Source: an uncultured Clostridia bacterium (lineage in GTDB: Bacteria > Bacillota > Clostridia > Oscillospirales > Acutalibacteraceae). From it: a stretch of DNA of 64,000 nt. The number at the start of each line of letters is the position of its first letter. The stretch's first letter is position 1. Shown here piece by piece: positions 1 through 64,000 of this stretch. Made by a program: the position numbers and the translations under genes. The notes under the pieces are model-generated. The model made no database searches. It worked only from the letters and a program-made list of their open reading frames with translations, and was not told where the DNA came from. The DNA lies in NCBI GenBank assembly GCA_945863885.1, contig CAMAZY010000005.1, forward strand, positions 1 through 64,000. The letters are read 5' to 3'.

Positions 1-164
1 ACATCATCCTTACCTTGTCAAGTCCTTTTTCTAACTTTTTTCAAAGTTTTTCGGGCGTTTTCAAGGTGTGTCTTTCCGTGATATCTCTTTCTTCACAAAC
101 CCGCTCCGCTTCCGCTTCGCACGTTTGTGTACCGTATTCTATCACTTGTTTTTCCTCTTGTCAA
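1..164 (-). promoter_or_regulatory. Tandem strong promoters reading off the left edge, rRNA-operon type
   Basis: On the minus strand TTGACA (164 to 159) is followed after 17 bases by TAGAAT (141 to 136). A second TTGACA lies at 21 to 16, and its -10 box would fall outside the window. A-rich blocks precede both boxes. Two closely spaced consensus promoters with no nearby reading frame are typical of rRNA or tRNA operons, so a stable RNA operon is inferred just left of position 1. The boxes are seen directly; the identity of the transcript is inference. Confidence 0.55.
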
Positions 165-445
165 CTCCTTTTTCGCCCTTTTTTATCCCTTTTCGTCACT
201 CTTTGTACACCCTCCCGTGTGTTTTTGGGCTTTTCGCCTTTTTATATACTATATTTTGTGCCCTGAACACTTTCTTGTCTTTGCAGCCTATATCTTGTCC
301 TGAAAATGTCCTGTTTCTTTCTGACGTTTTTGATGGTGAAACACATACATTATCTTTATTCAACCTTCGCAGACACACTCATCTGACCGGGGTTGACTGC
401 AAGCAGTCTTGTAAGGAGACCGCAAAAGGTAGTCTTACAATATTA
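165..445. other. Non-coding pyrimidine-rich stretch
   Basis: This is the region behind the left-going promoters and ahead of the right-going promoter at 446. The plus strand is strongly T- and C-rich. Open frames across it (for example 68-595) have no ribosome binding site and no recognisable composition. I see no gene, only A/T-rich upstream sequence that could act as an UP element for the left promoters. Confidence 0.4.
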
Positions 446-486
446 TTGACATTTTCATTGACATTGATAAAATGTTGTGGTATTCT
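446..486 (+). promoter_or_regulatory. Overlapping sigma-A promoters for the Ig-like gene pair
   Basis: TTGACA at 446-451 pairs with TAAAAT at 468-473 (16-base spacer). An overlapping TTGACA at 458-463 pairs with TATTCT at 481-486 (17-base spacer). The first gene downstream starts at 630 behind a good AAGGAGG site, so a leader of about 140 bases is implied. Confidence 0.6.
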
Positions 487-629
487 TGTTTTGCGTCACA
501 AAATATCTTTTGTGATATGCCCTTGTCATTATCTTTGTAAACAACCGTACTACGCACGATCCGAGGAGGTGAAAAAGAAGCTTTTATCCGATTAAAATTC
601 AATACTATTCAGAAAAAGGAGGCCACCTT

Positions 630-1124
630 ATGTACAGGCCAAGCGGCATCAACGCTATTTTAAAACTCTTTGCCGGTCTTATGATTTTTGTTGCTTCTTT
701 TATAACAGCAACGCCGGACAATGTCAACATCGACAATGTTATTCTTCGGGTTTCACCGCTTACCACGCAATCAACCGAGCTTGAATATTCAGTCACAAAC
801 AAGACGCCGTATGCGATTCAGCATGAACCGGATATTATTAAGTTTGAAAAGCTTGACGGTGACACATGGAACGAAGTGGCTCTTGACTAACACAAGCTTC
901 AATATGTCTATGAACTTTTCGCAAGTGCGTTCCTTTATGATTCTATTCTTCCCGGCGAAACCTTCACACATCATTTTCAGCTTTCTCTGTTGTTCCCGGA
1001 CGACACAGCACCCGCCGGAGCTTACAGGCTCACGGTCGAATATAAAACACAAAAAATATACTCAGCAAAAGGTATTTCCACTTCTGCTCAGACCTCGTGT
1101 GAATTCACGGTAACCGAGGCATAA
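630..1124 (+). pseudogene. Secreted Ig-like (Big_14-type) protein, interrupted by one in-frame TAA
   Basis: Starts at ATG 630 behind AAAGGAGG. The first 86 codons encode an N-terminal hydrophobic segment and the start of an Ig-like fold. A TAA at 888-890 then stops translation. Reading on in the same frame gives 77 more sense codons up to TAA at 1122-1124, ending in the CEFTVTEA-type tail that the next gene also has (CEFTVVEA). Ignoring the stop, its length is 164 residues against 163 for the neighbour. So this is a full-length tandem duplicate inactivated by a single nonsense codon, or by a sequencing error. No sign of recoding was seen. A product of 86 residues could still be made. Confidence 0.75.
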
Positions 1125-1147
1125 ATCATGGAAAAGGAGAATTTCAT

Positions 1148-1639
1148 ATGACAGCTTACAGACCCGATACTTTCATCGCAAACATCAAAGCATTCTTCGG
1201 CATTATAATTGTTCTTGCCTGCTCCGTTATGTATATGCTTCCCGGCTTCGAAGCAAAAATTGATAACGTCACGTTTGAAGTCGCAAGCCGGGTGACAACC
1301 GAAACGGAAGAAATCGAATTCAACGTTACCAACCATACCAATTGCCCGATTAACTGGTGCATCGGTGTCGAAAAGGTCGAAAAAGAAGTTGACGGCGAAT
1401 GGGAGGAATTCACTTTCAGCGAATGGCTGAATGTTCATCCGACGGTTTATTTAACCTTACCCGGACACATTTTGCCCGGAGAAACGCAAAAATGCAATTG
1501 GTCAACGAAAGGCTTACTATCCGACAATGAAACCGCCGATGCCGGTAATTACCGCATCACGTTCATTTATAACAACACTTTCAGCGGAGAAAAGAAAACC
1601 GCTTTTTCTGTTTGTGAATTCACGGTTGTTGAAGCGTAA
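1148..1639 (+). CDS. Membrane-anchored or secreted Ig-like domain protein
   Basis: 163 residues. The N-terminus has a hydrophobic segment at about residues 15-35 (signal peptide or anchor) and no lipobox. The rest is one beta-rich domain with VTNHT, LPGET and AGNYRITF-type strands, as in bacterial Ig-like domains of the Big_14 kind. It is the intact tandem copy of the broken gene just upstream, and a third relative lies at 19060-19524 on the other strand. The ribosome binding site is AAAAGGAGA before ATG 1148. Function is unknown; an extracytoplasmic binding domain is the most that can be inferred. Confidence 0.7.
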   Translation: MTAYRPDTFIANIKAFFGIIIVLACSVMYMLPGFEAKIDNVTFEVASRVTTETEEIEFNVTNHTNCPINWCIGVEKVEKEVDGEWEEFTFSEWLNVHPTVYLTLPGHILPGETQKCNWSTKGLLSDNETADAGNYRITFIYNNTFSGEKKTAFSVCEFTVVEA

Positions 1640-1658
1640 GGTGCTGAATTCATACAAC

Positions 1659-1690
1659 TGCCGCAGTCTGCATTTGTATCGGCTGCGGCA
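1659..1690 (+). terminator. Hairpin after the Ig-like gene
   Basis: TGCCGCAG (1659-1666) pairs with CTGCGGCA (1683-1690), followed by ATTCTTTCCC. The stem is good but the T-tract is weak. It lies 20 bases after the stop codon at 1639. Confidence 0.5.
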
Positions 1691-1707
1691 ATTCTTTCCC
1701 GTTAAGC

Positions 1708-1742
1708 AAAAATCACCCGGCTGCCGTGCTGACAGTCGGGTG
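1708..1742 (-). terminator. Terminator of the purine uptake / YARHG operon
   Basis: On the minus strand CACCCGACTG (1742 to 1733) pairs with CAGCCGGGTG (1723 to 1714), with one mismatch, followed by ATTTTTG. It sits about 40 bases after the stop of the YARHG gene at 1784. Confidence 0.65.
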
Positions 1743-1783
1743 GGCATCATAAAATCTCGCAAGTATCCCGGACAGACGTCCCC

Positions 1784-2755
1784 TTAATTCACTTCTACAA
1801 GATACTCGGCCATGATCCAGCCGTAAATGGTTTCGCCGGTTGCTTCATCGTAATAGCTGACCTTGATATACGAGTTGTTGGCATAATCGAACTCTTCCTG
1901 AATCACAAGCGTTGTTCCTTCGTGCAAAAGCCGGAGGAGCTCGCTCTCCTTCGTGGGTCTGCTTCTTAAGTTCAGTCCGTCATGAAGCGGCGTTGTATAG
2001 TCGATCATGCAAACCGTTCCGACTTCAAAATCTTCATACGCCTTATCCGAAGAATCCGTCTGTGTAGTCGTTTCGGTCTTCGGTGCTCTCCAGCCCTTTG
2101 ACCGTTCGTAATCCGCAATGGTTTCAAGATTGGCGGCTTCGATGCTGTTGAAGCGTTCCCTGACGACCTCCATTGAAGTATCGGTACCGTAATACCACGA
2201 CTTGGACTCAAAATAGCTTTTATACGGTTCCTGCGTATAGATCTTTCCGTGACGGGCGTACATTTCGTTCGTGATATACCGTATCTGCTCTCTTGTATAT
2301 TGAGAGAGAATGTCATACGTCAGATAGGTCGTGTCACTCGGAAAAAGATATTCCTGCGAATAAAAATCGGTCTGAGAATACGATCCGGCGGTCGTTGGCG
2401 GATTGTACACCGGAGCAGGAGCCGTGGGTGCACTATAGGGTGCAGCGGTTGTATTCATAATATCGGGATATGTCTGCGTTCTGTCGTCGGGCGTTGTCGG
2501 TGCAAGCGGATCTCCGGTAATATTGATCATCTTATCCGTCGTACCGCTTGCCGTCGTATCCCTGTCATCGTCAGCAGGAGCTAACGTGACGGAGGTAACC
2601 GTTGTGTCACGGGAATTCCGGTTCCGGTCTCTGTTGTCGGTGGTTTTATCGGCACTAAAAACAGTGACCAGAATAACGGTTACACAAACTGCCAAAACAA
2701 CAACAAGGCTTGCAATCACACCGATTGTCACTTTTCGTCTTGACTGATCGTTCAT
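1784..2755 (-). CDS. Membrane-anchored YARHG and SH3-domain protein
   Basis: 323 residues. A short basic cytoplasmic tail is followed by one membrane segment (about 9-35) and a Thr/Pro/Ala-rich linker (36-135). A YARHG domain covers about 138-222 with the signature residues Y-A-R-H-G at 166-170. A C-terminal SH3-like domain (about 245-323) contains the L-N-L-R-S-R-P turn typical of bacterial SH3b. The architecture points to an extracytoplasmic, cell-wall-associated protein. It starts 42 bases after the permease gene stops, so it is probably the last gene of that operon. YARHG domains have no established biochemical role, so its contribution to uptake is unclear. Confidence 0.75.
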   Translation of the reverse strand: MNDQSRRKVTIGVIASLVVVLAVCVTVILVTVFSADKTTDNRDRNRNSRDTTVTSVTLAPADDDRDTTASGTTDKMINITGDPLAPTTPDDRTQTYPDIMNTTAAPYSAPTAPAPVYNPPTTAGSYSQTDFYSQEYLFPSDTTYLTYDILSQYTREQIRYITNEMYARHGKIYTQEPYKSYFESKSWYYGTDTSMEVVRERFNSIEAANLETIADYERSKGWRAPKTETTTQTDSSDKAYEDFEVGTVCMIDYTTPLHDGLNLRSRPTKESELLRLLHEGTTLVIQEEFDYANNSYIKVSYYDEATGETIYGWIMAEYLVEVN

Positions 2756-2797
2756 TTCAGTATCCTCCGTTTTTTTCTTTCCGGCATTTCTCTTATG

Positions 2798-3781
2798 CTA
2801 TCTTTCCTCTCTGAAATAGGCCAGTCCTAAACTTTGCGGCGGCTGGTTTTCTTTCTTCTTTGCAAAGCTTGTCGCAATCAGAACAATGATCGTAACAACA
2901 TACGGAAGCATCTTGAATATTTCCTTTGTAAGCGGCGTAAGATTCGGAACAAAAACATCCGCAATATAAAGTGCGCCGAACAGGAAGGAACCGACAAGGG
3001 CAAGATTGGGCTTCCACATAACGAAGATAACCAGAGCGATCGCAAGCCAGCCTCTTTCGCCGAAGCTTTGCGTATCCCAAAGTCCGTTTGAATAGTCAAT
3101 TGCGAAATACAAGCCGCCAAGACCGGCAACAATTCCGCCAAGACAGGTCGTAATGTATTTATACTTGGTGACATTGATTCCGGCCGCATCCGCAGTAGCC
3201 GGATTTTCACCGACCGCCCTCAGATTCAGGCCAACTCTTGTCTTTTTCAAAATGATCGCACTGACAACGGCAATCATAACACCGACGTAGAACAAGAACC
3301 CATGAGAGAAGAATATCGTTCCGACAGCTCCGAGCTTGTCATAAAACGGAATGATCGGTGTTTTATAGGCGTTGACGGTTGTTGTAATCGTATTGCTGCT
3401 CAGTCCGAGAAGCGAAGCGATCGCACCGCCGAAATAATTACCGAGCCCCGTGCCGAACGTAGTAATTGCAAGACCGGTTACGTTCTGGTTGGCTCTTAAG
3501 GTTACCGTTAAAACACAATATATCAGCGAAACCAAGAGAGAACAGGCAATCGAGCTTAACAAAGAAATCAGAAGGCCGATCCAACCCTTGGGGTTGGCAA
3601 CGCTGTTTTCATAAATCGTGGCGCTGACGATACCGGCGACACCGCCGGAAACCATGATTCCCGGTATACCGAGGTTAAGGCTGCCGGCTTTTTCGTTGAG
3701 TATTTCACCGTTTGAGCCAAACAAAAGCGGCAGTGCCTGTGCAACGGCTCTTTGAAGAAAATAGACCAGATCAAATCCCAT
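2798..3781 (-). CDS. ABC transporter permease, nucleoside/simple-sugar type (NupQ/YufQ-like)
   Basis: 327 residues with about eight to nine hydrophobic segments, of the BPD_transp_2 family. It contains the GENPATADAAGINV stretch typical of permeases from BmpA-linked nucleoside transporters. Its start directly follows the stop of the partner permease (3782). Together with the ATPase (4879-6426) and the lipoprotein (6628-8013) it forms a complete importer. The xpt gene next to the set supports a purine nucleoside or base as substrate; this is inferred from family and context. Confidence 0.88.
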   Translation of the reverse strand: MGFDLVYFLQRAVAQALPLLFGSNGEILNEKAGSLNLGIPGIMVSGGVAGIVSATIYENSVANPKGWIGLLISLLSSIACSLLVSLIYCVLTVTLRANQNVTGLAITTFGTGLGNYFGGAIASLLGLSSNTITTTVNAYKTPIIPFYDKLGAVGTIFFSHGFLFYVGVMIAVVSAIILKKTRVGLNLRAVGENPATADAAGINVTKYKYITTCLGGIVAGLGGLYFAIDYSNGLWDTQSFGERGWLAIALVIFVMWKPNLALVGSFLFGALYIADVFVPNLTPLTKEIFKMLPYVVTIIVLIATSFAKKKENQPPQSLGLAYFREER

Positions 3782-4882
3782 TTATGCCGCCTCCTTTGCC
3801 TTTTTTGAGTTTCTGAAAACAACCTTGTAATTGATAAAGAACTCACAGCCTAAAATAAAGAACAGGGCAATTCCTACTACGATATCCGAAGCATAGGTGT
3901 TCAGCTGACAGCTTGTCGCAATCTGCGCCGTTCCGATATCAAGGAACGAAACAAAGAAGGAGGTAAGAAGCATGAATATCGGATTCAGATGGGCAAGCCA
4001 CGCAACGATAATTGCCGTAAATCCGTTTCCGCCGACAATTCCCGTATTCAGGGTGTGGTGTGTTCCGCTTACAAGCAGGAAGCCGGCAAGTCCGCAAAGT
4101 CCGCCGGAAATCATCATCGTGCGGATAATAACCTTCTTGACGTTGATTCCGATATACCGTGCGGTGTTTTCGCTTTCACCGACAACGGAGATTTCGTAAC
4201 CCTGCTTGGAATATTTCATATATACATAGATAATTGCAGTAAGTAAAAGGATAACGACAATACTGATGCCGTAATCGACCCCGAAAAGCTTCGGAAGCGT
4301 TCCCCGGTCAAATACGCCGATATCGCTTGAGCCCTTTTGCTTTTCCCAAAAGATACAAACAACATTGACAAGCTGATAGGCGACATAGTTCATCATAAGA
4401 GTAAAAAGGGTCTCGTTCGCTCCGATTGTCGCTTTAAAGGCGGCGGGTATGACACCCCACAAAGCGCCGGCAACAACGGAAGCCACAAGCATCACAAGCA
4501 GCATAAGCCACCATGGAAGCCCCGGGCAAAGCTTGATGATAACGGTTGAAGCAAGAGCACCGATCAAAGCCTGTCCTTCGGCACCGATATTCCAGAATCT
4601 CATCTTGAATGCAGGCGCAAGCGCAAGACCCAGACAAAGCAGTGCACAGGTATCTCTGAGCGTGATTTTCACCCGTCTTACCGTACCGAACGCACCTTTC
4701 AGCATTTGGGAATAAACATCCCACGGCATTGCTCGTCCGTTTGTGATGGCCGTAATGACCAGCGCACAGACAATAAATGCCGCCGCAATTGCAATCACTC
4801 TGACACCGACAGAAAGCTTCGGGGAAATATCCGTACGCTTCGATATTCTGACAAGCGGTTCACTTGATTTAGCCTTTTTCAT
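3782..4882 (-). CDS. ABC transporter permease, nucleoside/simple-sugar type (NupP/YufP-like)
   Basis: 366 residues. A basic N-terminal tail of about 30 residues is followed by eight to ten membrane segments. The conserved loops FWNIGAEGQ (near residue 100) and VGESENTARYIGI are typical of the larger permease of BmpA-type transporters. It overlaps the ATPase gene by 4 bases, which indicates translational coupling. It forms the membrane channel with the permease encoded next. Confidence 0.88.
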   Translation of the reverse strand: MKKAKSSEPLVRISKRTDISPKLSVGVRVIAIAAAFIVCALVITAITNGRAMPWDVYSQMLKGAFGTVRRVKITLRDTCALLCLGLALAPAFKMRFWNIGAEGQALIGALASTVIIKLCPGLPWWLMLLVMLVASVVAGALWGVIPAAFKATIGANETLFTLMMNYVAYQLVNVVCIFWEKQKGSSDIGVFDRGTLPKLFGVDYGISIVVILLLTAIIYVYMKYSKQGYEISVVGESENTARYIGINVKKVIIRTMMISGGLCGLAGFLLVSGTHHTLNTGIVGGNGFTAIIVAWLAHLNPIFMLLTSFFVSFLDIGTAQIATSCQLNTYASDIVVGIALFFILGCEFFINYKVVFRNSKKAKEAA

Positions 4883-6426
4883 TCGTCGCTTTCCTCCTTA
4901 CTTTCTTTTTCGGGCAAAGTCGTCATCATCAGTCCGATTTCCTCTTTTTTGGCGCCTCTGCCGTCAATAATGCCGCTGATCTGACCGTGACACATGACAA
5001 GAATCCGGTCACAAAGCTCAATCAGCACATCGAGGTCTTCTCCAACAAAAATAACGGCGGTTCCGCTTTCCTTTTGCTGGTTTAAAAGATTATAAATTGT
5101 ATATGACGAATTGATGTCAAGACCTCTGACGGGGTAAGCCGCCATCAGCACCGTAGGCGTTGACGCTATTTCACGCCCGACAAGAACCTTTTGAACATTA
5201 CCGCCCGAAAGCTTTCTTACCGGAGTTTCCGTTCCCGGTGTTACAACCTCAAGCTCATTGATGATCTTTTCGGCAAGTGTTTTCGGACTCTTCCTATGAA
5301 GGAAAAAGCCCTTGCCTTTATTGTAGCTGCGAAGCATCATATTATCAGTGATACCCATTGAGCCGACAAGACCCATGCCGAGCCGGTCCTCCGGAACAAA
5401 CGACAGTCTTACGCCGAGATTCCGGATCTGAAGCGGCGTCTTATCTTTAAGGTTTTCGTCCTTTCCCGTCTTAGGATCATGGTAGACGATCGAGCCGCTC
5501 TTGAGGTGCTGCAGGCCGGCGATGGCTTCCAGAAGCTCTTTCTGGCCGCTTCCGGCTATACCGGCGATACCGAGAATTTCACCGGATTTCGCCGTAAAGT
5601 TGACGTTTTTGAGTACGCTGACGCCCTCGCGGTTGACAACCGAAACGTTCGTCAGCGTCAGTCTCGTTTCACAGCCCTGCGGTTCGCTTCTTTCGATATT
5701 CAGACTGACTTTTTTACCGACCATCATTTCGGTAAGTGACTGTTCGGTCGCTTCTTTCGTTTCCACTGTTCCGATATATTCGCCCTTTCTCAGAACCGAA
5801 ACACGGTCGGACAGCTCCAGAACCTCGTTGAGCTTGTGCGTAATGATGATAACCGCTTTTCCTGCGTCTCTCATATTGCGCAGAATCGAGAAAAGCTTTT
5901 CGGTTTCCTTCGGCGTCAGAACAGCCGTCGGTTCGTCAAGAATCAGGATTTCGGCCCCGCGGTAGATTACCTTGATAATTTCTACGGTCTGCTTTTCGGA
6001 AACGGACATTTCGTAAATCTTTTTCATCGGGTCGATTTCAAAGCCGTATTCATCGCAGATTTCTTTGATACGCCTTGCGCTTTTTTTGATATCGTACTTC
6101 CCGTCCTCATTGAGTCCGAGGACAATATTCTCAGCCGCAGTAAAAACATCAACAAGCTTAAAATGCTGATGGATCATTCCGATCTTATAATCGAAAGCAT
6201 CCTTCGGGGATTGGATCGATGCTTCCTTGCCGCCGACAAAAATCTGGCCGCTGTCCGGATGATAAATGCCGGACAGCATATTCATAAGCGTCGTTTTTCC
6301 GCTTCCGTTTTCGCCGAGAATTGAAAGTATTTCGCCCTTGTTGACCTTCAGCGAAACATTTTTATTTGCGACGACAGAACCGAAGCTCTTCGTAATGTCT
6401 TTGAGTTCAATTGCCACTTCTGACAT
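4879..6426 (-). CDS. Nucleoside ABC transporter ATP-binding protein, two ATPase domains (NupO/YufO-like)
   Basis: 515 residues from the ATG at 6426, which lies behind GGGAGGA; an in-frame upstream start at 6450 has no such site. Domain 1 has Walker A GENGSGKT, signature VSEKQ and Walker B ILILDEPT. Domain 2 has a degenerate P-loop GIAGSGQKE and signature LSGGNVQK. In place of a Walker B DEP it has AAYPVRGLD, as is usual in this family, where the second site is catalytically weak. It energises the two permeases encoded downstream. A stable hairpin separates it from the lipoprotein gene. Confidence 0.9.
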   Translation of the reverse strand: MSEVAIELKDITKSFGSVVANKNVSLKVNKGEILSILGENGSGKTTLMNMLSGIYHPDSGQIFVGGKEASIQSPKDAFDYKIGMIHQHFKLVDVFTAAENIVLGLNEDGKYDIKKSARRIKEICDEYGFEIDPMKKIYEMSVSEKQTVEIIKVIYRGAEILILDEPTAVLTPKETEKLFSILRNMRDAGKAVIIITHKLNEVLELSDRVSVLRKGEYIGTVETKEATEQSLTEMMVGKKVSLNIERSEPQGCETRLTLTNVSVVNREGVSVLKNVNFTAKSGEILGIAGIAGSGQKELLEAIAGLQHLKSGSIVYHDPKTGKDENLKDKTPLQIRNLGVRLSFVPEDRLGMGLVGSMGITDNMMLRSYNKGKGFFLHRKSPKTLAEKIINELEVVTPGTETPVRKLSGGNVQKVLVGREIASTPTVLMAAYPVRGLDINSSYTIYNLLNQQKESGTAVIFVGEDLDVLIELCDRILVMCHGQISGIIDGRGAKKEEIGLMMTTLPEKESKEESDE

Positions 6427-6580
6427 TGGATTTCCTCCCGTCTTACCCATTATAAATACCCAGGCAAAAGCACAAGCACTGTCTTTCGAATAATCAGCCT
6501 TATAATTTTGCCTGAAAATTTATAATCGTATGTGTTTTTTTGTCCCATCGCAGGGAGAATAAACACCTATCATTAACAAC

Positions 6581-6610
6581 CATTAGCGGAGTGCGAACAC
6601 TCCGCTAATG
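6581..6610 (-). other. Perfect 13-bp hairpin between lipoprotein and ATPase genes
   Basis: CATTAGCGGAGTG (6581-6593) pairs perfectly with CACTCCGCTAATG (6598-6610) around a 4-base loop. On the minus strand it follows the lipoprotein stop codon but has no run of T after it. It is therefore more likely an mRNA-stabilising or partial-termination structure than a full terminator. That would let the binding protein be made in excess over the ATPase and permeases, a common arrangement for ABC importers. Confidence 0.6.
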
Positions 6611-6627
6611 TTAATTTAAAAATTGAA

Positions 6628-8013
6628 TCAGCCGATAACGTCAATACCGTCAATGTTTACATTGAAGTACGGTGCCGAACGCTCGCTTGACTCAGCAAAC
6701 TCGCCGTCCTTGATTACGTCGGTATCGGGAGTGTACTTTTCGTCAGCGACAGCATCTGCCATGTAAGATGTCAGATGTCCGTCTGCATCGGTCTTGTAGT
6801 TGTCAGCCAAAACGAAGTTAGCCTCGTTGGTCTTAATGGTGGATTCGTCCTTAACGGTGAATGTGCTGGTATCGAACACCTTGATCTTGCCGCTTTCGAG
6901 ATCAGCCTTCACTTCGTCAATCTTTGCCTTCATTTCATCGGTAACGTTTTTGTCGTTATACTCAGTAAGAAGAACAGAATCAGTTGTGAAGTCGCCGCAG
7001 TAATCGTTTTCAAGCTCAGCGCCCATAGCAACACCGTTGAAGATGTGCTCAAAGTACGGCGTCCAGTCGATCTTCGAAGAAACAAGGTTAGCGGTGGGAG
7101 CAACATCGTTGAAGTCAATATTGTAACCGATATGGTATACAGTCTTGTTTTCCTTTGTCATAGCATCTTCGCAAGCCATCGGAGAACCGTCGGTATCAGC
7201 GTGCTCAGAAATGATAACACAGCCGTCCTTGATAAGCTTCTTGGCAGCTTCCTGCTCTTTGGCAAGGTTTGCCCACTCATTGGTGTAGGTAACTTCCATC
7301 GTTGCGCTCGGGCAAATCGATCTTGCGCCGAGGAAGAAAGAGGTATAACCGGAAATAACTTCAGCGTACGGCTTTGCACCGATGTAGCCGATCTTGGCTT
7401 CGTCTTCCTTGATTGTGCCTGCCTCGATGAGCTCGTTGAGCTTCAGACCGGCAACAACACCGGCAAGATATCTGCCTTCAAAGATCTTGGCAAAAGCGTT
7501 GTGGAAGTTCGGGAGATTCACGATTTTTGCGTTTACGCCGGTCGCATGGAAGAACTGAACGTCTGTGAATTCCTTAGCAGCCTCGATAACGTATTCTTCG
7601 TGAGAAAATGAGTCAGCGAAAATAAGGTTGCAGCCTTCTTCGGCAAGCTCTACGCAAGCGTCATAGCACTTTTTATCTTCGGGAATGTCCTTCTTGAAGA
7701 TAACCTGAGTAGCTTCATCAAGGCCGAGATTCTTAACGGCGTTCTTAACTGAGTTGATGAAGTTTTCGTCGTAGCCGACGGTCTCGTTGTGAAGAAGAAT
7801 GATACCGATCTTCAGCTTGCTGAGCTGATCGGCTGTTGCTTTTTCTTCACTTGCTGCTGTGGTGTCGCCCTCGGCGGTTGTGTCAGCTGCTGCGGTTTCA
7901 CCTGCTGCTGTGGTTTCTCCTGCTGCGGTTGTCTCGTCGCCGCCGTTACCGCCGCAAGCTGCGAGGGAAAGGCAAAGAACTGCTGCAAGCAGGATCGCAA
8001 GAAATTTTTTCAT
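6628..8013 (-). CDS. BmpA/Med-family nucleoside-binding lipoprotein
   Basis: 461 residues from ATG 8013; the longer frame upstream has no ribosome binding site. The signal peptide ends in LSLAAC, a lipobox with the lipidated Cys about 20 residues in. A Thr/Ala/Gly-rich linker of repeated TTAAGE units follows, then a BmpA-type periplasmic-binding fold (IGIILLHNETVGYDENF, HATG, GYIGAKPYAEVISGYTSFFLGA). This family binds purine nucleosides in other bacteria. It is anchored outside the membrane and delivers ligand to the permeases encoded after it. It is longer than most BmpA proteins (about 330-360 residues), mostly through the linker and a longer C-terminal region. Confidence 0.88.
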   Translation of the reverse strand: MKKFLAILLAAVLCLSLAACGGNGGDETTAAGETTAAGETAAADTTAEGDTTAASEEKATADQLSKLKIGIILLHNETVGYDENFINSVKNAVKNLGLDEATQVIFKKDIPEDKKCYDACVELAEEGCNLIFADSFSHEEYVIEAAKEFTDVQFFHATGVNAKIVNLPNFHNAFAKIFEGRYLAGVVAGLKLNELIEAGTIKEDEAKIGYIGAKPYAEVISGYTSFFLGARSICPSATMEVTYTNEWANLAKEQEAAKKLIKDGCVIISEHADTDGSPMACEDAMTKENKTVYHIGYNIDFNDVAPTANLVSSKIDWTPYFEHIFNGVAMGAELENDYCGDFTTDSVLLTEYNDKNVTDEMKAKIDEVKADLESGKIKVFDTSTFTVKDESTIKTNEANFVLADNYKTDADGHLTSYMADAVADEKYTPDTDVIKDGEFAESSERSAPYFNVNIDGIDVIG

Positions 8014-8043
8014 GCTTTTTTCCTCCGTTTGATATAAATTTTT

Positions 8044-8205
8044 GGCAGGCTCTAAAAACTCAAGGCGTTTGGCATAGTGCACAAATGATGTCGGCTTTTA
8101 GGCAAAAATCCGCAGACATACTTTGTGTATTTCAAGGATTTTTAACGACAAAGACGGCATTAGTTGTGTTCTATGACGAATGCCGGGATGTTTTCAGAGA
8201 TTGCC
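8044..8205. mobile_element. MITE-like inverted-repeat element, family A copy 1
   Basis: 162 bp with ends GGCAGGCTCT and AGAGATTGCC in inverted orientation. The arms can fold back on each other around a centre containing AATCCGCAGA and ATTTCAAGGATT. It is about 85% identical by eye to the 162-bp copy at 9939-10100, in the same orientation. It has no coding capacity. It lies between xpt and the lipoprotein gene, so it is probably transcribed as part of their leader or spacer. No clear target-site duplication was found. Confidence 0.75.
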
Positions 8206-8229
8206 TTTAATAAAACCCTTTGCGGGTAT

Positions 8230-8799
8230 TTACCTGAACTTGATTTCGCCGTCGTCCATGCTGTCGATTACGGCAAGCGAGTCCACTCTCACGCCAAGCT
8301 CTCGGATACGCTTCGAGCCGGGCTGGAAGCCTTTTTCGATGGCGATGGCGCAGCCGGCAACCTCGGCGCCCGCCTGGCGGCAAAGGTCGATCAGTCCGAT
8401 AAGGGCATTGCCCTCGGCAAGGAAGTCGTCGATAATCAGCACCTTATCGTTTTTGTTTAAAAAGTCCTTCGAAACGATTACGTCGTAGACCGTTCCGTGC
8501 GTAAAGGACTTGACGCTTGTTTTATAAACCGCGTTTGCGATATTCTTTGTCTTGGTTTTCTTTGCGAAAAGCACCGGACAATCAAAAAACTGCGCCGTTA
8601 TACAAGCTATTCCTATACCTGACGATTCAATAGTAAGGATTTTGTTAACACCGCAGTCCGCATATAATCTTTTTATTTCTTCTCCGATAGCATTAAGAAG
8701 CTTAACGTCGATCTGATGATTCAAAAAAGAATCGACCTTAAGAATGCTTCCCGGATATACCTGTCCGTCTTTGAGAATTCTTTCTTCAAGAAGCTTCAT
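8230..8799 (-). CDS. xpt: Xanthine phosphoribosyltransferase
   Basis: 189 residues from the ATG at 8799 (an in-frame GTG lies 9 bases upstream). It converts xanthine and PRPP to XMP in purine salvage. The N-terminus MKLLEERI and the block NHQID are typical of Xpt. The PRPP-binding loop is VLIIDDFLAEGNAL, and the C-terminal IEKGFQPG also fits. Length matches the family (about 190). It precedes the nucleoside transporter genes, which supports a joint purine-scavenging role. No purine riboswitch could be found in the leader, although that is the usual control of xpt in Bacillota. Confidence 0.93.
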   Translation of the reverse strand: MKLLEERILKDGQVYPGSILKVDSFLNHQIDVKLLNAIGEEIKRLYADCGVNKILTIESSGIGIACITAQFFDCPVLFAKKTKTKNIANAVYKTSVKSFTHGTVYDVIVSKDFLNKNDKVLIIDDFLAEGNALIGLIDLCRQAGAEVAGCAIAIEKGFQPGSKRIRELGVRVDSLAVIDSMDDGEIKFR

Positions 8800-8882
8800 C
8801 GTAATCACCGCCGCTTAAATAAAATTGGGAAACGAGCGGGTCATACCGAAAGCACGATTCCGCCGATATCAGATACAAACAG

Positions 8883-8911
8883 ATTTTATCAAAAACGCTC
8901 GAAATTTGCAA
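8883..8911 (-). promoter_or_regulatory. Promoter of xpt
   Basis: TTGCAA (8911 to 8906), a 17-base spacer, then TAAAAT (8888 to 8883) on the minus strand. This implies a leader of about 75 bases before the xpt start. The leader shows none of the conserved purine-riboswitch core. Confidence 0.6.
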
Positions 8912-8986
8912 TACATTTTTTCATTAAACTTGAATTAAAGTAACAATTTGTTCTTGTATAGTTTGCACAACTGATAACGGATAGTA

Positions 8987-9910
8987 TTATAAATACCTGC
9001 TTCTTGCCACACAGACCTTTTCGATAAATGCGGTATCCGCTTCGGTCAGCTTGTATCCCTTTCGGTAAATGAGCACGTCCCGGTATATCTTTTTGTTGGC
9101 ACTGCACGGCTTTTGAACAAGGTTATACTTTTCAAGCAGACTTTCCGGAATCGGCGACACCCACATAAAGGTCGTCGGCACTCGCGAAAGAAGCTCAAAC
9201 TGACTGCCCCGTTCAAAAACATTGATTCTCTTGTCAACAAAGGCGGAAAGCTCCGCTTTTTTTACGTCAACGTGCGGCATGGACGGCACATAGGGGTCGG
9301 AATGGGCGATTTCGATATAATCGGCAAGCTCCTGCAAATCAATATCGTCTTTTTTAGCGAGCGGATGTTCCCGACTCATGAGAAGAACATAAGAAAACTC
9401 GCTGACGACTTCACTCATGAGCTTCTTTTCCGTAAACATACTCCGGAAATACTTGTCAAAATTGCTTTGATAGCGAATGATTCCGAGGTTATACTCGCTT
9501 GACGAAACATTGTTGATGGTTCGCATGGAGTTTGTCTCTTTGTAAAAGAATTCAAGCGGCTCGTCGGCCTTTGTCTCACGGCAGAATTCCGCAAAGGCTT
9601 CGGAAATATAGCTTGCCCTCGGGACGCAGACCGAAAAACGGCGCTTTTTCGCCTTTTTATTGATATAGATATCCTCGACCTGCTCGACCTGGGCGATGAT
9701 ACGGTTTGCATATTCCAAAAATTCTTCGCCCTCAGCCGTTACGGTAATACCCTTTGAGGTCCGCTTAAAAATGGTGATGCCGATATTTTCTTCAAGCTCC
9801 TTGATGGCACGGCTTAAGTTCGGCTGACCCATATACAGGTTTTCCGCCGCCTTGCTGATGGATTTAGTCTTTGCGATTTCGACCGCATATTTAAAATGTA
9901 AAAGATTCAA
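8987..9910 (-). CDS. LysR-family transcriptional regulator
   Basis: 307 residues if started at the TTG at 9910 (MNLLHFKYAVE, 8 bases after GGGAAGTGG); a GTG three codons earlier is the alternative. The N-terminal winged helix-turn-helix covers about residues 3-62 with the AKTKSISKAAENLYMGQPNLSR recognition region. The substrate-binding domain spans about 90-300. This subgroup is common in Clostridia, often as a local regulator whose effector is unknown. It is separated from the methyltransferase gene by a family-A element, and its natural target is not evident from the neighbours. Confidence 0.88.
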   Translation of the reverse strand: MNLLHFKYAVEIAKTKSISKAAENLYMGQPNLSRAIKELEENIGITIFKRTSKGITVTAEGEEFLEYANRIIAQVEQVEDIYINKKAKKRRFSVCVPRASYISEAFAEFCRETKADEPLEFFYKETNSMRTINNVSSSEYNLGIIRYQSNFDKYFRSMFTEKKLMSEVVSEFSYVLLMSREHPLAKKDDIDLQELADYIEIAHSDPYVPSMPHVDVKKAELSAFVDKRINVFERGSQFELLSRVPTTFMWVSPIPESLLEKYNLVQKPCSANKKIYRDVLIYRKGYKLTEADTAFIEKVCVARSRYL

Positions 9911-9938
9911 GAAAACCACTTCCCGTACTTATTATTTG

Positions 9939-10100
9939 GGCAACCTCTTAAAACTCAAGGCGTTCGGCATAGTGCACAAATGATGTCGGATTTTAGGCAA
10001 AAAACCGCAGGAATACTCTGTGTATTTCAAGGTTTTGGGGCGACAAAGACGGCATTAGTTTTGCGCTATGACGAATGCCGGGACGTTTTTAGAGGCTGCC
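9939..10100. mobile_element. MITE-like inverted-repeat element, family A copy 2
   Basis: 162 bp with ends GGCAACCTCTTAAAAC and GTTTTTAGAGGCTGCC, which are inverted copies of each other. It has the same length and orientation as copy 1 at 8044-8205. The central segment CCGCAGGAATACTCTGTG with ATTTCAAGG resembles the centre of the family-B elements. It lies 7 bases after the stop of the methyltransferase gene and could act as its transcription end. Confidence 0.75.
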
Positions 10101-10107
10101 TTTAGTA

Positions 10108-10854
10108 TTATCCTTTACTCTGTCTGTAATCGAAAAAAATTCTTTCAATCTCTTCACTGTCGGTGTTGTCGGCGTTTTGCATAATCAGGTTCTTTTCGAT
10201 CGTCACATGACTTTTTGCGCCCCTCTTGCCCTCAACGAGAACAAGCCACGGCGGCTTGCCCTCCTGCTGACAGACAAAGCGAAGCCGTTTGACCTCAAGC
10301 TTGTTTTCTCTCATACTGCAAATGATGTCGCAAAGCCGTTCGGGTCGGTGACACAGACAGAACCGTCCGCCGAAGCGCAGTAAAGACGCCGCCGCCCTGA
10401 CCGCATCGTCAACGGTACACATCGTTTCGTGCCGGGCGATTTTGTCCGCTTCGCTTTCGCTTTCGATGCCCGTACCGACGGGCTTATACGGCGGATTCAT
10501 CGTCACAAGATCAAACGAGCCGAAATCGAGCACACCTTTGAGTTCACGCAGGTCGGCGTTGACAACCTTTACCCGTTGTGTAAGTCCGTTCAGAGAAAGC
10601 GACCGTGTGAGCTGACCGCAGGCGGCCGGCTGAATATCGACCGCCGTAATGTCCCCGGTTTCTTTTTTGCACCAAAGAAGCGGAATAATGCCGCAGCCCG
10701 TTCCGAGGTCGCAAAGCGTTTCTTTTTTCTTCGGGTTCGAAAAATCCGCAAGCAAAATCGCATCCGTGCCGAACGTGTGCGCCTTGCTTACGATGAGGCT
10801 CATATCTTTTCCGAGCGGCTCAAGTTTCTCCCCTGTTTTCAATTCAATTTCCAT
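10108..10854 (-). CDS. trmN6: tRNA1(Val) adenine-37 N6-methyltransferase family protein
   Basis: 248 residues. Class I SAM-dependent methyltransferase with motif I CDLGTGCGIIPLLW (near residue 46) and the N6-adenine catalytic motif NPPY (near 120). Overall layout matches the TrmN6/YfiC family, which methylates A37 of tRNA1(Val) in Escherichia coli; the exact tRNA target here is inferred. The start lies 9 bases after the polC stop, so the two genes are likely cotranscribed. Confidence 0.8.
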   Translation of the reverse strand: MEIELKTGEKLEPLGKDMSLIVSKAHTFGTDAILLADFSNPKKKETLCDLGTGCGIIPLLWCKKETGDITAVDIQPAACGQLTRSLSLNGLTQRVKVVNADLRELKGVLDFGSFDLVTMNPPYKPVGTGIESESEADKIARHETMCTVDDAVRAAASLLRFGGRFCLCHRPERLCDIICSMRENKLEVKRLRFVCQQEGKPPWLVLVEGKRGAKSHVTIEKNLIMQNADNTDSEEIERIFFDYRQSKG

Positions 10855-10863
10855 TTATTCACC

Positions 10864-13800
10864 TTAAAAGTCAAAAAGGCTTATCTGTCTTGATTCCGGC
10901 ATTCCGTCAAGGGCTCCGACCTGCCGCAGTGCGTCGATGACGGCACTCGAAGCACCTGCCTTAGCGGCAAAATCGTCAACACAGACAAAGGTGTCAACAC
11001 CCTCTCTCGCCTGAGCAAGACCGATGGCGGCATTTTCACCGACACCGCTGAGTGCCGAAAACGGCATACGGATTTTTCCGTCCTCAATTTTATAGGTTTT
11101 CGCGTCAGACTTATAAATATCAACAGGCAGAAATTCGATTCCTCTTGCCATCATTTCGTTGACGACCTGAAGTCCGGGGTACATATTTCTGTCCTTAGGC
11201 GCCGCCGCCTTTCCGGCCTCCTTGATTTCTTTCATGCGGTTTTTGACTGCCTGCCGGCCGGCAAGCACGGCAACCGCATCAATATCGCCGCCGCGGACAG
11301 TCATATACGCCGCATAGTATTCGAGCGGATAATAAATCTTGTACCAACCGAGCCGCAAAGCCGCACTGACATACGCCGCTGCGTGGGCTTTCGGGAACAT
11401 GTACTTGATTTTCATACACGAGTCGATATACCACTGTTCAACGCCGTTGTCCTTCATAATCTGCTGAAGCTCGGGGGTGAGCAGTTTCTTGGACTTACCC
11501 TTACGGACGATTTCCATAATTTTAAACGCAATACTCGGTTCAACGCCCTTATGCATCAGGTAAACCATGATGCTGTCTCTTGTTCCGATAACCTCGGAAA
11601 TCGTGCACACGCCGTCCTTGATAAGCTCCTGCGCATTGCCGAGCCAAACGTCCGTACCGTGGGAAAGACCCGAAACCTGCAACAGATCGGAGAAATTTTT
11701 CGGCTGAGCTTCTAAAAGCATACCGATTACGAAATCCGTACCCATTTCGGGAATCGACAGCGTACCGGTCGGACAGTCGATATCCTCCGCCGTAACACCT
11801 AAAGGAGCAGGACTTAAAATCATCTCGTATATTTTCGGGTCGCAAATATCCGTTTTCATTGCCGGAATACCCGTTAAGTCTTCCAGATACTTATAAAGCG
11901 TCGGCACATCGTGGCCGAGGTTATCAAGCTTAAGAATCGTATCATGAAGAGCATGGAAGTCGAAATGCGTTGTAATCATGCCCTTGCTGGCATCGTCGGA
12001 CGGATGCTGAACGGGGGTGAAGTCCTCCGCCTCGTACGCATTCGGCACAACAACCATGCCGCCCGGGTGCTGACCCGTTGTACGCTTGACGCCCGTACAG
12101 CCCTTTGTCAGTCTGTCCTCCTCGGCACGGCTGACGTTGAGGTTTCTTTCTTCGAGATATTTTTTGACAAAGCCGTAGGCGGTTTTGTCCGCAACAGTCG
12201 CCATGGTGCCCGCCTTGAAAACGTGAGTGATACCGAAAAGCTCTTCGGTGTAGCGGTGTGCTCTCGACTGATATTCACCCGAGAAGTTCAGGTCGATATC
12301 GGGGCTTTTATCGCCCTTGAAGCCGAGGAAGGTTTCGAACGGGATATCGTGACCGTCCCGCTCCATCGGGACATTACAATGCGGACAGTTTTTCGGCGGC
12401 AGGTCATAACCCGAACCGACCGAACCGTCCAGGAAGAATTCGGAATGCTTGCATTCGGGACAGCGGTAGTGCGGAGCCAAGGGGTTAACCTCGGAAATAC
12501 CGGCGGCGTTCGCAACGTAGGACGAGCCGACCGAACCTCTCGAGCCGACAAGATAGCCGTGATCCTCCGAGTTTTTGACAAGCTTTTGCGCAATGATATA
12601 CAAAACGCCGAAACCGTGCTTGATAATCGAGTCAAGCTCTCTTGTCAGGCGGTTCGCCACATATTCGGGAACGTCGTCACCGTAAAGACGCTTTGTCTTT
12701 TCCCAGCAAAGCTTTTTCAGCTCCTCATCCGCCCCGTCGATGCTCGGCGGGAAGTTTCCGCTCGGAATCGGAACGATCCGTTCGGTCATGTCGGCAATGA
12801 TGCCGGGGTTCGTGATAACGACCTCCTTCGCCGTTTCATCGCCGAGGTAGGCAAATTCCTTTAACATATCCTCGGTGTTGCGTAAGAAAAGCGGCGCCTG
12901 CTTGTCGGCATCGGGGAAGCCCTGACCCGCCATGAGAATCGCACGGTAAACGCTGTCGCCCGGGTCGATAAAGTGAACGTCACAAGTGGCAACAACCAAC
13001 TTATGAAGCTTGTCCGCAATATGAATAATCTTTTTATTGAAGTACTGAATATCCTCGACGCTGTTGACGTGCGGATATTTTTCGCTTCTTATCATGTATT
13101 CGTTGTTGCCGCAGGGCTGAATTTCAAGATAATCGTAAAATGAAGCGATTTCGAGAATTCTCTCTTCGCTTTCTCCGTTCACAACCGCACGGTACAGCTC
13201 CCCTGCCTCACAGGCGCTTCCGATAATCAGTCCCTCACGCAGCTTGACAAGCTCGCTTCTCGGAATGATCGGGCGGCGGTGGAAATACTGAAGATTCGAA
13301 AGAGAAATCAGCTTATACAGGTTTTTCAGTCCCGTGTTGTTGCGGGCAAGAATAATCATGTGATAATACTTCGCCTTTTTCTCTTTTTTCCATTCGTCAA
13401 ACGAACGGTGTGAGTCGTCAATATAGTACGCCTCCATGCCGTAGATGATTTTGATTTTTCCGCCTGCCGCCGCAGTCGCTTCGGGGAATGCCTGCACAAC
13501 GCCGTGGTCGGTGATGGCAATCGCCTTGTGACCCCACGCAATCGCCCTCTTGACAAGGTCGGCGGCGTCCGTCATGCCGTCCATCATCGACATTTTCGTA
13601 TGAAGATGAAGTTCGACACGCTTTTCTTCGGCGTTATCGATCGGCGGAATTTTATCGACAAGCGAAATCGCCCTCGGAGAAATGACATTTTCGCCCGAGT
13701 ATTTATCATAGGTGATGTCGCCTCTTAAAAGCACGGTCACGCCGTCCTTAAGCTTATCCAAAAGCTTTTCGCAGTGCTCTTTTCTTTCGAACACCTTACA

Positions 13801-14598
13801 GCTGTACGCATAGGTTCCGTCACTGATATTAAACGTGATGATACAGCTTCTGCCGTCTCTTGTTTCACGGCTTTCAAACGAAAAGATGTCACCCCAGACT
13901 ACACAGCTTCCGTCCTCGGGACTGACGGATTTAATCGGTACGGGCGGCTTTGTGATTTTATTGCCGAATATCGGCTTCGCCGTTTCGAGATACAGCGGAA
14001 CGCCCTCAACGGTCACATGCTCCTTGGGTTTGCCGGTTTCCGCCTGTTCCCGGACAAAAACGGGGGTCGGTGTGTTTTCCTCCGCCTTTCTGATCATCTG
14101 CTTCACCTGCTCGTCCTCAACGGAAACGTCCGCTCCGTCAAAGGCAACACTGATTTCACGGGAGAAAAGCTTTCGGACGGTGTTTGACATATAGGTATCA
14201 CAGCCGCAGCTTCTTAAGATGTCCGCTCCGCCGTGCGTCAGCGTGATTGTCAGCGTCTTTCCGTCAAAGTCGCAGGTACTGCCCTTGAAAAAGCCGTTTG
14301 AAGCGGCAACCGCTTTATTCGTTCGTTCCACAAGGCTCGTATAAAACTCGGGTGAAAAACTTTCGGGCGGCATTTTCGGGTTGATGACCGCCGAATCCAG
14401 TAAGAGCTTTTCACAAATCGTCTTTTGCGCCTTCGAAAGCACGCTGTCGGTCACAAGACTGCCGAACACGAGGTCAAGCTCCATCAATCGCTTTTCTTTA
14501 AAGATTCTTATATTTTCGACCTCGCACGAGGCAAACGCCTGCGAGAGGGTACTGTCCTCAAAAAGCTCTCCGAAAAGGGAGCCGAAACTTACACTCAT
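10864..14598 (-). CDS. polC: DNA polymerase III PolC-type alpha subunit lacking the exonuclease domain
   Basis: 1244 residues from ATG 14598 (MSVSFGSLFGELF); the frame upstream is repeat-derived. Order: N-terminal domain (1-225), OB-fold (about 228-320), PHP domain (from 327, ELHLHT, AITDH), zinc module with CPEC and CPHC (713-741). The polymerase follows with VGSRGSVGSS and the catalytic PDIDLNFSGE (about 766-775). The C-terminal QISLFDF is a sliding-clamp-binding motif. Typical PolC has about 1430-1450 residues, with a DnaQ-like 3'-5' exonuclease inserted in PHP. Here YGMEAYYIDD (about 386-395) runs within 20 residues into the second half of PHP (KYYHMIILARN), so the proofreading domain is absent. 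It is the replicative polymerase unless a second copy exists elsewhere. Confidence 0.93.
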   Translation of the reverse strand: MSVSFGSLFGELFEDSTLSQAFASCEVENIRIFKEKRLMELDLVFGSLVTDSVLSKAQKTICEKLLLDSAVINPKMPPESFSPEFYTSLVERTNKAVAASNGFFKGSTCDFDGKTLTITLTHGGADILRSCGCDTYMSNTVRKLFSREISVAFDGADVSVEDEQVKQMIRKAEENTPTPVFVREQAETGKPKEHVTVEGVPLYLETAKPIFGNKITKPPVPIKSVSPEDGSCVVWGDIFSFESRETRDGRSCIITFNISDGTYAYSCKVFERKEHCEKLLDKLKDGVTVLLRGDITYDKYSGENVISPRAISLVDKIPPIDNAEEKRVELHLHTKMSMMDGMTDAADLVKRAIAWGHKAIAITDHGVVQAFPEATAAAGGKIKIIYGMEAYYIDDSHRSFDEWKKEKKAKYYHMIILARNNTGLKNLYKLISLSNLQYFHRRPIIPRSELVKLREGLIIGSACEAGELYRAVVNGESEERILEIASFYDYLEIQPCGNNEYMIRSEKYPHVNSVEDIQYFNKKIIHIADKLHKLVVATCDVHFIDPGDSVYRAILMAGQGFPDADKQAPLFLRNTEDMLKEFAYLGDETAKEVVITNPGIIADMTERIVPIPSGNFPPSIDGADEELKKLCWEKTKRLYGDDVPEYVANRLTRELDSIIKHGFGVLYIIAQKLVKNSEDHGYLVGSRGSVGSSYVANAAGISEVNPLAPHYRCPECKHSEFFLDGSVGSGYDLPPKNCPHCNVPMERDGHDIPFETFLGFKGDKSPDIDLNFSGEYQSRAHRYTEELFGITHVFKAGTMATVADKTAYGFVKKYLEERNLNVSRAEEDRLTKGCTGVKRTTGQHPGGMVVVPNAYEAEDFTPVQHPSDDASKGMITTHFDFHALHDTILKLDNLGHDVPTLYKYLEDLTGIPAMKTDICDPKIYEMILSPAPLGVTAEDIDCPTGTLSIPEMGTDFVIGMLLEAQPKNFSDLLQVSGLSHGTDVWLGNAQELIKDGVCTISEVIGTRDSIMVYLMHKGVEPSIAFKIMEIVRKGKSKKLLTPELQQIMKDNGVEQWYIDSCMKIKYMFPKAHAAAYVSAALRLGWYKIYYPLEYYAAYMTVRGGDIDAVAVLAGRQAVKNRMKEIKEAGKAAAPKDRNMYPGLQVVNEMMARGIEFLPVDIYKSDAKTYKIEDGKIRMPFSALSGVGENAAIGLAQAREGVDTFVCVDDFAAKAGASSAVIDALRQVGALDGMPESRQISLFDF

Positions 14599-14630
14599 TG
14601 TGATTGCTATTCCTTTCTTTTGGGAAACAA

Positions 14631-14670
14631 TATAGATAATAGATAAGAGATAACAGATAATAGATAATAG
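14631..14670. repeat. Short degenerate tandem repeat before polC
   Basis: About five copies of a 7-8 base unit AGATAATA or its variants fill the gap between ispG and polC. It is probably slippage-derived. It produces a spurious N-terminal extension of the polC frame. Confidence 0.5.
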
Positions 14671-14677
14671 TGAACCA

Positions 14678-15733
14678 TTATGGGAGCTTTTCAATCTCCT
14701 TGAATAATTCGTCTACGATTTTTTCTTCGGGGACTTTTCTTAATATTTCGCCGTGGGCAAAAATCAGTCCGCAGCCGTCGCCTCCGGCGATTCCGATGTC
14801 GGCTTCCTTGGCTTCGCCCGGACCGTTGACAACACAGCCCATAACGGCAACCTTAATGCTCTTATGTACGTCACGAAGCCGTTTTTCCACTTCGTCCGCA
14901 AGAGAAATCAGGTCGATTTTCGTTCTGCCGCAGGTCGGGCAGGAAACAAGCGTCGGGCTGTCGGTTTTCAGTCCGATTGCCGAAAGAATGTCGAAGCCGG
15001 CGTAAACCTCGTTGACGGGATCGGCGGTCAGTGACACCCGGATTGTGTCGCCGATTCCTCTTGTTAAAAGCGATCCGATACCGACCGAAGACTTGATGAT
15101 ACCCATTCGCATCGTGCCGGCCTCGGTAACACCCAAGTGAAGCGGATACGGACACATACCGGCTACGGTTTCGTACGCTTTTATCATATTCCCGACATCC
15201 GAGGATTTAATCGAAATCACGATATCGTCAAAGTCGAACTTTTCCAGTAATCTTACATGATACATGGCACTTTCCGCCATCGCTTCGGGCGTCGGTGCGC
15301 CGTATTTTTCGAGGATCTCCTTTTCGACCGAGCCGGAGTTGACACCGATTCTGATCGGCACGCCCGCATTCTTACATTTTACGGCGACCGCTTTAACATT
15401 TTCGTCACAGCCGATATTGCCCGGGTTGATTCTTATTTTATCGACTCCTGCGTCCACACACGCAAGTGCCAGCTTATAATTAAAATGAATATCCGCCACA
15501 ACCGGCACGGCCACGGCTTCTTTTAAAGCGGCAATTGTCTTGACCGCTTCCATATCGGGCACGGCGGCTCGTATAATCTGACAGCCCGCCTTTTCGAGTG
15601 CGATTGCCTGTTTTACGTTCCCCTCGATATCGTGAGCCGGAATATTGAGCATCGACTGCACGCTGACCGGGCTGTCGCCGCCGATAAAAAGGTTACCGAC
15701 TTTTACTTTTTTACTGTTTCTTCGTTCTGTCAT
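14678..15733 (-). CDS. ispG: 4-hydroxy-3-methylbut-2-en-1-yl diphosphate synthase
   Basis: 351 residues, the usual bacterial length. It catalyses the reductive ring opening of methylerythritol cyclodiphosphate in the MEP isoprenoid pathway using a 4Fe-4S cluster. Seen: N-terminal VQSMLN, the NPGNIG loop, the cluster ligands CPTCGR near residue 267 and GCVVNGPGEA near 300. It lies in a row of minus-strand housekeeping genes, 14 bases after DUF1292, and 80 bases before polC. Confidence 0.95.
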   Translation of the reverse strand: MTERRNSKKVKVGNLFIGGDSPVSVQSMLNIPAHDIEGNVKQAIALEKAGCQIIRAAVPDMEAVKTIAALKEAVAVPVVADIHFNYKLALACVDAGVDKIRINPGNIGCDENVKAVAVKCKNAGVPIRIGVNSGSVEKEILEKYGAPTPEAMAESAMYHVRLLEKFDFDDIVISIKSSDVGNMIKAYETVAGMCPYPLHLGVTEAGTMRMGIIKSSVGIGSLLTRGIGDTIRVSLTADPVNEVYAGFDILSAIGLKTDSPTLVSCPTCGRTKIDLISLADEVEKRLRDVHKSIKVAVMGCVVNGPGEAKEADIGIAGGDGCGLIFAHGEILRKVPEEKIVDELFKEIEKLP

Positions 15734-15747
15734 GTACTACGCCCTCC

Positions 15748-16035
15748 TTAGTCGAAGTCAAATTCATCCTCGTTTTTTATCCGGAAAAGTTCAAACACTT
15801 CATCGAGGATTTTTTCGTCTTTTTCTCTGATGTAAAGCTCGTCTCCGTTCAGAATCTGAATCCGGAAAATATCAACATAACCGTCGGCGTCGTCGGGCGA
15901 AATGACAGCGTATTCGATTCCGTCACGGCAGACGATATCCAGAAATTCACCGTTCACCGTTTCACCGTCGGTATCAATGAAGCTTACGGAAAAATCAAGA
16001 TTCTCATCATCAAGCTGGTCTAAAAGGCGACTCAT
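15748..16035 (-). CDS. DUF1292 family protein
   Basis: 95 residues, very acidic. It is predicted to be a small beta-rich domain (FSVSFIDTDGETVNGEFLDI, AVISPDDADGYVDIFR) of the DUF1292/YrzB family, which is widespread in Bacillota and has no known function. It overlaps the end of the SecB-like gene by 4 bases, so translation is coupled. Confidence 0.75.
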   Translation of the reverse strand: MSRLLDQLDDENLDFSVSFIDTDGETVNGEFLDIVCRDGIEYAVISPDDADGYVDIFRIQILNGDELYIREKDEKILDEVFELFRIKNEDEFDFD

Positions 16036-16439
16036 TCGGTTTCCCCCTTTATGGCGTTCATATCGAAACGGTAAATGTCCTGACTGTCGATGTCAACGTT
16101 CTGTACAATAATCGGCGGAATTCCGGCCGTAGCGGAAAGGGTCGTGATAAGCGCCTTTGCGTACGGGAAAAGTTCCTTGAACGTTTCGACGTGGACAAGC
16201 TCTTTTTTTGCGTCGGGCGAAACGGAAAAAACGCCGCAGACCGTCACCTTGACGTTCAGTACATCGGGCTGATTTTTATCGAAAACCTCAACGGTCATCG
16301 TGCCCTCGCACATACCGTTATTGTCGTATCTGACGTTGTAGCTTACTTTATTGTTAAAATGAAGCTGTACCTTTGCGGTGATGTTGTTCGAAAAAACAAC
16401 GTCCTTGACCTTATAGGCTTTAAGCTGTGTAAGATTCAT
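16032..16439 (-). CDS. SecB-like export chaperone family protein
   Basis: 135 residues. The C-terminal half carries ETFKELFPYAKALITTL followed by TAGIPPIIV, which matches the LFPY and G-x-PP-I/L hallmarks of the SecB fold. SecB classically keeps preproteins unfolded for SecA in Proteobacteria. SecB-like proteins in Gram-positives are known but divergent, and some act with toxin-antitoxin pairs. No toxin is adjacent here. The role in export is therefore inferred from the fold only. Confidence 0.65.
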   Translation of the reverse strand: MNLTQLKAYKVKDVVFSNNITAKVQLHFNNKVSYNVRYDNNGMCEGTMTVEVFDKNQPDVLNVKVTVCGVFSVSPDAKKELVHVETFKELFPYAKALITTLSATAGIPPIIVQNVDIDSQDIYRFDMNAIKGETE

Positions 16440-16440
16440 G

Positions 16441-17034
16441 TCAATTCTCCTTTTTGCCCGTTTCCGCTATCGTTGCCGGAAACACGAGAAGCTCTCTGAT
16501 ATAGTTTTTCACTCTTTGCTCCTTCGGCGACGGTGCCGCTACGCTTCTGACCTTTACGCCCGTCCGCTTTGCAATATACAGCGAACGCATGAGATGAAAT
16601 TCGCTTGAAAGGAAAGCGATTTTCGGCTCCGACTGAAGAGACATGCCGTCAATGATCTTTTTTGCGTTCGAAAAATTTTCCTTGGTCGTGGTCGATTTAT
16701 CTTCGAGAAGAATGCGGCTTTCTTCAATCCCGGCTTTCATGAGTCCGTCTTTGATCGCTTCGGCTTCGCTTTTTGTCTGGTCTGCGTGGACGATTCCGCC
16801 GCAGCAGATTGCGATTGTGTTTTTATGTTCCGAAAGAAATTCAGCGGCTTTTGCGGTACGCATTTTAAGCGTCGGTTCGGGCTCATCTCCTCTTACCCGA
16901 CAGCCGAGAATCAGAAGAAAATCCGGCTCAAAATCAAGATTGCCTTTGCTCTCATACGCCTCGGCGGCAAAAAACGCACCGACGGCGGTGCCGACAGCAC
17001 CGAGAGTCAAAGCGGCTAATTTGGAAAGCGGCAT
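16441..17034 (-). CDS. YdcF/SanA-like DUF218 membrane protein
   Basis: 197 residues from ATG 17034 behind GAGGTGA; the frame also has a GTG within that site. One N-terminal hydrophobic segment (about 5-25) is followed by a DUF218 domain with LLILGCRVRGDEPEPTL, an ICCGG loop, E-x-x-S-T-T-T-x-E-N and SSEFHLMR. The family (YdcF, SanA, ElyC) is linked to envelope and polyprenyl-phosphate metabolism in E. coli, but its activity is not settled. It is the first gene of the minus-strand block, divergent from glmS. Confidence 0.8.
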   Translation of the reverse strand: MPLSKLAALTLGAVGTAVGAFFAAEAYESKGNLDFEPDFLLILGCRVRGDEPEPTLKMRTAKAAEFLSEHKNTIAICCGGIVHADQTKSEAEAIKDGLMKAGIEESRILLEDKSTTTKENFSNAKKIIDGMSLQSEPKIAFLSSEFHLMRSLYIAKRTGVKVRSVAAPSPKEQRVKNYIRELLVFPATIAETGKKEN

Positions 17035-17173
17035 AACATTCACCTCATAAAAAATTCAAAGTATCTTAAAATAAACAACAAAAACCATACATATAATAGT
17101 ATAACACATCATAAGCCGAAATGAAATACAAAAACCGCAATTCGGCAATCTAAATTCGAAAGAGGTGTCAACT

Positions 17174-19006
17174 ATGTGCGGAATCATCGGATACATCGGG
17201 GACAAGCTTGCCGTTCCCTATCTTCTTGAGGGGCTTCGGGATCTTGAATACAGGGGCTATGACTCAGCAGGCGTCGCAGTGATAGCCGAAAGCGCAATTG
17301 AAGTCCGAAAAAAAGAGGGTCGGCTGTCTGAGCTTGAAAAGCTGCTTGACGAAGAACCGCTCAGCAATTCCACAATCGGAATCGGGCACACCCGCTGGGC
17401 AACGCATGGCAAGGCCAACAGCATAAACGCCCACCCTCACCTGAGTGAAAACAAAAGCTTTGCCGTCGTTCATAACGGCATCATCGAAAACCACGCTTCG
17501 CTTCAGAAAATGCTTGAAAGCGAGGGATATCATTTTACCGGTCAGACCGACACGCAGATTATACCGACGCTTCTTGAAAGAAACTTCAAAGGCGACGTTG
17601 TAAAGGCGATAAGCGACACAATAAAAATGCTTGAAGGCTCGTTCGCACTTGCGATTCTTGTTGCCGGCGACACAGAACATATTTACTGCGTCTGCCGCTC
17701 AAGTCCGCTGATTATCGGTATTTCCAAGCACAGCGGTCATATCGCTTCGGACGAAACCGCCCTTGTAAAATACGCAAAAGAAAGCGTGCGGCTCGGAAAA
17801 GACGAGATTGCAAAGGTGAGCAAGGACGGCGTCCGCTTTTTTGACGCAGACACCAAGCCGATCGCGAAAGCTTTCAAGGCTATCAGCCGTTCGGCTCTCG
17901 ACATTCAGAAAAACGGCTTCGAGCATTTTATGCTCAAGGAAATTTATGAACAGCCGAAAGCGATAAGAGATACGATAAGTCCGCTTATCGAGGACGGGAA
18001 AACAAGAATCGGCGAACACCTTGAAGAAAGCGGAATTGTTCTTGAGAACATAACCAGAATTGCTGTCACCGCCTGCGGTTCGGCGTATCATACGGGACTT
18101 GTCGGAAAGTACGTCATCGAAAGACTTGCAAAAATTCCCGTCGAATGTGACATTGCGTCGGAATTTCGCTACCGTCAGCCGCTTCTTGACGAACATACGC
18201 TTGTCATCGTTATCTCTCAAAGCGGAGAAACTGCCGATTCGCTTGCCGCCTTGCGGCTCGCAAAAGAAAAAAGGGCGAAAACGCTTGCTGTCGTCAACGT
18301 TCCGTCAAGCACAATCGCCGAGGAAAGCGACTGTGTTCTCTATACAAGAGCCGGTCCCGAAATTGCGGTTGCCACAACCAAGGCGTATTCCGCTCAGCTT
18401 GCGGTGCTGTATGTTCTTGCCGTTTATTTGGCATTTGAACGAAAAACAGCCGAGAAGGAAACACTTGACGCTTTATTAAAAGATATTCAGCATCTTCCCG
18501 AACTTGTCGAAAAAACGCTTTCTTTAAATGCAGACATTTGCAAAAAATATTCCGAAAGCTTTACGGGGCTTGAGCACGCCTATTTTATCGGCAGAGGCTT
18601 AGACTATGCGAGCGCCTGTGAGGCCGCTTTGAAAATCAAGGAAATCAGCTATATTCACTGCGAAGCCTACGCCGCGGGTGAACTCAAGCACGGCACGATC
18701 TCGCTGATTGAAAAAGATACCGTTGTCGTCGCACACGCTTGCTGTAAGAGCCTTTTGAAAAAGACACTCAGCAACGTCATGGAGGTCATCGCAAGAGGAG
18801 CCCGGGTCATTCTGATTGCCTGTGAATCCGAAAAAGAGGCTGTCAGCGGATTTGACAACTGCATTTTTGTCCCCGATACAAGCGAATTTCTTCTTCCCTC
18901 TTTAGAAGCTGTCGTTTCCCAGCTTTTAAGCTATTACACGGCAAAGGGACTCGGCAACGACATCGACAAGCCGAGAAATCTTGCCAAGTCGGTAACCGTA
19001 GAATAA
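17174..19006 (+). CDS. glmS: Glutamine-fructose-6-phosphate aminotransferase (isomerising)
   Basis: 610 residues from ATG 17174. The second residue is Cys, the N-terminal nucleophile of the glutaminase domain (MCGIIGYIG), so this start is preferred over the in-frame GTG at 17165. Glutaminase domain about 1-220, then two SIS isomerase domains (about 285-420 and 455-600), with SQSGETADS, TKAYSAQL and the C-terminal KSVTVE. It makes glucosamine-6-phosphate for peptidoglycan. The upstream gap is only about 130 bases, too short and too dissimilar to hold a glmS ribozyme. A TATAAT lies at 17092-17097 without a clear -35. Confidence 0.96.
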   Translation: MCGIIGYIGDKLAVPYLLEGLRDLEYRGYDSAGVAVIAESAIEVRKKEGRLSELEKLLDEEPLSNSTIGIGHTRWATHGKANSINAHPHLSENKSFAVVHNGIIENHASLQKMLESEGYHFTGQTDTQIIPTLLERNFKGDVVKAISDTIKMLEGSFALAILVAGDTEHIYCVCRSSPLIIGISKHSGHIASDETALVKYAKESVRLGKDEIAKVSKDGVRFFDADTKPIAKAFKAISRSALDIQKNGFEHFMLKEIYEQPKAIRDTISPLIEDGKTRIGEHLEESGIVLENITRIAVTACGSAYHTGLVGKYVIERLAKIPVECDIASEFRYRQPLLDEHTLVIVISQSGETADSLAALRLAKEKRAKTLAVVNVPSSTIAEESDCVLYTRAGPEIAVATTKAYSAQLAVLYVLAVYLAFERKTAEKETLDALLKDIQHLPELVEKTLSLNADICKKYSESFTGLEHAYFIGRGLDYASACEAALKIKEISYIHCEAYAAGELKHGTISLIEKDTVVVAHACCKSLLKKTLSNVMEVIARGARVILIACESEKEAVSGFDNCIFVPDTSEFLLPSLEAVVSQLLSYYTAKGLGNDIDKPRNLAKSVTVE

Positions 19007-19014
19007 AAAGACAG

Positions 19015-19046
19015 CCGGAGTACTGCACAGACTCCGGTTGCCTTTC
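19015..19046. terminator. Terminator between glmS and the convergent Ig-like gene
   Basis: CCGGAGT (19015-19021) pairs with ACTCCGG (19031-19037), followed by TTGCCTTTCTG on the plus strand. It lies between convergent genes and can serve both. Confidence 0.6.
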
Positions 19047-19059
19047 TGTATTGCCGTAT

Positions 19060-19524
19060 TTATTTCGTTACGTTAAATCTCGCTTCGGCCGTTATGATTT
19101 CGCCCATTTCATCGTCAAACTGCATAATAAGCCGATAGGAATACCCTTTTTTGATGTTGTAGGTCTTGACGCCCTTCGCCGTTGCGATAACGGTTTCATT
19201 CGCTTTGACGGCACCCTTGATCTCACCGACATTGATCAGTGCCGATCTTGCAACGTCATACCAACCGTCGTTCGTGAAAACTTCGATATCAGGCTCAGCC
19301 CCGAACTTATAATATTTGCCGGTATGATTGACAACTTTAATGTTGAGTTTCGTTGTCTTTGTAGTAACCTCATCTTCGATTTCGATTGAAATTTTGTCGC
19401 TTGTGATTTCTGACTGCTCCATGCCGGGATTGAGCTTATCAATGACTCTGCTGTCATCATAATCATAAAAGAACCCGAGGAACATTGCCGCAAACAGCAG
19501 CAGAAAAGCCATAAATTTTTGCAT
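19060..19524 (-). CDS. Membrane-anchored or secreted Ig-like domain protein
   Basis: 154 residues. A short hydrophobic N-terminus (about 3-19) is followed by a linker and one Ig-like domain. That domain has the pattern seen at 630-1639 (KLNIKVVNHTG, then strands ending in YSYRLIMQFDDE and RFNVTK). It is a diverged member of the same small family. Function is unknown. It is preceded by an A/T-rich region shared with the phage-like cassette promoter on the opposite strand. Confidence 0.65.
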   Translation of the reverse strand: MQKFMAFLLLFAAMFLGFFYDYDDSRVIDKLNPGMEQSEITSDKISIEIEDEVTTKTTKLNIKVVNHTGKYYKFGAEPDIEVFTNDGWYDVARSALINVGEIKGAVKANETVIATAKGVKTYNIKKGYSYRLIMQFDDEMGEIITAEARFNVTK

Positions 19525-19630
19525 AATGAAACCCCCTGTTTTATTGTTAATAAGATTTTAAACGGAAATTCATAGTTTGTCAATATTTTTTACAAATTTA
19601 TTGTCGGATTTTTAACTTTTTTCGGCATAT

Positions 19631-19682
19631 AGAACAAATGTTCGAAAAAAGTATTGACAAAACGGCTTTTTTCGTCTAAAAT
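19631..19682 (+). promoter_or_regulatory. LexA (SOS) box with consensus promoter for the fibre-lysis cassette
   Basis: AGAACAAATGTTCG at 19631-19644 matches the Bacillota LexA box (GAAC-N4-GTTC). TTGACA at 19654-19659 and TAAAAT at 19677-19682 (17-base spacer) follow at once. A repressor on this box would block the promoter, so DNA-damage induction of the downstream operon is predicted. The leader to the first start codon (19780) is about 90 bases. Confidence 0.75.
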
Positions 19683-19779
19683 AAAATTGTGCGAATCCGC
19701 AATTCGCATCTTCCGCAACAACCGGGCTGCTTATTCTTGATAAGCAGTCTGTTTTTTTATTTTTCAAAGGAGGAAATAA

Positions 19780-21651
19780 ATGACAACAATAAAAATCAAT
19801 GTCACAAACAAAACCGCAATTTGCCAAAAGCGCTATCTGATCAGTGCAAACAGCAATTATCAGATTCAATTTGCCTTTGACGAGGAATGGTCGCTTTCGG
19901 ACGCCAAAACGGCAAGACTCGTTTTCAATTCCGATTATTACGACATCATCTTTACGGGGAACACCGTTGACCTGCCGAAAATTCCGGTCTGTGAGACGCT
20001 TGCCGTCGGCGTATTTACGGATACGCTCGCAACGAATCTTGCCGAGCTCGGCTGCATCGTCTCGGCGGCGGATTTTGACGGAAACGCCGTAACCGAATTT
20101 ACAAAAAGTCAGTACGATCAGATCGTTGCTCTTTTAAACGAAACCGAGCTTCGTCAGATTTCCGATATCACAAGGGACGGAGACTCTCTTATTTTCACCT
20201 ACAACAACAGCACCTCCGATTCCGTTGTTTTAAAAGACGGAACGGGAATACAGGGCGCCTGCGTCAACGAAAACGGTAACCTTATTCTCACGCTTACAGA
20301 CGGAAAAACCGTGAACTGCGGCAACACGAAAGGAGACAAGGGCGACAAGGGTGACACCGGCGCACCGTTTACCTACGCCGACTTCACCGCCGAGCAGCTT
20401 GCCGCCCTGAAAGGCGAGAAAGGCGACAAGGGAGACAAGGGTGACAAGGGCGACAAGGGTGACACCGGTGCACCATTTACCTATTCCGACTTCACCGTCG
20501 AACAGCTTGCCGCCCTGAAAGGCGAGAAAGGCGACAAAGGCGAGAAAGGCAACAAGGGCGATAAAGGCGATACGGGCGCAACACCGAACTTAACGATCGG
20601 GAATGTCTCAACAGTCACAGCGGACGAACAGGCGGACGCTTCCCTTTCAGGCTCAGCCGACAATCCCGTATTGAATCTGAGCATTCCGAAAGGTGCCGAC
20701 AGCGATATCAATACTTGGGAGTTAATAGAACAAGCAAACCGCTTCGTTGACTACAACACCGGGGTGCTTTCTGATGAGCAAGTCAAAGCAGGATATCTCT
20801 CGATTCTTCAGACGGCGGGATATACCAACGTAAGAAGTCAGTTTGATTGGGAATTTATCAGTGGTTCAGGAAATAATAAGTTTTTCTTTCCAAAAGCCGA
20901 CGCTGTGATTCCAAATAGAATAGTATTTTCTTTTTTGAAAGAAGATTACACTTCATACGGTGTTAACTTTAAAAACAACGAAAAATATGAAGGCGTGACT
21001 GACGTAATTTTCGACTACGCACAAGGAATAGCCAGAGCAATCAACGATGGAAATAATAACGGACTAAGAGCAATGTGTCCGTCAATACGTTCGATTGTTT
21101 TTCCGAAAAATATAGGAATTATAGGTGTCTGGTCGTATGGCAATATGCCAAATCTCGAAAAAATCGTCTTATATAACGTCAAAGAAATATGGAGTAACGG
21201 TTTTTACAATCTTCCGAAATTGAAAAAGCTCCACTTGCCTGTCGGCACAGGAGATTGGGGCTCAAGCGTTGCGTTTAACGGAGTAACCCTCGACGAATTT
21301 ACTGTTGAAAAAGGTTTTCACAGTCTAATCTATGTTTCCTCGGTCATCAAAAAAAGCAACCCGAATGCGGCTTCAATCTGTCACGCCATTATCGAAAACC
21401 TTGCGGATTTATCAGGCTATACACTGACAACGCAAGAACCGTCCGATTGGAGTACAAATTATGCCGCCTATTACACAGAAGCGGACGGCGTTTATACCCC
21501 TGTTACGGGTGAAACGACGCCCGAGTGGGCAGAGAGCACCTACTATTCAAAAAACAGCAGCAAACCGATTTACTTCGGCACCGATCTGCTCGCATTGATT
21601 GACGACGAGCACAAGCAGATGATGACCGACAAAAACTGGACATACGCATAA
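19780..21651 (+). CDS. Phage-type collagen-like tail fibre with LRR-like C-terminus
   Basis: 623 residues, start behind AAAGGAGG. The N-terminal domain (about 1-120) resembles baseplate or fibre attachment domains of Bacillota phages. Three collagen-like blocks of Gly-x-x repeats rich in GDKGDK and GEKGDK (about 185-275) follow, separated by APFTYADFT-type and APFTYSDFT-type spacers. The C-terminal part (about 330-560) has BspA-like leucine-rich strands, ending near SKPIYFGTDLL. It is probably a trimeric host-recognition fibre. First gene of an SOS-controlled operon with endolysin and holins. Confidence 0.75.
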   Translation: MTTIKINVTNKTAICQKRYLISANSNYQIQFAFDEEWSLSDAKTARLVFNSDYYDIIFTGNTVDLPKIPVCETLAVGVFTDTLATNLAELGCIVSAADFDGNAVTEFTKSQYDQIVALLNETELRQISDITRDGDSLIFTYNNSTSDSVVLKDGTGIQGACVNENGNLILTLTDGKTVNCGNTKGDKGDKGDTGAPFTYADFTAEQLAALKGEKGDKGDKGDKGDKGDTGAPFTYSDFTVEQLAALKGEKGDKGEKGNKGDKGDTGATPNLTIGNVSTVTADEQADASLSGSADNPVLNLSIPKGADSDINTWELIEQANRFVDYNTGVLSDEQVKAGYLSILQTAGYTNVRSQFDWEFISGSGNNKFFFPKADAVIPNRIVFSFLKEDYTSYGVNFKNNEKYEGVTDVIFDYAQGIARAINDGNNNGLRAMCPSIRSIVFPKNIGIIGVWSYGNMPNLEKIVLYNVKEIWSNGFYNLPKLKKLHLPVGTGDWGSSVAFNGVTLDEFTVEKGFHSLIYVSSVIKKSNPNAASICHAIIENLADLSGYTLTTQEPSDWSTNYAAYYTEADGVYTPVTGETTPEWAESTYYSKNSSKPIYFGTDLLALIDDEHKQMMTDKNWTYA

Positions 21652-21666
21652 AAGGAGGAACGAAAC

Positions 21667-21930
21667 ATGACAGAACCGATCATTCAGAATGCGGTCGTCA
21701 TGGTGCGGCTGACCGAAAAGGGCACCCGATGCTTTGATATTACCGCCGACGACGGCTATATGCTGTACAGGAAAAGCGACCTTGACGAAAACACAAAGCA
21801 GGGCTTTCCCGAAGCAACATACTTTTGCCGGTACATCTGCGCAACGGAAAGCGAAAGCTTCGCGGACATTCTGACTATGGCAGAAAGCGAAGCGGAAAAA
21901 ATCATGAATACCGAAACGGAGGTACTTTAA
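21667..21930 (+). CDS. Small phage-type protein of unknown function
   Basis: 87 residues, start behind AGGAGG, 16 bases after the fibre gene. Acidic, no membrane segment, no motif I recognise. Its position between fibre and endolysin is typical of small prophage proteins such as fibre chaperones, but nothing in its sequence proves that. Confidence 0.6.
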   Translation: MTEPIIQNAVVMVRLTEKGTRCFDITADDGYMLYRKSDLDENTKQGFPEATYFCRYICATESESFADILTMAESEAEKIMNTETEVL

Positions 21931-21931
21931 A

Positions 21932-22672
21932 ATGTCAGAACTTTCAAACTTAATTTTTCACAACAAAAGCAACTACATATCGTCGCCGTATGGTCCGAGG
22001 AAATCCATGAACACGTCAAAAGGGAAAACGTCAAGCTTTCATGACGGCGTGGACTACGCAACATACAGTGTGAAGCTTGCACAGTACCCGGTCACGGACG
22101 GCGTTGTGCTGTCTTGCGGTACCGACTGGGCGTACGGAGGCGCAAAGTATGTGTGGGTGAAATACGACAGCTTAGGCGTCAAAATGCTGCACTATCACCT
22201 TGACAGCATTTGCGTCAAGAAAGGGCAGGCGGTCAACAAGAATACTGTCCTCGGGTACACCGGCAAGACCGGCAGGGCAACCGGTATTCATCTTCATCTC
22301 GGGCTGAAGAAGCTTTCCGGCGGCGGATATATCGACCCGGAAAAGTGGTGGAGAGAGAACCCCTCTGTCGGCTCGCCGACATCTCCCCGGAAGTCGGAGA
22401 AACCGTCTTCCGGGAAAAAGTACTCTCCCGGAAATTACAAAGTCACCAAGGCAAACGTGCTCAATGTCAGATCGGGACCCGGAACGAAGTACAAGAAGCT
22501 CACTTTCAAGCAGCTGACCACCGATGCACAGGAGAAAATCCGCAAGATTACCGGAAAGGAAGTCAATGGATACGTCAAGGGCATAAAGTTTTCCGTTAAA
22601 GAAACGGCATTAAACTGGGGACGCACACCGTCGGGCTGGGTCTGCCTTGACTACTGCGAGGTGCGGAAATGA
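21932..22672 (+). CDS. Endolysin: M23 metallopeptidase with C-terminal SH3 domain
   Basis: 246 residues, no signal peptide, as expected for a holin-dependent lysin. The M23/LytM domain (about 15-150) has the zinc ligands in F-HDGVD and H-LHLG, and a central LHYHLD. It would cleave peptide cross-bridges of peptidoglycan. A Pro/Ser-rich linker (about 150-168) leads to an SH3-like wall-binding domain (KANVLNVRSGPGTKYKK, then WVCLDY) of about 75 residues. The stop overlaps the next start by 4 bases. Confidence 0.85.
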   Translation: MSELSNLIFHNKSNYISSPYGPRKSMNTSKGKTSSFHDGVDYATYSVKLAQYPVTDGVVLSCGTDWAYGGAKYVWVKYDSLGVKMLHYHLDSICVKKGQAVNKNTVLGYTGKTGRATGIHLHLGLKKLSGGGYIDPEKWWRENPSVGSPTSPRKSEKPSSGKKYSPGNYKVTKANVLNVRSGPGTKYKKLTFKQLTTDAQEKIRKITGKEVNGYVKGIKFSVKETALNWGRTPSGWVCLDYCEVRK

Positions 22673-22908
22673 GTGATACGGTAATTGTCTCGCTGATAAG
22701 CCTTGTCGGAACACTCGGCGGCACCTTCGGCGGTATCCTTGTTTCGAATAAGCTGACAAAACATCGGCTTGAACAGCTCGAAAACCGGGTCAACAAGCAC
22801 AACAATCTCATTGAGCGGACATACAAGCTCGAGGAAGACATCAAAGTTCACGAAGAAAAAATCAAGGTTGCCAATCACCGGATCGACGACCTTGAAGAAC
22901 ACAATTGA
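22669..22908 (+). CDS. Small membrane coiled-coil phage protein
   Basis: 79 residues. One N-terminal membrane segment with glycines (about 5-27) is followed by a charged helix predicted as a coiled coil (28-79; HRLEQLENRVNKHNNLIERTYKLEE). Proteins with this exact layout sit beside holins in clostridial prophages and may be holin partners. Start overlaps the endolysin stop (ATGA). Confidence 0.7.
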   Translation: MSDTVIVSLISLVGTLGGTFGGILVSNKLTKHRLEQLENRVNKHNNLIERTYKLEEDIKVHEEKIKVANHRIDDLEEHN

Positions 22909-22931
22909 ACCATTCTGAAAGGAGAACGGAT

Positions 22932-23228
22932 ATGAACGACTATACAGCTATTATCGAACTTATCATTACTTTGCTTTCCGCTGTCATGACAGCTTTCATT
23001 ATTCCCGTATTAAAGCAAAAGCTTTCAGCGGAAAAGGCAGACCGGCTTCGGTTCTGGGTTAAAACTGCCGTGAGCGCAGCCGAGCAGCTTTACGGCGGCA
23101 AAACGGGTGAGCAAAAGAAAAAATACGTTGTAAACTTTCTTTTGTCAAAAGGAATCGTTTTTGACGTTGACGAAGTCAGCGCACTGATCGAAAGCGAAGT
23201 GTATAAGCTTACCGGATGTCAGAACTGA
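22932..23228 (+). CDS. Phage holin, LLH family
   Basis: 98 residues from ATG 22932 behind AAAGGAGA. N-terminal membrane segment (about 5-27), then an amphipathic region WVKTAVSAAEQLYG and a C-terminal part KKKYVVNFLLSKGIVFD. That is the pattern of LLH-type (Phage_holin_6_1) holins. It would open the membrane to let the endolysin reach the wall. Last gene of the cassette, followed by a strong terminator. Confidence 0.82.
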   Translation: MNDYTAIIELIITLLSAVMTAFIIPVLKQKLSAEKADRLRFWVKTAVSAAEQLYGGKTGEQKKKYVVNFLLSKGIVFDVDEVSALIESEVYKLTGCQN

Positions 23229-23242
23229 GAAACGGTAAATTC

Positions 23243-23280
23243 AAAGGGGCAGTTGACCGGCTGCCCCTTTCTGTTTATTT
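23243..23280. terminator. Terminator between holin and esterase genes
   Basis: AAAGGGGCAG (23243-23252) pairs perfectly with CTGCCCCTTT (23261-23270) and is followed by CTGTTTATTT. It works for both convergent transcripts. Confidence 0.85.
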
Positions 23281-24003
23281 GATTTCGTTCCAAACCGTCT
23301 CGGCAAGAAGCTTTGCGCCTTCAGCCGCCGGGTGAGCGCCGTCGGAGAAAAGGTCACTTTTTCCGTCAAACACAGAATTCATATCAATAAGCGTCAGTCC
23401 CTTTTCTTGCGCTAACTGCTTCGCCGCAAGGGTAATATCGCCGCTGATCAGTACGGCGTCAAGATCGTACGGAATCTTCCCCCGCTCATTCGGAAAAACC
23501 GGCGGAGGCGTAAGGATATAAACCTCAGGCTTACTGTCAAGTGCTATATAGCTGTCGATGATTTCGCCGTAATCCGCCTTGAATTTTTCAATTCCTTTCC
23601 AGTTACAGGATTTACTGTCGTTCGAGCCTAACAGCAGAACAACAATGTCCGGCCTGAAGTCGAGACTTTTCTGATACAGCTTTTCTTTTGTAAAGGGCTT
23701 ATTTCCGTCAGCCTGCACCGTGCGGCCGGTATAGCCGAAATTGTTGACGCAGTACTTGTCGCCGAGAAGATCCGCCAGAACGACCGGATAGGCATTCTCT
23801 GTCCAGTCTTTGATTCCGTAGCCGTAGGTAATACTGTCGCCGACACAGGCAACCTTTATCTGTCCGTCCTGCGGCTCGTTGTAAGGGTGGATCTGACGAA
23901 AGTTTCCGGTGTGGTACATATATACGCCGACTGCGGCGGTCAGCAAGCCGAGCACAATAACAACCGAGCAGACAATCACGGCCGCTTTTTTACCCTTTGT
24001 CAT
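23275..24003 (-). CDS. Membrane-anchored SGNH/GDSL hydrolase
   Basis: 242 residues. An N-terminal membrane segment (about 8-30) anchors an extracellular SGNH domain. The blocks are CVGDSITYGYG (nucleophile Ser), the Gly of NNFGYTGRT, the Asn of LLGSNDS, and the C-terminal DGAHP with the catalytic Asp and His. Such enzymes are carbohydrate or lipid O-acyl esterases. Its start overlaps the symporter stop by 4 bases. This suggests it removes acyl groups from the glycoside that the symporter imports; the substrate is inference. Confidence 0.82.
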   Translation of the reverse strand: MTKGKKAAVIVCSVVIVLGLLTAAVGVYMYHTGNFRQIHPYNEPQDGQIKVACVGDSITYGYGIKDWTENAYPVVLADLLGDKYCVNNFGYTGRTVQADGNKPFTKEKLYQKSLDFRPDIVVLLLGSNDSKSCNWKGIEKFKADYGEIIDSYIALDSKPEVYILTPPPVFPNERGKIPYDLDAVLISGDITLAAKQLAQEKGLTLIDMNSVFDGKSDLFSDGAHPAAEGAKLLAETVWNEIK

Positions 24004-25484
24004 TCCGCTTTTTCCCCGCTTTTTGCCGGCTGTCTGATTTCAAGCGTACAGCCGTAGGGCTTCGAAAGCTTTTCAAAGGCTTCTTCACGGGTGATCTTGC
24101 CGGTGTTGCAGTCCGCCATAATCTGAACGTCGGTATCCTTAAGACGATAGAAGAACCATGTCGCAAGGGCAAGGATACAGCCGATTGCCGGAACCATGAT
24201 ATAAACAAACCAAAGCACATTAAGCGCGTGCGGAGTCTGCGTAATACCGCTTTGCTGAAGCTGTTCGAAGTTTTCAACCTCAACGCTTACCCATTCGGAA
24301 GACTTGAGGCCGAGAATGAACATACCGAGTGCACCGGAAACGGCACCGGTAAGCTTCGCCATAAAGGTCTGAATGGAGAATGTAATGCCCTTTGCGTCGA
24401 TTCCCGTCTTGAACTTGCCGTATTCTGCACAGTCCGGTGTAAACATGAACATAACAACACCGATGATAGCAAGCGGAATGGAACGAAGCGTCGTGAGAAT
24501 GATAAACATGACAATACTGCTGTAACCGATTACCCAATTGAGTACGCTTAAGACAATTACCGAAATCGTGCAGATTACATAAAGCTTCATCTTATCAATC
24601 CTGCGGATCATATGCGGAACAAGAAGTGAGAAGATGAGCATCGGAACAACACCGAGCGCACCGACAACGAGTGAGAACAGGGAATTGTTGAAAAGATAAT
24701 AGGAAACAAAAAGATTCAGGCTGTTCGCAACGTTTGCGGACGAATAGAAGAAGTATCCGAGATAGTAAATAAGAAGATACTTGTTGCTGAACAGATACTT
24801 GAACATATTGCGAAGCGTAAACGACTCCTCGTTGACGGGGACACAGCGTTCTTTCAAATTCTTTGCGGCAGGATACATTGTGGCAAATGAGAACACAGCA
24901 ATGATCAAAGCAACGATTGCATAGCTGGAGCCAACCTTTTCGCTGACAAGTACGGAGGCTAAAACGGTCGCAAGTGCATTTCCGACGCCGCCCCAGATGC
25001 TCTTGTAGGAAAGCATGGACGTTCTTTCGTCAAGGTTTTCGGTCATAGCGGTAATGATGCCGTAAATCGGCACGTCGCAAAGCGTGTATGCGGTATCCCA
25101 AAGAATATAGGCAACAGCAAGCCAGGCAAGCTTTACGCCCTCACCTGAACCTTTCGGAATGATAAACAGCAGAATTGTCGTAATGGCAATAAGCGGAGTT
25201 GAAACCTTGAGCCACGGAGTAAACTTTTTACCGCTCTTGAATTTGACGGCGTCAAAGATAACACCGAAAATTGCATCGTTGACGGCGTCCCAGATCTTTA
25301 CCGCAAGCATGACGGCGGCTGACTTTTTCAGGTCAACGCCCTGGAACATCATGTAGGTTGTAAGATAGGTCGCAATCAGGAAATAAACGGCATTCTGACC
25401 GGCAAAATACAGGTAGTAGCACATTCTTTCCTTTTTTCCTGTCTGCCAATTAGCAGGCGTTGGCAGATTAAATGGATTCTTCAT
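24000..25484 (-). CDS. GPH-family sugar/cation symporter (MFS)
   Basis: 494 residues with about twelve membrane segments, of the glycoside-pentoside-hexuronide:cation family. Typical are the WDAVNDAIFG stretch near residue 65 and the KFTPWLK loop. It would import a glycoside with Na+ or H+. It is the first gene of a two-gene operon with an SGNH esterase, behind a consensus promoter and a dyad that could bind a sugar-responsive repressor. No regulator gene is adjacent. Confidence 0.88.
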   Translation of the reverse strand: MKNPFNLPTPANWQTGKKERMCYYLYFAGQNAVYFLIATYLTTYMMFQGVDLKKSAAVMLAVKIWDAVNDAIFGVIFDAVKFKSGKKFTPWLKVSTPLIAITTILLFIIPKGSGEGVKLAWLAVAYILWDTAYTLCDVPIYGIITAMTENLDERTSMLSYKSIWGGVGNALATVLASVLVSEKVGSSYAIVALIIAVFSFATMYPAAKNLKERCVPVNEESFTLRNMFKYLFSNKYLLIYYLGYFFYSSANVANSLNLFVSYYLFNNSLFSLVVGALGVVPMLIFSLLVPHMIRRIDKMKLYVICTISVIVLSVLNWVIGYSSIVMFIILTTLRSIPLAIIGVVMFMFTPDCAEYGKFKTGIDAKGITFSIQTFMAKLTGAVSGALGMFILGLKSSEWVSVEVENFEQLQQSGITQTPHALNVLWFVYIMVPAIGCILALATWFFYRLKDTDVQIMADCNTGKITREEAFEKLSKPYGCTLEIRQPAKSGEKAE

Positions 25485-25501
25485 AAAATTCCTCCCAAAA
25501 T

Positions 25502-25571
25502 TCTGTGATTGTGCACAGATTTTTATATATTTAAGCTAAAAAATTATACATGATATCAAAAGATATGTCAA
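25502..25571 (-). promoter_or_regulatory. Consensus promoter and downstream dyad of the symporter operon
   Basis: TTGACA (25571 to 25566), 17-base spacer, TATAAT (25548 to 25543): a perfect sigma-A promoter. Between it and the start codon is TCTGTG-N6-CACAGA (25502-25519), an exact inverted repeat placed where a repressor would block transcription. The boxes are seen; the repressor is inferred. Confidence 0.75.
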
Positions 25572-25601
25572 TACAAATGCGCCTTGTTTTTGAACTGTTC
25601 A

Positions 25602-25638
25602 TAAAAAAATATCAGGGCAGCTGACCGGCTGCCCTGAT
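25602..25638 (-). terminator. Terminator of the FN3 surface protein gene
   Basis: ATCAGGGCAG (25611-25620) pairs perfectly with CTGCCCTGAT (25629-25638). On the minus strand it is followed by ATTTTTTTAT. It lies about 35 bases after the stop codon at 25672. Confidence 0.88.
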
Positions 25639-25671
25639 ACAAAACGGGGTGTACGTGAAATTTGATTCAGG

Positions 25672-27831
25672 TTATTTGATTTTTGCGTACTTAACAGCCG
25701 AATAAGCACCGTAAACGTTTGTGCTACCGACGGTCGAATACGCTGCGACCTTGAAATAGTAGGTCTTGCCCTTGGTAAGGCCGGTCTTGGTATAGCTTAC
25801 ACTGCCGTTGCCCTTAAGCGTGGCAATTTTCGTGTAGGTACCGCTCTTGCTCGTTGCCATGTACAGTACATAGCCGTCGGCTCCGGTCTGCTTGTTCCAT
25901 TTCAGTGCGGCTTTCTTTGTGCCGGCGGTTGCGGTAAGGGTCGGCGTGCCCGGCTTGGTTGTATAGGTGAACGTTTTATAGCCGGACGCCTGATAAACCG
26001 TACTGCCGGACTTTGTATATGCCTTTACGGCGAACTTGTAGTCGGTTCCGCTCTTGAGACCGGAAACCGTATAAGTGGTCGAGGTCACGACCTTCAGCTT
26101 TTTGTAGCTCTTAGCCGAATTGCTGTAATAATAAACGTTGTAACCGGTTGCGCCGGGAACGGCTTTCCACGTCAGCTTGATTTTGGAGGTTGAAGAGGAA
26201 GCGGCAATCTTACTTGTTTTACCCGGAAGGATATACATCGTAAACGACTTCGAGCCGCTGTACTTTCCGATAAGCGTAACCTTAACGGTGTATTTGCCGA
26301 CATTCTTTCTTCCCGAGGACGCCGAAATCTTATAATCGACGTTCTTGACAAGCTTTTTGCCCGTGCTGTCCTTTACGGTAACGGTCGGGTTCTTGACTTT
26401 TCCGTCATAAACATATTTCGTGGCGGAAATGGTGATGGAGCTTGCCTTGGGGATAACGGTAGTTATGATGGTTTTCTCACATACGGTGCAGACTTCCTGT
26501 GACGTACCGTCTGCTGAGGGTGTTGCCTTTGTTACGATCCTGGTTTCGGTTTTATGATCCTCTGTTGCGGCAATTTCTTCATGACCGGAAATCCATGTCT
26601 TGCAGTCGTTGCAGTATACACCGGCGGTATAGCCGTTTTCTGCGCAGGTAGCGGCAACGGCGGCTTTTTCTTCGGTGTGCTGATGACCCGTTGCCGGAAT
26701 CGTTGTGGCGCCTTTAGTATAGCCGCAAGTACAGTTATAACTCTCTGTTTTACCGTCAGTCGTGCAGGTGGCGGCAACGGCGTTGGTTTTTCCGTTGTGT
26801 GCTTCATAGCCGGTCGAAATACCGCAGCCGGTACAGGCCTTGTAATGTCCGCCTGCCGTGTTGACGAGCGTTGAATAAGAGTGATCACAGTAAAGCTGAG
26901 AGTCAAAGTTCATGTCGCATTTTATGTCGAAATTGACAAGCTTCATGTTGGGGTCAATGCTTGTGTATGTCTTTTTGCCGTCTACCGTAAGAACCTTGAA
27001 GGCATCGGCGTATCTGCCGGTGATCCCACTAAAGGTCAGCGTGCAGTCTGAGGGCAGATCGAAAACCTTGTAATACTGTTCGTTACAGTCAAGGTCACTG
27101 TACATGAAGTACATCGATGCCCAGTCGGAATTATCTTCATAGTCGATACAGTAAATCGTGGATTTGATTACAGAGTGCAAAATCTTTATGGAGCTTTGGT
27201 CATAAGAAGTTGCGGTGTTCGACTTAAATTTGATACCGGCACCGTTACAGGTGTAGTTTGTCAGCTTGCTGTCAAGCAGGTAAAACCGATAAAAATCGAG
27301 ACAGCTGATAACGCTCGTCTGCTGATAGCCGTCCGTATACTGATAATTGGTATCAAAGCTAAGAGAGATGTCAACATCGCTTACTATAAGAGACGCCTGA
27401 ACATTATTCAGTTTAAAAACCGAAGCATAGCCTTTTGTGCTGTTGAAGTTGATATAGCTATCATAGACGGGGTCGCCGTTGATAACAAAAAGCTGGGTCT
27501 TCTCGGTAAGAACGAAGAGATTCGTCAGCTTATCCGCGGTGATGTCAAGCTTATAACCGTTCAGGTCAAGAACGACTGTTCCGCCGGGGTTCGATGCGTA
27601 CGACTGAAACTCGATCGGATTGTTATAATCAATCTTTTCAACAATGTCGTCCGTAAGAAGAATCCGGTCACCGCCGTCGGCTCTTGCAGCGGCTTCCGCC
27701 AATCGGTCAAAGGTGTCGACCTTAAAGGTGTAAAACGCATTGACACCGGCGGCACTTGCCGTGAACGGTACGGCGAACATGACAGAGACAATCATGAGAA
27801 GCGCCAGAACCATGGAAATTGTTTTTTTCAT
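25672..27831 (-). CDS. Large secreted surface protein with Cys-rich repeats and two FN3 domains
   Basis: 719 residues. Signal peptide (1 to about 27, ending ASA). The region about 30-310 is a polysaccharide-lyase-like or beta-helix-like stretch with many Tyr and Asp. Residues about 320-460 hold three modules of the form C-x2-C or C-x-C followed by A-T-C, each with a GH-containing turn, as seen in repetitive surface proteins of gut Clostridia. About 465-535 is an Ig-like module with YDGK and DYKIS. Two fibronectin type III domains follow (about 540-625 and 630-717). No sortase motif or lipobox was seen. An adhesin or glycan-binding role is inferred. It is divergent from the SPFH operon across a shared twin operator. 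Confidence 0.75.
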   Translation of the reverse strand: MKKTISMVLALLMIVSVMFAVPFTASAAGVNAFYTFKVDTFDRLAEAAARADGGDRILLTDDIVEKIDYNNPIEFQSYASNPGGTVVLDLNGYKLDITADKLTNLFVLTEKTQLFVINGDPVYDSYINFNSTKGYASVFKLNNVQASLIVSDVDISLSFDTNYQYTDGYQQTSVISCLDFYRFYLLDSKLTNYTCNGAGIKFKSNTATSYDQSSIKILHSVIKSTIYCIDYEDNSDWASMYFMYSDLDCNEQYYKVFDLPSDCTLTFSGITGRYADAFKVLTVDGKKTYTSIDPNMKLVNFDIKCDMNFDSQLYCDHSYSTLVNTAGGHYKACTGCGISTGYEAHNGKTNAVAATCTTDGKTESYNCTCGYTKGATTIPATGHQHTEEKAAVAATCAENGYTAGVYCNDCKTWISGHEEIAATEDHKTETRIVTKATPSADGTSQEVCTVCEKTIITTVIPKASSITISATKYVYDGKVKNPTVTVKDSTGKKLVKNVDYKISASSGRKNVGKYTVKVTLIGKYSGSKSFTMYILPGKTSKIAASSSTSKIKLTWKAVPGATGYNVYYYSNSAKSYKKLKVVTSTTYTVSGLKSGTDYKFAVKAYTKSGSTVYQASGYKTFTYTTKPGTPTLTATAGTKKAALKWNKQTGADGYVLYMATSKSGTYTKIATLKGNGSVSYTKTGLTKGKTYYFKVAAYSTVGSTNVYGAYSAVKYAKIK

Positions 27832-27887
27832 AGGTATACTCCCTTTCGTTTTAATATAGTATAAGGCAGAGAACTCCTTACGCCGTA

Positions 27888-28009
27888 ATTATAAAACAAC
27901 CGAAAATTTTTTACACCCTACAAATGTAGGGGTCTGAATAAAAAATTGAAAAAATTTACAATTAACCCTACATTTGTAGGGTGTGGAAAAATTTTCGGTG
28001 AATTATAAT
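27888..28009. promoter_or_regulatory. Divergent promoters under a twin palindromic TACAAATGTA operator
   Basis: Two palindromes, CCCTACAAATGTAGGG (27916-27931) and CCCTACATTTGTAGGG (27966-27981), lie inside two long arms (27900-27931 and 27966-27998) that are near-perfect inverted copies. The core TACA-N2-TGTA is the known operator pattern of BlaI/MecI/CopY repressors. A TATAAT lies just outside each arm, at 27893 to 27888 on minus and 28004-28009 on plus. The operators therefore overlap both -35 regions, and one repressor should control both genes. No such repressor gene is in the window. Confidence 0.7.
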
Positions 28010-28088
28010 TATATAGAAAACGACAAGTCAGCCGTGACACCCGTCACAGACGGCTTTCTGTCAATTTTATCAAAAGGAGAAATGATAT

Positions 28089-29504
28089 ATGGGTCTTATC
28101 AAAGCAATTGCCGGTGCGACAGGCGGCGTTCTTGCCGATCAGTGGAAAGAGTATATTGTCTGTGATGCGCTTGACAAGGAAACGCTTGTCGTCAAAGGTC
28201 AGAAGAAAGTCACAGGTCGTTCGTCCAACTACAAGGGCGACGAGAACATCATCTCCAACGGTTCGGGAATCGTCGTCAACGAGGGTCAGTGCATGATTAT
28301 CGTTGAGCAAGGCAAGGTTGTCGAGCTTTGCGCCGAGCCGGGTCGGTTTACATACGACACCTCCACCGAGCCGAGCATCTTCTCGGGTCCGCTCAAGGAG
28401 AGCATCAAAGACACCTTCCGCAATATCGGAAAGCGTTTTACCTACGGCGGCGAAGCCCCGAACGATCAGCGGGTCTACTACTTCAACACCAAGGAAATCG
28501 GTGACAACAAATTCGGTACGGCAAGCCCGATTCCGTTCCGGGTCGTTGACGAAGAAATGGGCTTCCGCCTTTCGGTCGATCTTCGCTGTAACGGCGTATT
28601 CTCGTACAAAATTACCGATCCGATGCTGTTTTACACCAATGTCTGCAGCAATATTTCAGACACGTTTGACAGAAGTGAGATTGACGGAATGCTCAAGGGT
28701 GAGCTGATGAACGCACTTCAGCCGGCGCTTGCTAAAATTGCCGCAAAGAAAATTGCTTACTATGAAATTCCCGCTCACACGGTGGAGATAGCCGATGCGC
28801 TCAATGAGGTGCTTTCCTCACAGTGGCGCGAAACGAGAGGCATCGAGGTTTTCTCGTTCGCCATCAACTCGCTGACTGTTCCCGAGGATCAGAGAAAGAA
28901 GATCACCGAATGGGAAGAAAACGCCATGACAAGAGATCCCCTGACCGCCGCTTCCCGGATTGTCGGTTCACAGGCGGACACCATGAGAATGGCTGCTTCC
29001 AACGAGAATGGCGCTCTTACCGGCTTTATGGGTATGGGCATGGCGATGAATCAGGGCGGCATGAATGCACAGGATCTTTTCGCCATGGGTCAGCAGATGC
29101 AGCAGCAACAGCCCGCTCAGCCTGCCCCCGCCGCTCCGGCCGCCGACAGTTGGAAATGCTCATGCGGCAACACGGCAAGCGGAAAGTTCTGTACCGAATG
29201 CGGCGCCAAAAAACCCGAACCGAAGCCGGCCGCCGACAGCTGGAAATGCTCGTGCGGTGCCACCGTAAGCGGAAAATTCTGCACCGAATGCGGCTCACCG
29301 AAGCCTGCACAGCCGCAGGGCTGGACGTGCCGGTGCGGGGCGGTCAACCAGGGCAAGTTCTGTATGGAATGCGGCGCCAAAAAGCCCGCCGGCGCACCGC
29401 TTTACCGCTGTGACAAATGCGGCTGGCAGCCGGAGAATCCGAACAATCCGCCGAAATTCTGTCCCGAATGCGGCGATGTGTTTGACGACAACGATATACA
29501 ATAA
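28089..29504 (+). CDS. SPFH-domain protein with four zinc ribbons (YdjI-like)
   Basis: 471 residues. The N-terminal SPFH/band-7 domain of the YdjI (virion-core-like) type covers about 1-290; there is no clear membrane segment. A Met/Gly/Gln-rich linker (about 300-350) leads to three short zinc ribbons with the pattern W-x-C-x-CG, then FC-x2-CG-x-K/P. A longer fourth is RCDKCGW with FCPECGDVFDDND. In Bacillus subtilis YdjI recruits partners to the membrane with PspA and YdjGH under envelope stress. Here YdjG- and YdjH-like genes follow but no pspA. A membrane-scaffold role is inferred. Confidence 0.82.
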   Translation: MGLIKAIAGATGGVLADQWKEYIVCDALDKETLVVKGQKKVTGRSSNYKGDENIISNGSGIVVNEGQCMIIVEQGKVVELCAEPGRFTYDTSTEPSIFSGPLKESIKDTFRNIGKRFTYGGEAPNDQRVYYFNTKEIGDNKFGTASPIPFRVVDEEMGFRLSVDLRCNGVFSYKITDPMLFYTNVCSNISDTFDRSEIDGMLKGELMNALQPALAKIAAKKIAYYEIPAHTVEIADALNEVLSSQWRETRGIEVFSFAINSLTVPEDQRKKITEWEENAMTRDPLTAASRIVGSQADTMRMAASNENGALTGFMGMGMAMNQGGMNAQDLFAMGQQMQQQQPAQPAPAAPAADSWKCSCGNTASGKFCTECGAKKPEPKPAADSWKCSCGATVSGKFCTECGSPKPAQPQGWTCRCGAVNQGKFCMECGAKKPAGAPLYRCDKCGWQPENPNNPPKFCPECGDVFDDNDIQ

Positions 29505-29521
29505 ATTCAGGAGGTATTACC

Positions 29522-30457
29522 ATGGGACTTTTTGACAAGAAATACTGCGACATCTGCGGAGAAAAAATCGGCCTGCTGGGCAACAGAAAGCTTGAAGACG
29601 GCAATATGTGCAAAGACTGCGCCAAAAAGCTGTCACCGTTTTTCAGCGACAGAAGACGCTCAACCATTGATGAAATCAAGAAACAGCTTGAATACCGCGA
29701 ACAGAATAAGCGTAATCTGATGTCCTTCAATCCGACCATGATCTACGGCGAGGGCAAAAAAATCTACGTTGACACCATGAACGGTGCCTTTGTGGTTTCC
29801 CGTTTTTCTCCCGGCTCGTGGAGCGAGGAAAACCCGGATATCATTCCGCTGTCTCAGCTTGTTTCCTGCTCGCTCGATATCCGTGAGGACAGAGACGAAA
29901 TCTACACCCGGGGCAAGGACGGCGAACGGGTCAGCTACAATCCGCCGAGATATGAGTTCTATTATGATTTTTATCTTGAATTCAAGGTCAACAATCCTTA
30001 CTTCGATGAATTCACCGTTCAGCTTAACGACACAAGGGTCAAGGACGTCGGCACAATGGAATATCATCGGTTCCAACAAATGGCGGCGGAAATCCAACGC
30101 TGCCTGATGCCGGGAATAGCCGGCGCAATGGGAACGATGCCCGGTTACGGTCAGCCCGGTGCTTATGCGCAGCCGAACGCTTACGCTCAGCCGAATGCCT
30201 ATGCTCAGCCGAATGCCTACGCTCAGCAAAACGCTTATGCGCAGCCGAACGCCTACGCCCAACAAAACGCTTACGCTCAGCCGAACGCTTACGGCGCACC
30301 GGCGGCCGGCGGCTATGTTCATCAGCAGGCACAGCCCACCGCACAGCCGAGAGCCTTCCGCTGTGATAAATGCGGCTGGCAGCCGCAAACCGGTGAAGCG
30401 CTTCCCAAGTTCTGTCCGAACTGCGGTGACGTCTTTGACCTGAACGACTTAATCTGA
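29522..30457 (+). CDS. DUF4428-type zinc protein with NAYAQP repeats and terminal zinc ribbon
   Basis: 311 residues. An N-terminal treble-clef-like zinc module (CDICGEKIG and CKDC, about 8-40) is followed by a DUF4428-linked domain of about 150 residues. A hydrophilic tail of six-residue repeats AYAQPN/AYAQQN comes next (about 215-260). The C-terminal ribbon RCDKCGWQP with FCPNCGDVFDLND is almost the same as in the preceding SPFH protein. The shared ribbon suggests that both bind the same partner. Second gene of the operon, 17 bases after the SPFH gene. Confidence 0.75.
   Translation: MGLFDKKYCDICGEKIGLLGNRKLEDGNMCKDCAKKLSPFFSDRRRSTIDEIKKQLEYREQNKRNLMSFNPTMIYGEGKKIYVDTMNGAFVVSRFSPGSWSEENPDIIPLSQLVSCSLDIREDRDEIYTRGKDGERVSYNPPRYEFYYDFYLEFKVNNPYFDEFTVQLNDTRVKDVGTMEYHRFQQMAAEIQRCLMPGIAGAMGTMPGYGQPGAYAQPNAYAQPNAYAQPNAYAQQNAYAQPNAYAQQNAYAQPNAYGAPAAGGYVHQQAQPTAQPRAFRCDKCGWQPQTGEALPKFCPNCGDVFDLNDLI
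30163..30293 (+). repeat. 18-bp tandem repeat coding for NAYAQP/NAYAQQ
   Basis: About seven copies of an 18-base unit in frame within the DUF4428-type gene. Copy-number change would keep the frame and only alter tail length. Confidence 0.8.
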
Positions 30458-30473
30458 AAAGGAGCTGAGGAAA

Positions 30474-31550
30474 GTGTCAACCGTACTGGAACACAAATGC
30501 CCCTGCTGCGGCGGTGCCGTTGCGTTTGACAGCAGTTCGCAGAAGATCAAATGTCCTTATTGCGACACCGAGTTTGATCCCGTTGCCTTCGAGAATACGG
30601 CAAACGCCGAAAAGACCGGGGACTCTATCGATTGGCAGTCCGGAGAAAATGAATGGAAAGACGGAGAGTCCGATGCGATGTCGGTCTATGTCTGCAACTC
30701 CTGCGGCGGTGAAATCGTATGTGACAGCACAACCGCCGCCACAAGCTGTCCCTACTGCGCAAATCCCGTCGTTTTTTCGGGCAAGCTTACGGGTGCTCTT
30801 CGCCCCGATATTATCATTCCGTTCAAGTTCAACAAAAAGCAGGCCAAGTCGGCTTTGGAAAAGCACGTTCATTCGAACAGATTCATTCCGAAAGTGTTTC
30901 AGGATAAGAATCATATCGATGAAATCAAGGGCGTGTATGTCCCCCACTGGCTTTTTTCCTGCGATTCCGACACAAACGGCGAATTCGATGCGGTAACCGT
31001 CCGCCATTGGAGCGACAGCAACTACCGTTACACCGAAAAGACCTTTTACAATGTCAGAACCGGCGGTCAGATGCATTTTTCCGACATTCCCGTTGACGGG
31101 TCGAAAAAAATGGACGACAATCTGATGGAATCCATCGAGCCGTTCAATCTTTCCGAGGGTGTTGACTTCAGCACCGCTTATCTCGCCGGCTATCTTGCGG
31201 ACAAATATGACGTCAATCTCGAAGAAAGCATTCCGAGAGCAAACGAAAGAATCCGCCAAAGCGCTTGTGACGCCTTGAAAAAGACCATCACCGGGTATGA
31301 TATCGTAACACCGAGAGATATTCAGCTTCACATCGCAAACGGTCAGTACAAATATGCGCTTTATCCCGTATGGCTTCTGAATACCACATGGAACGGCAAA
31401 AAATTCACCTTTGCCATGAACGGTCAGACCGGAAAATTTGTCGGCGACCTGCCCCTTGATAAAGGAAGATTCTGGAAATATGTTTCACTTTTTGGGCTCG
31501 GCATCGCCGCCGTCATGTATGCCGTACTGTGGATTATCGCATTAATGTAA
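30474..31550 (+). CDS. TFIIB-type zinc-ribbon membrane protein (YdjG-like)
   Basis: 358 residues, start GTG 30474 behind AAAGGAG. Two zinc ribbons (HKCPCCGG with KCPYC, about 8-35; YVCNSCGG with SCPYC, about 75-105) are followed by a beta-rich middle. One C-terminal membrane segment covers about 333-355. This is the layout of B. subtilis YdjG, which helps anchor stress-response scaffolds at the membrane. Third gene of the operon. Confidence 0.78.
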   Translation: MSTVLEHKCPCCGGAVAFDSSSQKIKCPYCDTEFDPVAFENTANAEKTGDSIDWQSGENEWKDGESDAMSVYVCNSCGGEIVCDSTTAATSCPYCANPVVFSGKLTGALRPDIIIPFKFNKKQAKSALEKHVHSNRFIPKVFQDKNHIDEIKGVYVPHWLFSCDSDTNGEFDAVTVRHWSDSNYRYTEKTFYNVRTGGQMHFSDIPVDGSKKMDDNLMESIEPFNLSEGVDFSTAYLAGYLADKYDVNLEESIPRANERIRQSACDALKKTITGYDIVTPRDIQLHIANGQYKYALYPVWLLNTTWNGKKFTFAMNGQTGKFVGDLPLDKGRFWKYVSLFGLGIAAVMYAVLWIIALM

Positions 31551-31563
31551 GGAGGCAGACAAA

Positions 31564-32802
31564 ATGAAAAAGAAAACACTCGCTCCCCTGCTTGCGTTCA
31601 TCATCTGCTTCTTTTCGGTTTTACCCGTTTTCGCCGTAACGCCCCGCCCGCTTCATATCATTGATGACCTCGGTCTCTTCAGCGAGGCAGAATTTGATGA
31701 ACTGGAAGCGGACGCATCATCGATCGAAAATACATACGGATATTATATCATGTTCTGTATCACGGAGTCTGTCGAAGACGCCGACATATACGATTACGCT
31801 CAGACACAGTACGCAAGTCAGACCAAGCTTGAAAACGGTATTGTTCTTGCCATCAGTACCGAAGATAAATTGTATTCATTTTATGCCTGCGGCGAAGCGG
31901 AAACAATTTTCACCGAGGATATTCAGGACGATGTACTGTGGAAGGCTTACCGTGAGCCGGACTCCTACTTCGACGGCGTTAAGAAATATTTAGAGGCGGC
32001 CGAAACACAGTTAAAAGCAGCCGGCGTGACATCTGCCGCTGATACTGAGGCAACAGACGGCAATACCGACGTTACCGTTGATCCGAATCTTCCGACCGAA
32101 AGGCTGTTGCCGCTCGTTGTAGACAAAGCCGGCCTTTTAAGTGACGAAGAAGAACAGACGCTTGCCGCAAGGCTTGAAGAAATTTCCGACCGGTTTGCGC
32201 TTGACCTTGCCGTTGTCACCGTGACCGATTTCGGCGGAAAAACACCCGAAGCATTTGCCGACGATTTTTATGATTACAACGGCTACGGAAGAGGAGAAGA
32301 CGCCGACGGCGCCGTACTTGTTTACAAGCCCGGCAAAGAGGGCGAAAGACGGCTTCAGATTTCAACCTGCGGAAAAGCGATTGACGCTCTGACCGATTAT
32401 CGCATTGATTCGATGCTTAGCAACATCAAAGACTATTTTATCAACGAGGATTACATAGACGGCTTTCTTGCTTTCGCCGATATATGTGAAAATGATTTTA
32501 AGGTCGAATTCGAACCGAGCGTCAGCCCTTTCTGGATCCCGATTTGTCTGATTATCGGCTTTGTTATTGCTTTTGTCATCATGAAGAGCCAGACAAGATC
32601 GCTCAAATCAGTCCGAAAAAAGGTTGATGCAAGCGACTATACAAGCGGTGTCAATGTCACGGGAAGATCGGACGTTTTCCTTTACCGCAATGTCAGCAAA
32701 ACACCGATTCCGAAAGATACCGGTTCAGGCGGAGGCGGCGGGAGCAGCACGCACACCAGTTCGTCGGGCAGAACGCACGGCGGCGGCGGAGCCTCATTTT
32801 AA
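31564..32802 (+). CDS. Secreted/membrane protein with two TPM domains (YdjH-like)
   Basis: 412 residues. A signal peptide (1-25) is followed by two TPM domains in tandem (about 30-150 and 180-310; DDLGLFSEAE and DKAGLLSDEEE mark their starts). One membrane segment (about 322-340) and a cytoplasmic tail end in a Gly/Ser/His-rich stretch GGGGGSSTHTSS and GGGGASF. The tail is typical of YgcG/YdjH-type proteins. Most relatives have one TPM domain, so the tandem copy is notable. It faces outward while the YdjG-like partner binds zinc inside. Confidence 0.82.
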   Translation: MKKKTLAPLLAFIICFFSVLPVFAVTPRPLHIIDDLGLFSEAEFDELEADASSIENTYGYYIMFCITESVEDADIYDYAQTQYASQTKLENGIVLAISTEDKLYSFYACGEAETIFTEDIQDDVLWKAYREPDSYFDGVKKYLEAAETQLKAAGVTSAADTEATDGNTDVTVDPNLPTERLLPLVVDKAGLLSDEEEQTLAARLEEISDRFALDLAVVTVTDFGGKTPEAFADDFYDYNGYGRGEDADGAVLVYKPGKEGERRLQISTCGKAIDALTDYRIDSMLSNIKDYFINEDYIDGFLAFADICENDFKVEFEPSVSPFWIPICLIIGFVIAFVIMKSQTRSLKSVRKKVDASDYTSGVNVTGRSDVFLYRNVSKTPIPKDTGSGGGGGSSTHTSSSGRTHGGGGASF

Positions 32803-32817
32803 CAAGGGGGGAGTAGG

Positions 32818-33309
32818 ATGACACAACGAATCGTTTTTCCGTCTGTTCCGACTTCGCTCGAACAGTTTTTGTCGCTGCCGCAGTCAGCGATGGCAACCCC
32901 TTTTGATACGGCGGCTTTAACCGTGCTGGCTTTAAGCGTCTATCCCGACAAGAAAGAGCTTGCTTTTACAATGCTTGATGCGTTGCGCGGGCCGAGACCG
33001 CTTAGCAATATGGATAAGCAGTTTATCGCTGACCGCTTCCGGGGCAAAGACTATATCATGCGTTCATACTTTGACGGATCGTCGCCCGAAAATGATTACC
33101 GGCCGACCGAGCCGCTCACGGTCACGATCAGCGAAAATCAGGTTCCCTTTTCCGAGCCGAATTTTGCCAAGCTGTTTGTCGCCTGTTCGGGGGCAGACAG
33201 TCCGAGACCCGTTCAGCTGCGGAAAGCAAAAGACGGAAAGTGGTACTTATGGGAGCAGTTTCTGCTGACCGGAATCCGTCAGCCGGAGAGCCTTGACCCT
33301 TGGGCATAA
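32818..33309 (+). CDS. Conserved protein of unknown function
   Basis: 163 residues, start ATG 32818 behind GGGGGGAG. Soluble, no signal peptide. It has Pro-rich blocks, LRGPRPLSNMDKQF and a C-terminal KWYLWEQFLLTGIRQP. I recognise the type from other clostridial genomes, where such proteins lie beside membrane or stress genes, but no function is known. Last gene of the SPFH operon. Confidence 0.65.
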   Translation: MTQRIVFPSVPTSLEQFLSLPQSAMATPFDTAALTVLALSVYPDKKELAFTMLDALRGPRPLSNMDKQFIADRFRGKDYIMRSYFDGSSPENDYRPTEPLTVTISENQVPFSEPNFAKLFVACSGADSPRPVQLRKAKDGKWYLWEQFLLTGIRQPESLDPWA

Positions 33310-33316
33310 ACTGATT

Positions 33317-33477
33317 AGGGGCTGTCGCATTTAGCGCAGAACAAAAAGAAAAATGCTTATATTAAAAATTAAATGGTTGCATTTTTCTTTTTTAACCGTT
33401 TTTTCACCCGCTCGCAGTATCTTTATACAGCTTCGGGGTGAAGAAAACGGTTTCTGCATCTAAATGCGACAGCCCCT
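33317..33477. mobile_element. MITE-like element, family C, with perfect 18-bp terminal inverted repeats
   Basis: 161 bp bounded by AGGGGCTGTCGCATTTAG (33317-33334) and its exact complement (33460-33477). Inside are two further hairpins: AAAGAAAAATGC with GCATTTTTCTTT, and AACCGTTTTTTC with GAAAACGGTT. There is no coding capacity and only one copy in the window. The ends look like those of a transposon whose transposase acts in trans. No clear target duplication. Confidence 0.8.
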
Positions 33478-33510
33478 CTTTTCCTGCAAAACCCATTCAG
33501 CATAAAGCAT

Positions 33511-33542
33511 CACGGACCTGTCAGCCAAAGGACAGGCCCGTG
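33511..33542. terminator. Strong hairpin after the SPFH operon
   Basis: CACGGACCTGTC (33511-33522) pairs with GACAGGCCCGTG (33531-33542) with one mismatch. No long T-run on either side. It could end the SPFH operon or a leftward RNA starting near 33740. Confidence 0.5.
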
Positions 33543-33748
33543 AATAAGAAGGGTGTGGAGATTATCTTCGTCAAGCTTTCCTTTATTTTTGCACAAAACT
33601 CAAAAAAGCAGTATTTTTTTCATATGTTTCATGAATATCGACAACCTTCAACTTGTTTTGCGCCGGGCTTTGTGTTACAATTCAGTTGTCATTGAAAGGA
33701 AGCTGTATTTACTTTAGCATATCTATCGCACAAACGGAAAGCTTTTGT
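33543..33748 (-). other. Possible divergent untranslated RNA from the agr control region
   Basis: No reading frame with a ribosome binding site is present on either strand. A minus-oriented pair of AgrA-type boxes at 33779-33749 points into this stretch, and a hairpin at 33542-33511 could end a transcript of about 200 bases. A weak -10 (TGCTAAAGT, with TGN extension) lies near 33718. An RNAIII-like target is possible but is not shown by the sequence. Confidence 0.2.
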
Positions 33749-33779
33749 CTCAACGGTATGATTTTTATGTTCAAACGGT
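33749..33779 (-). promoter_or_regulatory. AgrA/LytTR-type direct repeat pair, leftward orientation
   Basis: On the minus strand ACCGTTTGA (33779 to 33771), 13-base spacer, ACCGTTGAG (33757 to 33749). The 9-base repeats with a 12-13 base spacer match the known AgrA/LytTR binding pattern. Confidence 0.65.
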
Positions 33780-33795
33780 TACTTATACAAAGGAA

Positions 33796-33874
33796 ACCGT
33801 TTAATACAAATTTTTCTACCGTTTGATACAATAATTGACAAAATTCTTTGCATTCAGACTATACTTAGTATGAT
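33796..33874 (+). promoter_or_regulatory. AgrA/LytTR-type boxes and promoter of the agr operon
   Basis: ACCGTTTAA (33796-33804), 13-base spacer, ACCGTTTGA (33818-33826) on the plus strand, eight bases before TTGACA (33835-33840). The -10 is TATACT (33860-33865) at a long 19-base spacing, or TTTGCA (33847-33852) with TATGAT (33869-33874) at 16. A suboptimal promoter with activator repeats just upstream is what an autoinduced agr operon should have. Confidence 0.7.
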
Positions 33875-33915
33875 AAAGATCCTGTCTGAAAATTATCTGA
33901 ATACGGAGACTTTGT

Positions 33916-34413
33916 ATGAACGGTAAGCTGAATCTTGACACACCGGCCAAAAGCTTAATTGTCAAAATCCTCTCCGGCGACAGCAAGTCTGAGCACCGCT
34001 TCGGACGGTCGGAGGAAAACGACAATTTCTTTTGCGATCTGTTGTCCATAGGCTGTGACTTTTATGACACGCTTGCGGTTTTCGCAAGCTGCGACGCCAT
34101 AGACCAAAATAATATAACGGATATCACGGAAAATATCCCCTCCTTTTTGCCTGTTGATATTCACGCAGACAAGCAGATCCGGAAAATGCTTCCCCATTGG
34201 ACGTCTTCACGCTATCATACGTCTTCCATTGAAACTATCTGTGATGAACTGAAACAGCATGTACAAAGCAAGGACGAAGGCGTATACATATATAACAGCA
34301 ATCTCAACATAAAGGACAAACGAGCCTACAATGATATGTATATCCTGATAAGCCATGAAAGCGGAAGCTTTTTCTTCGATATCAACCGAAAAAAGGCATT
34401 CAGGTTAGGGTGA
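33916..34413 (+). CDS. Hypothetical protein, first gene of the agr operon
   Basis: 165 residues, start ATG 33916 behind CGGAG. Soluble, no signal peptide, no motif I recognise. Features are paired Cys in SIGCDF and ASCDAI, and a C-terminal FFFDINRKKAF. It is the first gene after the AgrA-type boxes, so it should be under quorum control and could be either an effector or a modulator of the system. It does not resemble AgrA, B, C or D. Confidence 0.6.
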   Translation: MNGKLNLDTPAKSLIVKILSGDSKSEHRFGRSEENDNFFCDLLSIGCDFYDTLAVFASCDAIDQNNITDITENIPSFLPVDIHADKQIRKMLPHWTSSRYHTSSIETICDELKQHVQSKDEGVYIYNSNLNIKDKRAYNDMYILISHESGSFFFDINRKKAFRLG

Positions 34414-34466
34414 CCGATATTCCGGTCTTCACGCCACCCGGCTCTTTAAAATCAGGAGGACACCCC

Positions 34467-35180
34467 ATGATAAAAATCACCGTCTGCGACGACAGCGAAC
34501 AGGACATACAGCTTATCAAAAACGAGTTGGAACGCTATTGTACGAAAAATCATCTTCAATATTCACTTACCTGTTTTTATAAGCCCGAGCTGTTGCTTTA
34601 TGAACTCAAGGACTCAAACACGTCTGATATATTCATTCTCGACGTTTCGATGCCCGGAATGAACGGGTTTGAGCTTGCCGCCGGGATTCGTGAATATGCG
34701 AAAACTGCCGCTATCATTTTTCTGACTTCCCACGAAGAGCAAGCCGCCGAAGGCTACAAGGCCCGTGCCCTGCGGTTTGTTATAAAAATGAACATTGAGC
34801 GTGATTTGCCCGAGGCTCTCGATTGTGCCGTTGAAGAGATCTTCAAGTCCGACACAAACGTGCTGACCCTCCGGCGGTATAACGACTACCGACGGATTCC
34901 TTACAGCGACATCATCTGCGTAAACCGGGTAACAAGACAGCTGATTATTTCCACCGAAAGCTACGGAGAAATCACCGACAACCGCGGAATCAAAGAGTTT
35001 TTTAAAGAATTGAATGACCGCCGTTTTATCTTCATCGACCGAAGCTGTTTTGTCAATATCGATTATATTTCTCAGATAACGGGATACAGCCTGAAATTGA
35101 AAAACGGCGTCATGCTTCCGATAAGCCGACGCTCGATGCAGAACGTCAAACAAATTCTCTTAGAGCAATGGGGACTTTAA
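34467..35180 (+). CDS. LytTR response regulator (AgrA-like)
   Basis: 237 residues from ATG 34467 behind AGGAGGA; the longer frame from 34410 has no such site. Receiver domain 1-120 with acidic pair D8-D9 and phosphoacceptor D59 (ILDVSMPG), then a LytTR DNA-binding domain (about 135-235; RRIPYSDIICVN, FIFIDRSCFVNIDYI). The partner kinase is encoded 3 bases later. It probably binds the ACCGTTTGA repeats upstream of its own operon. Confidence 0.9.
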   Translation: MIKITVCDDSEQDIQLIKNELERYCTKNHLQYSLTCFYKPELLLYELKDSNTSDIFILDVSMPGMNGFELAAGIREYAKTAAIIFLTSHEEQAAEGYKARALRFVIKMNIERDLPEALDCAVEEIFKSDTNVLTLRRYNDYRRIPYSDIICVNRVTRQLIISTESYGEITDNRGIKEFFKELNDRRFIFIDRSCFVNIDYISQITGYSLKLKNGVMLPISRRSMQNVKQILLEQWGL

Positions 35181-35183
35181 ATC

Positions 35184-36521
35184 ATGAATCTGTTTTATCA
35201 GTTTATGGAATTATTTGCGACCTTTTCGGAGGGCATCATAGCGCTGTCCGTATCCATCCGAATGGCGGACAAAAAATTCGACAAGAGGAAGAACGCCATT
35301 TTAATCCTTTCCTGCACCATATTTTATACGGTGTTCGTTACCCTGATGAACAATTGGAAGGTCTTTTCCTTTATTACAATACTCTGCTGTATTTTATATA
35401 CTTTCCTGATAACGACAATTGTCTGCCGCGGATCGCTACTTGTGAAAGCGACATCGACCATGATTACGTGGTTTTCCATTCATGCAATCGACTACCTGAT
35501 TTTCTACTGCTTTTTAATGATTGCCGGACATTCGCTTGATATTTCGAAGTGTGTGGAAACGGTCATGTCCTCGGGAAATATGCGTGCGGCCTTTCTTGCG
35601 ATCAACAAGCTGATTGAAATCGTCATTTTTATCCTGTGCCGGAAAATGTATGACAGACTCCGTCTTTTAGACAGAAAATATCTCGGCGTAATCTTCACCA
35701 TCACAACCGGATCGTATATCGTTATGTCCGTCATAACGGCTTTCATTATGTCGAGCAAGCTTTGGATTATCCAGATAACGGTGATTTTTGCCCTTGTATT
35801 CATTGTTCTGTCTTTTATTCTGACCGTTTTTGCAATCTCTCTGAGTTCCAAATATCAGAACGAAAAACGTGAAATCGAACTGATGTCGATAACAAATGCC
35901 ATGATGAAAAAGAACTTTGAACAAACCCAGACCGCTCAGACGACTATCCGCCATCAGGTTCACGACTTTAAAAACCATATCCGCACCATAAACGGTATGC
36001 TCGAAGAAAACTCTCCCGCGAAAAAGTATATTGACGAACTGCTTGCCGTCTCTTATGAACAAGCAAAACTATGTCATTGCAGCAACGATGTCATCAATTC
36101 CGTCATCAACTGTAAAATTGACGATGCGCGGCTTAACAATATCCCGTTTGAGCATTGTGTCATGCTGTCTTCCCCCGTCTATATTTCACCGGTTGATATC
36201 TGTGCCATTCTTGCCAATCAGATCGACAACGCCATTGAGGCCTGTAAAAAAATCGACGACGGAAACGAAAGACGGATCAAGGTCAGAATATGGCAAAAGG
36301 AAGCTTTCCTGTTCTTCAAAGTAATCAATACGGTGTCGGAGGATCCTTTTGACGAGAAAAACGAACTGAAAAGTACCAAAACCGACGACACCGATATGCA
36401 CGGTCTTGGAATCAAAAATATCATGCGGACGGTCAGCCGATACGGCGGGACGCTCAAGAACGAATATGCAAACGGATACTTTACTTCTGTTGCGATGCTT
36501 CCGAACAATCAGCAGAATTAG
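35184..36521 (+). CDS. GHKL sensor histidine kinase (AgrC-like)
   Basis: 445 residues. Six to seven membrane segments (about 1-225) form the peptide sensor. A short dimerisation helix with the phospho-His region RHQVHDFKNH (about 255) leads to a GHKL ATPase domain with N-box NQIDNAIEA (about 345) and GLGIKNI. There is no separate periplasmic domain. It should detect the cyclic peptide made from the last gene of the operon. Confidence 0.9.
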   Translation: MNLFYQFMELFATFSEGIIALSVSIRMADKKFDKRKNAILILSCTIFYTVFVTLMNNWKVFSFITILCCILYTFLITTIVCRGSLLVKATSTMITWFSIHAIDYLIFYCFLMIAGHSLDISKCVETVMSSGNMRAAFLAINKLIEIVIFILCRKMYDRLRLLDRKYLGVIFTITTGSYIVMSVITAFIMSSKLWIIQITVIFALVFIVLSFILTVFAISLSSKYQNEKREIELMSITNAMMKKNFEQTQTAQTTIRHQVHDFKNHIRTINGMLEENSPAKKYIDELLAVSYEQAKLCHCSNDVINSVINCKIDDARLNNIPFEHCVMLSSPVYISPVDICAILANQIDNAIEACKKIDDGNERRIKVRIWQKEAFLFFKVINTVSEDPFDEKNELKSTKTDDTDMHGLGIKNIMRTVSRYGGTLKNEYANGYFTSVAMLPNNQQN

Positions 36522-36538
36522 CGGACGGAGGAATTTTT

Positions 36539-37153
36539 ATGCTGAACAAATGCGCTTGTTACTGCGTGAAAAAGCTTGAAAAATACTATCCGATCGAAGA
36601 CGACGACAAAGACGTCTATATTTACGGCTTTGAAATAACATTTTCGACTCTTTTCTCCTTAAGCAGTGTAACGCTTCTTTCGCTTCTTTTGGGTCATATT
36701 GAATACGCTTTGTTCTTTGTCCTCTTTTTCTTCTCGCTTCGTCTGTTTTGCGGCGGCTATCACGCCGACACCTATGCCAGGTGCTTTATCATAACCAATC
36801 TGACGTTTCTTTCGACAGTCGCTTATACCGATCTTGTCATGATGGCAAAAGCTTCTTTCGTTATGCCGGTTCTGTTTTTCCTTGGCGCTGTCGTAATTTT
36901 TCTCTTTTCTCCCGTAAAAAATGAAAATCATCCGTGTTCTCAAAAGACATTCAAAAAGAACAAGTTCATTTCCCGCTGTCTTGTATGTGTATATGCTGCG
37001 GCCTATATTCCGATCTTTGTCTTTGTTCCGGACCGGCAGGTCGCCGTCAATGCGGCATGGTCGTTAATTTCGGTTTCAATAATGATCATTATAGAAAAAA
37101 TCAAACAGAAAGGGGTAAAGCGTAATGAAAGCAATCAGTGCAAAAATTGCTGA
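36539..37153 (+). CDS. agrB: Agr autoinducer-processing membrane protease AgrB
   Basis: 204 residues, start ATG 36539 behind CGGAGGA. Membrane cysteine protease with the catalytic His75 and Cys82 in GGYHADTYARC, the same seven-residue spacing as Staphylococcus aureus AgrB (His77, Cys84). Five to six membrane segments. It removes the C-terminal tail of the AgrD precursor and closes the ring. Its last 29 bases overlap the agrD start in another frame. Confidence 0.93.
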   Translation: MLNKCACYCVKKLEKYYPIEDDDKDVYIYGFEITFSTLFSLSSVTLLSLLLGHIEYALFFVLFFFSLRLFCGGYHADTYARCFIITNLTFLSTVAYTDLVMMAKASFVMPVLFFLGAVVIFLFSPVKNENHPCSQKTFKKNKFISRCLVCVYAAAYIPIFVFVPDRQVAVNAAWSLISVSIMIIIEKIKQKGVKRNESNQCKNC

Positions 37154-37244
37154 AGTTATTAAAGCCATCGCCAATCTCGGCGCAGGCGCAGCTTCTTCCG
37201 GCGTTGCTTACGAGCCGAAGATGCCGAAAAAGCTTAAGAAATAA
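37125..37244 (+). CDS. agrD: AgrD-like cyclic autoinducer precursor, 39 residues
   Basis: ATG 37125 lies behind AAAGGGG and the stop is at 37242-37244. An N-terminal amphipathic helix (KISA-type, MKAISAKIAEVIKAI) is followed by the core and the conserved tail EPKMPKKLKK recognised by AgrB. The residue that forms the ring in most AgrD peptides is Cys; here there is no Cys at all. Aligning at the Glu-Pro cut site puts Ser25 there, with the ring Ser-Gly-Val-Ala-Tyr (25-29), so a lactone rather than thiolactone is predicted. A Ser-lactone peptide is known from Staphylococcus intermedius. It is too short for ordinary gene calling. Confidence 0.82.
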   Translation: MKAISAKIAEVIKAIANLGAGAASSGVAYEPKMPKKLKK

Positions 37245-37260
37245 GGTTTGATTTTCAAAT

Positions 37261-37304
37261 GAAACAGGCTGAACCCGTGTCGGAGCTCAGCCTGTTTCTT
37301 TTTA
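37261..37304. terminator. Bidirectional terminator after agrD
   Basis: GAAACAGGCTGA (37261-37272) pairs perfectly with TCAGCCTGTTTC (37287-37298), followed by TTTTTATTG. It also serves the convergent TIR-LRR gene that ends at 37302. Confidence 0.9.
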
Positions 37305-39311
37305 TTGTATTTGCTGTAAGAATTCCTCAGTCGTAAAGAATTCAACAGTAATAAGACTATTGATCGTTTTAATAATGTCCTTCGTCTCAAGCTGTTTATC
37401 CAACGGACAGTCAAGAATATAAATATAACCGCTATTCCAGCTCGCCAGAGAGCTAAAGTCGATTTTGTCGCTATAATCAATAACGATCTTTGCCGAGGAA
37501 ACAAATTCCAACGGTTCGATTTTTTCAATCTGATTGCCGTAAAGATACAGTTCCTTATAGGGGCCGGACGGCAATTTCAGATCGGTTATCCTATTGTCGC
37601 TGAGATTGACTTTTGCGCCGTAATCGCTTTCAAAGCTATTGAGTGCCTGCGTAGAACTGATTTTGTTTTTCGAAAGGTCAAGAACACTCAGACTGTAAAG
37701 TGTCGACAGCCCGTCGATGTTGTCGATCGTATTATCTGACGCCAGAAGCGTTGTAAGGCTTTCACAATTCTTCAAAGCGTCAAGATTCGTAACCCTGTTT
37801 CCGCTGATATCAAGCGTTTTTAAAAGCAAACAATCCTTCAAAGCGGAAATATCGTTCAATTCGTTTTCGCAGACATTGAGTTCTTCAAGCGTCTTTGAGG
37901 ACTTTGCCAGCACCGAAATATCGCTGATCTTGTTCTTACTCAGATCGACCGTTTTCAGGATCGTTGCGTTATTCAGACCGGAAAGATCTGCAATCGCATT
38001 GTCGGCGGCGATAATTTTTTCAAGCTCAATACTTTCTTCAAGTGCCGACAGGCTTTCAAGCTTGTTTCCGCTCACTTCAACAGTGTGCAGCTTTTTACTG
38101 CCCTGCAGAGCATCAAGGCTTGTCAGTTCGTTGTCATTGAACTGAACGTAGGAAAGCTTCTTGTTTCCGGACAAAGCGGAAATATCCTTGATTTTGTTAT
38201 TGTTGGCTGTAATCCGATACAAAGACTGAAAATCTTTCAATACAGAAATGTCGGAAACGTTGCAGTTTTCAAAACGCAGATCCGTTACTGTATCCGACAA
38301 AGGCGCGATCGGAGAAAGATCGGACAACTCGGCGTTATCGCTCAAGACAAGATAAGTCAGCTCCAGATCTTTAAAACGGATCGTTTTCAGATCGTCATTT
38401 GTCAAGCCGCAATTGCTGATTTCAAGCGTAGCTTTTGCATAGTGGCAAAGCGAATCAAGCAATTCGCTCGGAACCGTACAGTTTTTTACATATAAGTACC
38501 GGATATCCGTAAACTGCGACAAAGCCTGAACATCTTCCTTAGTGATCGTAACGTCCTTTATCGTAACCGAACTGCTGCTCTTTTCAACAGCCTGTCCGGC
38601 CACGGCAACCGTCTCGGTCGAATCGGGTTTCAGTGAAGGGCTATTGCGTCCGTTTAAAGCGAAAATCACTACGGCGGAAATCACGAAAATCACCGCCATG
38701 ATGATCAGAAGCCGAACGACACTCTTTTTGTCGAGCGGTTTGGCTTTTTTCTTTTCACCCGCTTTTCCGCCGGACGTTTTTTTCACGGCGGTTCTGACTG
38801 CTTTATTTTCAGCAGGCTTTTTAACAGCGGCTCTTCCGTCTGTTGTTCCGTCGGGGATCGTCTCGTTTCCGTCTTCCTTTTTCTTGTCATTGTGCGGCTT
38901 GTTGTCCGGAAAAACCACCGTTTCAATTTCGGGTTTTATCAATCTGACAAGACTTTCTGCCGCCTGCTTTCTGTCCTTGAAAGCGGGAATAATCTGAACG
39001 TTTGCAAGGAAAAACTTGAATTCATCGGTGAGAGGACAGTCTTCCCATGCAAACGGAATGATGGTCTTTTCGGCGTTAACAGCCCCGTCGATCTCTTTCG
39101 GCACCCATGCGGATTTTTGAACCTTTTCGGTCAGTATCAGAACGAATTTTTTGCATTTTTTAATGGCCTTCGGAATTTCAGTAGAATAACTCGTTGAACC
39201 GGGTATGCTTTCGGGAGCCATCCAGCACGAAATGCCGTTTGCTTTTAAAACGCTCCTCACCCAATCCGCTTTCTCATAGTCCTCGCTTTTATAGCTGATG
39301 AATACGTCCAT
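37302..39311 (-). CDS. TIR domain - transmembrane - leucine-rich-repeat protein
   Basis: 669 residues. TIR domain 1-125 (MDVFISYKSEDYEKADWV, WMAPESIPG). The Glu in WVPKEI (Glu73) lies where the NADase Glu642 of SARM1 is found. A basic linker (about 130-198) leads to one membrane segment (199-220). The rest (about 245-620) is at least fifteen internalin-type leucine-rich repeats with L-x2-L-x-L-x2-N. Basic residues precede the membrane segment, so the TIR side is predicted inside and the LRR side outside. This is a Toll-like-receptor layout in the reverse domain order. It lies 74 bases after the PrsW-like gene. Function unknown; NADase signalling is possible. Confidence 0.85.
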   Translation of the reverse strand: MDVFISYKSEDYEKADWVRSVLKANGISCWMAPESIPGSTSYSTEIPKAIKKCKKFVLILTEKVQKSAWVPKEIDGAVNAEKTIIPFAWEDCPLTDEFKFFLANVQIIPAFKDRKQAAESLVRLIKPEIETVVFPDNKPHNDKKKEDGNETIPDGTTDGRAAVKKPAENKAVRTAVKKTSGGKAGEKKKAKPLDKKSVVRLLIIMAVIFVISAVVIFALNGRNSPSLKPDSTETVAVAGQAVEKSSSSVTIKDVTITKEDVQALSQFTDIRYLYVKNCTVPSELLDSLCHYAKATLEISNCGLTNDDLKTIRFKDLELTYLVLSDNAELSDLSPIAPLSDTVTDLRFENCNVSDISVLKDFQSLYRITANNNKIKDISALSGNKKLSYVQFNDNELTSLDALQGSKKLHTVEVSGNKLESLSALEESIELEKIIAADNAIADLSGLNNATILKTVDLSKNKISDISVLAKSSKTLEELNVCENELNDISALKDCLLLKTLDISGNRVTNLDALKNCESLTTLLASDNTIDNIDGLSTLYSLSVLDLSKNKISSTQALNSFESDYGAKVNLSDNRITDLKLPSGPYKELYLYGNQIEKIEPLEFVSSAKIVIDYSDKIDFSSLASWNSGYIYILDCPLDKQLETKDIIKTINSLITVEFFTTEEFLQQIQ

Positions 39312-39385
39312 TCAATCACCCCTTAAGTAAAATACCGGATACCCGCAGCAGGAGCTTTCGGTCTCATCTCAAAAACGGTTCATTA

Positions 39386-40684
39386 TCAATTACTGTTTGT
39401 TGTCGTTTCCGTGTTGAAATCGGGCTGATCGTCGGGTATTGCTTCCCGGACGACATCGGACTGACCGTATGCTGTCGTTTCCCGGTTGTAACCGGGTTGA
39501 CCGTATGTCGGCGCTCCCGGATTGACACCGGGCTGACCGTACGTCTGTGCTCCCGGAGTGACACCGGGCTGACCGTACGTCTGTGCTCCCGGATTGTAAC
39601 CGGGCTGACCATACGTCGGCACTCCCGGAGTGACACCGGGCTGACCATACGTCGGCGCTCCCGGATTGTAACCGGGCTGACCATACGTCGGCACTCCCGG
39701 ATTGTAACCGGGCTGACCATACATCGGCGCTCCCGGAGTGACCCCGGGCTGACCATACGTCGGCGCTCCCGGATTGTAACCGGGCTGACCATACGTCGGC
39801 ACTCCCGGATTATAGCCGGACTGAGCGGTCGCCTGTCTGAATTTTTCGGCAATACCGGGATACTTCCATATGAGCATCGAAGCGACATACCGATTGTCAA
39901 GCATATCGGTCGCCGACATTTTCCGTATCACCCCGAAGCAGTAGATATACAAACCGATCAGCAGACCATAAAAAGCAATGATCAATATGTAGTCGCCAAC
40001 CATTAAGCAATAGTCATATAATCCGTGGATCAGGATCGGGATCAGAAGGCTGAGCGCAAGATGTTTTTTCCCGGAAAACTCAATCGATTCCGACGGAATA
40101 ACGCCCATCCCCTTTAACTGCCTCTCCACTGCTCCGGCCTTTTCGTTCATATGCCACATACTGTAAAAATAGCCCATGAAAACAGCGAAGAACATATGTC
40201 CGGGGATTGAGGTGACCGCTCGCATAATTGCAGTACCCCAGCCGTACTGAAGAACATAGAGAATGTTTTCAAAGCCCGCAAAACCGAGCGATACAAAGAC
40301 AGAATAAATCAAACCGTCAAAAAGACTGTTGAAATTTTTATTTCTCCTTGTAGTAAAATATAAAGCCGTCCACTTCAGACTTTCTTCCACGAACGCCGCA
40401 ACAATAAAGCCTTCACATGCGTAGTAAAGATATCGTAAAGGACCTTGGCAAACCAGTCCTTCTTCTGTCTCAACAAGTTGCGAAGCAAATGCTATATCAA
40501 ACAAAGATTGTAAGACCGATTCAAAAAAAATAGCAGGAATACTGATAAGCACTCCAAAAACAAGCAGCCTGATCAACAACCCGGCAGGTTCTTTTTCGGC
40601 GCGGTCTTTTATAAAAATGTAAATGCACAGAACGATCGCCGGTAAAAGCGCTGCCCCTATCAAAAGAATAAATTCATTATCCAT
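39386..40684 (-). CDS. PrsW-family intramembrane metalloprotease with a repetitive Gly-Gln-Pro tail
   Basis: 432 residues from ATG 40684 behind CGGAG; the longer frame upstream reads through a MITE. About eight membrane segments (1-285) carry the PrsW motifs FVEESLKW, FENILYV and the His of LIHGLYDY, which should bind the metal. PrsW-type proteases cut anti-sigma factors or other membrane proteins. The C-terminal third (about 310-415) is nine to ten copies of a 12-residue repeat close to GQPGYNPGAPTY. This tail is not part of the family and may act as a flexible scaffold or binding region. Confidence 0.85.
   Translation of the reverse strand: MDNEFILLIGAALLPAIVLCIYIFIKDRAEKEPAGLLIRLLVFGVLISIPAIFFESVLQSLFDIAFASQLVETEEGLVCQGPLRYLYYACEGFIVAAFVEESLKWTALYFTTRRNKNFNSLFDGLIYSVFVSLGFAGFENILYVLQYGWGTAIMRAVTSIPGHMFFAVFMGYFYSMWHMNEKAGAVERQLKGMGVIPSESIEFSGKKHLALSLLIPILIHGLYDYCLMVGDYILIIAFYGLLIGLYIYCFGVIRKMSATDMLDNRYVASMLIWKYPGIAEKFRQATAQSGYNPGVPTYGQPGYNPGAPTYGQPGVTPGAPMYGQPGYNPGVPTYGQPGYNPGAPTYGQPGVTPGVPTYGQPGYNPGAQTYGQPGVTPGAQTYGQPGVNPGAPTYGQPGYNRETTAYGQSDVVREAIPDDQPDFNTETTTNSN
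39480..39822 (-). repeat. 36-bp minisatellite in the PrsW-like gene
   Basis: About nine to ten copies of a 36-base unit (12 codons), all in frame, differing at a few positions (Val/Ala, Tyr/Val, Thr/Met). The units are adjacent, without spacers. Expected to vary in copy number between strains. Confidence 0.9.
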
Positions 40685-40724
40685 AAAAACTCCGTTCATT
40701 TGAATTGTTAAGGAACCTCTGATT

Positions 40725-40900
40725 AAGGAAGCTCTGATTAAATCTGATGTACAGATTACGCCGTCAGATTTTTCGTCAGATTGTGCAAAAGCCGCGCAGG
40801 AATCCTGTCGGATTTCAAGCGGTTTTTGTGCAATATGGCGGGAAATATGCAAGTAAGCTGTGCATCAAAGCGTATGCTGTGATTTATTCAGAGGTTCCTT
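40725..40900. mobile_element. MITE-like inverted-repeat element, family B copy 1
   Basis: 176 bp with ends AAGGAAGCTCTGATT and TCAGAGGTTCCTT in inverted orientation; an extra end-like piece AAGGAACCTCTGATT sits at 40710-40724. The arms contain CTGATGTACAGATTACGCC, with its complement near the other end, and the centre is CGCAGGAATCCTGTCGG. It lies directly before the PrsW-like gene and adjoins copy 2. Confidence 0.78.
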
Positions 40901-41063
40901 AAATCTGATGTGCAGATTACGCCGCCAAATTTTTTCGTCAGATTGTGCAAAAACTGCGCAGGAATCCTGACGGATTTCAAGCAGGTTTTGTGCTGTTCTG
41001 GCGGAAAATTTGCAAGGTAGATGTGCATCAAAGTGTATGCTGCGATTTAATCAGAGGTTCCTT
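40901..41063. mobile_element. MITE-like inverted-repeat element, family B copy 2
   Basis: About 163 bp, same orientation as copy 1 and directly joined to it. It starts AAATCTGATGTGCAGATTACG and ends TCAGAGGTTCCTT. Its outer left end seems fused with the right end of copy 1. The stop codon of the broken transporter gene (41062-41064) lies in its right end. Confidence 0.75.
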
Positions 41064-41391
41064 AAAACGTTTTATAAAGGAGCATAAACGCTGTCAGCAC
41101 AATCAAAAATCCGAAATTGAACAAGGAGAACATCCCGACATAGTAACCGGTCTTGCCTGGATTATGCTTGGTGTACTCACGAAACGTTATCAGACTGGCG
41201 AGCGACGCAATAAGCGTACCGACGCCGCCGATGTTCACGCCGACAAGAAGATCCGGATAGTTGGTTGTAAACTGCGACAAAAGAATCGCAGACGGAACAT
41301 TACTGATGCACTGACACGAGGCGACGCTGAAAAGCAGGGTGTTCTTTTCCGGTGTAAGCCTCAAATTTTGTCTGCATCTGTTCATATGCAA
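41062..41391 (-). pseudogene. C-terminal fragment of an ArsB/CitM-type anion transporter
   Basis: The frame encodes 109 residues. From about residue 15 (EKNTLLFSV) to the end it matches the C-terminal part of SLC13/ArsB-type permeases (CISNVPSAILLSQFT, LLVGVNIGGVGTLIASLASLI). Those proteins are normally over 350 residues, so more than two thirds is missing. In another frame a start with a good ribosome site (ATG 41434, MANQTKKKINSEE) runs for 44 codons into the same region, so two gene pieces appear joined. It is most likely a deletion remnant next to the MITE array. Confidence 0.65.
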
Positions 41392-41471
41392 CTGTTTCTT
41401 CGCTGTTTATTTTCTTTTTCGTCTGATTAGCCATAATAAATTCCCCTTTTTATTATTTATCATCATCTTTA

Positions 41472-43292
41472 TCAGTCGTCATCTTTTATTTGCTCTTTTT
41501 CGGGAAGCTTATAAAACGGAACCAAAAAATTATGCATCTTTGCAATATCGTTTCGTCCCTCCGGTTCGATCGTTCCGCCGTAAACATACCCTTCGGAACG
41601 CATATAGGCATTCCAACGGGCGTGTTCGAGAATACGAATCGCAACCTTTTCGCTTTCCTCCCTTTCTCCGGGTTCTTTTTCTATTCCCGGAATTTTACAA
41701 AGAAGCTTCATTTTGCGGTGAATTGCCGAGGCAACAGACGACTTGTAATTATAGTCGTATTGCCAGAATTCACTCTCCTTACCCCATTTCAAATGGCGCT
41801 TGAGCGCCTCTTCTTCCACATCGGAATGAAGAATGACCGCTTCGGAATATGACGTTTTCATATCTCCGATAAAATCAATTTTGTATTCCTGATTTTTAAA
41901 ATTCGTCACACCGTTGAGCGCCTGATTCTTTTCGGAATTACAGACAACCGCCTGTATTACCGGCTCACTTCCCCTTCTTAAAAGGATGCTGCGAAGCTTG
42001 ACAGCGGTCTGAATATTCTTTTCATCGCTGCCAAGGGCAACAAAAACATAGGTTGTTGCGGGCAGGTCAGCGATACAATCATCAAAGCTTTTCGTGTCAA
42101 CATCGACGCCGGGATGAACAGTGATCTTGTATTTTGTTTCCCCTATAATATCGAACTGCCCGTTCAGCTGCGGACTCATCAGCTCCGGACAAAGCGAAAC
42201 AAATCTGTCCTCGGCAGACGGATCGATGTCAAAAGAGTCGATCTGTGCCCGGTAGCCGTCCATCTGACAAAACCAGGCTAACGCTTTCGTCATTTCCGTG
42301 CCGTGCTGACCCATTCCGATCACAACGGCATTGATTTGTCTGATTCCGTCCCGTTCGGCCAGAGCGCTTTCAAAAATGCTCCGATAACCGTCCTCATACA
42401 GTGTTCTGAGAATCAGGGACTGCACCTCGTTCACTCTTCGGACCTTGATCTGAGCCTCTTTTCCGCCCTCTTCGTCCGGGCTTATCTTAAACGAATTTTC
42501 AAGCAGAATTTCCGACTCAACACGGGTAGAAAAGATATAAAGGTCGGTATTCTCTCTGTATTTATATTGTTCGATGAGCTTCAGTGACTGGCTGATGTTT
42601 TCCGACTCGTCCGCTCCGATTGTGAAAAAGCTCAGTTTACTTGCTTTGCTGTGAAGCCGGAAGTTGACCGTCACTATATCTTTCTTGAACCGGATTGCAC
42701 CAAGTTCCTTTGCGCTTTCGACAAGCTCAAAAATTCCCTCGTCATTATTTTCAAACACGTCGGTAAAGATAATCACACATTTTTTCTTCCGGTTTTCCTT
42801 GATGCTTCTTGCAAGCTCGAGAGATTTTTCATTAAGCTCCGAAAAAATATAGGCATCGGTCTGAAACTTCAGCATAAAGTTCTTGTATGCGGATAAGTTT
42901 TTGAAGAACGAAAGGACAAATCCGAAGGTAAGAAGCGGTGCCGCAACGAAAAACACGGCAAACAAAGCCATGTAACAGCGGAGAAGAACATCCGGCAAAT
43001 CCTTGATATTGGCAATAATAAACTCGAAATCGCCGTCCACAACGAACAGTCTTATCGTATTATGAACGGAAATCAGGAATATTTCAATCGGAGTCTTCTC
43101 GTAAGCCTGAAACACCTGTGTATAAATCGGAATAAACAGCAGTATAGAAGACCCTACGACGCCCAAAAGCATGACTTTTGTGGAATCAAGAAGTCTTCCG
43201 CTTTTATATTTTGTTTTCGACAAGCTCCCTGCCGCCACGACCGCACCGGTAAAGCAGACTACAGAAAGAATTAAGCAAACGATCCAAACCAT
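41472..43292 (-). CDS. Membrane protein with two Rossmann (TrkA-like) regions and a C-terminal RyR domain
   Basis: 606 residues. Three membrane segments (about 1-22, 40-58, 104-130) are followed by two nucleotide-binding-like regions. The first is degenerate (about 145-270). The second (about 320-475) has VVIGMGQHGTEM and IDSFDID, the Gly-rich loop and acidic end of a Rossmann fold. The C-terminus (about 551-606) is an RyR domain, with EHARWNAYMRSEGYVYG and KMHNFLVPFYKLPEKE. RyR domains are proposed ligand sensors in bacterial signalling. The combination suggests a membrane sensor or channel regulator. It is probably the last gene of the tubulin-vWA operon. Confidence 0.78.
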   Translation of the reverse strand: MVWIVCLILSVVCFTGAVVAAGSLSKTKYKSGRLLDSTKVMLLGVVGSSILLFIPIYTQVFQAYEKTPIEIFLISVHNTIRLFVVDGDFEFIIANIKDLPDVLLRCYMALFAVFFVAAPLLTFGFVLSFFKNLSAYKNFMLKFQTDAYIFSELNEKSLELARSIKENRKKKCVIIFTDVFENNDEGIFELVESAKELGAIRFKKDIVTVNFRLHSKASKLSFFTIGADESENISQSLKLIEQYKYRENTDLYIFSTRVESEILLENSFKISPDEEGGKEAQIKVRRVNEVQSLILRTLYEDGYRSIFESALAERDGIRQINAVVIGMGQHGTEMTKALAWFCQMDGYRAQIDSFDIDPSAEDRFVSLCPELMSPQLNGQFDIIGETKYKITVHPGVDVDTKSFDDCIADLPATTYVFVALGSDEKNIQTAVKLRSILLRRGSEPVIQAVVCNSEKNQALNGVTNFKNQEYKIDFIGDMKTSYSEAVILHSDVEEEALKRHLKWGKESEFWQYDYNYKSSVASAIHRKMKLLCKIPGIEKEPGEREESEKVAIRILEHARWNAYMRSEGYVYGGTIEPEGRNDIAKMHNFLVPFYKLPEKEQIKDDD

Positions 43293-43370
43293 AGGATTCC
43301 TCCTCTCTCATTTTACAAAACTATCGGATAAAAGCGGCAGACATATTCTGCCGCTTTTACCCGGAAAAAA

Positions 43371-43628
43371 TCAATCACCGAACAAAGGACGCTTATAATC
43401 CTTCAGCTGCTTGCCGACGGCAATTTCCAAAGCATGCTGCGTCTCGGCACAGTCTTTGCAAATAATCTGTTCCTCATCGGACACAAGATCGGCAACTACA
43501 TTCGCTTTGTAGCCGGTTCCGAAAAATGTCTGTTCGCAGGAGCTGCATTTATGCACAAGTCTCGGCACAAAAACAATTCCGGCAACAATTACTGCGACAA
43601 CAACAATGATTGAAATAACCTTTTTCAT
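43371..43628 (-). CDS. Small membrane protein with two C-x2-C motifs
   Basis: 85 residues from ATG 43628; the frame upstream is out of place. One N-terminal membrane segment (about 3-23) is followed by KCSSCEQTF and ICKDC, a likely zinc site similar to the zinc module of the large protein encoded just before it. No known function. It lies 105 bases after the 1899-residue gene and 78 before the RyR gene. Confidence 0.7.
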   Translation of the reverse strand: MKKVISIIVVVAVIVAGIVFVPRLVHKCSSCEQTFFGTGYKANVVADLVSDEEQIICKDCAETQHALEIAVGKQLKDYKRPLFGD

Positions 43629-43733
43629 GATCTCTTTCTCTCTTTCCTGATTTTTTTCGATTCGGGGCGTCACCGCACTGCGCATCAAAAAGAAACTCTT
43701 TTCAAGCGAAATGCGGACGCCCGTTTGTGTAAA

Positions 43734-46700
43734 TTATAACTTGTTCATATAGATCGCTATCGTACAAAGCTCATCGCGTACCGAATAGCTGTAGCTTGAA
43801 CCGATTCTGATATCCGGCTTCAGATTCGCAAACTGAATGATCTCCCGGAATTTTCCGTCGTCAAGAAGCTGTTTTCTGGCGTTGTTGTACGCCGAAGCCG
43901 AACCGAATTTGAACGAAAGGTCGTACTTGTTATTCTTTGCACTCTGACAAACAACAGACCGTATCGTATCAAAATCATAATCCTCAAAGTAAAGCCCCTG
44001 ACGGATATGATAGTTGCATTTTGTTGCGGTGCATTCCGGAACCGGGAAGTCGGCTTCCGGTGTGTGGGAATCAAGCTTCAGAACCTCTTCGGTCGTGATA
44101 CAGAAGCAATCGTAGTTGATTGAATCGATCTGAACCTTTTCTTTCTTGGTGTCCGTTCCGTCGCCCCACGTTACGTCAAGATGGTAATAATCACCCTCAA
44201 GCTTGATCAGGTTCCATGCGTGCGTACTGCTTGTGACATAGGTGCATTCGATTCCGCACAGGTTCAGCAGGTACTGCATCGCCTTGGCATAACCGGCGCA
44301 GACCGCCTTTTTGTTGACGAATACGCCGTAGATCGAGCGAAGATCATCGGGCACTTCGGACGACACGGTTTTGGACTTTTGCTTTTCGAGTCCGAGCGTA
44401 TCGTAATCGACAAGCTTGATAATATTTTCGTAAATCCGGAGCGCAACCTCGTAATCGCTCATGCTGTCGTTTATGGACGACAAGAAAGAACGGATATGGG
44501 AATCGATCTCATCACGGCGCTTTTTCGCCTCCCGCTCGGTCATACAATAGGTAAGCTCAAGCTTGTTGACGATATGCGTGTTCGTATCGAAATAGAACGT
44601 TGCTCCGTGCTGGAACCAGAAGATTTCCGGATGGTCTCTTTGAACGTAATCGACGACTTTCTTGATCTGCGAATCGGTCACGGACACTTCGAACGAGTCG
44701 ATCTGTTCGTCAAAGCTGTTGACAGCCTGCAAAACCACGTCATACGCTGCCTTTTCCTCATCGTTTAACAAGTTGTACGCATAGCGGGCAAATGTCTCCG
44801 GGTCACGTTCAACCGGGCCTTTGATCGGATCGGTGCCGGTCGGCGTATTCGTGCCGCCGGTCGGTTTTTCACCGTTCGGATCTTCTCCGTTTTCGCCGTT
44901 TAAGTCAGGCACAACGATCGAGAACGAGCCGCAGTATTGCGGATCAAGCGGCATCGCTACGTTCAAAAACGGGGTCGGTTTTGTGATAACGGTACCCGTT
45001 GAAAACGGATAATTGGCAAGATAGCGCAGGAAGCCCCGTCCGTATTCGTCGTTGCGGTAGCTTGTGATGATTTCCTCACGCTTTGCAAGTTCCGGCTCAT
45101 TGATCAGATAGGCGTACTGAATCTCGACCCATTTGGCCATGCCTTCGTAAATTTCAAGGCGCAGCTTCTTGCCGTACTGCTTGCGGATCGCTTTGTCGTT
45201 CCAGTTGACGTACTGCCAGATATGGGTCAGTTCGTGAGCAATTGTCAGCATCGACGCCATTCTCGGCGAGCCGTTTTCCACATAAAGCTTATACCCGTTT
45301 TTATCCTTGATCGCAACGCCGAGGACACGGCCGTCGCTCTTCGGCGTCGGAATAAAGGCCTTGCCAAGACGCTTGTGAAGCGTTCTGGAGTTGACCATTT
45401 CGACCCGGATTCCGACATTGATCTTGATGCCGAAGAAGGACTCCATGTTCCTCTTGACATCCTCAAAGATCTTACGGAATTCCTTTTCGGTCTTGATGGC
45501 GGTTCTTCCGCAGCTGATACATCTGTCCCGTCCGTCCGTCAGCGTCTCGTACTCAACGCCGTAGATCTCGGCGCCGCAGAAATCGCAGTATCTTGCGTCG
45601 GGCTTTCCGGGCTTGAAGGTCGCTTCAACCTGTTCTGCGATCTTCTTGCCTTCTCTTGCTTGCTTGAGTGAATTGTTTGCAAGCCCCATTTCGGTCAGAT
45701 AGTCCAGCGTTCCCGCAAGGTCGATATAGGACGGCTCACTCTGATGACCGAAGAGCATATAATAGCGCTCATGATACGGCTTTTTCCTGGAATCGAAGCC
45801 TTCGGTAATGGCTTTTTCAAGCTCAGCCGAATCCATCACCGTGCTTTTCATCGGAGACTCAACCGCTTCGACTGTTTCTTTTTCAACACCCTCCTGATTG
45901 TCTGCACTGTCGTCAGACGCATCGGCAGGCTCTTCCGGTTCCGATGCATCCGGATTCTGTACGGGTTCTTCCTTTTCCGGTATCGGGAACTCTTCATTCT
46001 GAGTATCCGTATCCTCTGACGGAATTGCAGGAATTTCGGGAATTACGGGAACTTCCGGATTCTCGGGTACTTCCGGATTTTCGGGTACTTCCGGATTTTC
46101 GGGTACTTCCGGATTTTCAGGTACTTCCGGATTTTCGGGTACCTCCGGATTTTCGGACGGTTGACCGTCCTTTTTCTTTGACTTACGCTTAAACAGACCC
46201 TTGAATTTTTCAAACGCCGTCTTGATCTTCTTGCCGATTTTTGAGAAGAAGCCTTTGATGCCCTTCTTTTCAGGCTCTTCCTCCGGCGGGCCGAAAACAA
46301 TGTTCGGTTCGGGATCAACCGGCGGATTCAGACTGTTTTCGAGTGTCATGGCGTGCCAATCAAGATAGTCATGCATAACGCTGAAAATACGCTGCAAATT
46401 TCTTTCAACCGCCACGGTCAGACCTAAGTCAAGCTGGCTGTCCTCGATAATATAAATGGAGTTCTTGTTGATCTCACACTCTTCCGCATTAAGCGAATAG
46501 GTAAAGATTCTGTCTTCCTGTGAACCATCCAGGAAAGAATCATCGGTGACGGCGCAGATAAACGCCTGATTTTCCGCAAATATTGTTTTGAAAATTTCGT
46601 TGAAAAGGACCGTGATCGTATAGCGGATACTGTCATTGAGCTTTTCGCCGAAATCGGGAAGCTCAATACGGAGAATTTCCTTGTTATAGTAGTTGCGTTC

Positions 46701-49433
46701 GGGAATCGAGCCTGTTTCGCCCTCAAAGCAGATCTTCTTTGCGGTTTCGAAATCGTTATACCGTTCCATCCGGTAGTATCCGTCGGTTTTTACCCGGATA
46801 TCGGCAAATTCCTTGATAACACGAAGTCCGGCGATATTCTGTCGGGCGCCGATCCGGTCTGACGGTTTGATTCCCCGAAGGGTGTACTCTCTGATCTGTC
46901 TGTAAGACGGACGTCCGTTGATGTGGTCCGCCGCACGGCGCAAAAGAATTTGTCCGTCAGCGGTCAGATACTGCATCTCATAATACTTGCCGGCGAACGT
47001 AAAGAACTGTCCGGGCAGGTATTTTTGATAAATGTGTCCGCTCAGCTCTGCGCCGAGATAATAGCTTTCGCCCTTTTCATCCTCGGCAATATAGGCTGCG
47101 GAACGAAGCTCGGATACACAGTGGGCCAGAAATTCAGGGTCGGAGATCGAATACATGGTCTCCATTTGTCCGTTCTTGATATTGAACGATTCGGAAACCT
47201 CTATCAGATCGTGATTCCACTGCAGCATGCCGAAATTGATGTATTCGTAATAGACGGAGTTAACGGCATGTTCATACTCATCAGGCAGCCGTAAAATCTT
47301 GGCGACCGGAGAGTAGCAGACAAAAAGCTCATACCAAAGCTGCTTTTTCAGATCAAACACATGAATGCCGAGAAGAGACAGCTCTTTTTCGAGAACCTTT
47401 GCATTAACGGGGAACGTGCTCATCATCAGGATCAGACGCAGAATCGTATTGCGGTTGCTTCTTGTGTAATCGGCAACGATATACGGAATCGCTTTTGCGT
47501 CGGTTTCAAAAATCGAGGCGTTGTCCGCCATATAATCCTTTAACAGATAATCGGACGAAATCACGTTGATGAAGCCCTGCTGTGTTGTTCTTGTCGAAAA
47601 GTTACGCAGGATTTCGAACATATTGAACGCTTCGTCTTCAACCGTCATATAATTGTTCTTTTTGACCTCAGCGCTCCAGAGGTTCGGGCTTGTCGAAAAG
47701 AATTCGTCCATTGCCTCCTGCCCGGTCGGCAGTCCGGCATATTTCGTAAGATCGTAATAATACTGCTTGTCAATCCATTTAATGTCGGTTACGGGGAAGG
47801 CCTCGCCGGCGTACCATTCGGTTTTCGCAACCTGGTTTTTCAAAGCGGCGAAAGACAGCTCCGTTCCGAGACCGAGATATCGTGAAATGTTCGGTACCAG
47901 TCGGTGGTGAAGATATTCTCCGTCCGCCTCCCAGCACATATAAGAAGAAGTTCCTCTGTGCTTTTCGGTTGCGGAAACCTGCGTGATGCTGGTCATCAGA
48001 ACGTGAGACATGGCATCGACAAGTCCGTCACAGTTTTTATCGCAAAGACAGTAAACGATTTCCTTGTCCTCATCGGTCTTGCATTTTTTTACAAGAAGGT
48101 TCAGACCGATCTGAGCGGTCGAAAGAAGCTTCGACGGTTCAAGAATCACGAAAAAGCCGACCTGCTCCAAAAACTCCGCATTGGCTTCATGAAGCCTGAT
48201 GTCGAGAACGTCGGATCGTGTGATGATTCCGATATCAAGCTCGGACGGCTCTTTTCCGAGAACGCCGATATTCCACAGCGACGGAATATTGGTGACGGAT
48301 TCGATTCCTTTTTCAAGCCACGCTTTTACGTCCTGTTCCACCGAATGTCTGCCGAGCACAACAAGCACCTTGCGGTGGCTGAGCAAGCAGCGGTTCATCG
48401 GATAAAATGCATACGGAATCAGATCGTTATAAAACGGATTGTTGAACAGAATGCTCTTTCCGTTGAGCATCTCGAGTGACGAAAACAGGTAATTGTGGTC
48501 AATCTTGACGCCTGTTGCGTTGAGCGCTCTTATGTATTCGGAAAAGGTAACGATTTTCTGGTCTTCACTGTTTTCGAGCCGGCGGATCACTTCGTCGGTC
48601 GTGATGTCGTTTGCAAGAGCGTTATTGATGCTCGTGTTTTCCGTAAGAAGCTTGTCGCCGAATACTGAGCGTAAAAACTTTCTTAAAAGAGAATAGTTTA
48701 CCGTACGGTAAGCGTCCTCGTCCTCGCCCAATATATCGGAAGCATACTCACGCTTTGTCGTTCCGTCAAGATAGAAATATAGCTCTCCGAGAATGATAAT
48801 TCCGAATACGGGGTAATACATCGACCGGAACAGCTGTTCATTATAAAACTTATAGCTGATCAGCATCAGCGCCGAGGACAGACATACGCTTGCAAAGTAA
48901 AAGACCTTCAGCATACTGCGAACCTGAGAAAAATTGTCCTTCAGGCACCATCTTCCTCTTTCGACGAAGTATTCGTAAAAATTGCCTGCTACTTTTGCGT
49001 GCAGTTCGCTGTCGAGCTTGACAGCCGCAGACATGATCTTAATACAAAACTTCTTGAGTATCAGATAGACAAAAATGATAACCGCATTTGCGATAAAAAA
49101 GATCCAGAAGCTGAGCGTCAGACCGTCAAGCATTGCCTTGACGCCGTCCGAAAGCTGAAGAAGCAGTGACTCAAGCTTATCCGGCATCCACGATACATTC
49201 GCCAAAGAGGCGATCCAGATCGGAATATTTTTTATCAGCGTCAGCAGCCATTGATTGATACGATTCATCAAAAACATCGCAACAACCGTATACACCGGGG
49301 CGATGACCGGCATAGCAAACTGCTTGCTTCTGTCTGTTTTCGGCAAATTGACTTTTGCGCTTGAAATGCACAAAATGACAAAGGGAAGAATTGCCAGCAG
49401 CATTTTCAGAATTAAAACAATGGTATCAATCAT
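43734..49433 (-). CDS. Giant membrane protein with metallopeptidase and transglutaminase-like domains
   Basis: 1899 residues. Four to five membrane segments lie in the first 225 residues. A large part (about 290-1050) follows in which I recognise no domain, only a helicase- or Rossmann-like stretch KVLVVLGRHSVEQD near 355. A very basic stretch near 1065 (KKGIKGFFSKIGKKIK) and six or seven NPEVPE repeats come next. A four-Cys zinc module (YCDFCGAE and CISCGRT, near 1300) precedes a zinc metallopeptidase motif HELTH at 1400-1404 with a likely third ligand Glu1430 in YEGMAKW. A transglutaminase-like domain has Cys1712, His1738 and Asp1753. Its start overlaps the previous gene's end. The fusion of two hydrolase folds on one membrane anchor is unusual. 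Confidence 0.85.
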   Translation of the reverse strand: MIDTIVLILKMLLAILPFVILCISSAKVNLPKTDRSKQFAMPVIAPVYTVVAMFLMNRINQWLLTLIKNIPIWIASLANVSWMPDKLESLLLQLSDGVKAMLDGLTLSFWIFFIANAVIIFVYLILKKFCIKIMSAAVKLDSELHAKVAGNFYEYFVERGRWCLKDNFSQVRSMLKVFYFASVCLSSALMLISYKFYNEQLFRSMYYPVFGIIILGELYFYLDGTTKREYASDILGEDEDAYRTVNYSLLRKFLRSVFGDKLLTENTSINNALANDITTDEVIRRLENSEDQKIVTFSEYIRALNATGVKIDHNYLFSSLEMLNGKSILFNNPFYNDLIPYAFYPMNRCLLSHRKVLVVLGRHSVEQDVKAWLEKGIESVTNIPSLWNIGVLGKEPSELDIGIITRSDVLDIRLHEANAEFLEQVGFFVILEPSKLLSTAQIGLNLLVKKCKTDEDKEIVYCLCDKNCDGLVDAMSHVLMTSITQVSATEKHRGTSSYMCWEADGEYLHHRLVPNISRYLGLGTELSFAALKNQVAKTEWYAGEAFPVTDIKWIDKQYYYDLTKYAGLPTGQEAMDEFFSTSPNLWSAEVKKNNYMTVEDEAFNMFEILRNFSTRTTQQGFINVISSDYLLKDYMADNASIFETDAKAIPYIVADYTRSNRNTILRLILMMSTFPVNAKVLEKELSLLGIHVFDLKKQLWYELFVCYSPVAKILRLPDEYEHAVNSVYYEYINFGMLQWNHDLIEVSESFNIKNGQMETMYSISDPEFLAHCVSELRSAAYIAEDEKGESYYLGAELSGHIYQKYLPGQFFTFAGKYYEMQYLTADGQILLRRAADHINGRPSYRQIREYTLRGIKPSDRIGARQNIAGLRVIKEFADIRVKTDGYYRMERYNDFETAKKICFEGETGSIPERNYYNKEILRIELPDFGEKLNDSIRYTITVLFNEIFKTIFAENQAFICAVTDDSFLDGSQEDRIFTYSLNAEECEINKNSIYIIEDSQLDLGLTVAVERNLQRIFSVMHDYLDWHAMTLENSLNPPVDPEPNIVFGPPEEEPEKKGIKGFFSKIGKKIKTAFEKFKGLFKRKSKKKDGQPSENPEVPENPEVPENPEVPENPEVPENPEVPENPEVPVIPEIPAIPSEDTDTQNEEFPIPEKEEPVQNPDASEPEEPADASDDSADNQEGVEKETVEAVESPMKSTVMDSAELEKAITEGFDSRKKPYHERYYMLFGHQSEPSYIDLAGTLDYLTEMGLANNSLKQAREGKKIAEQVEATFKPGKPDARYCDFCGAEIYGVEYETLTDGRDRCISCGRTAIKTEKEFRKIFEDVKRNMESFFGIKINVGIRVEMVNSRTLHKRLGKAFIPTPKSDGRVLGVAIKDKNGYKLYVENGSPRMASMLTIAHELTHIWQYVNWNDKAIRKQYGKKLRLEIYEGMAKWVEIQYAYLINEPELAKREEIITSYRNDEYGRGFLRYLANYPFSTGTVITKPTPFLNVAMPLDPQYCGSFSIVVPDLNGENGEDPNGEKPTGGTNTPTGTDPIKGPVERDPETFARYAYNLLNDEEKAAYDVVLQAVNSFDEQIDSFEVSVTDSQIKKVVDYVQRDHPEIFWFQHGATFYFDTNTHIVNKLELTYCMTEREAKKRRDEIDSHIRSFLSSINDSMSDYEVALRIYENIIKLVDYDTLGLEKQKSKTVSSEVPDDLRSIYGVFVNKKAVCAGYAKAMQYLLNLCGIECTYVTSSTHAWNLIKLEGDYYHLDVTWGDGTDTKKEKVQIDSINYDCFCITTEEVLKLDSHTPEADFPVPECTATKCNYHIRQGLYFEDYDFDTIRSVVCQSAKNNKYDLSFKFGSASAYNNARKQLLDDGKFREIIQFANLKPDIRIGSSYSYSVRDELCTIAIYMNKL
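46042..46158 (-). repeat. 18-bp tandem repeat coding for NPEVPE
   Basis: Six to seven in-frame copies of an 18-base unit in the linker of the 1899-residue gene. Likely a spacer between the membrane part and the enzymatic part. Confidence 0.85.
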
Positions 49434-51642
49434 ATAATTCCTCCCTCGTCAACGTTATCGAATCCACATAATCAACCGGAACCGTGATTTCATTTCCCGG
49501 CTGACAATACTCGATCTTCTTGATCGAAAGAAGACTCGGCATCGAATACTCATAATCCTTCATGACCGTAAAATCGAAATCGTAAGGGTCACATTCCTTA
49601 ACGGTGATTTTTCGAAAGTCGATATATTTCGAGAACATATCGCTTACGGTTTTGATCTGTTCGTCAATTTTCAGATTATGATACGACAGGATTCTTTTGA
49701 TCCGGGAAACCGCTGATTCCCTCTTTTTCAAAACCGAGAATTCACGCATAACATTGCACGCGCTGCTCAGGTATTTTGAGAACTGCGAAAGACCGCCCAT
49801 GATCGTCCGGCAGATTCCGCTCATAACATAATTAAAATGCTTGAACCGATTGATCAGCTTTTTCCGTAAAACGAAAAGATAGAAAAAGCCCACAGCCGAA
49901 AAAGCGGCTATCGTAATTCCCGTCATCAGAAGCGAACAGGTGACGGATTTTACTGTGTTGAGATTGCTGAAAATCAAAGGCAGAAAGCCGACGAGATAAG
50001 CGAGCGCGGAAAAAAGGAAAACATATCCGGTCTTTTTCTTCGTCATTCTCTTTGAAATTTCCCGCCGGATCTCCTTATCCGCCTGCTGAATCTGCTCGTT
50101 ATAGTTCTTTACGTCAAATATCTGAGAAGTAACCGTACCGACCATTTTCTGCTCTTCTTCAAGCAACCGGTAGCCGACGTCCTCCGCCTGCGTTTCGCTT
50201 AAAATCAAAGCACGGTCGTCATCAATACTGTTATTTTTGTGAAAGCCTTCGGAAACGGCGGTTTTGACCGCACGCCGCGGCTCTCTGAGATACTTGACAA
50301 ATTTTTTGGTAATATCTCTGTACTGCCCTGACCAATAGACGTCCTCATGCTTCGGCGTATCCGTTGCAAGACCGATATCTTTATACTGTGCATAAAGCTC
50401 ATTCTCTTTGTTCGGATCTTTGATTTCAACCGGTATCGTGATATCCGATTCAAAAAGCCGCTGCGCCGTTTTGTCATCGATCGAAGTCTCGTGCTCATTA
50501 TCGAGGGCACGTTCGATATCTTTCAGATGCAGTTGGGTCGACTTGAGCTTGCTGATATACGTTTCACAGATTCTTGATATCATGCTGTCGTCGAAATCAA
50601 TATCCGTACGGTATACGCGTCCGGGATTGACGACGCCTTTGGGCAAGGCGTAGTTTGCGATAATAAGCAGCACACACATCAGCTTGATCCGGTCAAACTT
50701 ATACTGCTTATGATCCTTGGGCAAAACGTCAAACAAAAGAAACTTCAACTTTTCATTATATAAATTGAAGTCGGCAAACCGGGAAGAAGAACTTTCATCT
50801 CGGTTTTTCCATTTGACGTCCTGCTCCGAATTTTCGAAGTCAAATGTTCTGGGTGCAAGGCAAATAATCTGCGCAGGCAATTTATCTTTCATGGAAAAGT
50901 CGGCCGTCACGGTATTGAGCAAATATGCCTTCTTTGTGTTTTCAATCAGGCATTCCGTATATTCGGGATCGCAATATACCGGATCGTTGCCGATAAACTT
51001 CACGAACTCAGCAATTCCGGTATCGGGAATCAGTCCGGCGATTCCCGATACGTCCTTGTTTTTCACAAATTCAATTAAAGAGTCAATGTCATCTTCTTTA
51101 ACGAACCGTAACAGTTCCTGTCGCTGAAACTTTTCAAGCCGTCCCGTCACTTCACTGACATTTACCGCCTCAAGCTGACGTTTGAGCATAAACTCAAAAA
51201 TCCCCGTCGTTCCCGAAACGATATTCTCGAATTCCGTACCGTCCGAAATGACGGATTTCAGATTCGGGACTTCGCACAAAGCGGTCGTCAACTTTACAAG
51301 CGGATTCAAAACGGCTTTTTCGTATGAGGAAAACCGGTTCACCCGCCGCGTTTCGTAATACGCGCCATCCTTTTGTTCCTCGCTGTAAAAAGGCTCTTGA
51401 TACATCGTATAGTCAAAAGGATTGAGACGGTTACGGTCTTCGTCATACAAAATCACTGCGCGCCATTCGCTCTTGTATTCAATTAAATCATAAAGCTGCG
51501 GAACCATTAAATCCAGTGTGTCAGCATACTTGTGCCATTCGCAAAACGCCACTTTCTCGTTGTTAAGCAGCGGACCGAAAAACATTTTTGTTTCTTCGAA
51601 GAGTTTAATCGTTTCTTTTTCGGCAAATATTACCGTAAACAT
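49426..51642 (-). CDS. Large membrane protein of unknown function in the tubulin-vWA operon
   Basis: 738 residues, start ATG 51642 behind GGGAGGG. About 540 soluble residues are followed by two membrane segments (about 540-595) and a further 143 residues. I recognise no domain. The N-terminal MFTVIFAEKETIKLFEE start could be a receiver-like or Rossmann-like fold, but no active-site residues are evident. It lies 34 bases after the tubulin-like gene and overlaps the 1899-residue gene by 8 bases, so it is very probably a fixed partner of both. Confidence 0.8.
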   Translation of the reverse strand: MFTVIFAEKETIKLFEETKMFFGPLLNNEKVAFCEWHKYADTLDLMVPQLYDLIEYKSEWRAVILYDEDRNRLNPFDYTMYQEPFYSEEQKDGAYYETRRVNRFSSYEKAVLNPLVKLTTALCEVPNLKSVISDGTEFENIVSGTTGIFEFMLKRQLEAVNVSEVTGRLEKFQRQELLRFVKEDDIDSLIEFVKNKDVSGIAGLIPDTGIAEFVKFIGNDPVYCDPEYTECLIENTKKAYLLNTVTADFSMKDKLPAQIICLAPRTFDFENSEQDVKWKNRDESSSSRFADFNLYNEKLKFLLFDVLPKDHKQYKFDRIKLMCVLLIIANYALPKGVVNPGRVYRTDIDFDDSMISRICETYISKLKSTQLHLKDIERALDNEHETSIDDKTAQRLFESDITIPVEIKDPNKENELYAQYKDIGLATDTPKHEDVYWSGQYRDITKKFVKYLREPRRAVKTAVSEGFHKNNSIDDDRALILSETQAEDVGYRLLEEEQKMVGTVTSQIFDVKNYNEQIQQADKEIRREISKRMTKKKTGYVFLFSALAYLVGFLPLIFSNLNTVKSVTCSLLMTGITIAAFSAVGFFYLFVLRKKLINRFKHFNYVMSGICRTIMGGLSQFSKYLSSACNVMREFSVLKKRESAVSRIKRILSYHNLKIDEQIKTVSDMFSKYIDFRKITVKECDPYDFDFTVMKDYEYSMPSLLSIKKIEYCQPGNEITVPVDYVDSITLTREELYD

Positions 51643-51676
51643 TCCATAACCCTCCCTTGAAAACTCAGTTCAAATC

Positions 51677-54600
51677 TTATTTAATAAGAGCTTTCAGTTC
51701 ATCGATCGTCTTGTCGCACTCATATGTATTGAGCTTCTTGAGCTTGTTGCTGACCTTTCGTAATACCATATTGACAACACGGTTGTCGATGATATCGGTA
51801 TTCTTTCTCATGGCGTCGTTCTCATTATATGCGTCGTTTTTGAAGTTATCGATAAACAGTCTGAACTGTTTTTCAAGTCTTTCGGCAAGGAAAGGCTCTC
51901 GATCTACTTCCTGCTCATACTTGCAGATTTCATTTTCCATTACGGAAATGACGCTGTCGATCATGATGGAAAGCTCGTTGTCGTCCATCTTTGAGCGGGG
52001 AAGAGAATTGTAATAGCAAAGAGGAATTTCAAAAACACTGGTCGGGGCCGGATGTCCGTCGCCGATTCTGAAGGTTTCGATATCACGTACGAAAGCGCTT
52101 TCAACGTATCTGCGGTTGCTGTCGATATCGAAAGTACAACGTTCCTTCTGCATTCTGTAGATGCTTTCAACGGAAGCCCTGTCTCTGTAAAGCGCATCGA
52201 GAACCTCATAGAACTCATCACACTCGGTGTTATTCGATACGATCAGAGCCGTTCTGTCACCCTCGGTATCCTCAAGGGCAAAGATACGCTTCTTTGCGTC
52301 ATATCTTGATGACGGATGCGTAATGATCATTCCGTGAACGATACCGTAAATCAAAGCGGAATGGATCTTGACCATCTCTTTATAATGAGCGTCAAGAGAG
52401 ATTTCCGGCATTTCGGTAAGAGAATCCCAACGCTTATCGATGTGAAGCGAGATCGCTGCGCTCTTCGTTGAATCGGGGCCGATCTTCTTGACGTAATCGT
52501 GATAGGCCTTATAATATATACCGGCTTCCTCATTATACTGGCTGTCGTCCTTGCATTCTTCGGGGCTCTTGAAGCGGGAAAGCATATCCGGCGTAATGTT
52601 ATAAAGAGCATTGAAGAAATGCAACTCATATTTTGAAACCGTATTTGTTCCCGTAGCCTTAATGTTGAACGGCTGGACAAGGGACTTGATGTCGATGTTG
52701 CGAAGCTGGTCAAGCTTACTGTTATAGGCGCAGAGGTTGACCGTTCTCGGCTCATTGAAATTCGAGAATCCGATGCCCGGAGATGCAAGCTTGTAACCAA
52801 ATTTAAACTTATCTCTGAGGTAATCGGTTCTCTGCGAATCGGAAATTTCGGGTGCAAATACGATTTCGTTGTCATCTGCTCTTTCAATGGCTTTAAAGTA
52901 TTCTTTAAACTCCAGTTCCTGAGCAATTGCAGATACGATGTTGATGTTCAATATCTCATCATTTTCATCACGAACGGCATCTTTAAAATATCCGATCAGA
53001 ACATTGTCAAAAATATCAACTCTCGGCTTTGCCATTGTCGGGTCATACGAACTCACTCTGACGATTTCTGCATTTTCCTTGATCGAGTCAAAAATAACTT
53101 CGCACAAGTCTCCCGGAAGCATCAACTCATTGCCTGTGGTGGGACAAACCTGAACCAATCTGTCAAGACACTTGCGATCCGCACATACATAAGCAACACT
53201 GTTGCCTTCTCTGAACTTAAGCTTTTCAACAATTTCGTCCTGTGCCTTTGCAAGAAGAAGAACCTTGGTTTCAAGAGAAGCATACAGCTTTTCAAATTCT
53301 ATACAAAGCTGTTTGATATATTCTTTACCAACTTTATATGCGGCTTCTTTCATGCATAAGTCACGATACTTTTTAACCGCTTTTGCATAGCCGGGAAATA
53401 CCTCGTTTAATTTATCCCAGAGAGCCTTATAGCCGCCGCGCTTTTCAAAGAAAGATGGTTCATTATTTTCAAGCTTACAAACACTGTCAATATTGCATTC
53501 CTGTGTCTTTGACGTAAAGCCGCCGCGGACGTCGAAGAAATCAGGATCGTTTGCATTCGGAGAATATTTATCCAAAGATTTGGTTGCAGCATCAATACCG
53601 GATTTTGCCGATGTATAGCCTTTTTCAAATTCTTCTTTCAGCACATAAAGCATATAACGCATGGCGTTCGGATGCATCGCTCCGTCAAATCCCTGAAGCA
53701 GATGTTCAACATGGAACGGCAAGATCTGACCCGAGTTTTTCATAGACGGCGCATCATAAAGAATCGAACTTGCAGCCGATTTGGCTCTAAGTGCAGCTGA
53801 ATTCTTCACCAAGCTTTCATAATTTCTGATCAGCTTGAGATTTTCCTCCGCATGTCCCCTTAAATTATCATCGCCCTCATAATCTCTGTCGTCTCTTTCA
53901 AGCTCATCAACTTTGATTCTGAGCTCCGAATCGACCCTTGCAAAAGCCCGATTGATTTCCGCATTAAATGCCGAAAAATAGGTGTTGACTCTGGCTCTGA
54001 CTTCATCGGAAATTTCATCAATAGAGGTTGCAATTGCTCCTTTAATTTCGTTATCAAATCTTGCTTTACCGTCATTTACTTTATTGACGTATACATCACC
54101 ACGCTCCGGAGCAGGATCAAGAGTGGTGGCACGTTTCTTTTTAAACTCGGCATATTCCTTTTCATATGCCTTGTCATACTTGAGCCATTCTCCGACTGTA
54201 TCGCCCGTTCCGATACACGAAATTGCTCTTGAATAAGCGATATAGTCTACAATATCCTCATACGGATATTTCAGAACCGAAGCACCGATTCCGCCGAAAC
54301 GGTTACGACCGAGATTGTCCTCATTTGAAAACTCTTTGATAATGTTGTCTTCAATACCGAAAGCATCTGCCTGCATCGGTCCGATATTCTGCTCATAAAG
54401 GCTCTGGGCAGCAAAGTCCTTATACTGATCGAGCGTCTGCATGCTTTCCTGACTCTGATCAACACGGTCAAGAAGGAAGCAGAAGTCATACGGAAGCCCT
54501 TCCAGTCTGTCAACGCCCTGTGCAATATTCGGAACATCAATATGCAGATCTTTATATCTTTCAAGATCCTTGCGGACGCCGCAGAAGCCGCTGGCCTTGA

Positions 54601-55279
54601 TCATGAAAGCATTGATTTCCTTAATAGTGGCATAGCCGTTTCTGCGCTGGCTGTCCTTTTCAGTTTCCGAAGTAATAACCGTATCCATAACGCCGGGAAG
54701 GACAAGATAGCCTCTGATAATGGCTGCCTTTTCGCGGTAATGCTTGTGAAGATATTCACGGATAAGCATGCCGACGATCATTGCAATTCCGGAACCTGTA
54801 CCGCCGGTTGCCGACGAAACGATTACAACACGAAGAGCTTGTTTCAGCTCGCCGCCGTCCTTGAGAAAAAGTTCATCAATTGCCGTATAAAGCTTTTGAA
54901 TTGCTCCGGTCTTGATCGTGGCGTTCATAGCAAGTCTCGATATGGCACGAACCTGACCGGCACCCTCGGAAACCGACTTTGAATAAAGCGTTGTGTTGTT
55001 GGGGAACCACTTGAATCTTGCTTCTTCATCATTCTTAAGATAGTCAAGAACCCTCTGCGTTGACGAGGTCTGAATAGAAACAATCGTTGCATTTGAATTC
55101 TTAAGCTTTCTGATGTCGTTGGCATTGGTATCCATTGTAACAAAACGGATATTGTCTGCTTCCGTGCCTCGGCATCGTTCCGCTACCTTGACAACAATCG
55201 ATGAACCGACTCCCCCGACACCGACGAACAGAGTCTCCATTGTCTCGTTACACTGAATGTTTTCTTTTTTGACTGACAT
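51677..55279 (-). CDS. Tubulin/FtsZ-like GTPase family protein (Tubulin_2 type), 1200 residues
   Basis: The N-terminus has the tubulin/FtsZ nucleotide-binding pattern. FVGVGGVGSS (18-27) is the first Gly-rich loop, VTMDTNANDI the next element, and SATGGTGSGIAM holds the tubulin signature GGTGSG (159-164). The fold seems to extend to about residue 420. The remaining 780 residues are helical and not recognised. It is far larger than FtsZ (about 350-400) and has no FtsZ-type C-terminal peptide, so it is not the division protein. Such proteins occur beside vWA genes in other bacteria and were proposed to act in membrane remodelling. It lies 16 bases after the vWA gene. Confidence 0.88.
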   Translation of the reverse strand: MSVKKENIQCNETMETLFVGVGGVGSSIVVKVAERCRGTEADNIRFVTMDTNANDIRKLKNSNATIVSIQTSSTQRVLDYLKNDEEARFKWFPNNTTLYSKSVSEGAGQVRAISRLAMNATIKTGAIQKLYTAIDELFLKDGGELKQALRVVIVSSATGGTGSGIAMIVGMLIREYLHKHYREKAAIIRGYLVLPGVMDTVITSETEKDSQRRNGYATIKEINAFMIKASGFCGVRKDLERYKDLHIDVPNIAQGVDRLEGLPYDFCFLLDRVDQSQESMQTLDQYKDFAAQSLYEQNIGPMQADAFGIEDNIIKEFSNEDNLGRNRFGGIGASVLKYPYEDIVDYIAYSRAISCIGTGDTVGEWLKYDKAYEKEYAEFKKKRATTLDPAPERGDVYVNKVNDGKARFDNEIKGAIATSIDEISDEVRARVNTYFSAFNAEINRAFARVDSELRIKVDELERDDRDYEGDDNLRGHAEENLKLIRNYESLVKNSAALRAKSAASSILYDAPSMKNSGQILPFHVEHLLQGFDGAMHPNAMRYMLYVLKEEFEKGYTSAKSGIDAATKSLDKYSPNANDPDFFDVRGGFTSKTQECNIDSVCKLENNEPSFFEKRGGYKALWDKLNEVFPGYAKAVKKYRDLCMKEAAYKVGKEYIKQLCIEFEKLYASLETKVLLLAKAQDEIVEKLKFREGNSVAYVCADRKCLDRLVQVCPTTGNELMLPGDLCEVIFDSIKENAEIVRVSSYDPTMAKPRVDIFDNVLIGYFKDAVRDENDEILNINIVSAIAQELEFKEYFKAIERADDNEIVFAPEISDSQRTDYLRDKFKFGYKLASPGIGFSNFNEPRTVNLCAYNSKLDQLRNIDIKSLVQPFNIKATGTNTVSKYELHFFNALYNITPDMLSRFKSPEECKDDSQYNEEAGIYYKAYHDYVKKIGPDSTKSAAISLHIDKRWDSLTEMPEISLDAHYKEMVKIHSALIYGIVHGMIITHPSSRYDAKKRIFALEDTEGDRTALIVSNNTECDEFYEVLDALYRDRASVESIYRMQKERCTFDIDSNRRYVESAFVRDIETFRIGDGHPAPTSVFEIPLCYYNSLPRSKMDDNELSIMIDSVISVMENEICKYEQEVDREPFLAERLEKQFRLFIDNFKNDAYNENDAMRKNTDIIDNRVVNMVLRKVSNKLKKLNTYECDKTIDELKALIK

Positions 55280-55295
55280 AATTTACCCTCCAAAA

Positions 55296-57635
55296 TTATT
55301 TTTTCGTTCTGCAATTACAGATAAGGTTAGATACATTTGCTCCGTTAGGAGAATTATAAATTTCAAACGACGGACCAACCGAAAGTACCTTTTCAATCGG
55401 CGGAGACGGTCTACCTTGCTCAGCAGACTCAACGAATGATTCTTTCATCCACTGTCCGTTATACTTGACATAAGTCGTTGCACCTATATTGATCTCGTCA
55501 GCGGATGATGAAATGCCGATAACCGCTGTCCTACGTTTGTTGGCTTTCGTAAATCTGTTATCAACAGGTTTCAGCTTAAAGGTAACGCTGATCTGCTGTT
55601 TGAAAGGAATCGCTGAAGGTCCTTCAAGTACTAATACTCTTTGCTTTCGATTATACTTGACACTGACAAAATTTATATCCAGATCGCCTGCGCTGATCGA
55701 CCAGAAACTTGCCGAATCTTTAATTATTTTGTTCGGCATTACTTTTTGCCTCATAAAAGCAAGCCATACGATCAGGATAACCGCAATAGCGATGATCCAG
55801 ACGAGCCATCTCCAGAAGCGGCTGTATGTGTTGATCTCAAACGAGACGTCTTTTTTGTTAGCGGTATGCTCGTCGCCGATTTCGTCGATGTACGTCGTCC
55901 CCTCGAAGCTGAGAGAATAATTGCCGACTGCCGGCTCAACAAAGTTGCCTTTATCGTCGCAGCCGATATAAATTCTGTATTTCGATTCGGTGTCCGCCGT
56001 TTCCACACGGTAGGTAAGATTTCCCGAAGGCGTCACGTTAAGCTTCACGTTCGCCATCTGTTCTTTCGTTGCCGGCTGTCCGCCGATCAGGACCGTCACT
56101 TCAACGGGTTTCCATTTTTCGTGGTCCTTGACCCGGTACCAGCTTTGTTCCTGAAGAACCTTGGGTTCAAGCGAAATCGACAGCTTACTGTCGCTGAATT
56201 TAATGGAAAGCGGAAAAGCGTTCGGATTGTCCTTTGTGGAAACCGAGTAGTTTTTCAGGAAGGTTCCCTCAATATAAACCTCCGTCTTGCTGTCCGGCTC
56301 AAACGTGATCTCTGCTCCGTTATCGTACGGCGTGGGGGCACTGTCCGTGGACTTTTTGACGTAAGTCTTCAGATCAACTCCGCCCAGAAGCTTGTTGCCC
56401 GAAACGTCTTCGTTGGTTTTTGCGTCAACGAGCGTGCTTGTCAGCTTATAAGTACCCGCGGCGATATTTCCGGACGACGGGTCGACGATTTCTTTTGTAT
56501 TCATGTCCATGAGCTCAACCTTGATGTCAACGTCCGGCTCATAAAAGATCTGAACATTGTTGTCGCCCGAAAAATCGAGGGTGTATTCACCCTTGGGACA
56601 TTCGGAAAACGTCACGACCTGACCGGCCAGGGTTGTGTCGACCGGCGGAGCATTCAGACCTTGATTGGTGATTCTTTCTTGTATTTTGCTTCCCAGTCCG
56701 GTAAAATTACATGAGATGTCGCTGTATTTTCTCTGTCCGCTGTCAACAATCTTACTGATCATCTTCCCGGAGCTGTCGGTCAGCGAATTGATCACGGCGT
56801 CGTTTCCCTGAACAAAAACGATCAGCTTTTTCATCGAAAGATCAAGCTTCAGCGTCTTTCCGTTCAGACATTCATCGGTAGACAGACGCTCTCGTTGAAA
56901 AATCTTGTTGCAGATACCCACAAGATCGTCCTTCAGACTGGTATCTGTCGATTTTACAGCATAGAATCCGTTCGCTTCGTTTGTCTTAAGCTCTGCCGCA
57001 TCATCGAAGCCTAAGTATTGAACCTTGATCTGATTGTTGACCGCAAGGCTCAGCAGCTCCTTTTCAAGGTTAAAGCCACCTTTGAACTCATCAACATTTG
57101 TATCACTTCTTAAATTCCGGTCGAATTCACCGTCAGTCAGAACGATAAGCCATTTTTCGTCTGCCTTTGAGGTTTTCAGATGAGCAGCGGCACTCGTAAC
57201 GGATTCATAGGGCGTGCCGTACGGGTTGGTCGTATACATTCTGGAAATGCTGTCGATCTTTTGCGAGATGCTGTCCGTTCCGCCCTTTCCGCCGGAAATG
57301 GTCAGCGGAGCATAACTGCCCGCATACGGATCGGTCGGTGCGCTTCCGTCGTAAACCGACTCCCACATCGGGAAGATCGTCAGCTTGTCCCCGTTTTCGT
57401 AGTTGAGCATGGACGCAAAAATTTCCATTGCGTATTTTGCTCTGCACCACGCCTCGGTGTCGTACATCGAACCCGAGTTGTCGAGAACAACAGCGATCTC
57501 ATATCTGGTTTCTTTTTTTTGGACCTTTGCTTTTGAAGCCGCATTCGCCGTCATCGGAAGCATCATTCCGACAAACATGAAAGCCGTCAGCAGAACGGTC
57601 AGGATTCTGCTGAAAAGTACCGAATGCTTTTTCAT
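55296..57635 (-). CDS. vWA-domain membrane protein, first gene of the tubulin-like operon
   Basis: 779 residues, start ATG 57635 behind GAGGAGG. A signal peptide (1 to about 32, ending ANA) is followed by a vWA domain (about 45-240) with a complete metal site: DNSGSM, the Thr in GGKGGTDS and the Asp in VLTDGEFD. Beta-rich Ig-like regions (about 250-600), one membrane segment (about 605-628) and a cytoplasmic tail of 150 residues with a beta-rich fold follow. The tail is well placed to meet the tubulin-like protein. A link from an outside ligand or matrix to an internal filament is inferred. Confidence 0.87.
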   Translation of the reverse strand: MKKHSVLFSRILTVLLTAFMFVGMMLPMTANAASKAKVQKKETRYEIAVVLDNSGSMYDTEAWCRAKYAMEIFASMLNYENGDKLTIFPMWESVYDGSAPTDPYAGSYAPLTISGGKGGTDSISQKIDSISRMYTTNPYGTPYESVTSAAAHLKTSKADEKWLIVLTDGEFDRNLRSDTNVDEFKGGFNLEKELLSLAVNNQIKVQYLGFDDAAELKTNEANGFYAVKSTDTSLKDDLVGICNKIFQRERLSTDECLNGKTLKLDLSMKKLIVFVQGNDAVINSLTDSSGKMISKIVDSGQRKYSDISCNFTGLGSKIQERITNQGLNAPPVDTTLAGQVVTFSECPKGEYTLDFSGDNNVQIFYEPDVDIKVELMDMNTKEIVDPSSGNIAAGTYKLTSTLVDAKTNEDVSGNKLLGGVDLKTYVKKSTDSAPTPYDNGAEITFEPDSKTEVYIEGTFLKNYSVSTKDNPNAFPLSIKFSDSKLSISLEPKVLQEQSWYRVKDHEKWKPVEVTVLIGGQPATKEQMANVKLNVTPSGNLTYRVETADTESKYRIYIGCDDKGNFVEPAVGNYSLSFEGTTYIDEIGDEHTANKKDVSFEINTYSRFWRWLVWIIAIAVILIVWLAFMRQKVMPNKIIKDSASFWSISAGDLDINFVSVKYNRKQRVLVLEGPSAIPFKQQISVTFKLKPVDNRFTKANKRRTAVIGISSSADEINIGATTYVKYNGQWMKESFVESAEQGRPSPPIEKVLSVGPSFEIYNSPNGANVSNLICNCRTKK

Positions 57636-57692
57636 TTTATCCCTCCTCTGAAATGATAAAGCCGTATTTTTGAAGGCTTTCGTTTATTTAAG

Positions 57693-57718
57693 GTACGGCG
57701 TGAGTCCTCAGACCGTAC
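57693..57718. promoter_or_regulatory. Nested dyad in the leader of the tubulin-vWA operon
   Basis: GTACGG-CG-TGAG-TC-CTCA-GA-CCGTAC is a two-part perfect inverted repeat (6 and 4 pairs). It lies 57 bases before the start codon at 57635. It could be an operator or an RNA hairpin; there is no T-run for termination. Confidence 0.45.
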
Positions 57719-57736
57719 TCTTAAAGACAGATTTTT

Positions 57737-57914
57737 AAGGAACCTCTGAACAAATCACAGCATACGCTTTGATGTACATCTTACTTGCATATTTTCCGCC
57801 AGAAGAGCACAACAACCACTTGAAATCCGACAGGATTCCTGCGCGGCTTTTGCTCTTTTCTGACGAAAAATCTGACGGCGTAATCTGTACATCAGATTGA
57901 ATCAGAGCTTCCTT
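57737..57914. mobile_element. MITE-like inverted-repeat element, family B copy 3
   Basis: 178 bp in opposite orientation to copies 1 and 2, with AAGGAACCTCTGA at one end and TCAGAGCTTCCTT at the other. It lies between the consensus promoter at 58011-57983 and the first gene of the operon, so it must be transcribed as part of the leader and can fold into a long hairpin. Confidence 0.8.
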
Positions 57915-57982
57915 AACGAACCGGAGCGTTCCGATTCGACACCGATTCACAATTTGTTACAATTTACCACTAATAATGATAA

Positions 57983-58011
57983 ATTATACTATCATTTGTA
58001 AATTTTGTCAA
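57983..58011 (-). promoter_or_regulatory. Perfect sigma-A promoter of the tubulin-vWA operon
   Basis: TTGACA (58011 to 58006), 17-base spacer, TATAAT (57988 to 57983) on the minus strand. No other promoter as good lies between here and the vWA start, which gives a leader of about 340 bases that holds the MITE and the nested dyad. Region 58012-58228 beyond it shows no gene. Confidence 0.75.
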
Positions 58012-58228
58012 TCGAAAAATCGGAAAAGACTCCATAATAAATCGCAATGTTCAAATCCGCAAGCAGTCCGCCTGAAGCGGTCGGATCTGATCGATTACAA
58101 ACGATATTATAGCGGATTATACAAGTGCTTTGGTCGCATCAAAAGCGACAAAACAGACAGCCTTTTTTCACGGAAACGCACAATAATTTCTATACATTAT
58201 AAATAGGGGCTTCTGACGCCGAATACAC

Positions 58229-58257
58229 TTGCTTTAATCGGAGCCAAGATGTATAAT
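58229..58257 (+). promoter_or_regulatory. Promoter of mnmE
   Basis: TTGCTT (58229-58234), 17-base spacer, TATAAT (58252-58257). The gene starts 34 bases later behind GGGAGGG. Confidence 0.7.
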
Positions 58258-58291
58258 AAGGCGAGAACAGGAAAAAAGGGAGGGTGCTTTT

Positions 58292-59656
58292 ATGCCCGAT
58301 ACAATCGCCGCCATTTCAACGCCACAGAACACAGGCGGAATCGGCATCATCAGAATCAGCGGAGAAAACGCAATCGAAATCGCCGGAAAGGTATTCAAGG
58401 CTGCCGACAAACGCAATCTCGATAGCATGAAAGGCTATACGGCGGCGTACGGTCGCGCCTGCTATAACGGCGAGGTGATTGATGAATGTATTGCGCTCGT
58501 TTTCCGTGCGCCGAAAAGCTACACGGGCGAAAACACGGTCGAGCTTTCCTGCCACGGCGGACTGTTTGTTTTGAAAAAGGTTCTGCGTGCGGTATTCGAA
58601 GCCGGAGCCAGACCCGCCGAAGCCGGTGAATTTACAAAGCGAGCCTTTTTAAACGGAAAAATCGACCTTACCGAAGCGGAAGCGGTCATGAATCTGATCA
58701 ATGCGCAAGGCGAACAGGGAGCCAAAGCTGCCCTGACCGCCCTTGACGGTGCTTTGAGCCGGAAAATGAGCGAACTGAACGAAATGCTGCTGTCCGTAGC
58801 GGCGCACATGAGCGCATGGGTCGATTACCCGGACGAGGATATCGAAGAACTCGACGAAGAAGCACTTCTTCATACGCTTAAAAATGTAAAAAATCAGCTT
58901 TCGGGGCTTTTGTCCCGATTCGATTCGGGAAGTGCCGTCACCAAAGGCGTTGAAACCGCCATCATCGGAAAACCCAACGTCGGAAAATCCGCCCTCATGA
59001 ATCTGCTTTCGGGTTTCGGACGTTCGATCGTCACCGACGTTGCGGGAACAACAAGAGACGTTGTTGAACAGACCGTCAGTCTCGGCGATCTGCTTTTACA
59101 TCTTGCGGATACGGCAGGCATTCACAGCACCGAAGATGTTGTGGAATCCATCGGTATCGAACGAGCAAAGAAAAAAACCGACCGGGCCGGCCTTATTTTT
59201 GCGGTTTTCGACGCTTCACGACCGCTTGACGAAGCGGACGAAAAAATCATGGCGCTTTGCCAAGGAAAAAGAGCCGTCGCCGTTCTCAATAAAAGCGACC
59301 TCGCTCCGAAAGCCGACACCGAAAAGATAAAAGACTCATTCGCATACACGGTCAGCCTTTGTGCGCTTGACGGCAGCGGACTTGCTGAGCTTGAAAAAGC
59401 CTGTGCGCTTCTGCTTTGCACAAACGAGCTTGACACCTCTCAGGCGATGCTTTCGACCGAACGACAACGGAAGAATGCGCTTGATTCGCTTGCGGCGGTT
59501 GATGAAGCAATAAACGGTCTGAAAGCCGGCATCACGCTTGACGCCGTAAACGTATCGATTGATGCGGCAATCTCCTCTCTGATGGAGCTGACCGGGCAAA
59601 AAACAACCGACGCCGTTGTGGACGAAGTTTTCTCGCAGTTCTGCGTCGGAAAATAA
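58292..59656 (+). CDS. mnmE: tRNA uridine-5-carboxymethylaminomethyl GTPase MnmE
   Basis: 454 residues, the usual length. With MnmG it modifies U34 of certain tRNAs. Seen: N-terminal folate-binding domain (DTIAAISTPQNTGGIGIIRISG), the G domain (about 215-375) with G1 GKPNVGKS, G2 DVAGTTRD, G3 DTAG and G4 NKSD, and the catalytic C-terminal Cys in FCVGK. No mnmG is adjacent, although the two are often neighbours near the chromosome origin. Confidence 0.96.
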   Translation: MPDTIAAISTPQNTGGIGIIRISGENAIEIAGKVFKAADKRNLDSMKGYTAAYGRACYNGEVIDECIALVFRAPKSYTGENTVELSCHGGLFVLKKVLRAVFEAGARPAEAGEFTKRAFLNGKIDLTEAEAVMNLINAQGEQGAKAALTALDGALSRKMSELNEMLLSVAAHMSAWVDYPDEDIEELDEEALLHTLKNVKNQLSGLLSRFDSGSAVTKGVETAIIGKPNVGKSALMNLLSGFGRSIVTDVAGTTRDVVEQTVSLGDLLLHLADTAGIHSTEDVVESIGIERAKKKTDRAGLIFAVFDASRPLDEADEKIMALCQGKRAVAVLNKSDLAPKADTEKIKDSFAYTVSLCALDGSGLAELEKACALLLCTNELDTSQAMLSTERQRKNALDSLAAVDEAINGLKAGITLDAVNVSIDAAISSLMELTGQKTTDAVVDEVFSQFCVGK

Positions 59657-59709
59657 GCGGCTTTTATCCTCTCTTTCAATAAAAGTGCAGAAAAATTGCC
59701 GTTACCCTA

Positions 59710-59738
59710 TTGCTATTTATTAAGAAATTTGAGATAAT
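59710..59738 (+). promoter_or_regulatory. Promoter of gltX-glnS
   Basis: TTGCTA (59710-59715), 17-base spacer, GATAAT (59733-59738). It should drive gltX, glnS and the small membrane protein gene as one unit. Confidence 0.55.
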
Positions 59739-59795
59739 ATATAGGATTATTAAGCAGAACTTGTATTGGAATCAATACATATTGGAGGACTACCA

Positions 59796-61460
59796 TTGAA
59801 CGACTTTGAAAAATTAGCGGAACTTTTATTTCCGGATGTCAATAAAACGGTGGAACAGCTTGAAGCAGAGTTTCCGCCCCGTGCGCTGAAAGAGGGCGCA
59901 AGAGTGACCCGTTTTGCGCCGAGCCCGACCGGCTTTCTTCATATCGGCGGACTTTTTGCGGCGCTCATCTCAAAGCTGAACGCACAGACGACGGACGGCG
60001 TATTTATTTTAAGAATCGAGGACACCGACAAAAAGCGTGAAATCGAGGACGGCGTTTCCGAAATCATCAAGGGACTGAACGCTTTCGGCGTGACGGTTGA
60101 TGAGGGCGTTATCGGCTTTAACGAAGAAAAGGGCGACTACGGTCCGTATCAGCAAAGTCACCGTGCTGAGATATATCATGTTGTCGCAAAGAAGCTTGTC
60201 TCGGAGGGACTTGCCTACCCGTGCTTCTGCACGGAGGACGAGCTTTCGGCTCTTCGGGAAAAGCAGGAGACCGAGGGCACGGCTATCAAAGGCTACTTCG
60301 GAAAATGGGCGAAGTGCCGCTGTCTTACCTTTGACGAACAAAAAGCGCTTGTCGAAAGCGGAAAGCCGTATACCTTAAGGCTTCGCTCCCCGGGTAAAGA
60401 GGACGGCAAAATCAAATTTGACGACCTGATAAAGGGCAAGATTGAAATTGCCGAAAATATTCAGGACGTGGTTCTTCTTAAGACCGACGGCATTCCGACC
60501 TATCATTTCGCCCATGCGGTGGACGACCACTTCATGAGAACGACTCATGTGATAAGAGGCGACGAATGGATTTCCTCCGTTCCGCTTCATATTCAGCTTT
60601 TCAAGACCTGCGGCTTCCGTGTGCCGAAGTACGCCCACATTTCGCCGATTATGAAAGAGGAAAACGGCGGCAAACGTAAGCTGAGTAAGCGAAAAGACCC
60701 CGAAGCGGCGGTCACCTATTATGCCGAGCAGGGCTACCCGAAGGAAAGCGTTATCGAATATCTTCTGACGCTTGCCAACTCGAACTTTGAGGACTGGCGA
60801 AGAGCCAACCCGAAAGCGCCGCAAAGTGAATTCCCGTTTAATCTCAAGAAGATGAGCGTCAGCGGTGCGCTGTTTGATCTGACGAAGCTTAACGACGTCA
60901 GCAAGAACGTGATAAGCGTTATGACCGCCGAGCAGGTGCTGTCCTATGCGCTTTCATGGGCAAAGGACTATGACAGCGAGCTTTATGAACTTTTAAGTCG
61001 GGATCCCGACTATGCAAAAGCGATTTTCTCGGTTGACCGTGACACGCCGAAGCCGAGAAAGGATATCGCAAAATTCAGCGAGATCCGCTCGTATATCGAG
61101 TATTATTTTGATGAGCTTTACCAAAACGACTTTTCGCAAATGCCCGAAAATATCACCGCCGATATGGCAAAAGAGATTCTTTCGGCTTATATCGAAAGCT
61201 ATAGCCCCGACGACAGCAAGGACGAATGGTTCAACCGGATCAAGAGCCTTTGCGAACCCTTAGGCTACACGCCGAACGTCAAGGAATATAAGAAAAATCC
61301 CGAGCTGTATAAAGGTCACGTCGGCGACGTTTCAACGGTAATCCGTATCGCCGTCACAGGCAGACGCAACACGCCCGACCTTTATTCCATCATGCAGATT
61401 TTAGGCGAAGATAAAGTCAGAGCCAGAATGAAAACCGCTCTTGCATTTTACAAAGCGTAA
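59796..61460 (+). CDS. gltX: Glutamyl-tRNA synthetase
   Basis: 554 residues if started at the TTG at 59796 ([12 protein letters not shown]), 8 bases after GGAGG; the in-frame TTG at 59766 lies before that site. Class I synthetase with the HIGH-type [12 protein letters not shown] (near residue 43), a zinc site CFC...CRC (about 140-175) and the KMSKS-type KRKLSKRKD (near 300). It is longer than the usual 480-500 residues because of an N-terminal extension and insertions, as in a clostridial subgroup. It charges tRNA-Glu; GlnRS follows 19 bases later. Confidence 0.92.
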
Positions 61461-61479
61461 ACCGGAAAGGAACAAACCA

Positions 61480-63135
61480 ATGGAAGAAATGACAGTGACT
61501 TCAAACTTCATTCATGATTTTATTGATGAAGATCTGAAAAACGGCGTATATACCCACGTGCAGACAAGATTTCCGCCGGAACCGAACGGCTATCTTCATA
61601 TCGGCCACGCAAAGGCGATTCAGATCAACTTCAGTATTGCCGAAAAATACGGCGGAATCTGTAATCTGCGCCTTGACGACACGAATCCGTCAAAAGAGGA
61701 CACCGAGTATGTGGACGCCATCAAAGAGGATATCCAGTGGCTCGGCTACCAATGGAACGAGGTGCTTTACGCTTCGAGCTACTTCGATTTTATCCATGAG
61801 TGTGCAATTAAACTGATTAAACTCGGCAAGGCTTATGTCTGCGACCTTTCCGCCGACGAAATCCGGGAGAGCAGAGGTACGCTCACCGAGCCGGGAAAGG
61901 AAAGTCCGTACAGAAACCGCAGCATCGAAGAAAACCTTGACCTGTTCACCCGTATGACGAACGGAGAATTCCCCGACGGCGCAAGAGTCCTCAGAGCAAA
62001 AATCGACATGGCGTCCCCGAACATCAATATGCGTGACCCGGTCATTTACCGTATCGCTCACGTCACCCATCATCAGACGGGCGACAAATGGTGCGTTTAT
62101 CCGCTTTATGACTTTGCGCACCCGCTGTCGGACACAAAAGAGGGCGTCACCCATTCGCTGTGCTCGCTCGAATTTGAAAATCACAGACCGCTTTACGACT
62201 GGTTCTTAAAAGAGCTCGGTCTCCCGAATCCGTCAAGACAGATTGAGTTTGCAAGACTGAACCTCAACTACTGCCTGACCAGTAAGCGCAAATGCTTACA
62301 GCTTGTCAAGGAGGGCATTGTTGACGGCTGGGACGACCCGAGAATGGCGACCATCTGCGGTATGAGAAGAAGAGGCTATCCGGCGGCGGCAATCCGGGAT
62401 TTCATCAACCGTGTCGGTGTTTCGAAGGCATACAGCGTGGTCGATTTCGGACTGCTTGAGGCATGCGTAAGAGATGACCTGAACAAGAACGCACCGAGAT
62501 GCATGGCGGTTCTGCGTCCTTTGAAGGTCATTATTGATAACTACCCCGAGGATAAGACCGAGGAACTCGAGCTTCCCGTCAATCAGGACAGACCCGAAAT
62601 GGGCACGAGAAAAATCACGTTCTCCAAAGAGCTTTTTGTTGAGCAGGAGGACTTCATGATTGAGCCGGTCAAAAAGTATTTCCGTCTCTTCCCCGGCAAC
62701 GAGGTCAGACTCAGAGGCGCCTACTTCGTCAGATGCGTCGGCTACGATACGGACGAAAACGGAAATGTCACCGCCGTTCACTGCACCTACGACCCCGAAA
62801 GCCGGGGCGGAAACTCCCCCGACGGAAGAAAGGTCAAGGGCACACTTCATTGGGTCAGTGCCAAAGACAGCGTACCGTTTGAAGCAAGGCTGTACGACCG
62901 TCTGTTCAACGCCGAAAACCCGTCCGATGAATCCAAGGGAAGCTTCAAGGATAACCTGAATCCCGATTCACTCGTGGTACTTGACGGCTGTCGGCTTGAG
63001 GGCGGACTCTCTGACGTAAAGCCCGGCGACACTTTCCAGTTTATGAGACAGGGCTATTTCTGTGTTGACAAATCGTCAGCTTCTGATAAAATAATATTCA
63101 ACAGAACCGTTCAGCTCAACTCATCATGGAAATAA
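61480..63135 (+). CDS. glnS: Glutaminyl-tRNA synthetase
   Basis: 551 residues from ATG 61480 behind GGAAAGG. Class I synthetase with [16 protein letters not shown] (HIGH motif), [11 protein letters not shown], and the second signature in LTSKRK (KMSKS equivalent). The C-terminal beta-barrel anticodon-binding domain has [13 protein letters not shown]. Most Bacillota lack GlnRS and make Gln-tRNA through GatCAB, so this gene marks a lineage that acquired GlnRS. Pairs with gltX in one operon. Confidence 0.95.
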
Positions 63136-63151
63136 GAAAGGATTGAAAACA

Positions 63152-63853
63152 ATGAAACTTGCATACAGAATCGTAACGCCGATCATTGCCGTCGCTTCGG
63201 TCGTTCTCGGTATTTTTCTGAAGATGTTCTATTTCACGGTCGGTAACGCAGACGAAACAATCGGCAATCTGATTAACGCCATCGCAAGTATTACCGACAA
63301 ATTCAGCACGACCTTTGAATATTCGATTTTCGACCTTTTGAAATTGACATCGAATATTCAGCCGCAGACAGGAGAGGACGCAAAAACCTTTACTGAGGTT
63401 GCCGGTCCGGTCATTCCGCACCTTTGGGCATTCTTCATTATTTTCGTCGTCGTTCTTCTTGTTGTGCTGGCAATCGGTATCATCAGCACCCTGCCTGACA
63501 GCAAAAAGAAACGATACACCGTAATCGGCCTTTCCGTCGGCGGTCTTGTTCTTCTTTTTGTTGATATTCTTGTCAGCAACGCCGCTTTTTCCAAAATCAC
63601 AGGCGGTGAAATCGATCTGACCGAACTTGTCTCCGTCCTTTCCGACAGCTCAATTGCCGCCCTTGCAACGGCGATTCTTACGGTAACAAGCGCTTCGCTT
63701 TCAGCCGGCTTCTATTCGGTATTCGGCCTGTTCATTCTTATCATTCTCTGGACAATTCTTTCGAATATGCTGATTTCAACCCCGATTCAGAAGACCAAGA
63801 CACACAAAAGAAAAAAGCCGATGAGAAAAATCATGGTCAAGTCAAAGAAATAA
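63152..63853 (+). CDS. Membrane protein of unknown function
   Basis: 233 residues from ATG 63152 (an in-frame TTG lies three codons before). Four membrane segments at about 8-25, 90-115, 125-147 and 160-215, the last probably two helices, and a very basic C-terminal tail (KTKTHKRKKPMRKIMVKSKK). It lies 16 bases after glnS, so it is likely cotranscribed. I do not recognise the family. The tail would be cytoplasmic and could bind nucleic acid or lipid head groups. Confidence 0.7.
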   Translation: MKLAYRIVTPIIAVASVVLGIFLKMFYFTVGNADETIGNLINAIASITDKFSTTFEYSIFDLLKLTSNIQPQTGEDAKTFTEVAGPVIPHLWAFFIIFVVVLLVVLAIGIISTLPDSKKKRYTVIGLSVGGLVLLFVDILVSNAAFSKITGGEIDLTELVSVLSDSSIAALATAILTVTSASLSAGFYSVFGLFILIILWTILSNMLISTPIQKTKTHKRKKPMRKIMVKSKK

Positions 63854-63866
63854 TATCAGAAAGCAA

Positions 63867-63899
63867 AACCGGCAAAGATGAAAAAGTCCTTGCCGGCTT
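63867..63899 (+). terminator. Hairpin after the gltX operon
   Basis: CCGGCAA (63869-63875) pairs with TTGCCGG (63890-63896), followed by CTTCGCATTT. Good stem, weak T-tract. Confidence 0.5.
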
Positions 63900-63916
63900 C
63901 GCATTTGAGGTTTGTT

Positions 63917-64000
63917 ATGAATATCAGAAAAGCGGTAGAAACCGATATCGGTCAGTGGCCAAGATTAGTCCGAACAGTCCGGGATTCTTTTCCCGGGCTT
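63917..64000 (+). CDS. GNAT-family acetyltransferase, N-terminal part only
   Basis: ATG 63917 behind GAGG opens a frame of 28 codons that runs off the right edge. The start MNIRKAVETDIGQ with VRDSFPGL is typical of the first strand and helix of GNAT N-acetyltransferases. The acetyl-CoA binding motif would lie outside the window, so the family call is tentative. Confidence 0.5.
   Translation, partial: MNIRKAVETDIGQWPRLVRTVRDSFPGL

Follow-up and report, generated by a model that had tools for sequence, protein, structure and literature searches.

The locus lies within a window of 64,000 nucleotides (the whole stretch of DNA analysed) from an uncultured Clostridia bacterium. Verification of the coordinates and reading frames, together with the short gaps, bears out the six packed minus-strand genes behind one consensus promoter that had been proposed in a first-pass annotation made from the sequence (Table 1). 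They encode, in order, a vWA protein, a Tubulin_2 (FtsZl1) protein, a protein of 738 residues (p738), a very large protein referred to as the giant, a small zinc protein and a RyR protein. The intergenic distances are 16 bp (vWA–tubulin), 34 bp (tubulin–p738), an 8-bp overlap (p738/giant), 45 bp from the giant to the zinc open reading frame, or 105 bp if measured to its ATG, and finally 78 bp (zinc–RyR). The zinc protein is counted from an internal ATG, the mechanical open reading frame having 105 codons from a TTG. The promoter is the only 12/12 site among 27 promoter-like sites in 41000-58300 (shuffled sequences gave a mean of 24.0 sites), and the leader that follows matched no Rfam family. 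MnmE, an ordinary tRNA-modification GTPase, is located at 58292-59656 on the opposite strand. A terminator-like hairpin stands between the zinc gene and the RyR gene, and a single six-gene transcript is therefore not assured.

Table 1. Positions of the genes, domains and signals of the locus in the window
Feature	Position	Strand	Remark
Sigma-70-type promoter	57983..58011	-	perfect -35/-10 (TTGACA, 17-bp spacer, TATAAT); 12/12 consensus match
Leader, promoter to vWA ATG	57636..57982	-	about 350 nt
vWA protein, core gene 1	55296..57635	-	779 aa
Extracellular vWA domain with MIDAS	57081-57497	-	aa 47-185
Tubulin_2 (FtsZl1) protein, core gene 2	51677..55279	-	1200 aa
Tubulin domain	54230-55231	-	C-terminal about 800 aa beyond it
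p738, core gene 3	49426..51642	-	738 aa
Giant, core gene 4	43734..49433	-	1899 aa; 8 bp shared with p738
Giant, four to five TM helices	48762..49433	-	aa 1-224
Giant, YprA/MrfA-type (DUF1998) SF2 pseudo-helicase	46314..48761	-	aa 225-1040; predicted fold
Giant, P-loop position	48423..48443	-	now NNPFYND, aa 331-337
Giant, DExx-box position	48132..48140	-	now EPS, aa 432-434
Giant, Cys4 zinc ribbon and HELTH...EGMA metallopeptidase-like domain	44934..45806	-	aa 1210-1500
Giant, transglutaminase-like domain	44061..44594	-	aa 1614-1791; Cys-His-Asp
Zinc gene, accessory	43371..43628	-	85 aa; single TM, two CxxC pairs
Terminator-like hairpin	43325..43363	-	17 pairs; between zinc gene and RyR
RyR protein, accessory	41472..43292	-	606 aa; three TM; TrkA_N and RyR domains (called in orthologues)
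PrsW-family intramembrane protease	39386..40852	-	RyR-PrsW-TIR-LRR cassette
TIR-LRR protein	37302..39311	-	RyR-PrsW-TIR-LRR cassette

The genes for the vWA protein, Tubulin_2, p738 and the giant form a core whose order and strand are constant wherever the contig reaches. In 57 loci (58 minus L077, which displays transglutaminase similarity only), the giant is accompanied by p738 in 55/55, by the tubulin gene in 50/50 and by the vWA gene in 46/46 of the cases that could be read. The core-gene trees co-vary (r 0.80–0.92 without vWA, 0.54–0.71 with vWA) and, as judged from these comparisons, the four genes are inherited as one unit. The RyR gene was found in 12/58 loci, with a tree that does not co-vary with the core, and a zinc-gene homologue was found only in L027 among the selected open reading frames of the loci; both are therefore regarded as accessories. 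The six-gene unit of the first-pass annotation is thus reduced to four: the core genes were never apart in giant-containing loci, while the zinc gene, real as are its CxxC pairs, and the RyR gene, which the hairpin precedes, are not part of this unit. Other Tubulin_2–vWA loci devoid of p738 and giant exist. The distribution of the core is patchy (24/394 genomes of the order, 0/2 of the same genus): it occurs in some gut Clostridia, sometimes adjoining immune-type genes. A carrier available in culture is Pseudoflavonifractor sp. An44 (locus L036). In the stretches around MnmE in the two same-genus genomes, no other gene matched those of the window (E 1e-5).

The protein of core gene 2 is the sole Tubulin_2 match in the genome (PF13809, E 5.9e-53, 180.8 bits for a cut-off of 27), with an hhalign probability of 98.95% over about residues 4-351. 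The canonical Tubulin family scores under its 33-bit cut-off (E 1.1e-5, 26.3 bits). The T1 and T4 loops, the latter being the GGTGSG motif already recognized in the first reading, are present in 38/38 aligned members, and these sequence comparisons support membership of the tubulin family. The vWA protein displays a signal-peptide-like start (by eye), one transmembrane segment at about aa 610-629 and a cytosolic tail, in agreement with its initial description. Its match to Pfam vWA is below cut-off (E 0.009) and VWA_2 is matched in 7/36 aligned orthologues (E 0.01), though the MIDAS, the mark of a metal-dependent binding protein, is intact in 36/36. p738 is predicted to consist of an alpha/beta N-terminal region with a helical insert, long helices and a two-TM hairpin, both termini being probably cytosolic.

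The main new result concerns the giant. The fold predicted for residues 225–1040 (pLDDT 86) is that of a YprA/MrfA (DUF1998) SF2 helicase, with the succession RecA1-RecA2-OB-CON-DUF1998. Both the Walker A/P-loop and the DExx box are replaced in 40/40 aligned giants, and the DUF1998 four-cysteine cluster is missing, no column of residues 860-1039 holding Cys in at least 20/40 giants. On this structural model, the giant is above all a YprA/MrfA-type pseudo-helicase with dead motifs and a membrane anchor, which the first-pass annotation had missed. The HELTH motif and the Cys-His-Asp transglutaminase triad which it did report are both present. HE[LMT]TH was found in 42/45 complete giants (the split giants L037 and L071 being left out), and the motif downstream of HExxH/FELTH in 38 aligned giants, which would supply the acidic ligand of a gluzincin-type metallopeptidase, is EGM(A/S) in 36 and DGMA in 2. 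At E 0.1, 6/6 members gave DUF6055, DUF6782 and BSP matches in this domain, all under cut-off. The transglutaminase domain matches PF01841 (26.6 bits, cut-off 23) and occurs in about a third of giants; the triad is found in 11/40 aligned giants, including that of the window.

Downstream, the RyR gene is part of a separable RyR–PrsW–TIR-LRR cassette. Domain matches for the TM-Rossmann-RyR architecture initially proposed come from orthologues: at E 0.1, PF02026 is matched in 6/12 aligned sequences (best 1.3e-5) and TrkA_N (PF02254) in 5/12, the window protein itself having no Pfam match. TIR genes look enriched downstream of the core on a rough estimate, from which the opposite-strand matches L044 (a 23-residue match) and L069 as well as the window's own TIR gene were left out. 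With PADLOC models (E 0.01), RyR and the four core proteins gave 0 matches; the neighbouring TIR-LRR protein and an ATPase of L066 were matched.

The operon is apparently a variant, hitherto undescribed, of the known FtsZl1–vWA class. In the FtsZl1 (Tubulin_2)–vWA operons for which a membrane-remodelling role was proposed by Makarova and Koonin (2010), a GTPase, kinase or OmpA partner is frequent, not universal (available text of PMC2875224). Features in common are a Tubulin_2 protein with a long C-terminus, an adjacent MIDAS-intact vWA gene and TM proteins nearby. The present operon differs by the addition of p738 and of the pseudo-helicase–peptidase giant, which the unnamed families of the PMC2875224 supplement may include. 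The early suggestion of a tubulin–vWA membrane operon exceeding the simple pair is borne out. Pfam scans of the six genes and five further neighbours detected none of the frequent partners (OmpA, protein kinase, P-loop GTPase), and no published description of the p738–giant combination was found in the main texts of the literature searched.

Our favored reading, held tentatively, makes the core a machine that spans the membrane and leads from a sensor to an effector; it would probably belong to the biological-conflict (immune) systems, this function being a prediction. The vWA domain would bind a ligand or damaged envelope outside the cell, and its cytosolic tail would, together with p738, nucleate or regulate GTP-dependent assembly of the tubulin-like protein on the inner side of the membrane. 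The dead helicase, which ATP could not drive, may act as a scaffold that binds nucleic acid or protein, or as a gate for them; its clustering by the tubulin-like assembly would free the cytosolic metallopeptidase-like domain (and the transglutaminase-like domain where present) onto cellular targets. Downstream cassettes might supply exchangeable sensors and effectors such as RyR/TrkA_N, a CASTOR/POLLUX-like channel, TIR proteins and the EssC-like ATPase. In Zorya and other envelope-sensing defence systems, a membrane sensor signals to cytosolic effectors; the likeness of the core to Zorya would be in mode of working only. The PADLOC scan matched no core protein. If true, the immune reading links cytoskeletal assembly to bacterial immunity. 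Genome sequences have revealed Tubulin_2 proteins since 2010, and their roles in the literature surveyed are predictions only; since the four-gene unit is compact and invariable with defined partners, the role of bacterial Tubulin_2 becomes directly testable.

YprA/MrfA (DUF1998) helicases occur in MrfAB, DISARM, Dpd, Druantia and ARMADA (PMC12458937). From such a hub family of phage-defence DNA processing, a membrane-anchored member with dead motifs and a fused protease-like domain would not have been expected. The predicted fold of the giant shares with them about 800 aa, from RecA1 to the DUF1998 region. Unlike the helicases described in the available text, the giant is anchored in the membrane, has lost the P-loop and DExx motifs, lacks conserved DUF1998 cysteines and is fused to a zinc ribbon and HExxH domain instead of a nuclease. 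Dpd YprA proteins are likewise devoid of the four-cysteine cluster. The main text of PMC12458937 contains none of the terms tubulin, vWA, transmembrane or metallopeptidase. A more specific version of the conflict-type reading is a filament-gated immune receptor, in which a vWA sensor outside the cell would trigger tubulin assembly under the membrane, the assembly would cluster the membrane-bound dead YprA, now acting as nucleic-acid sensor, and the fused cytosolic protease and adjacent TIR/channel effectors would then be activated; this is unlikely, and if true it would bring together, within a single signalling machine, the tubulin superfamily and the helicases of the DISARM/Druantia lineage.

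A close rival of the conflict-type machine, itself rather unlikely, is a membrane-remodelling or cell-shape cytoskeleton without immune role, where a Tubulin_2 polymer would lie under the membrane with vWA, p738 and giant as anchors and regulators. The TM segments in three of the four core proteins, the long helices and membrane hairpin of p738 and the Tubulin_2–vWA pair, which is the hallmark of the Makarova and Koonin proposal, are consistent with such a role. However, it offers no clear place to a dead YprA helicase or a cytosolic protease-like domain, and the patchy distribution and the apparent TIR enrichment argue against it.

In the divergent lineage (L066, L068, L075 and L076), the distance between the end of the giant and the start of an ATPase-cluster gene is -6 to 39 bp; the FtsK domain is called in L066, L068 and L075, L076 holding only a 132-aa fragment. 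The L066 ATPase partially matches T7SS EccC/EssC models, under cut-off (E 4.7e-21 to 3.4e-16). This adjacency suggests a contact or secretion machine, in which the core would form an apparatus for export or adhesion and the EssC/EccC-like FtsK ATPase would be its motor. Such a machine is improbable: the ATPase is present in only 4/57 loci, no motor stands beside the tubulin-like protein in the others, and unsystematic inspection showed neither a secreted substrate nor a further secretion component.

The literature assessment accompanying the initial annotation cited Makarova and Koonin and omitted Kaur et al. (2020), who predict tubulin and vWA conflict systems, GAP1-N2 GTPase-centric ones (available text of PMC7159879); among described conflict systems of this kind they come closest to the operon. 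A diverged Firmicutes member of that class, with p738 as degenerate GAP1, is very improbable. Shared features are a tubulin-domain gene (Tubulin_2), an extracellular vWA, a membrane setting, a predicted conflict role and the use of dead enzymes, and GAP1 can bear C-terminal TMs (PMC7159879). By contrast, the window's operon has one tubulin and one vWA gene with neither GAP1-N2 nor DO-GTPase2, and both models gave 0 matches in its 98% complete genome while positive controls matched (Corynebacterium glutamicum for GAP1-N2). Comparison of p738 with six GAP1 proteins gave an hhalign probability of 0.3% (sequence profiles only), and p738 and giant HMMs found no match in seven same-phylum GAP1-N2 loci, five of which have a tubulin gene.

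Many transglutaminase and HExxH domains act outside the cell and the vWA protein faces outside, in line with the initial suggestion of an extracellular processing system whose giant would cut or crosslink wall or surface proteins; this is the least likely account, as loop charges and the helicase fold place both domains probably in the cytosol, which makes wall processing unlikely, and about two thirds of giants lack the transglutaminase domain.

The candidate c1 was rejected as core partner for weak co-occurrence: it is near-full-length in 2/5 core genomes versus 2/145 (p 0.005), any match being found in 6/150 genomes, and it sits on another contig in the window's genome. Among viral contigs, 220 pattern matches to the giant were obtained, none confirmed; plasmid records gave one weak match. 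A viral origin was likewise discarded, the single 'phage' record (MT836542.1, unverified, human faeces) looking like a bacterial fragment: it contains, within 9.8 kb, the vwa and open-ended tub genes of the operon described here.

The four core genes of the operon, encoding the vWA, tubulin-like (1200 aa), p738 (738 aa) and giant (1899 aa) proteins, form a real co-inherited machine that includes an unexpected pseudo-helicase. The first-pass annotation had described six minus-strand genes behind a consensus promoter; all six were confirmed, coordinates included, and a perfect promoter match was found about 350 nt upstream of the vWA start. The intervening leader is unusually long and matched no Rfam family.

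Coordinates of features in the window and in compared loci (L-numbers)
Feature	Sequence	Position	Strand
TIR-LRR gene	window	37302-39311	minus
PrsW-family intramembrane protease	window	39386-40852	minus
Leader between promoter and vwa	window	57636-57982	minus
Promoter	window	58011-57983	minus
Tubulin_2–vWA locus	L014	3633-13051	
FtsK/SpoIIIE-type ATPase gene after giant	L066	12171-15659	
Small RyR-like gene, then TIR gene	L060	14453-15884	
Operon's vwa–tub pair	L117 (MT836542.1)	4710-9792	

A giant-based scan of named genomes produced 58 loci, nearly all from metagenome assemblies (the two strains being An44 and An112) and titled Clostridia, Clostridiales, Oscillospiraceae, Ruminococcaceae, Lachnospiraceae or with a genus belonging to one of these. 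One locus (L077), having only the transglutaminase domain in common with the giant, was left out. Among the remaining 57, p738 (55/55), tubulin (50/50) and vWA (46/46) genes were found upstream of the giant wherever the contig extends, in identical strand and order, and 47 loci hold all four genes. The p738 and giant genes usually overlap by 8 bp. Tree distances over 29 to 36 shared loci were correlated at 0.80 to 0.92 among the giant core (its YprA/MrfA-type pseudo-helicase region), tubulin and p738, and at 0.54 to 0.71 between these and vWA (permutation p 0.001 throughout). The gene order persists in a divergent branch (L013, L016) whose giants are just 23-24% identical. The giant core occurs in at least 4/150 genomes of the family, 24/394 of the order and 2/398 phylum-wide, both of the latter from the window's order; the window's own genome is included each time, and the counts are lower bounds because one genome (G107) was missed by the search, though its giant is BLAST-recognisable.

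For the tubulin-like protein, Tubulin_2 gives a match at E 5.9e-53, and the canonical tubulin/FtsZ family one at 1.1e-5 that stays under its cut-off; no other protein of this 2.6-Mb, 98%-complete genome matches Tubulin_2. T1 and GGTGSG are conserved in 38/38 aligned members, as is an intact MIDAS in 36/36 vWA proteins, nearly all of which carry an N-terminal-side hydrophobic segment and a single TM near the C-terminus. The p738 model (alpha/beta start, long helices, TM hairpin) is well predicted (pLDDT 86, pTM 0.62) without structural match. C-terminal to the pseudo-helicase region, the giants hold a Cys4 zinc ribbon (40/40) and HE[LMT]TH (42 of 45 complete proteins); zinc-peptidase family matches recur in 6/6 scanned giants, always under cut-off. 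The transglutaminase triad is present in 11/40 aligned giants, or 13/45 by string search (14 counting L025, missed by the string). The domains behind the TMs are probably cytosolic, judging by the mean net charges of the loops between TMs (+3.9, -1.1, +3.3, +0.1) and by the helicase fold, the weak point being an acidic stretch after the last TM.

The core belongs, as a new variant, to the known but uncharacterised Tubulin_2–vWA class. Bacteroides capillosus is presumably today's Pseudoflavonifractor. Since this organism is in the set of Makarova and Koonin (2010; PMC2875224), who reported operons pairing Tubulin_2 with vWA and suggested that they remodel membranes, their supplementary list may hold relatives of the core genes. 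Tubulin+vWA loci of Firmicutes and actinobacteria were placed by Kaur et al. (2020; PMC7159879) among GAP1-N2 GTPase-centred conflict systems. Neither GAP1-N2 nor DO-GTPase2 was found in the window's genome (both controls positive), p738 showed no similarity to six GAP1 proteins by hhalign, and HMM searches of seven GAP1-N2 loci from the same phylum, five of which include a tubulin gene, found neither p738 nor giant. Relatedness between the tubulin domains of the two systems is confined to about residues 4-351. The main text of the YprA survey (PMC12458937) nowhere uses the words tubulin, vWA, transmembrane or metallopeptidase. The core is best read as a predicted envelope-sensing conflict-type system, with membrane remodelling instead of a conflict role as a close rival.

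Tubulin_2 is present in 8/150 family genomes, some genes lying in other settings where neither p738 nor giant was seen (L014 and, on short contigs, L012 and L017). L014 and L012 are Tubulin_2–vWA loci, one with two tubulin genes, and may represent a different subtype. MT836542.1, a human-faecal sequence that its GenBank record labels an unverified bacteriophage scaffold, encodes the operon's vwa–tub pair and is probably mislabelled bacterial DNA.

Among accessory genes and recurring neighbours, RyR, c1 (channel-like, CASTOR/POLLUX-like, roughly 700 aa) or TIR is present in 22/57 loci taken together; downstream sequence reaches at least 2 kb in 38/57. The RyR/TrkA_N gene, preceded in the window by a strong hairpin, was found in 12/58 loci, including one cut before the RyR domain, one before vwa and one on the opposite strand, and also in G107, 18 bp after the giant. 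RyR trees do not track the core (10 loci; r between -0.02 and 0.38, every p 0.09 or higher). Full-length RyR, defined here as a match at E < 1e-80 that spans almost the entire model, occurs in 3/5 core genomes versus 2/145 others (p 1.8e-4), and any match at E 0.001 in 15/150. The zinc gene has a homologue in L027 only, among selected neighbouring ORFs. The c1 gene occurs in 11 loci, two with c1 upstream of the core; its tree tracks vWA only (r 0.55, p 0.009, 8 loci), and Castor_Poll_mid matched under cut-off in three of five tested proteins (E 0.5). In four divergent loci (L066, L068, L075 and, as a fragment, L076) an FtsK/SpoIIIE-type ATPase gene directly follows the giant; this ATPase is related to T7SS EssC/EccC.

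Nine same-strand downstream TIR genes occur in 7/57 loci, about 0.2 being expected in 0.393 Mb of flank from the family background, where 33 of 100 genomes together gave 88 match rows (about 0.44 per Mb, assuming a 2-Mb mean genome); this enrichment beside the core is a rough figure because models and genome sets differ. RyR, PrsW and TIR-LRR constitute a cassette of their own, sometimes beside the core, since the same series is common to the window, L022 and a G148 contig unlinked from the core (L096). In L060, a small stand-alone RyR-like protein gene and then a TIR gene directly follow the giant.
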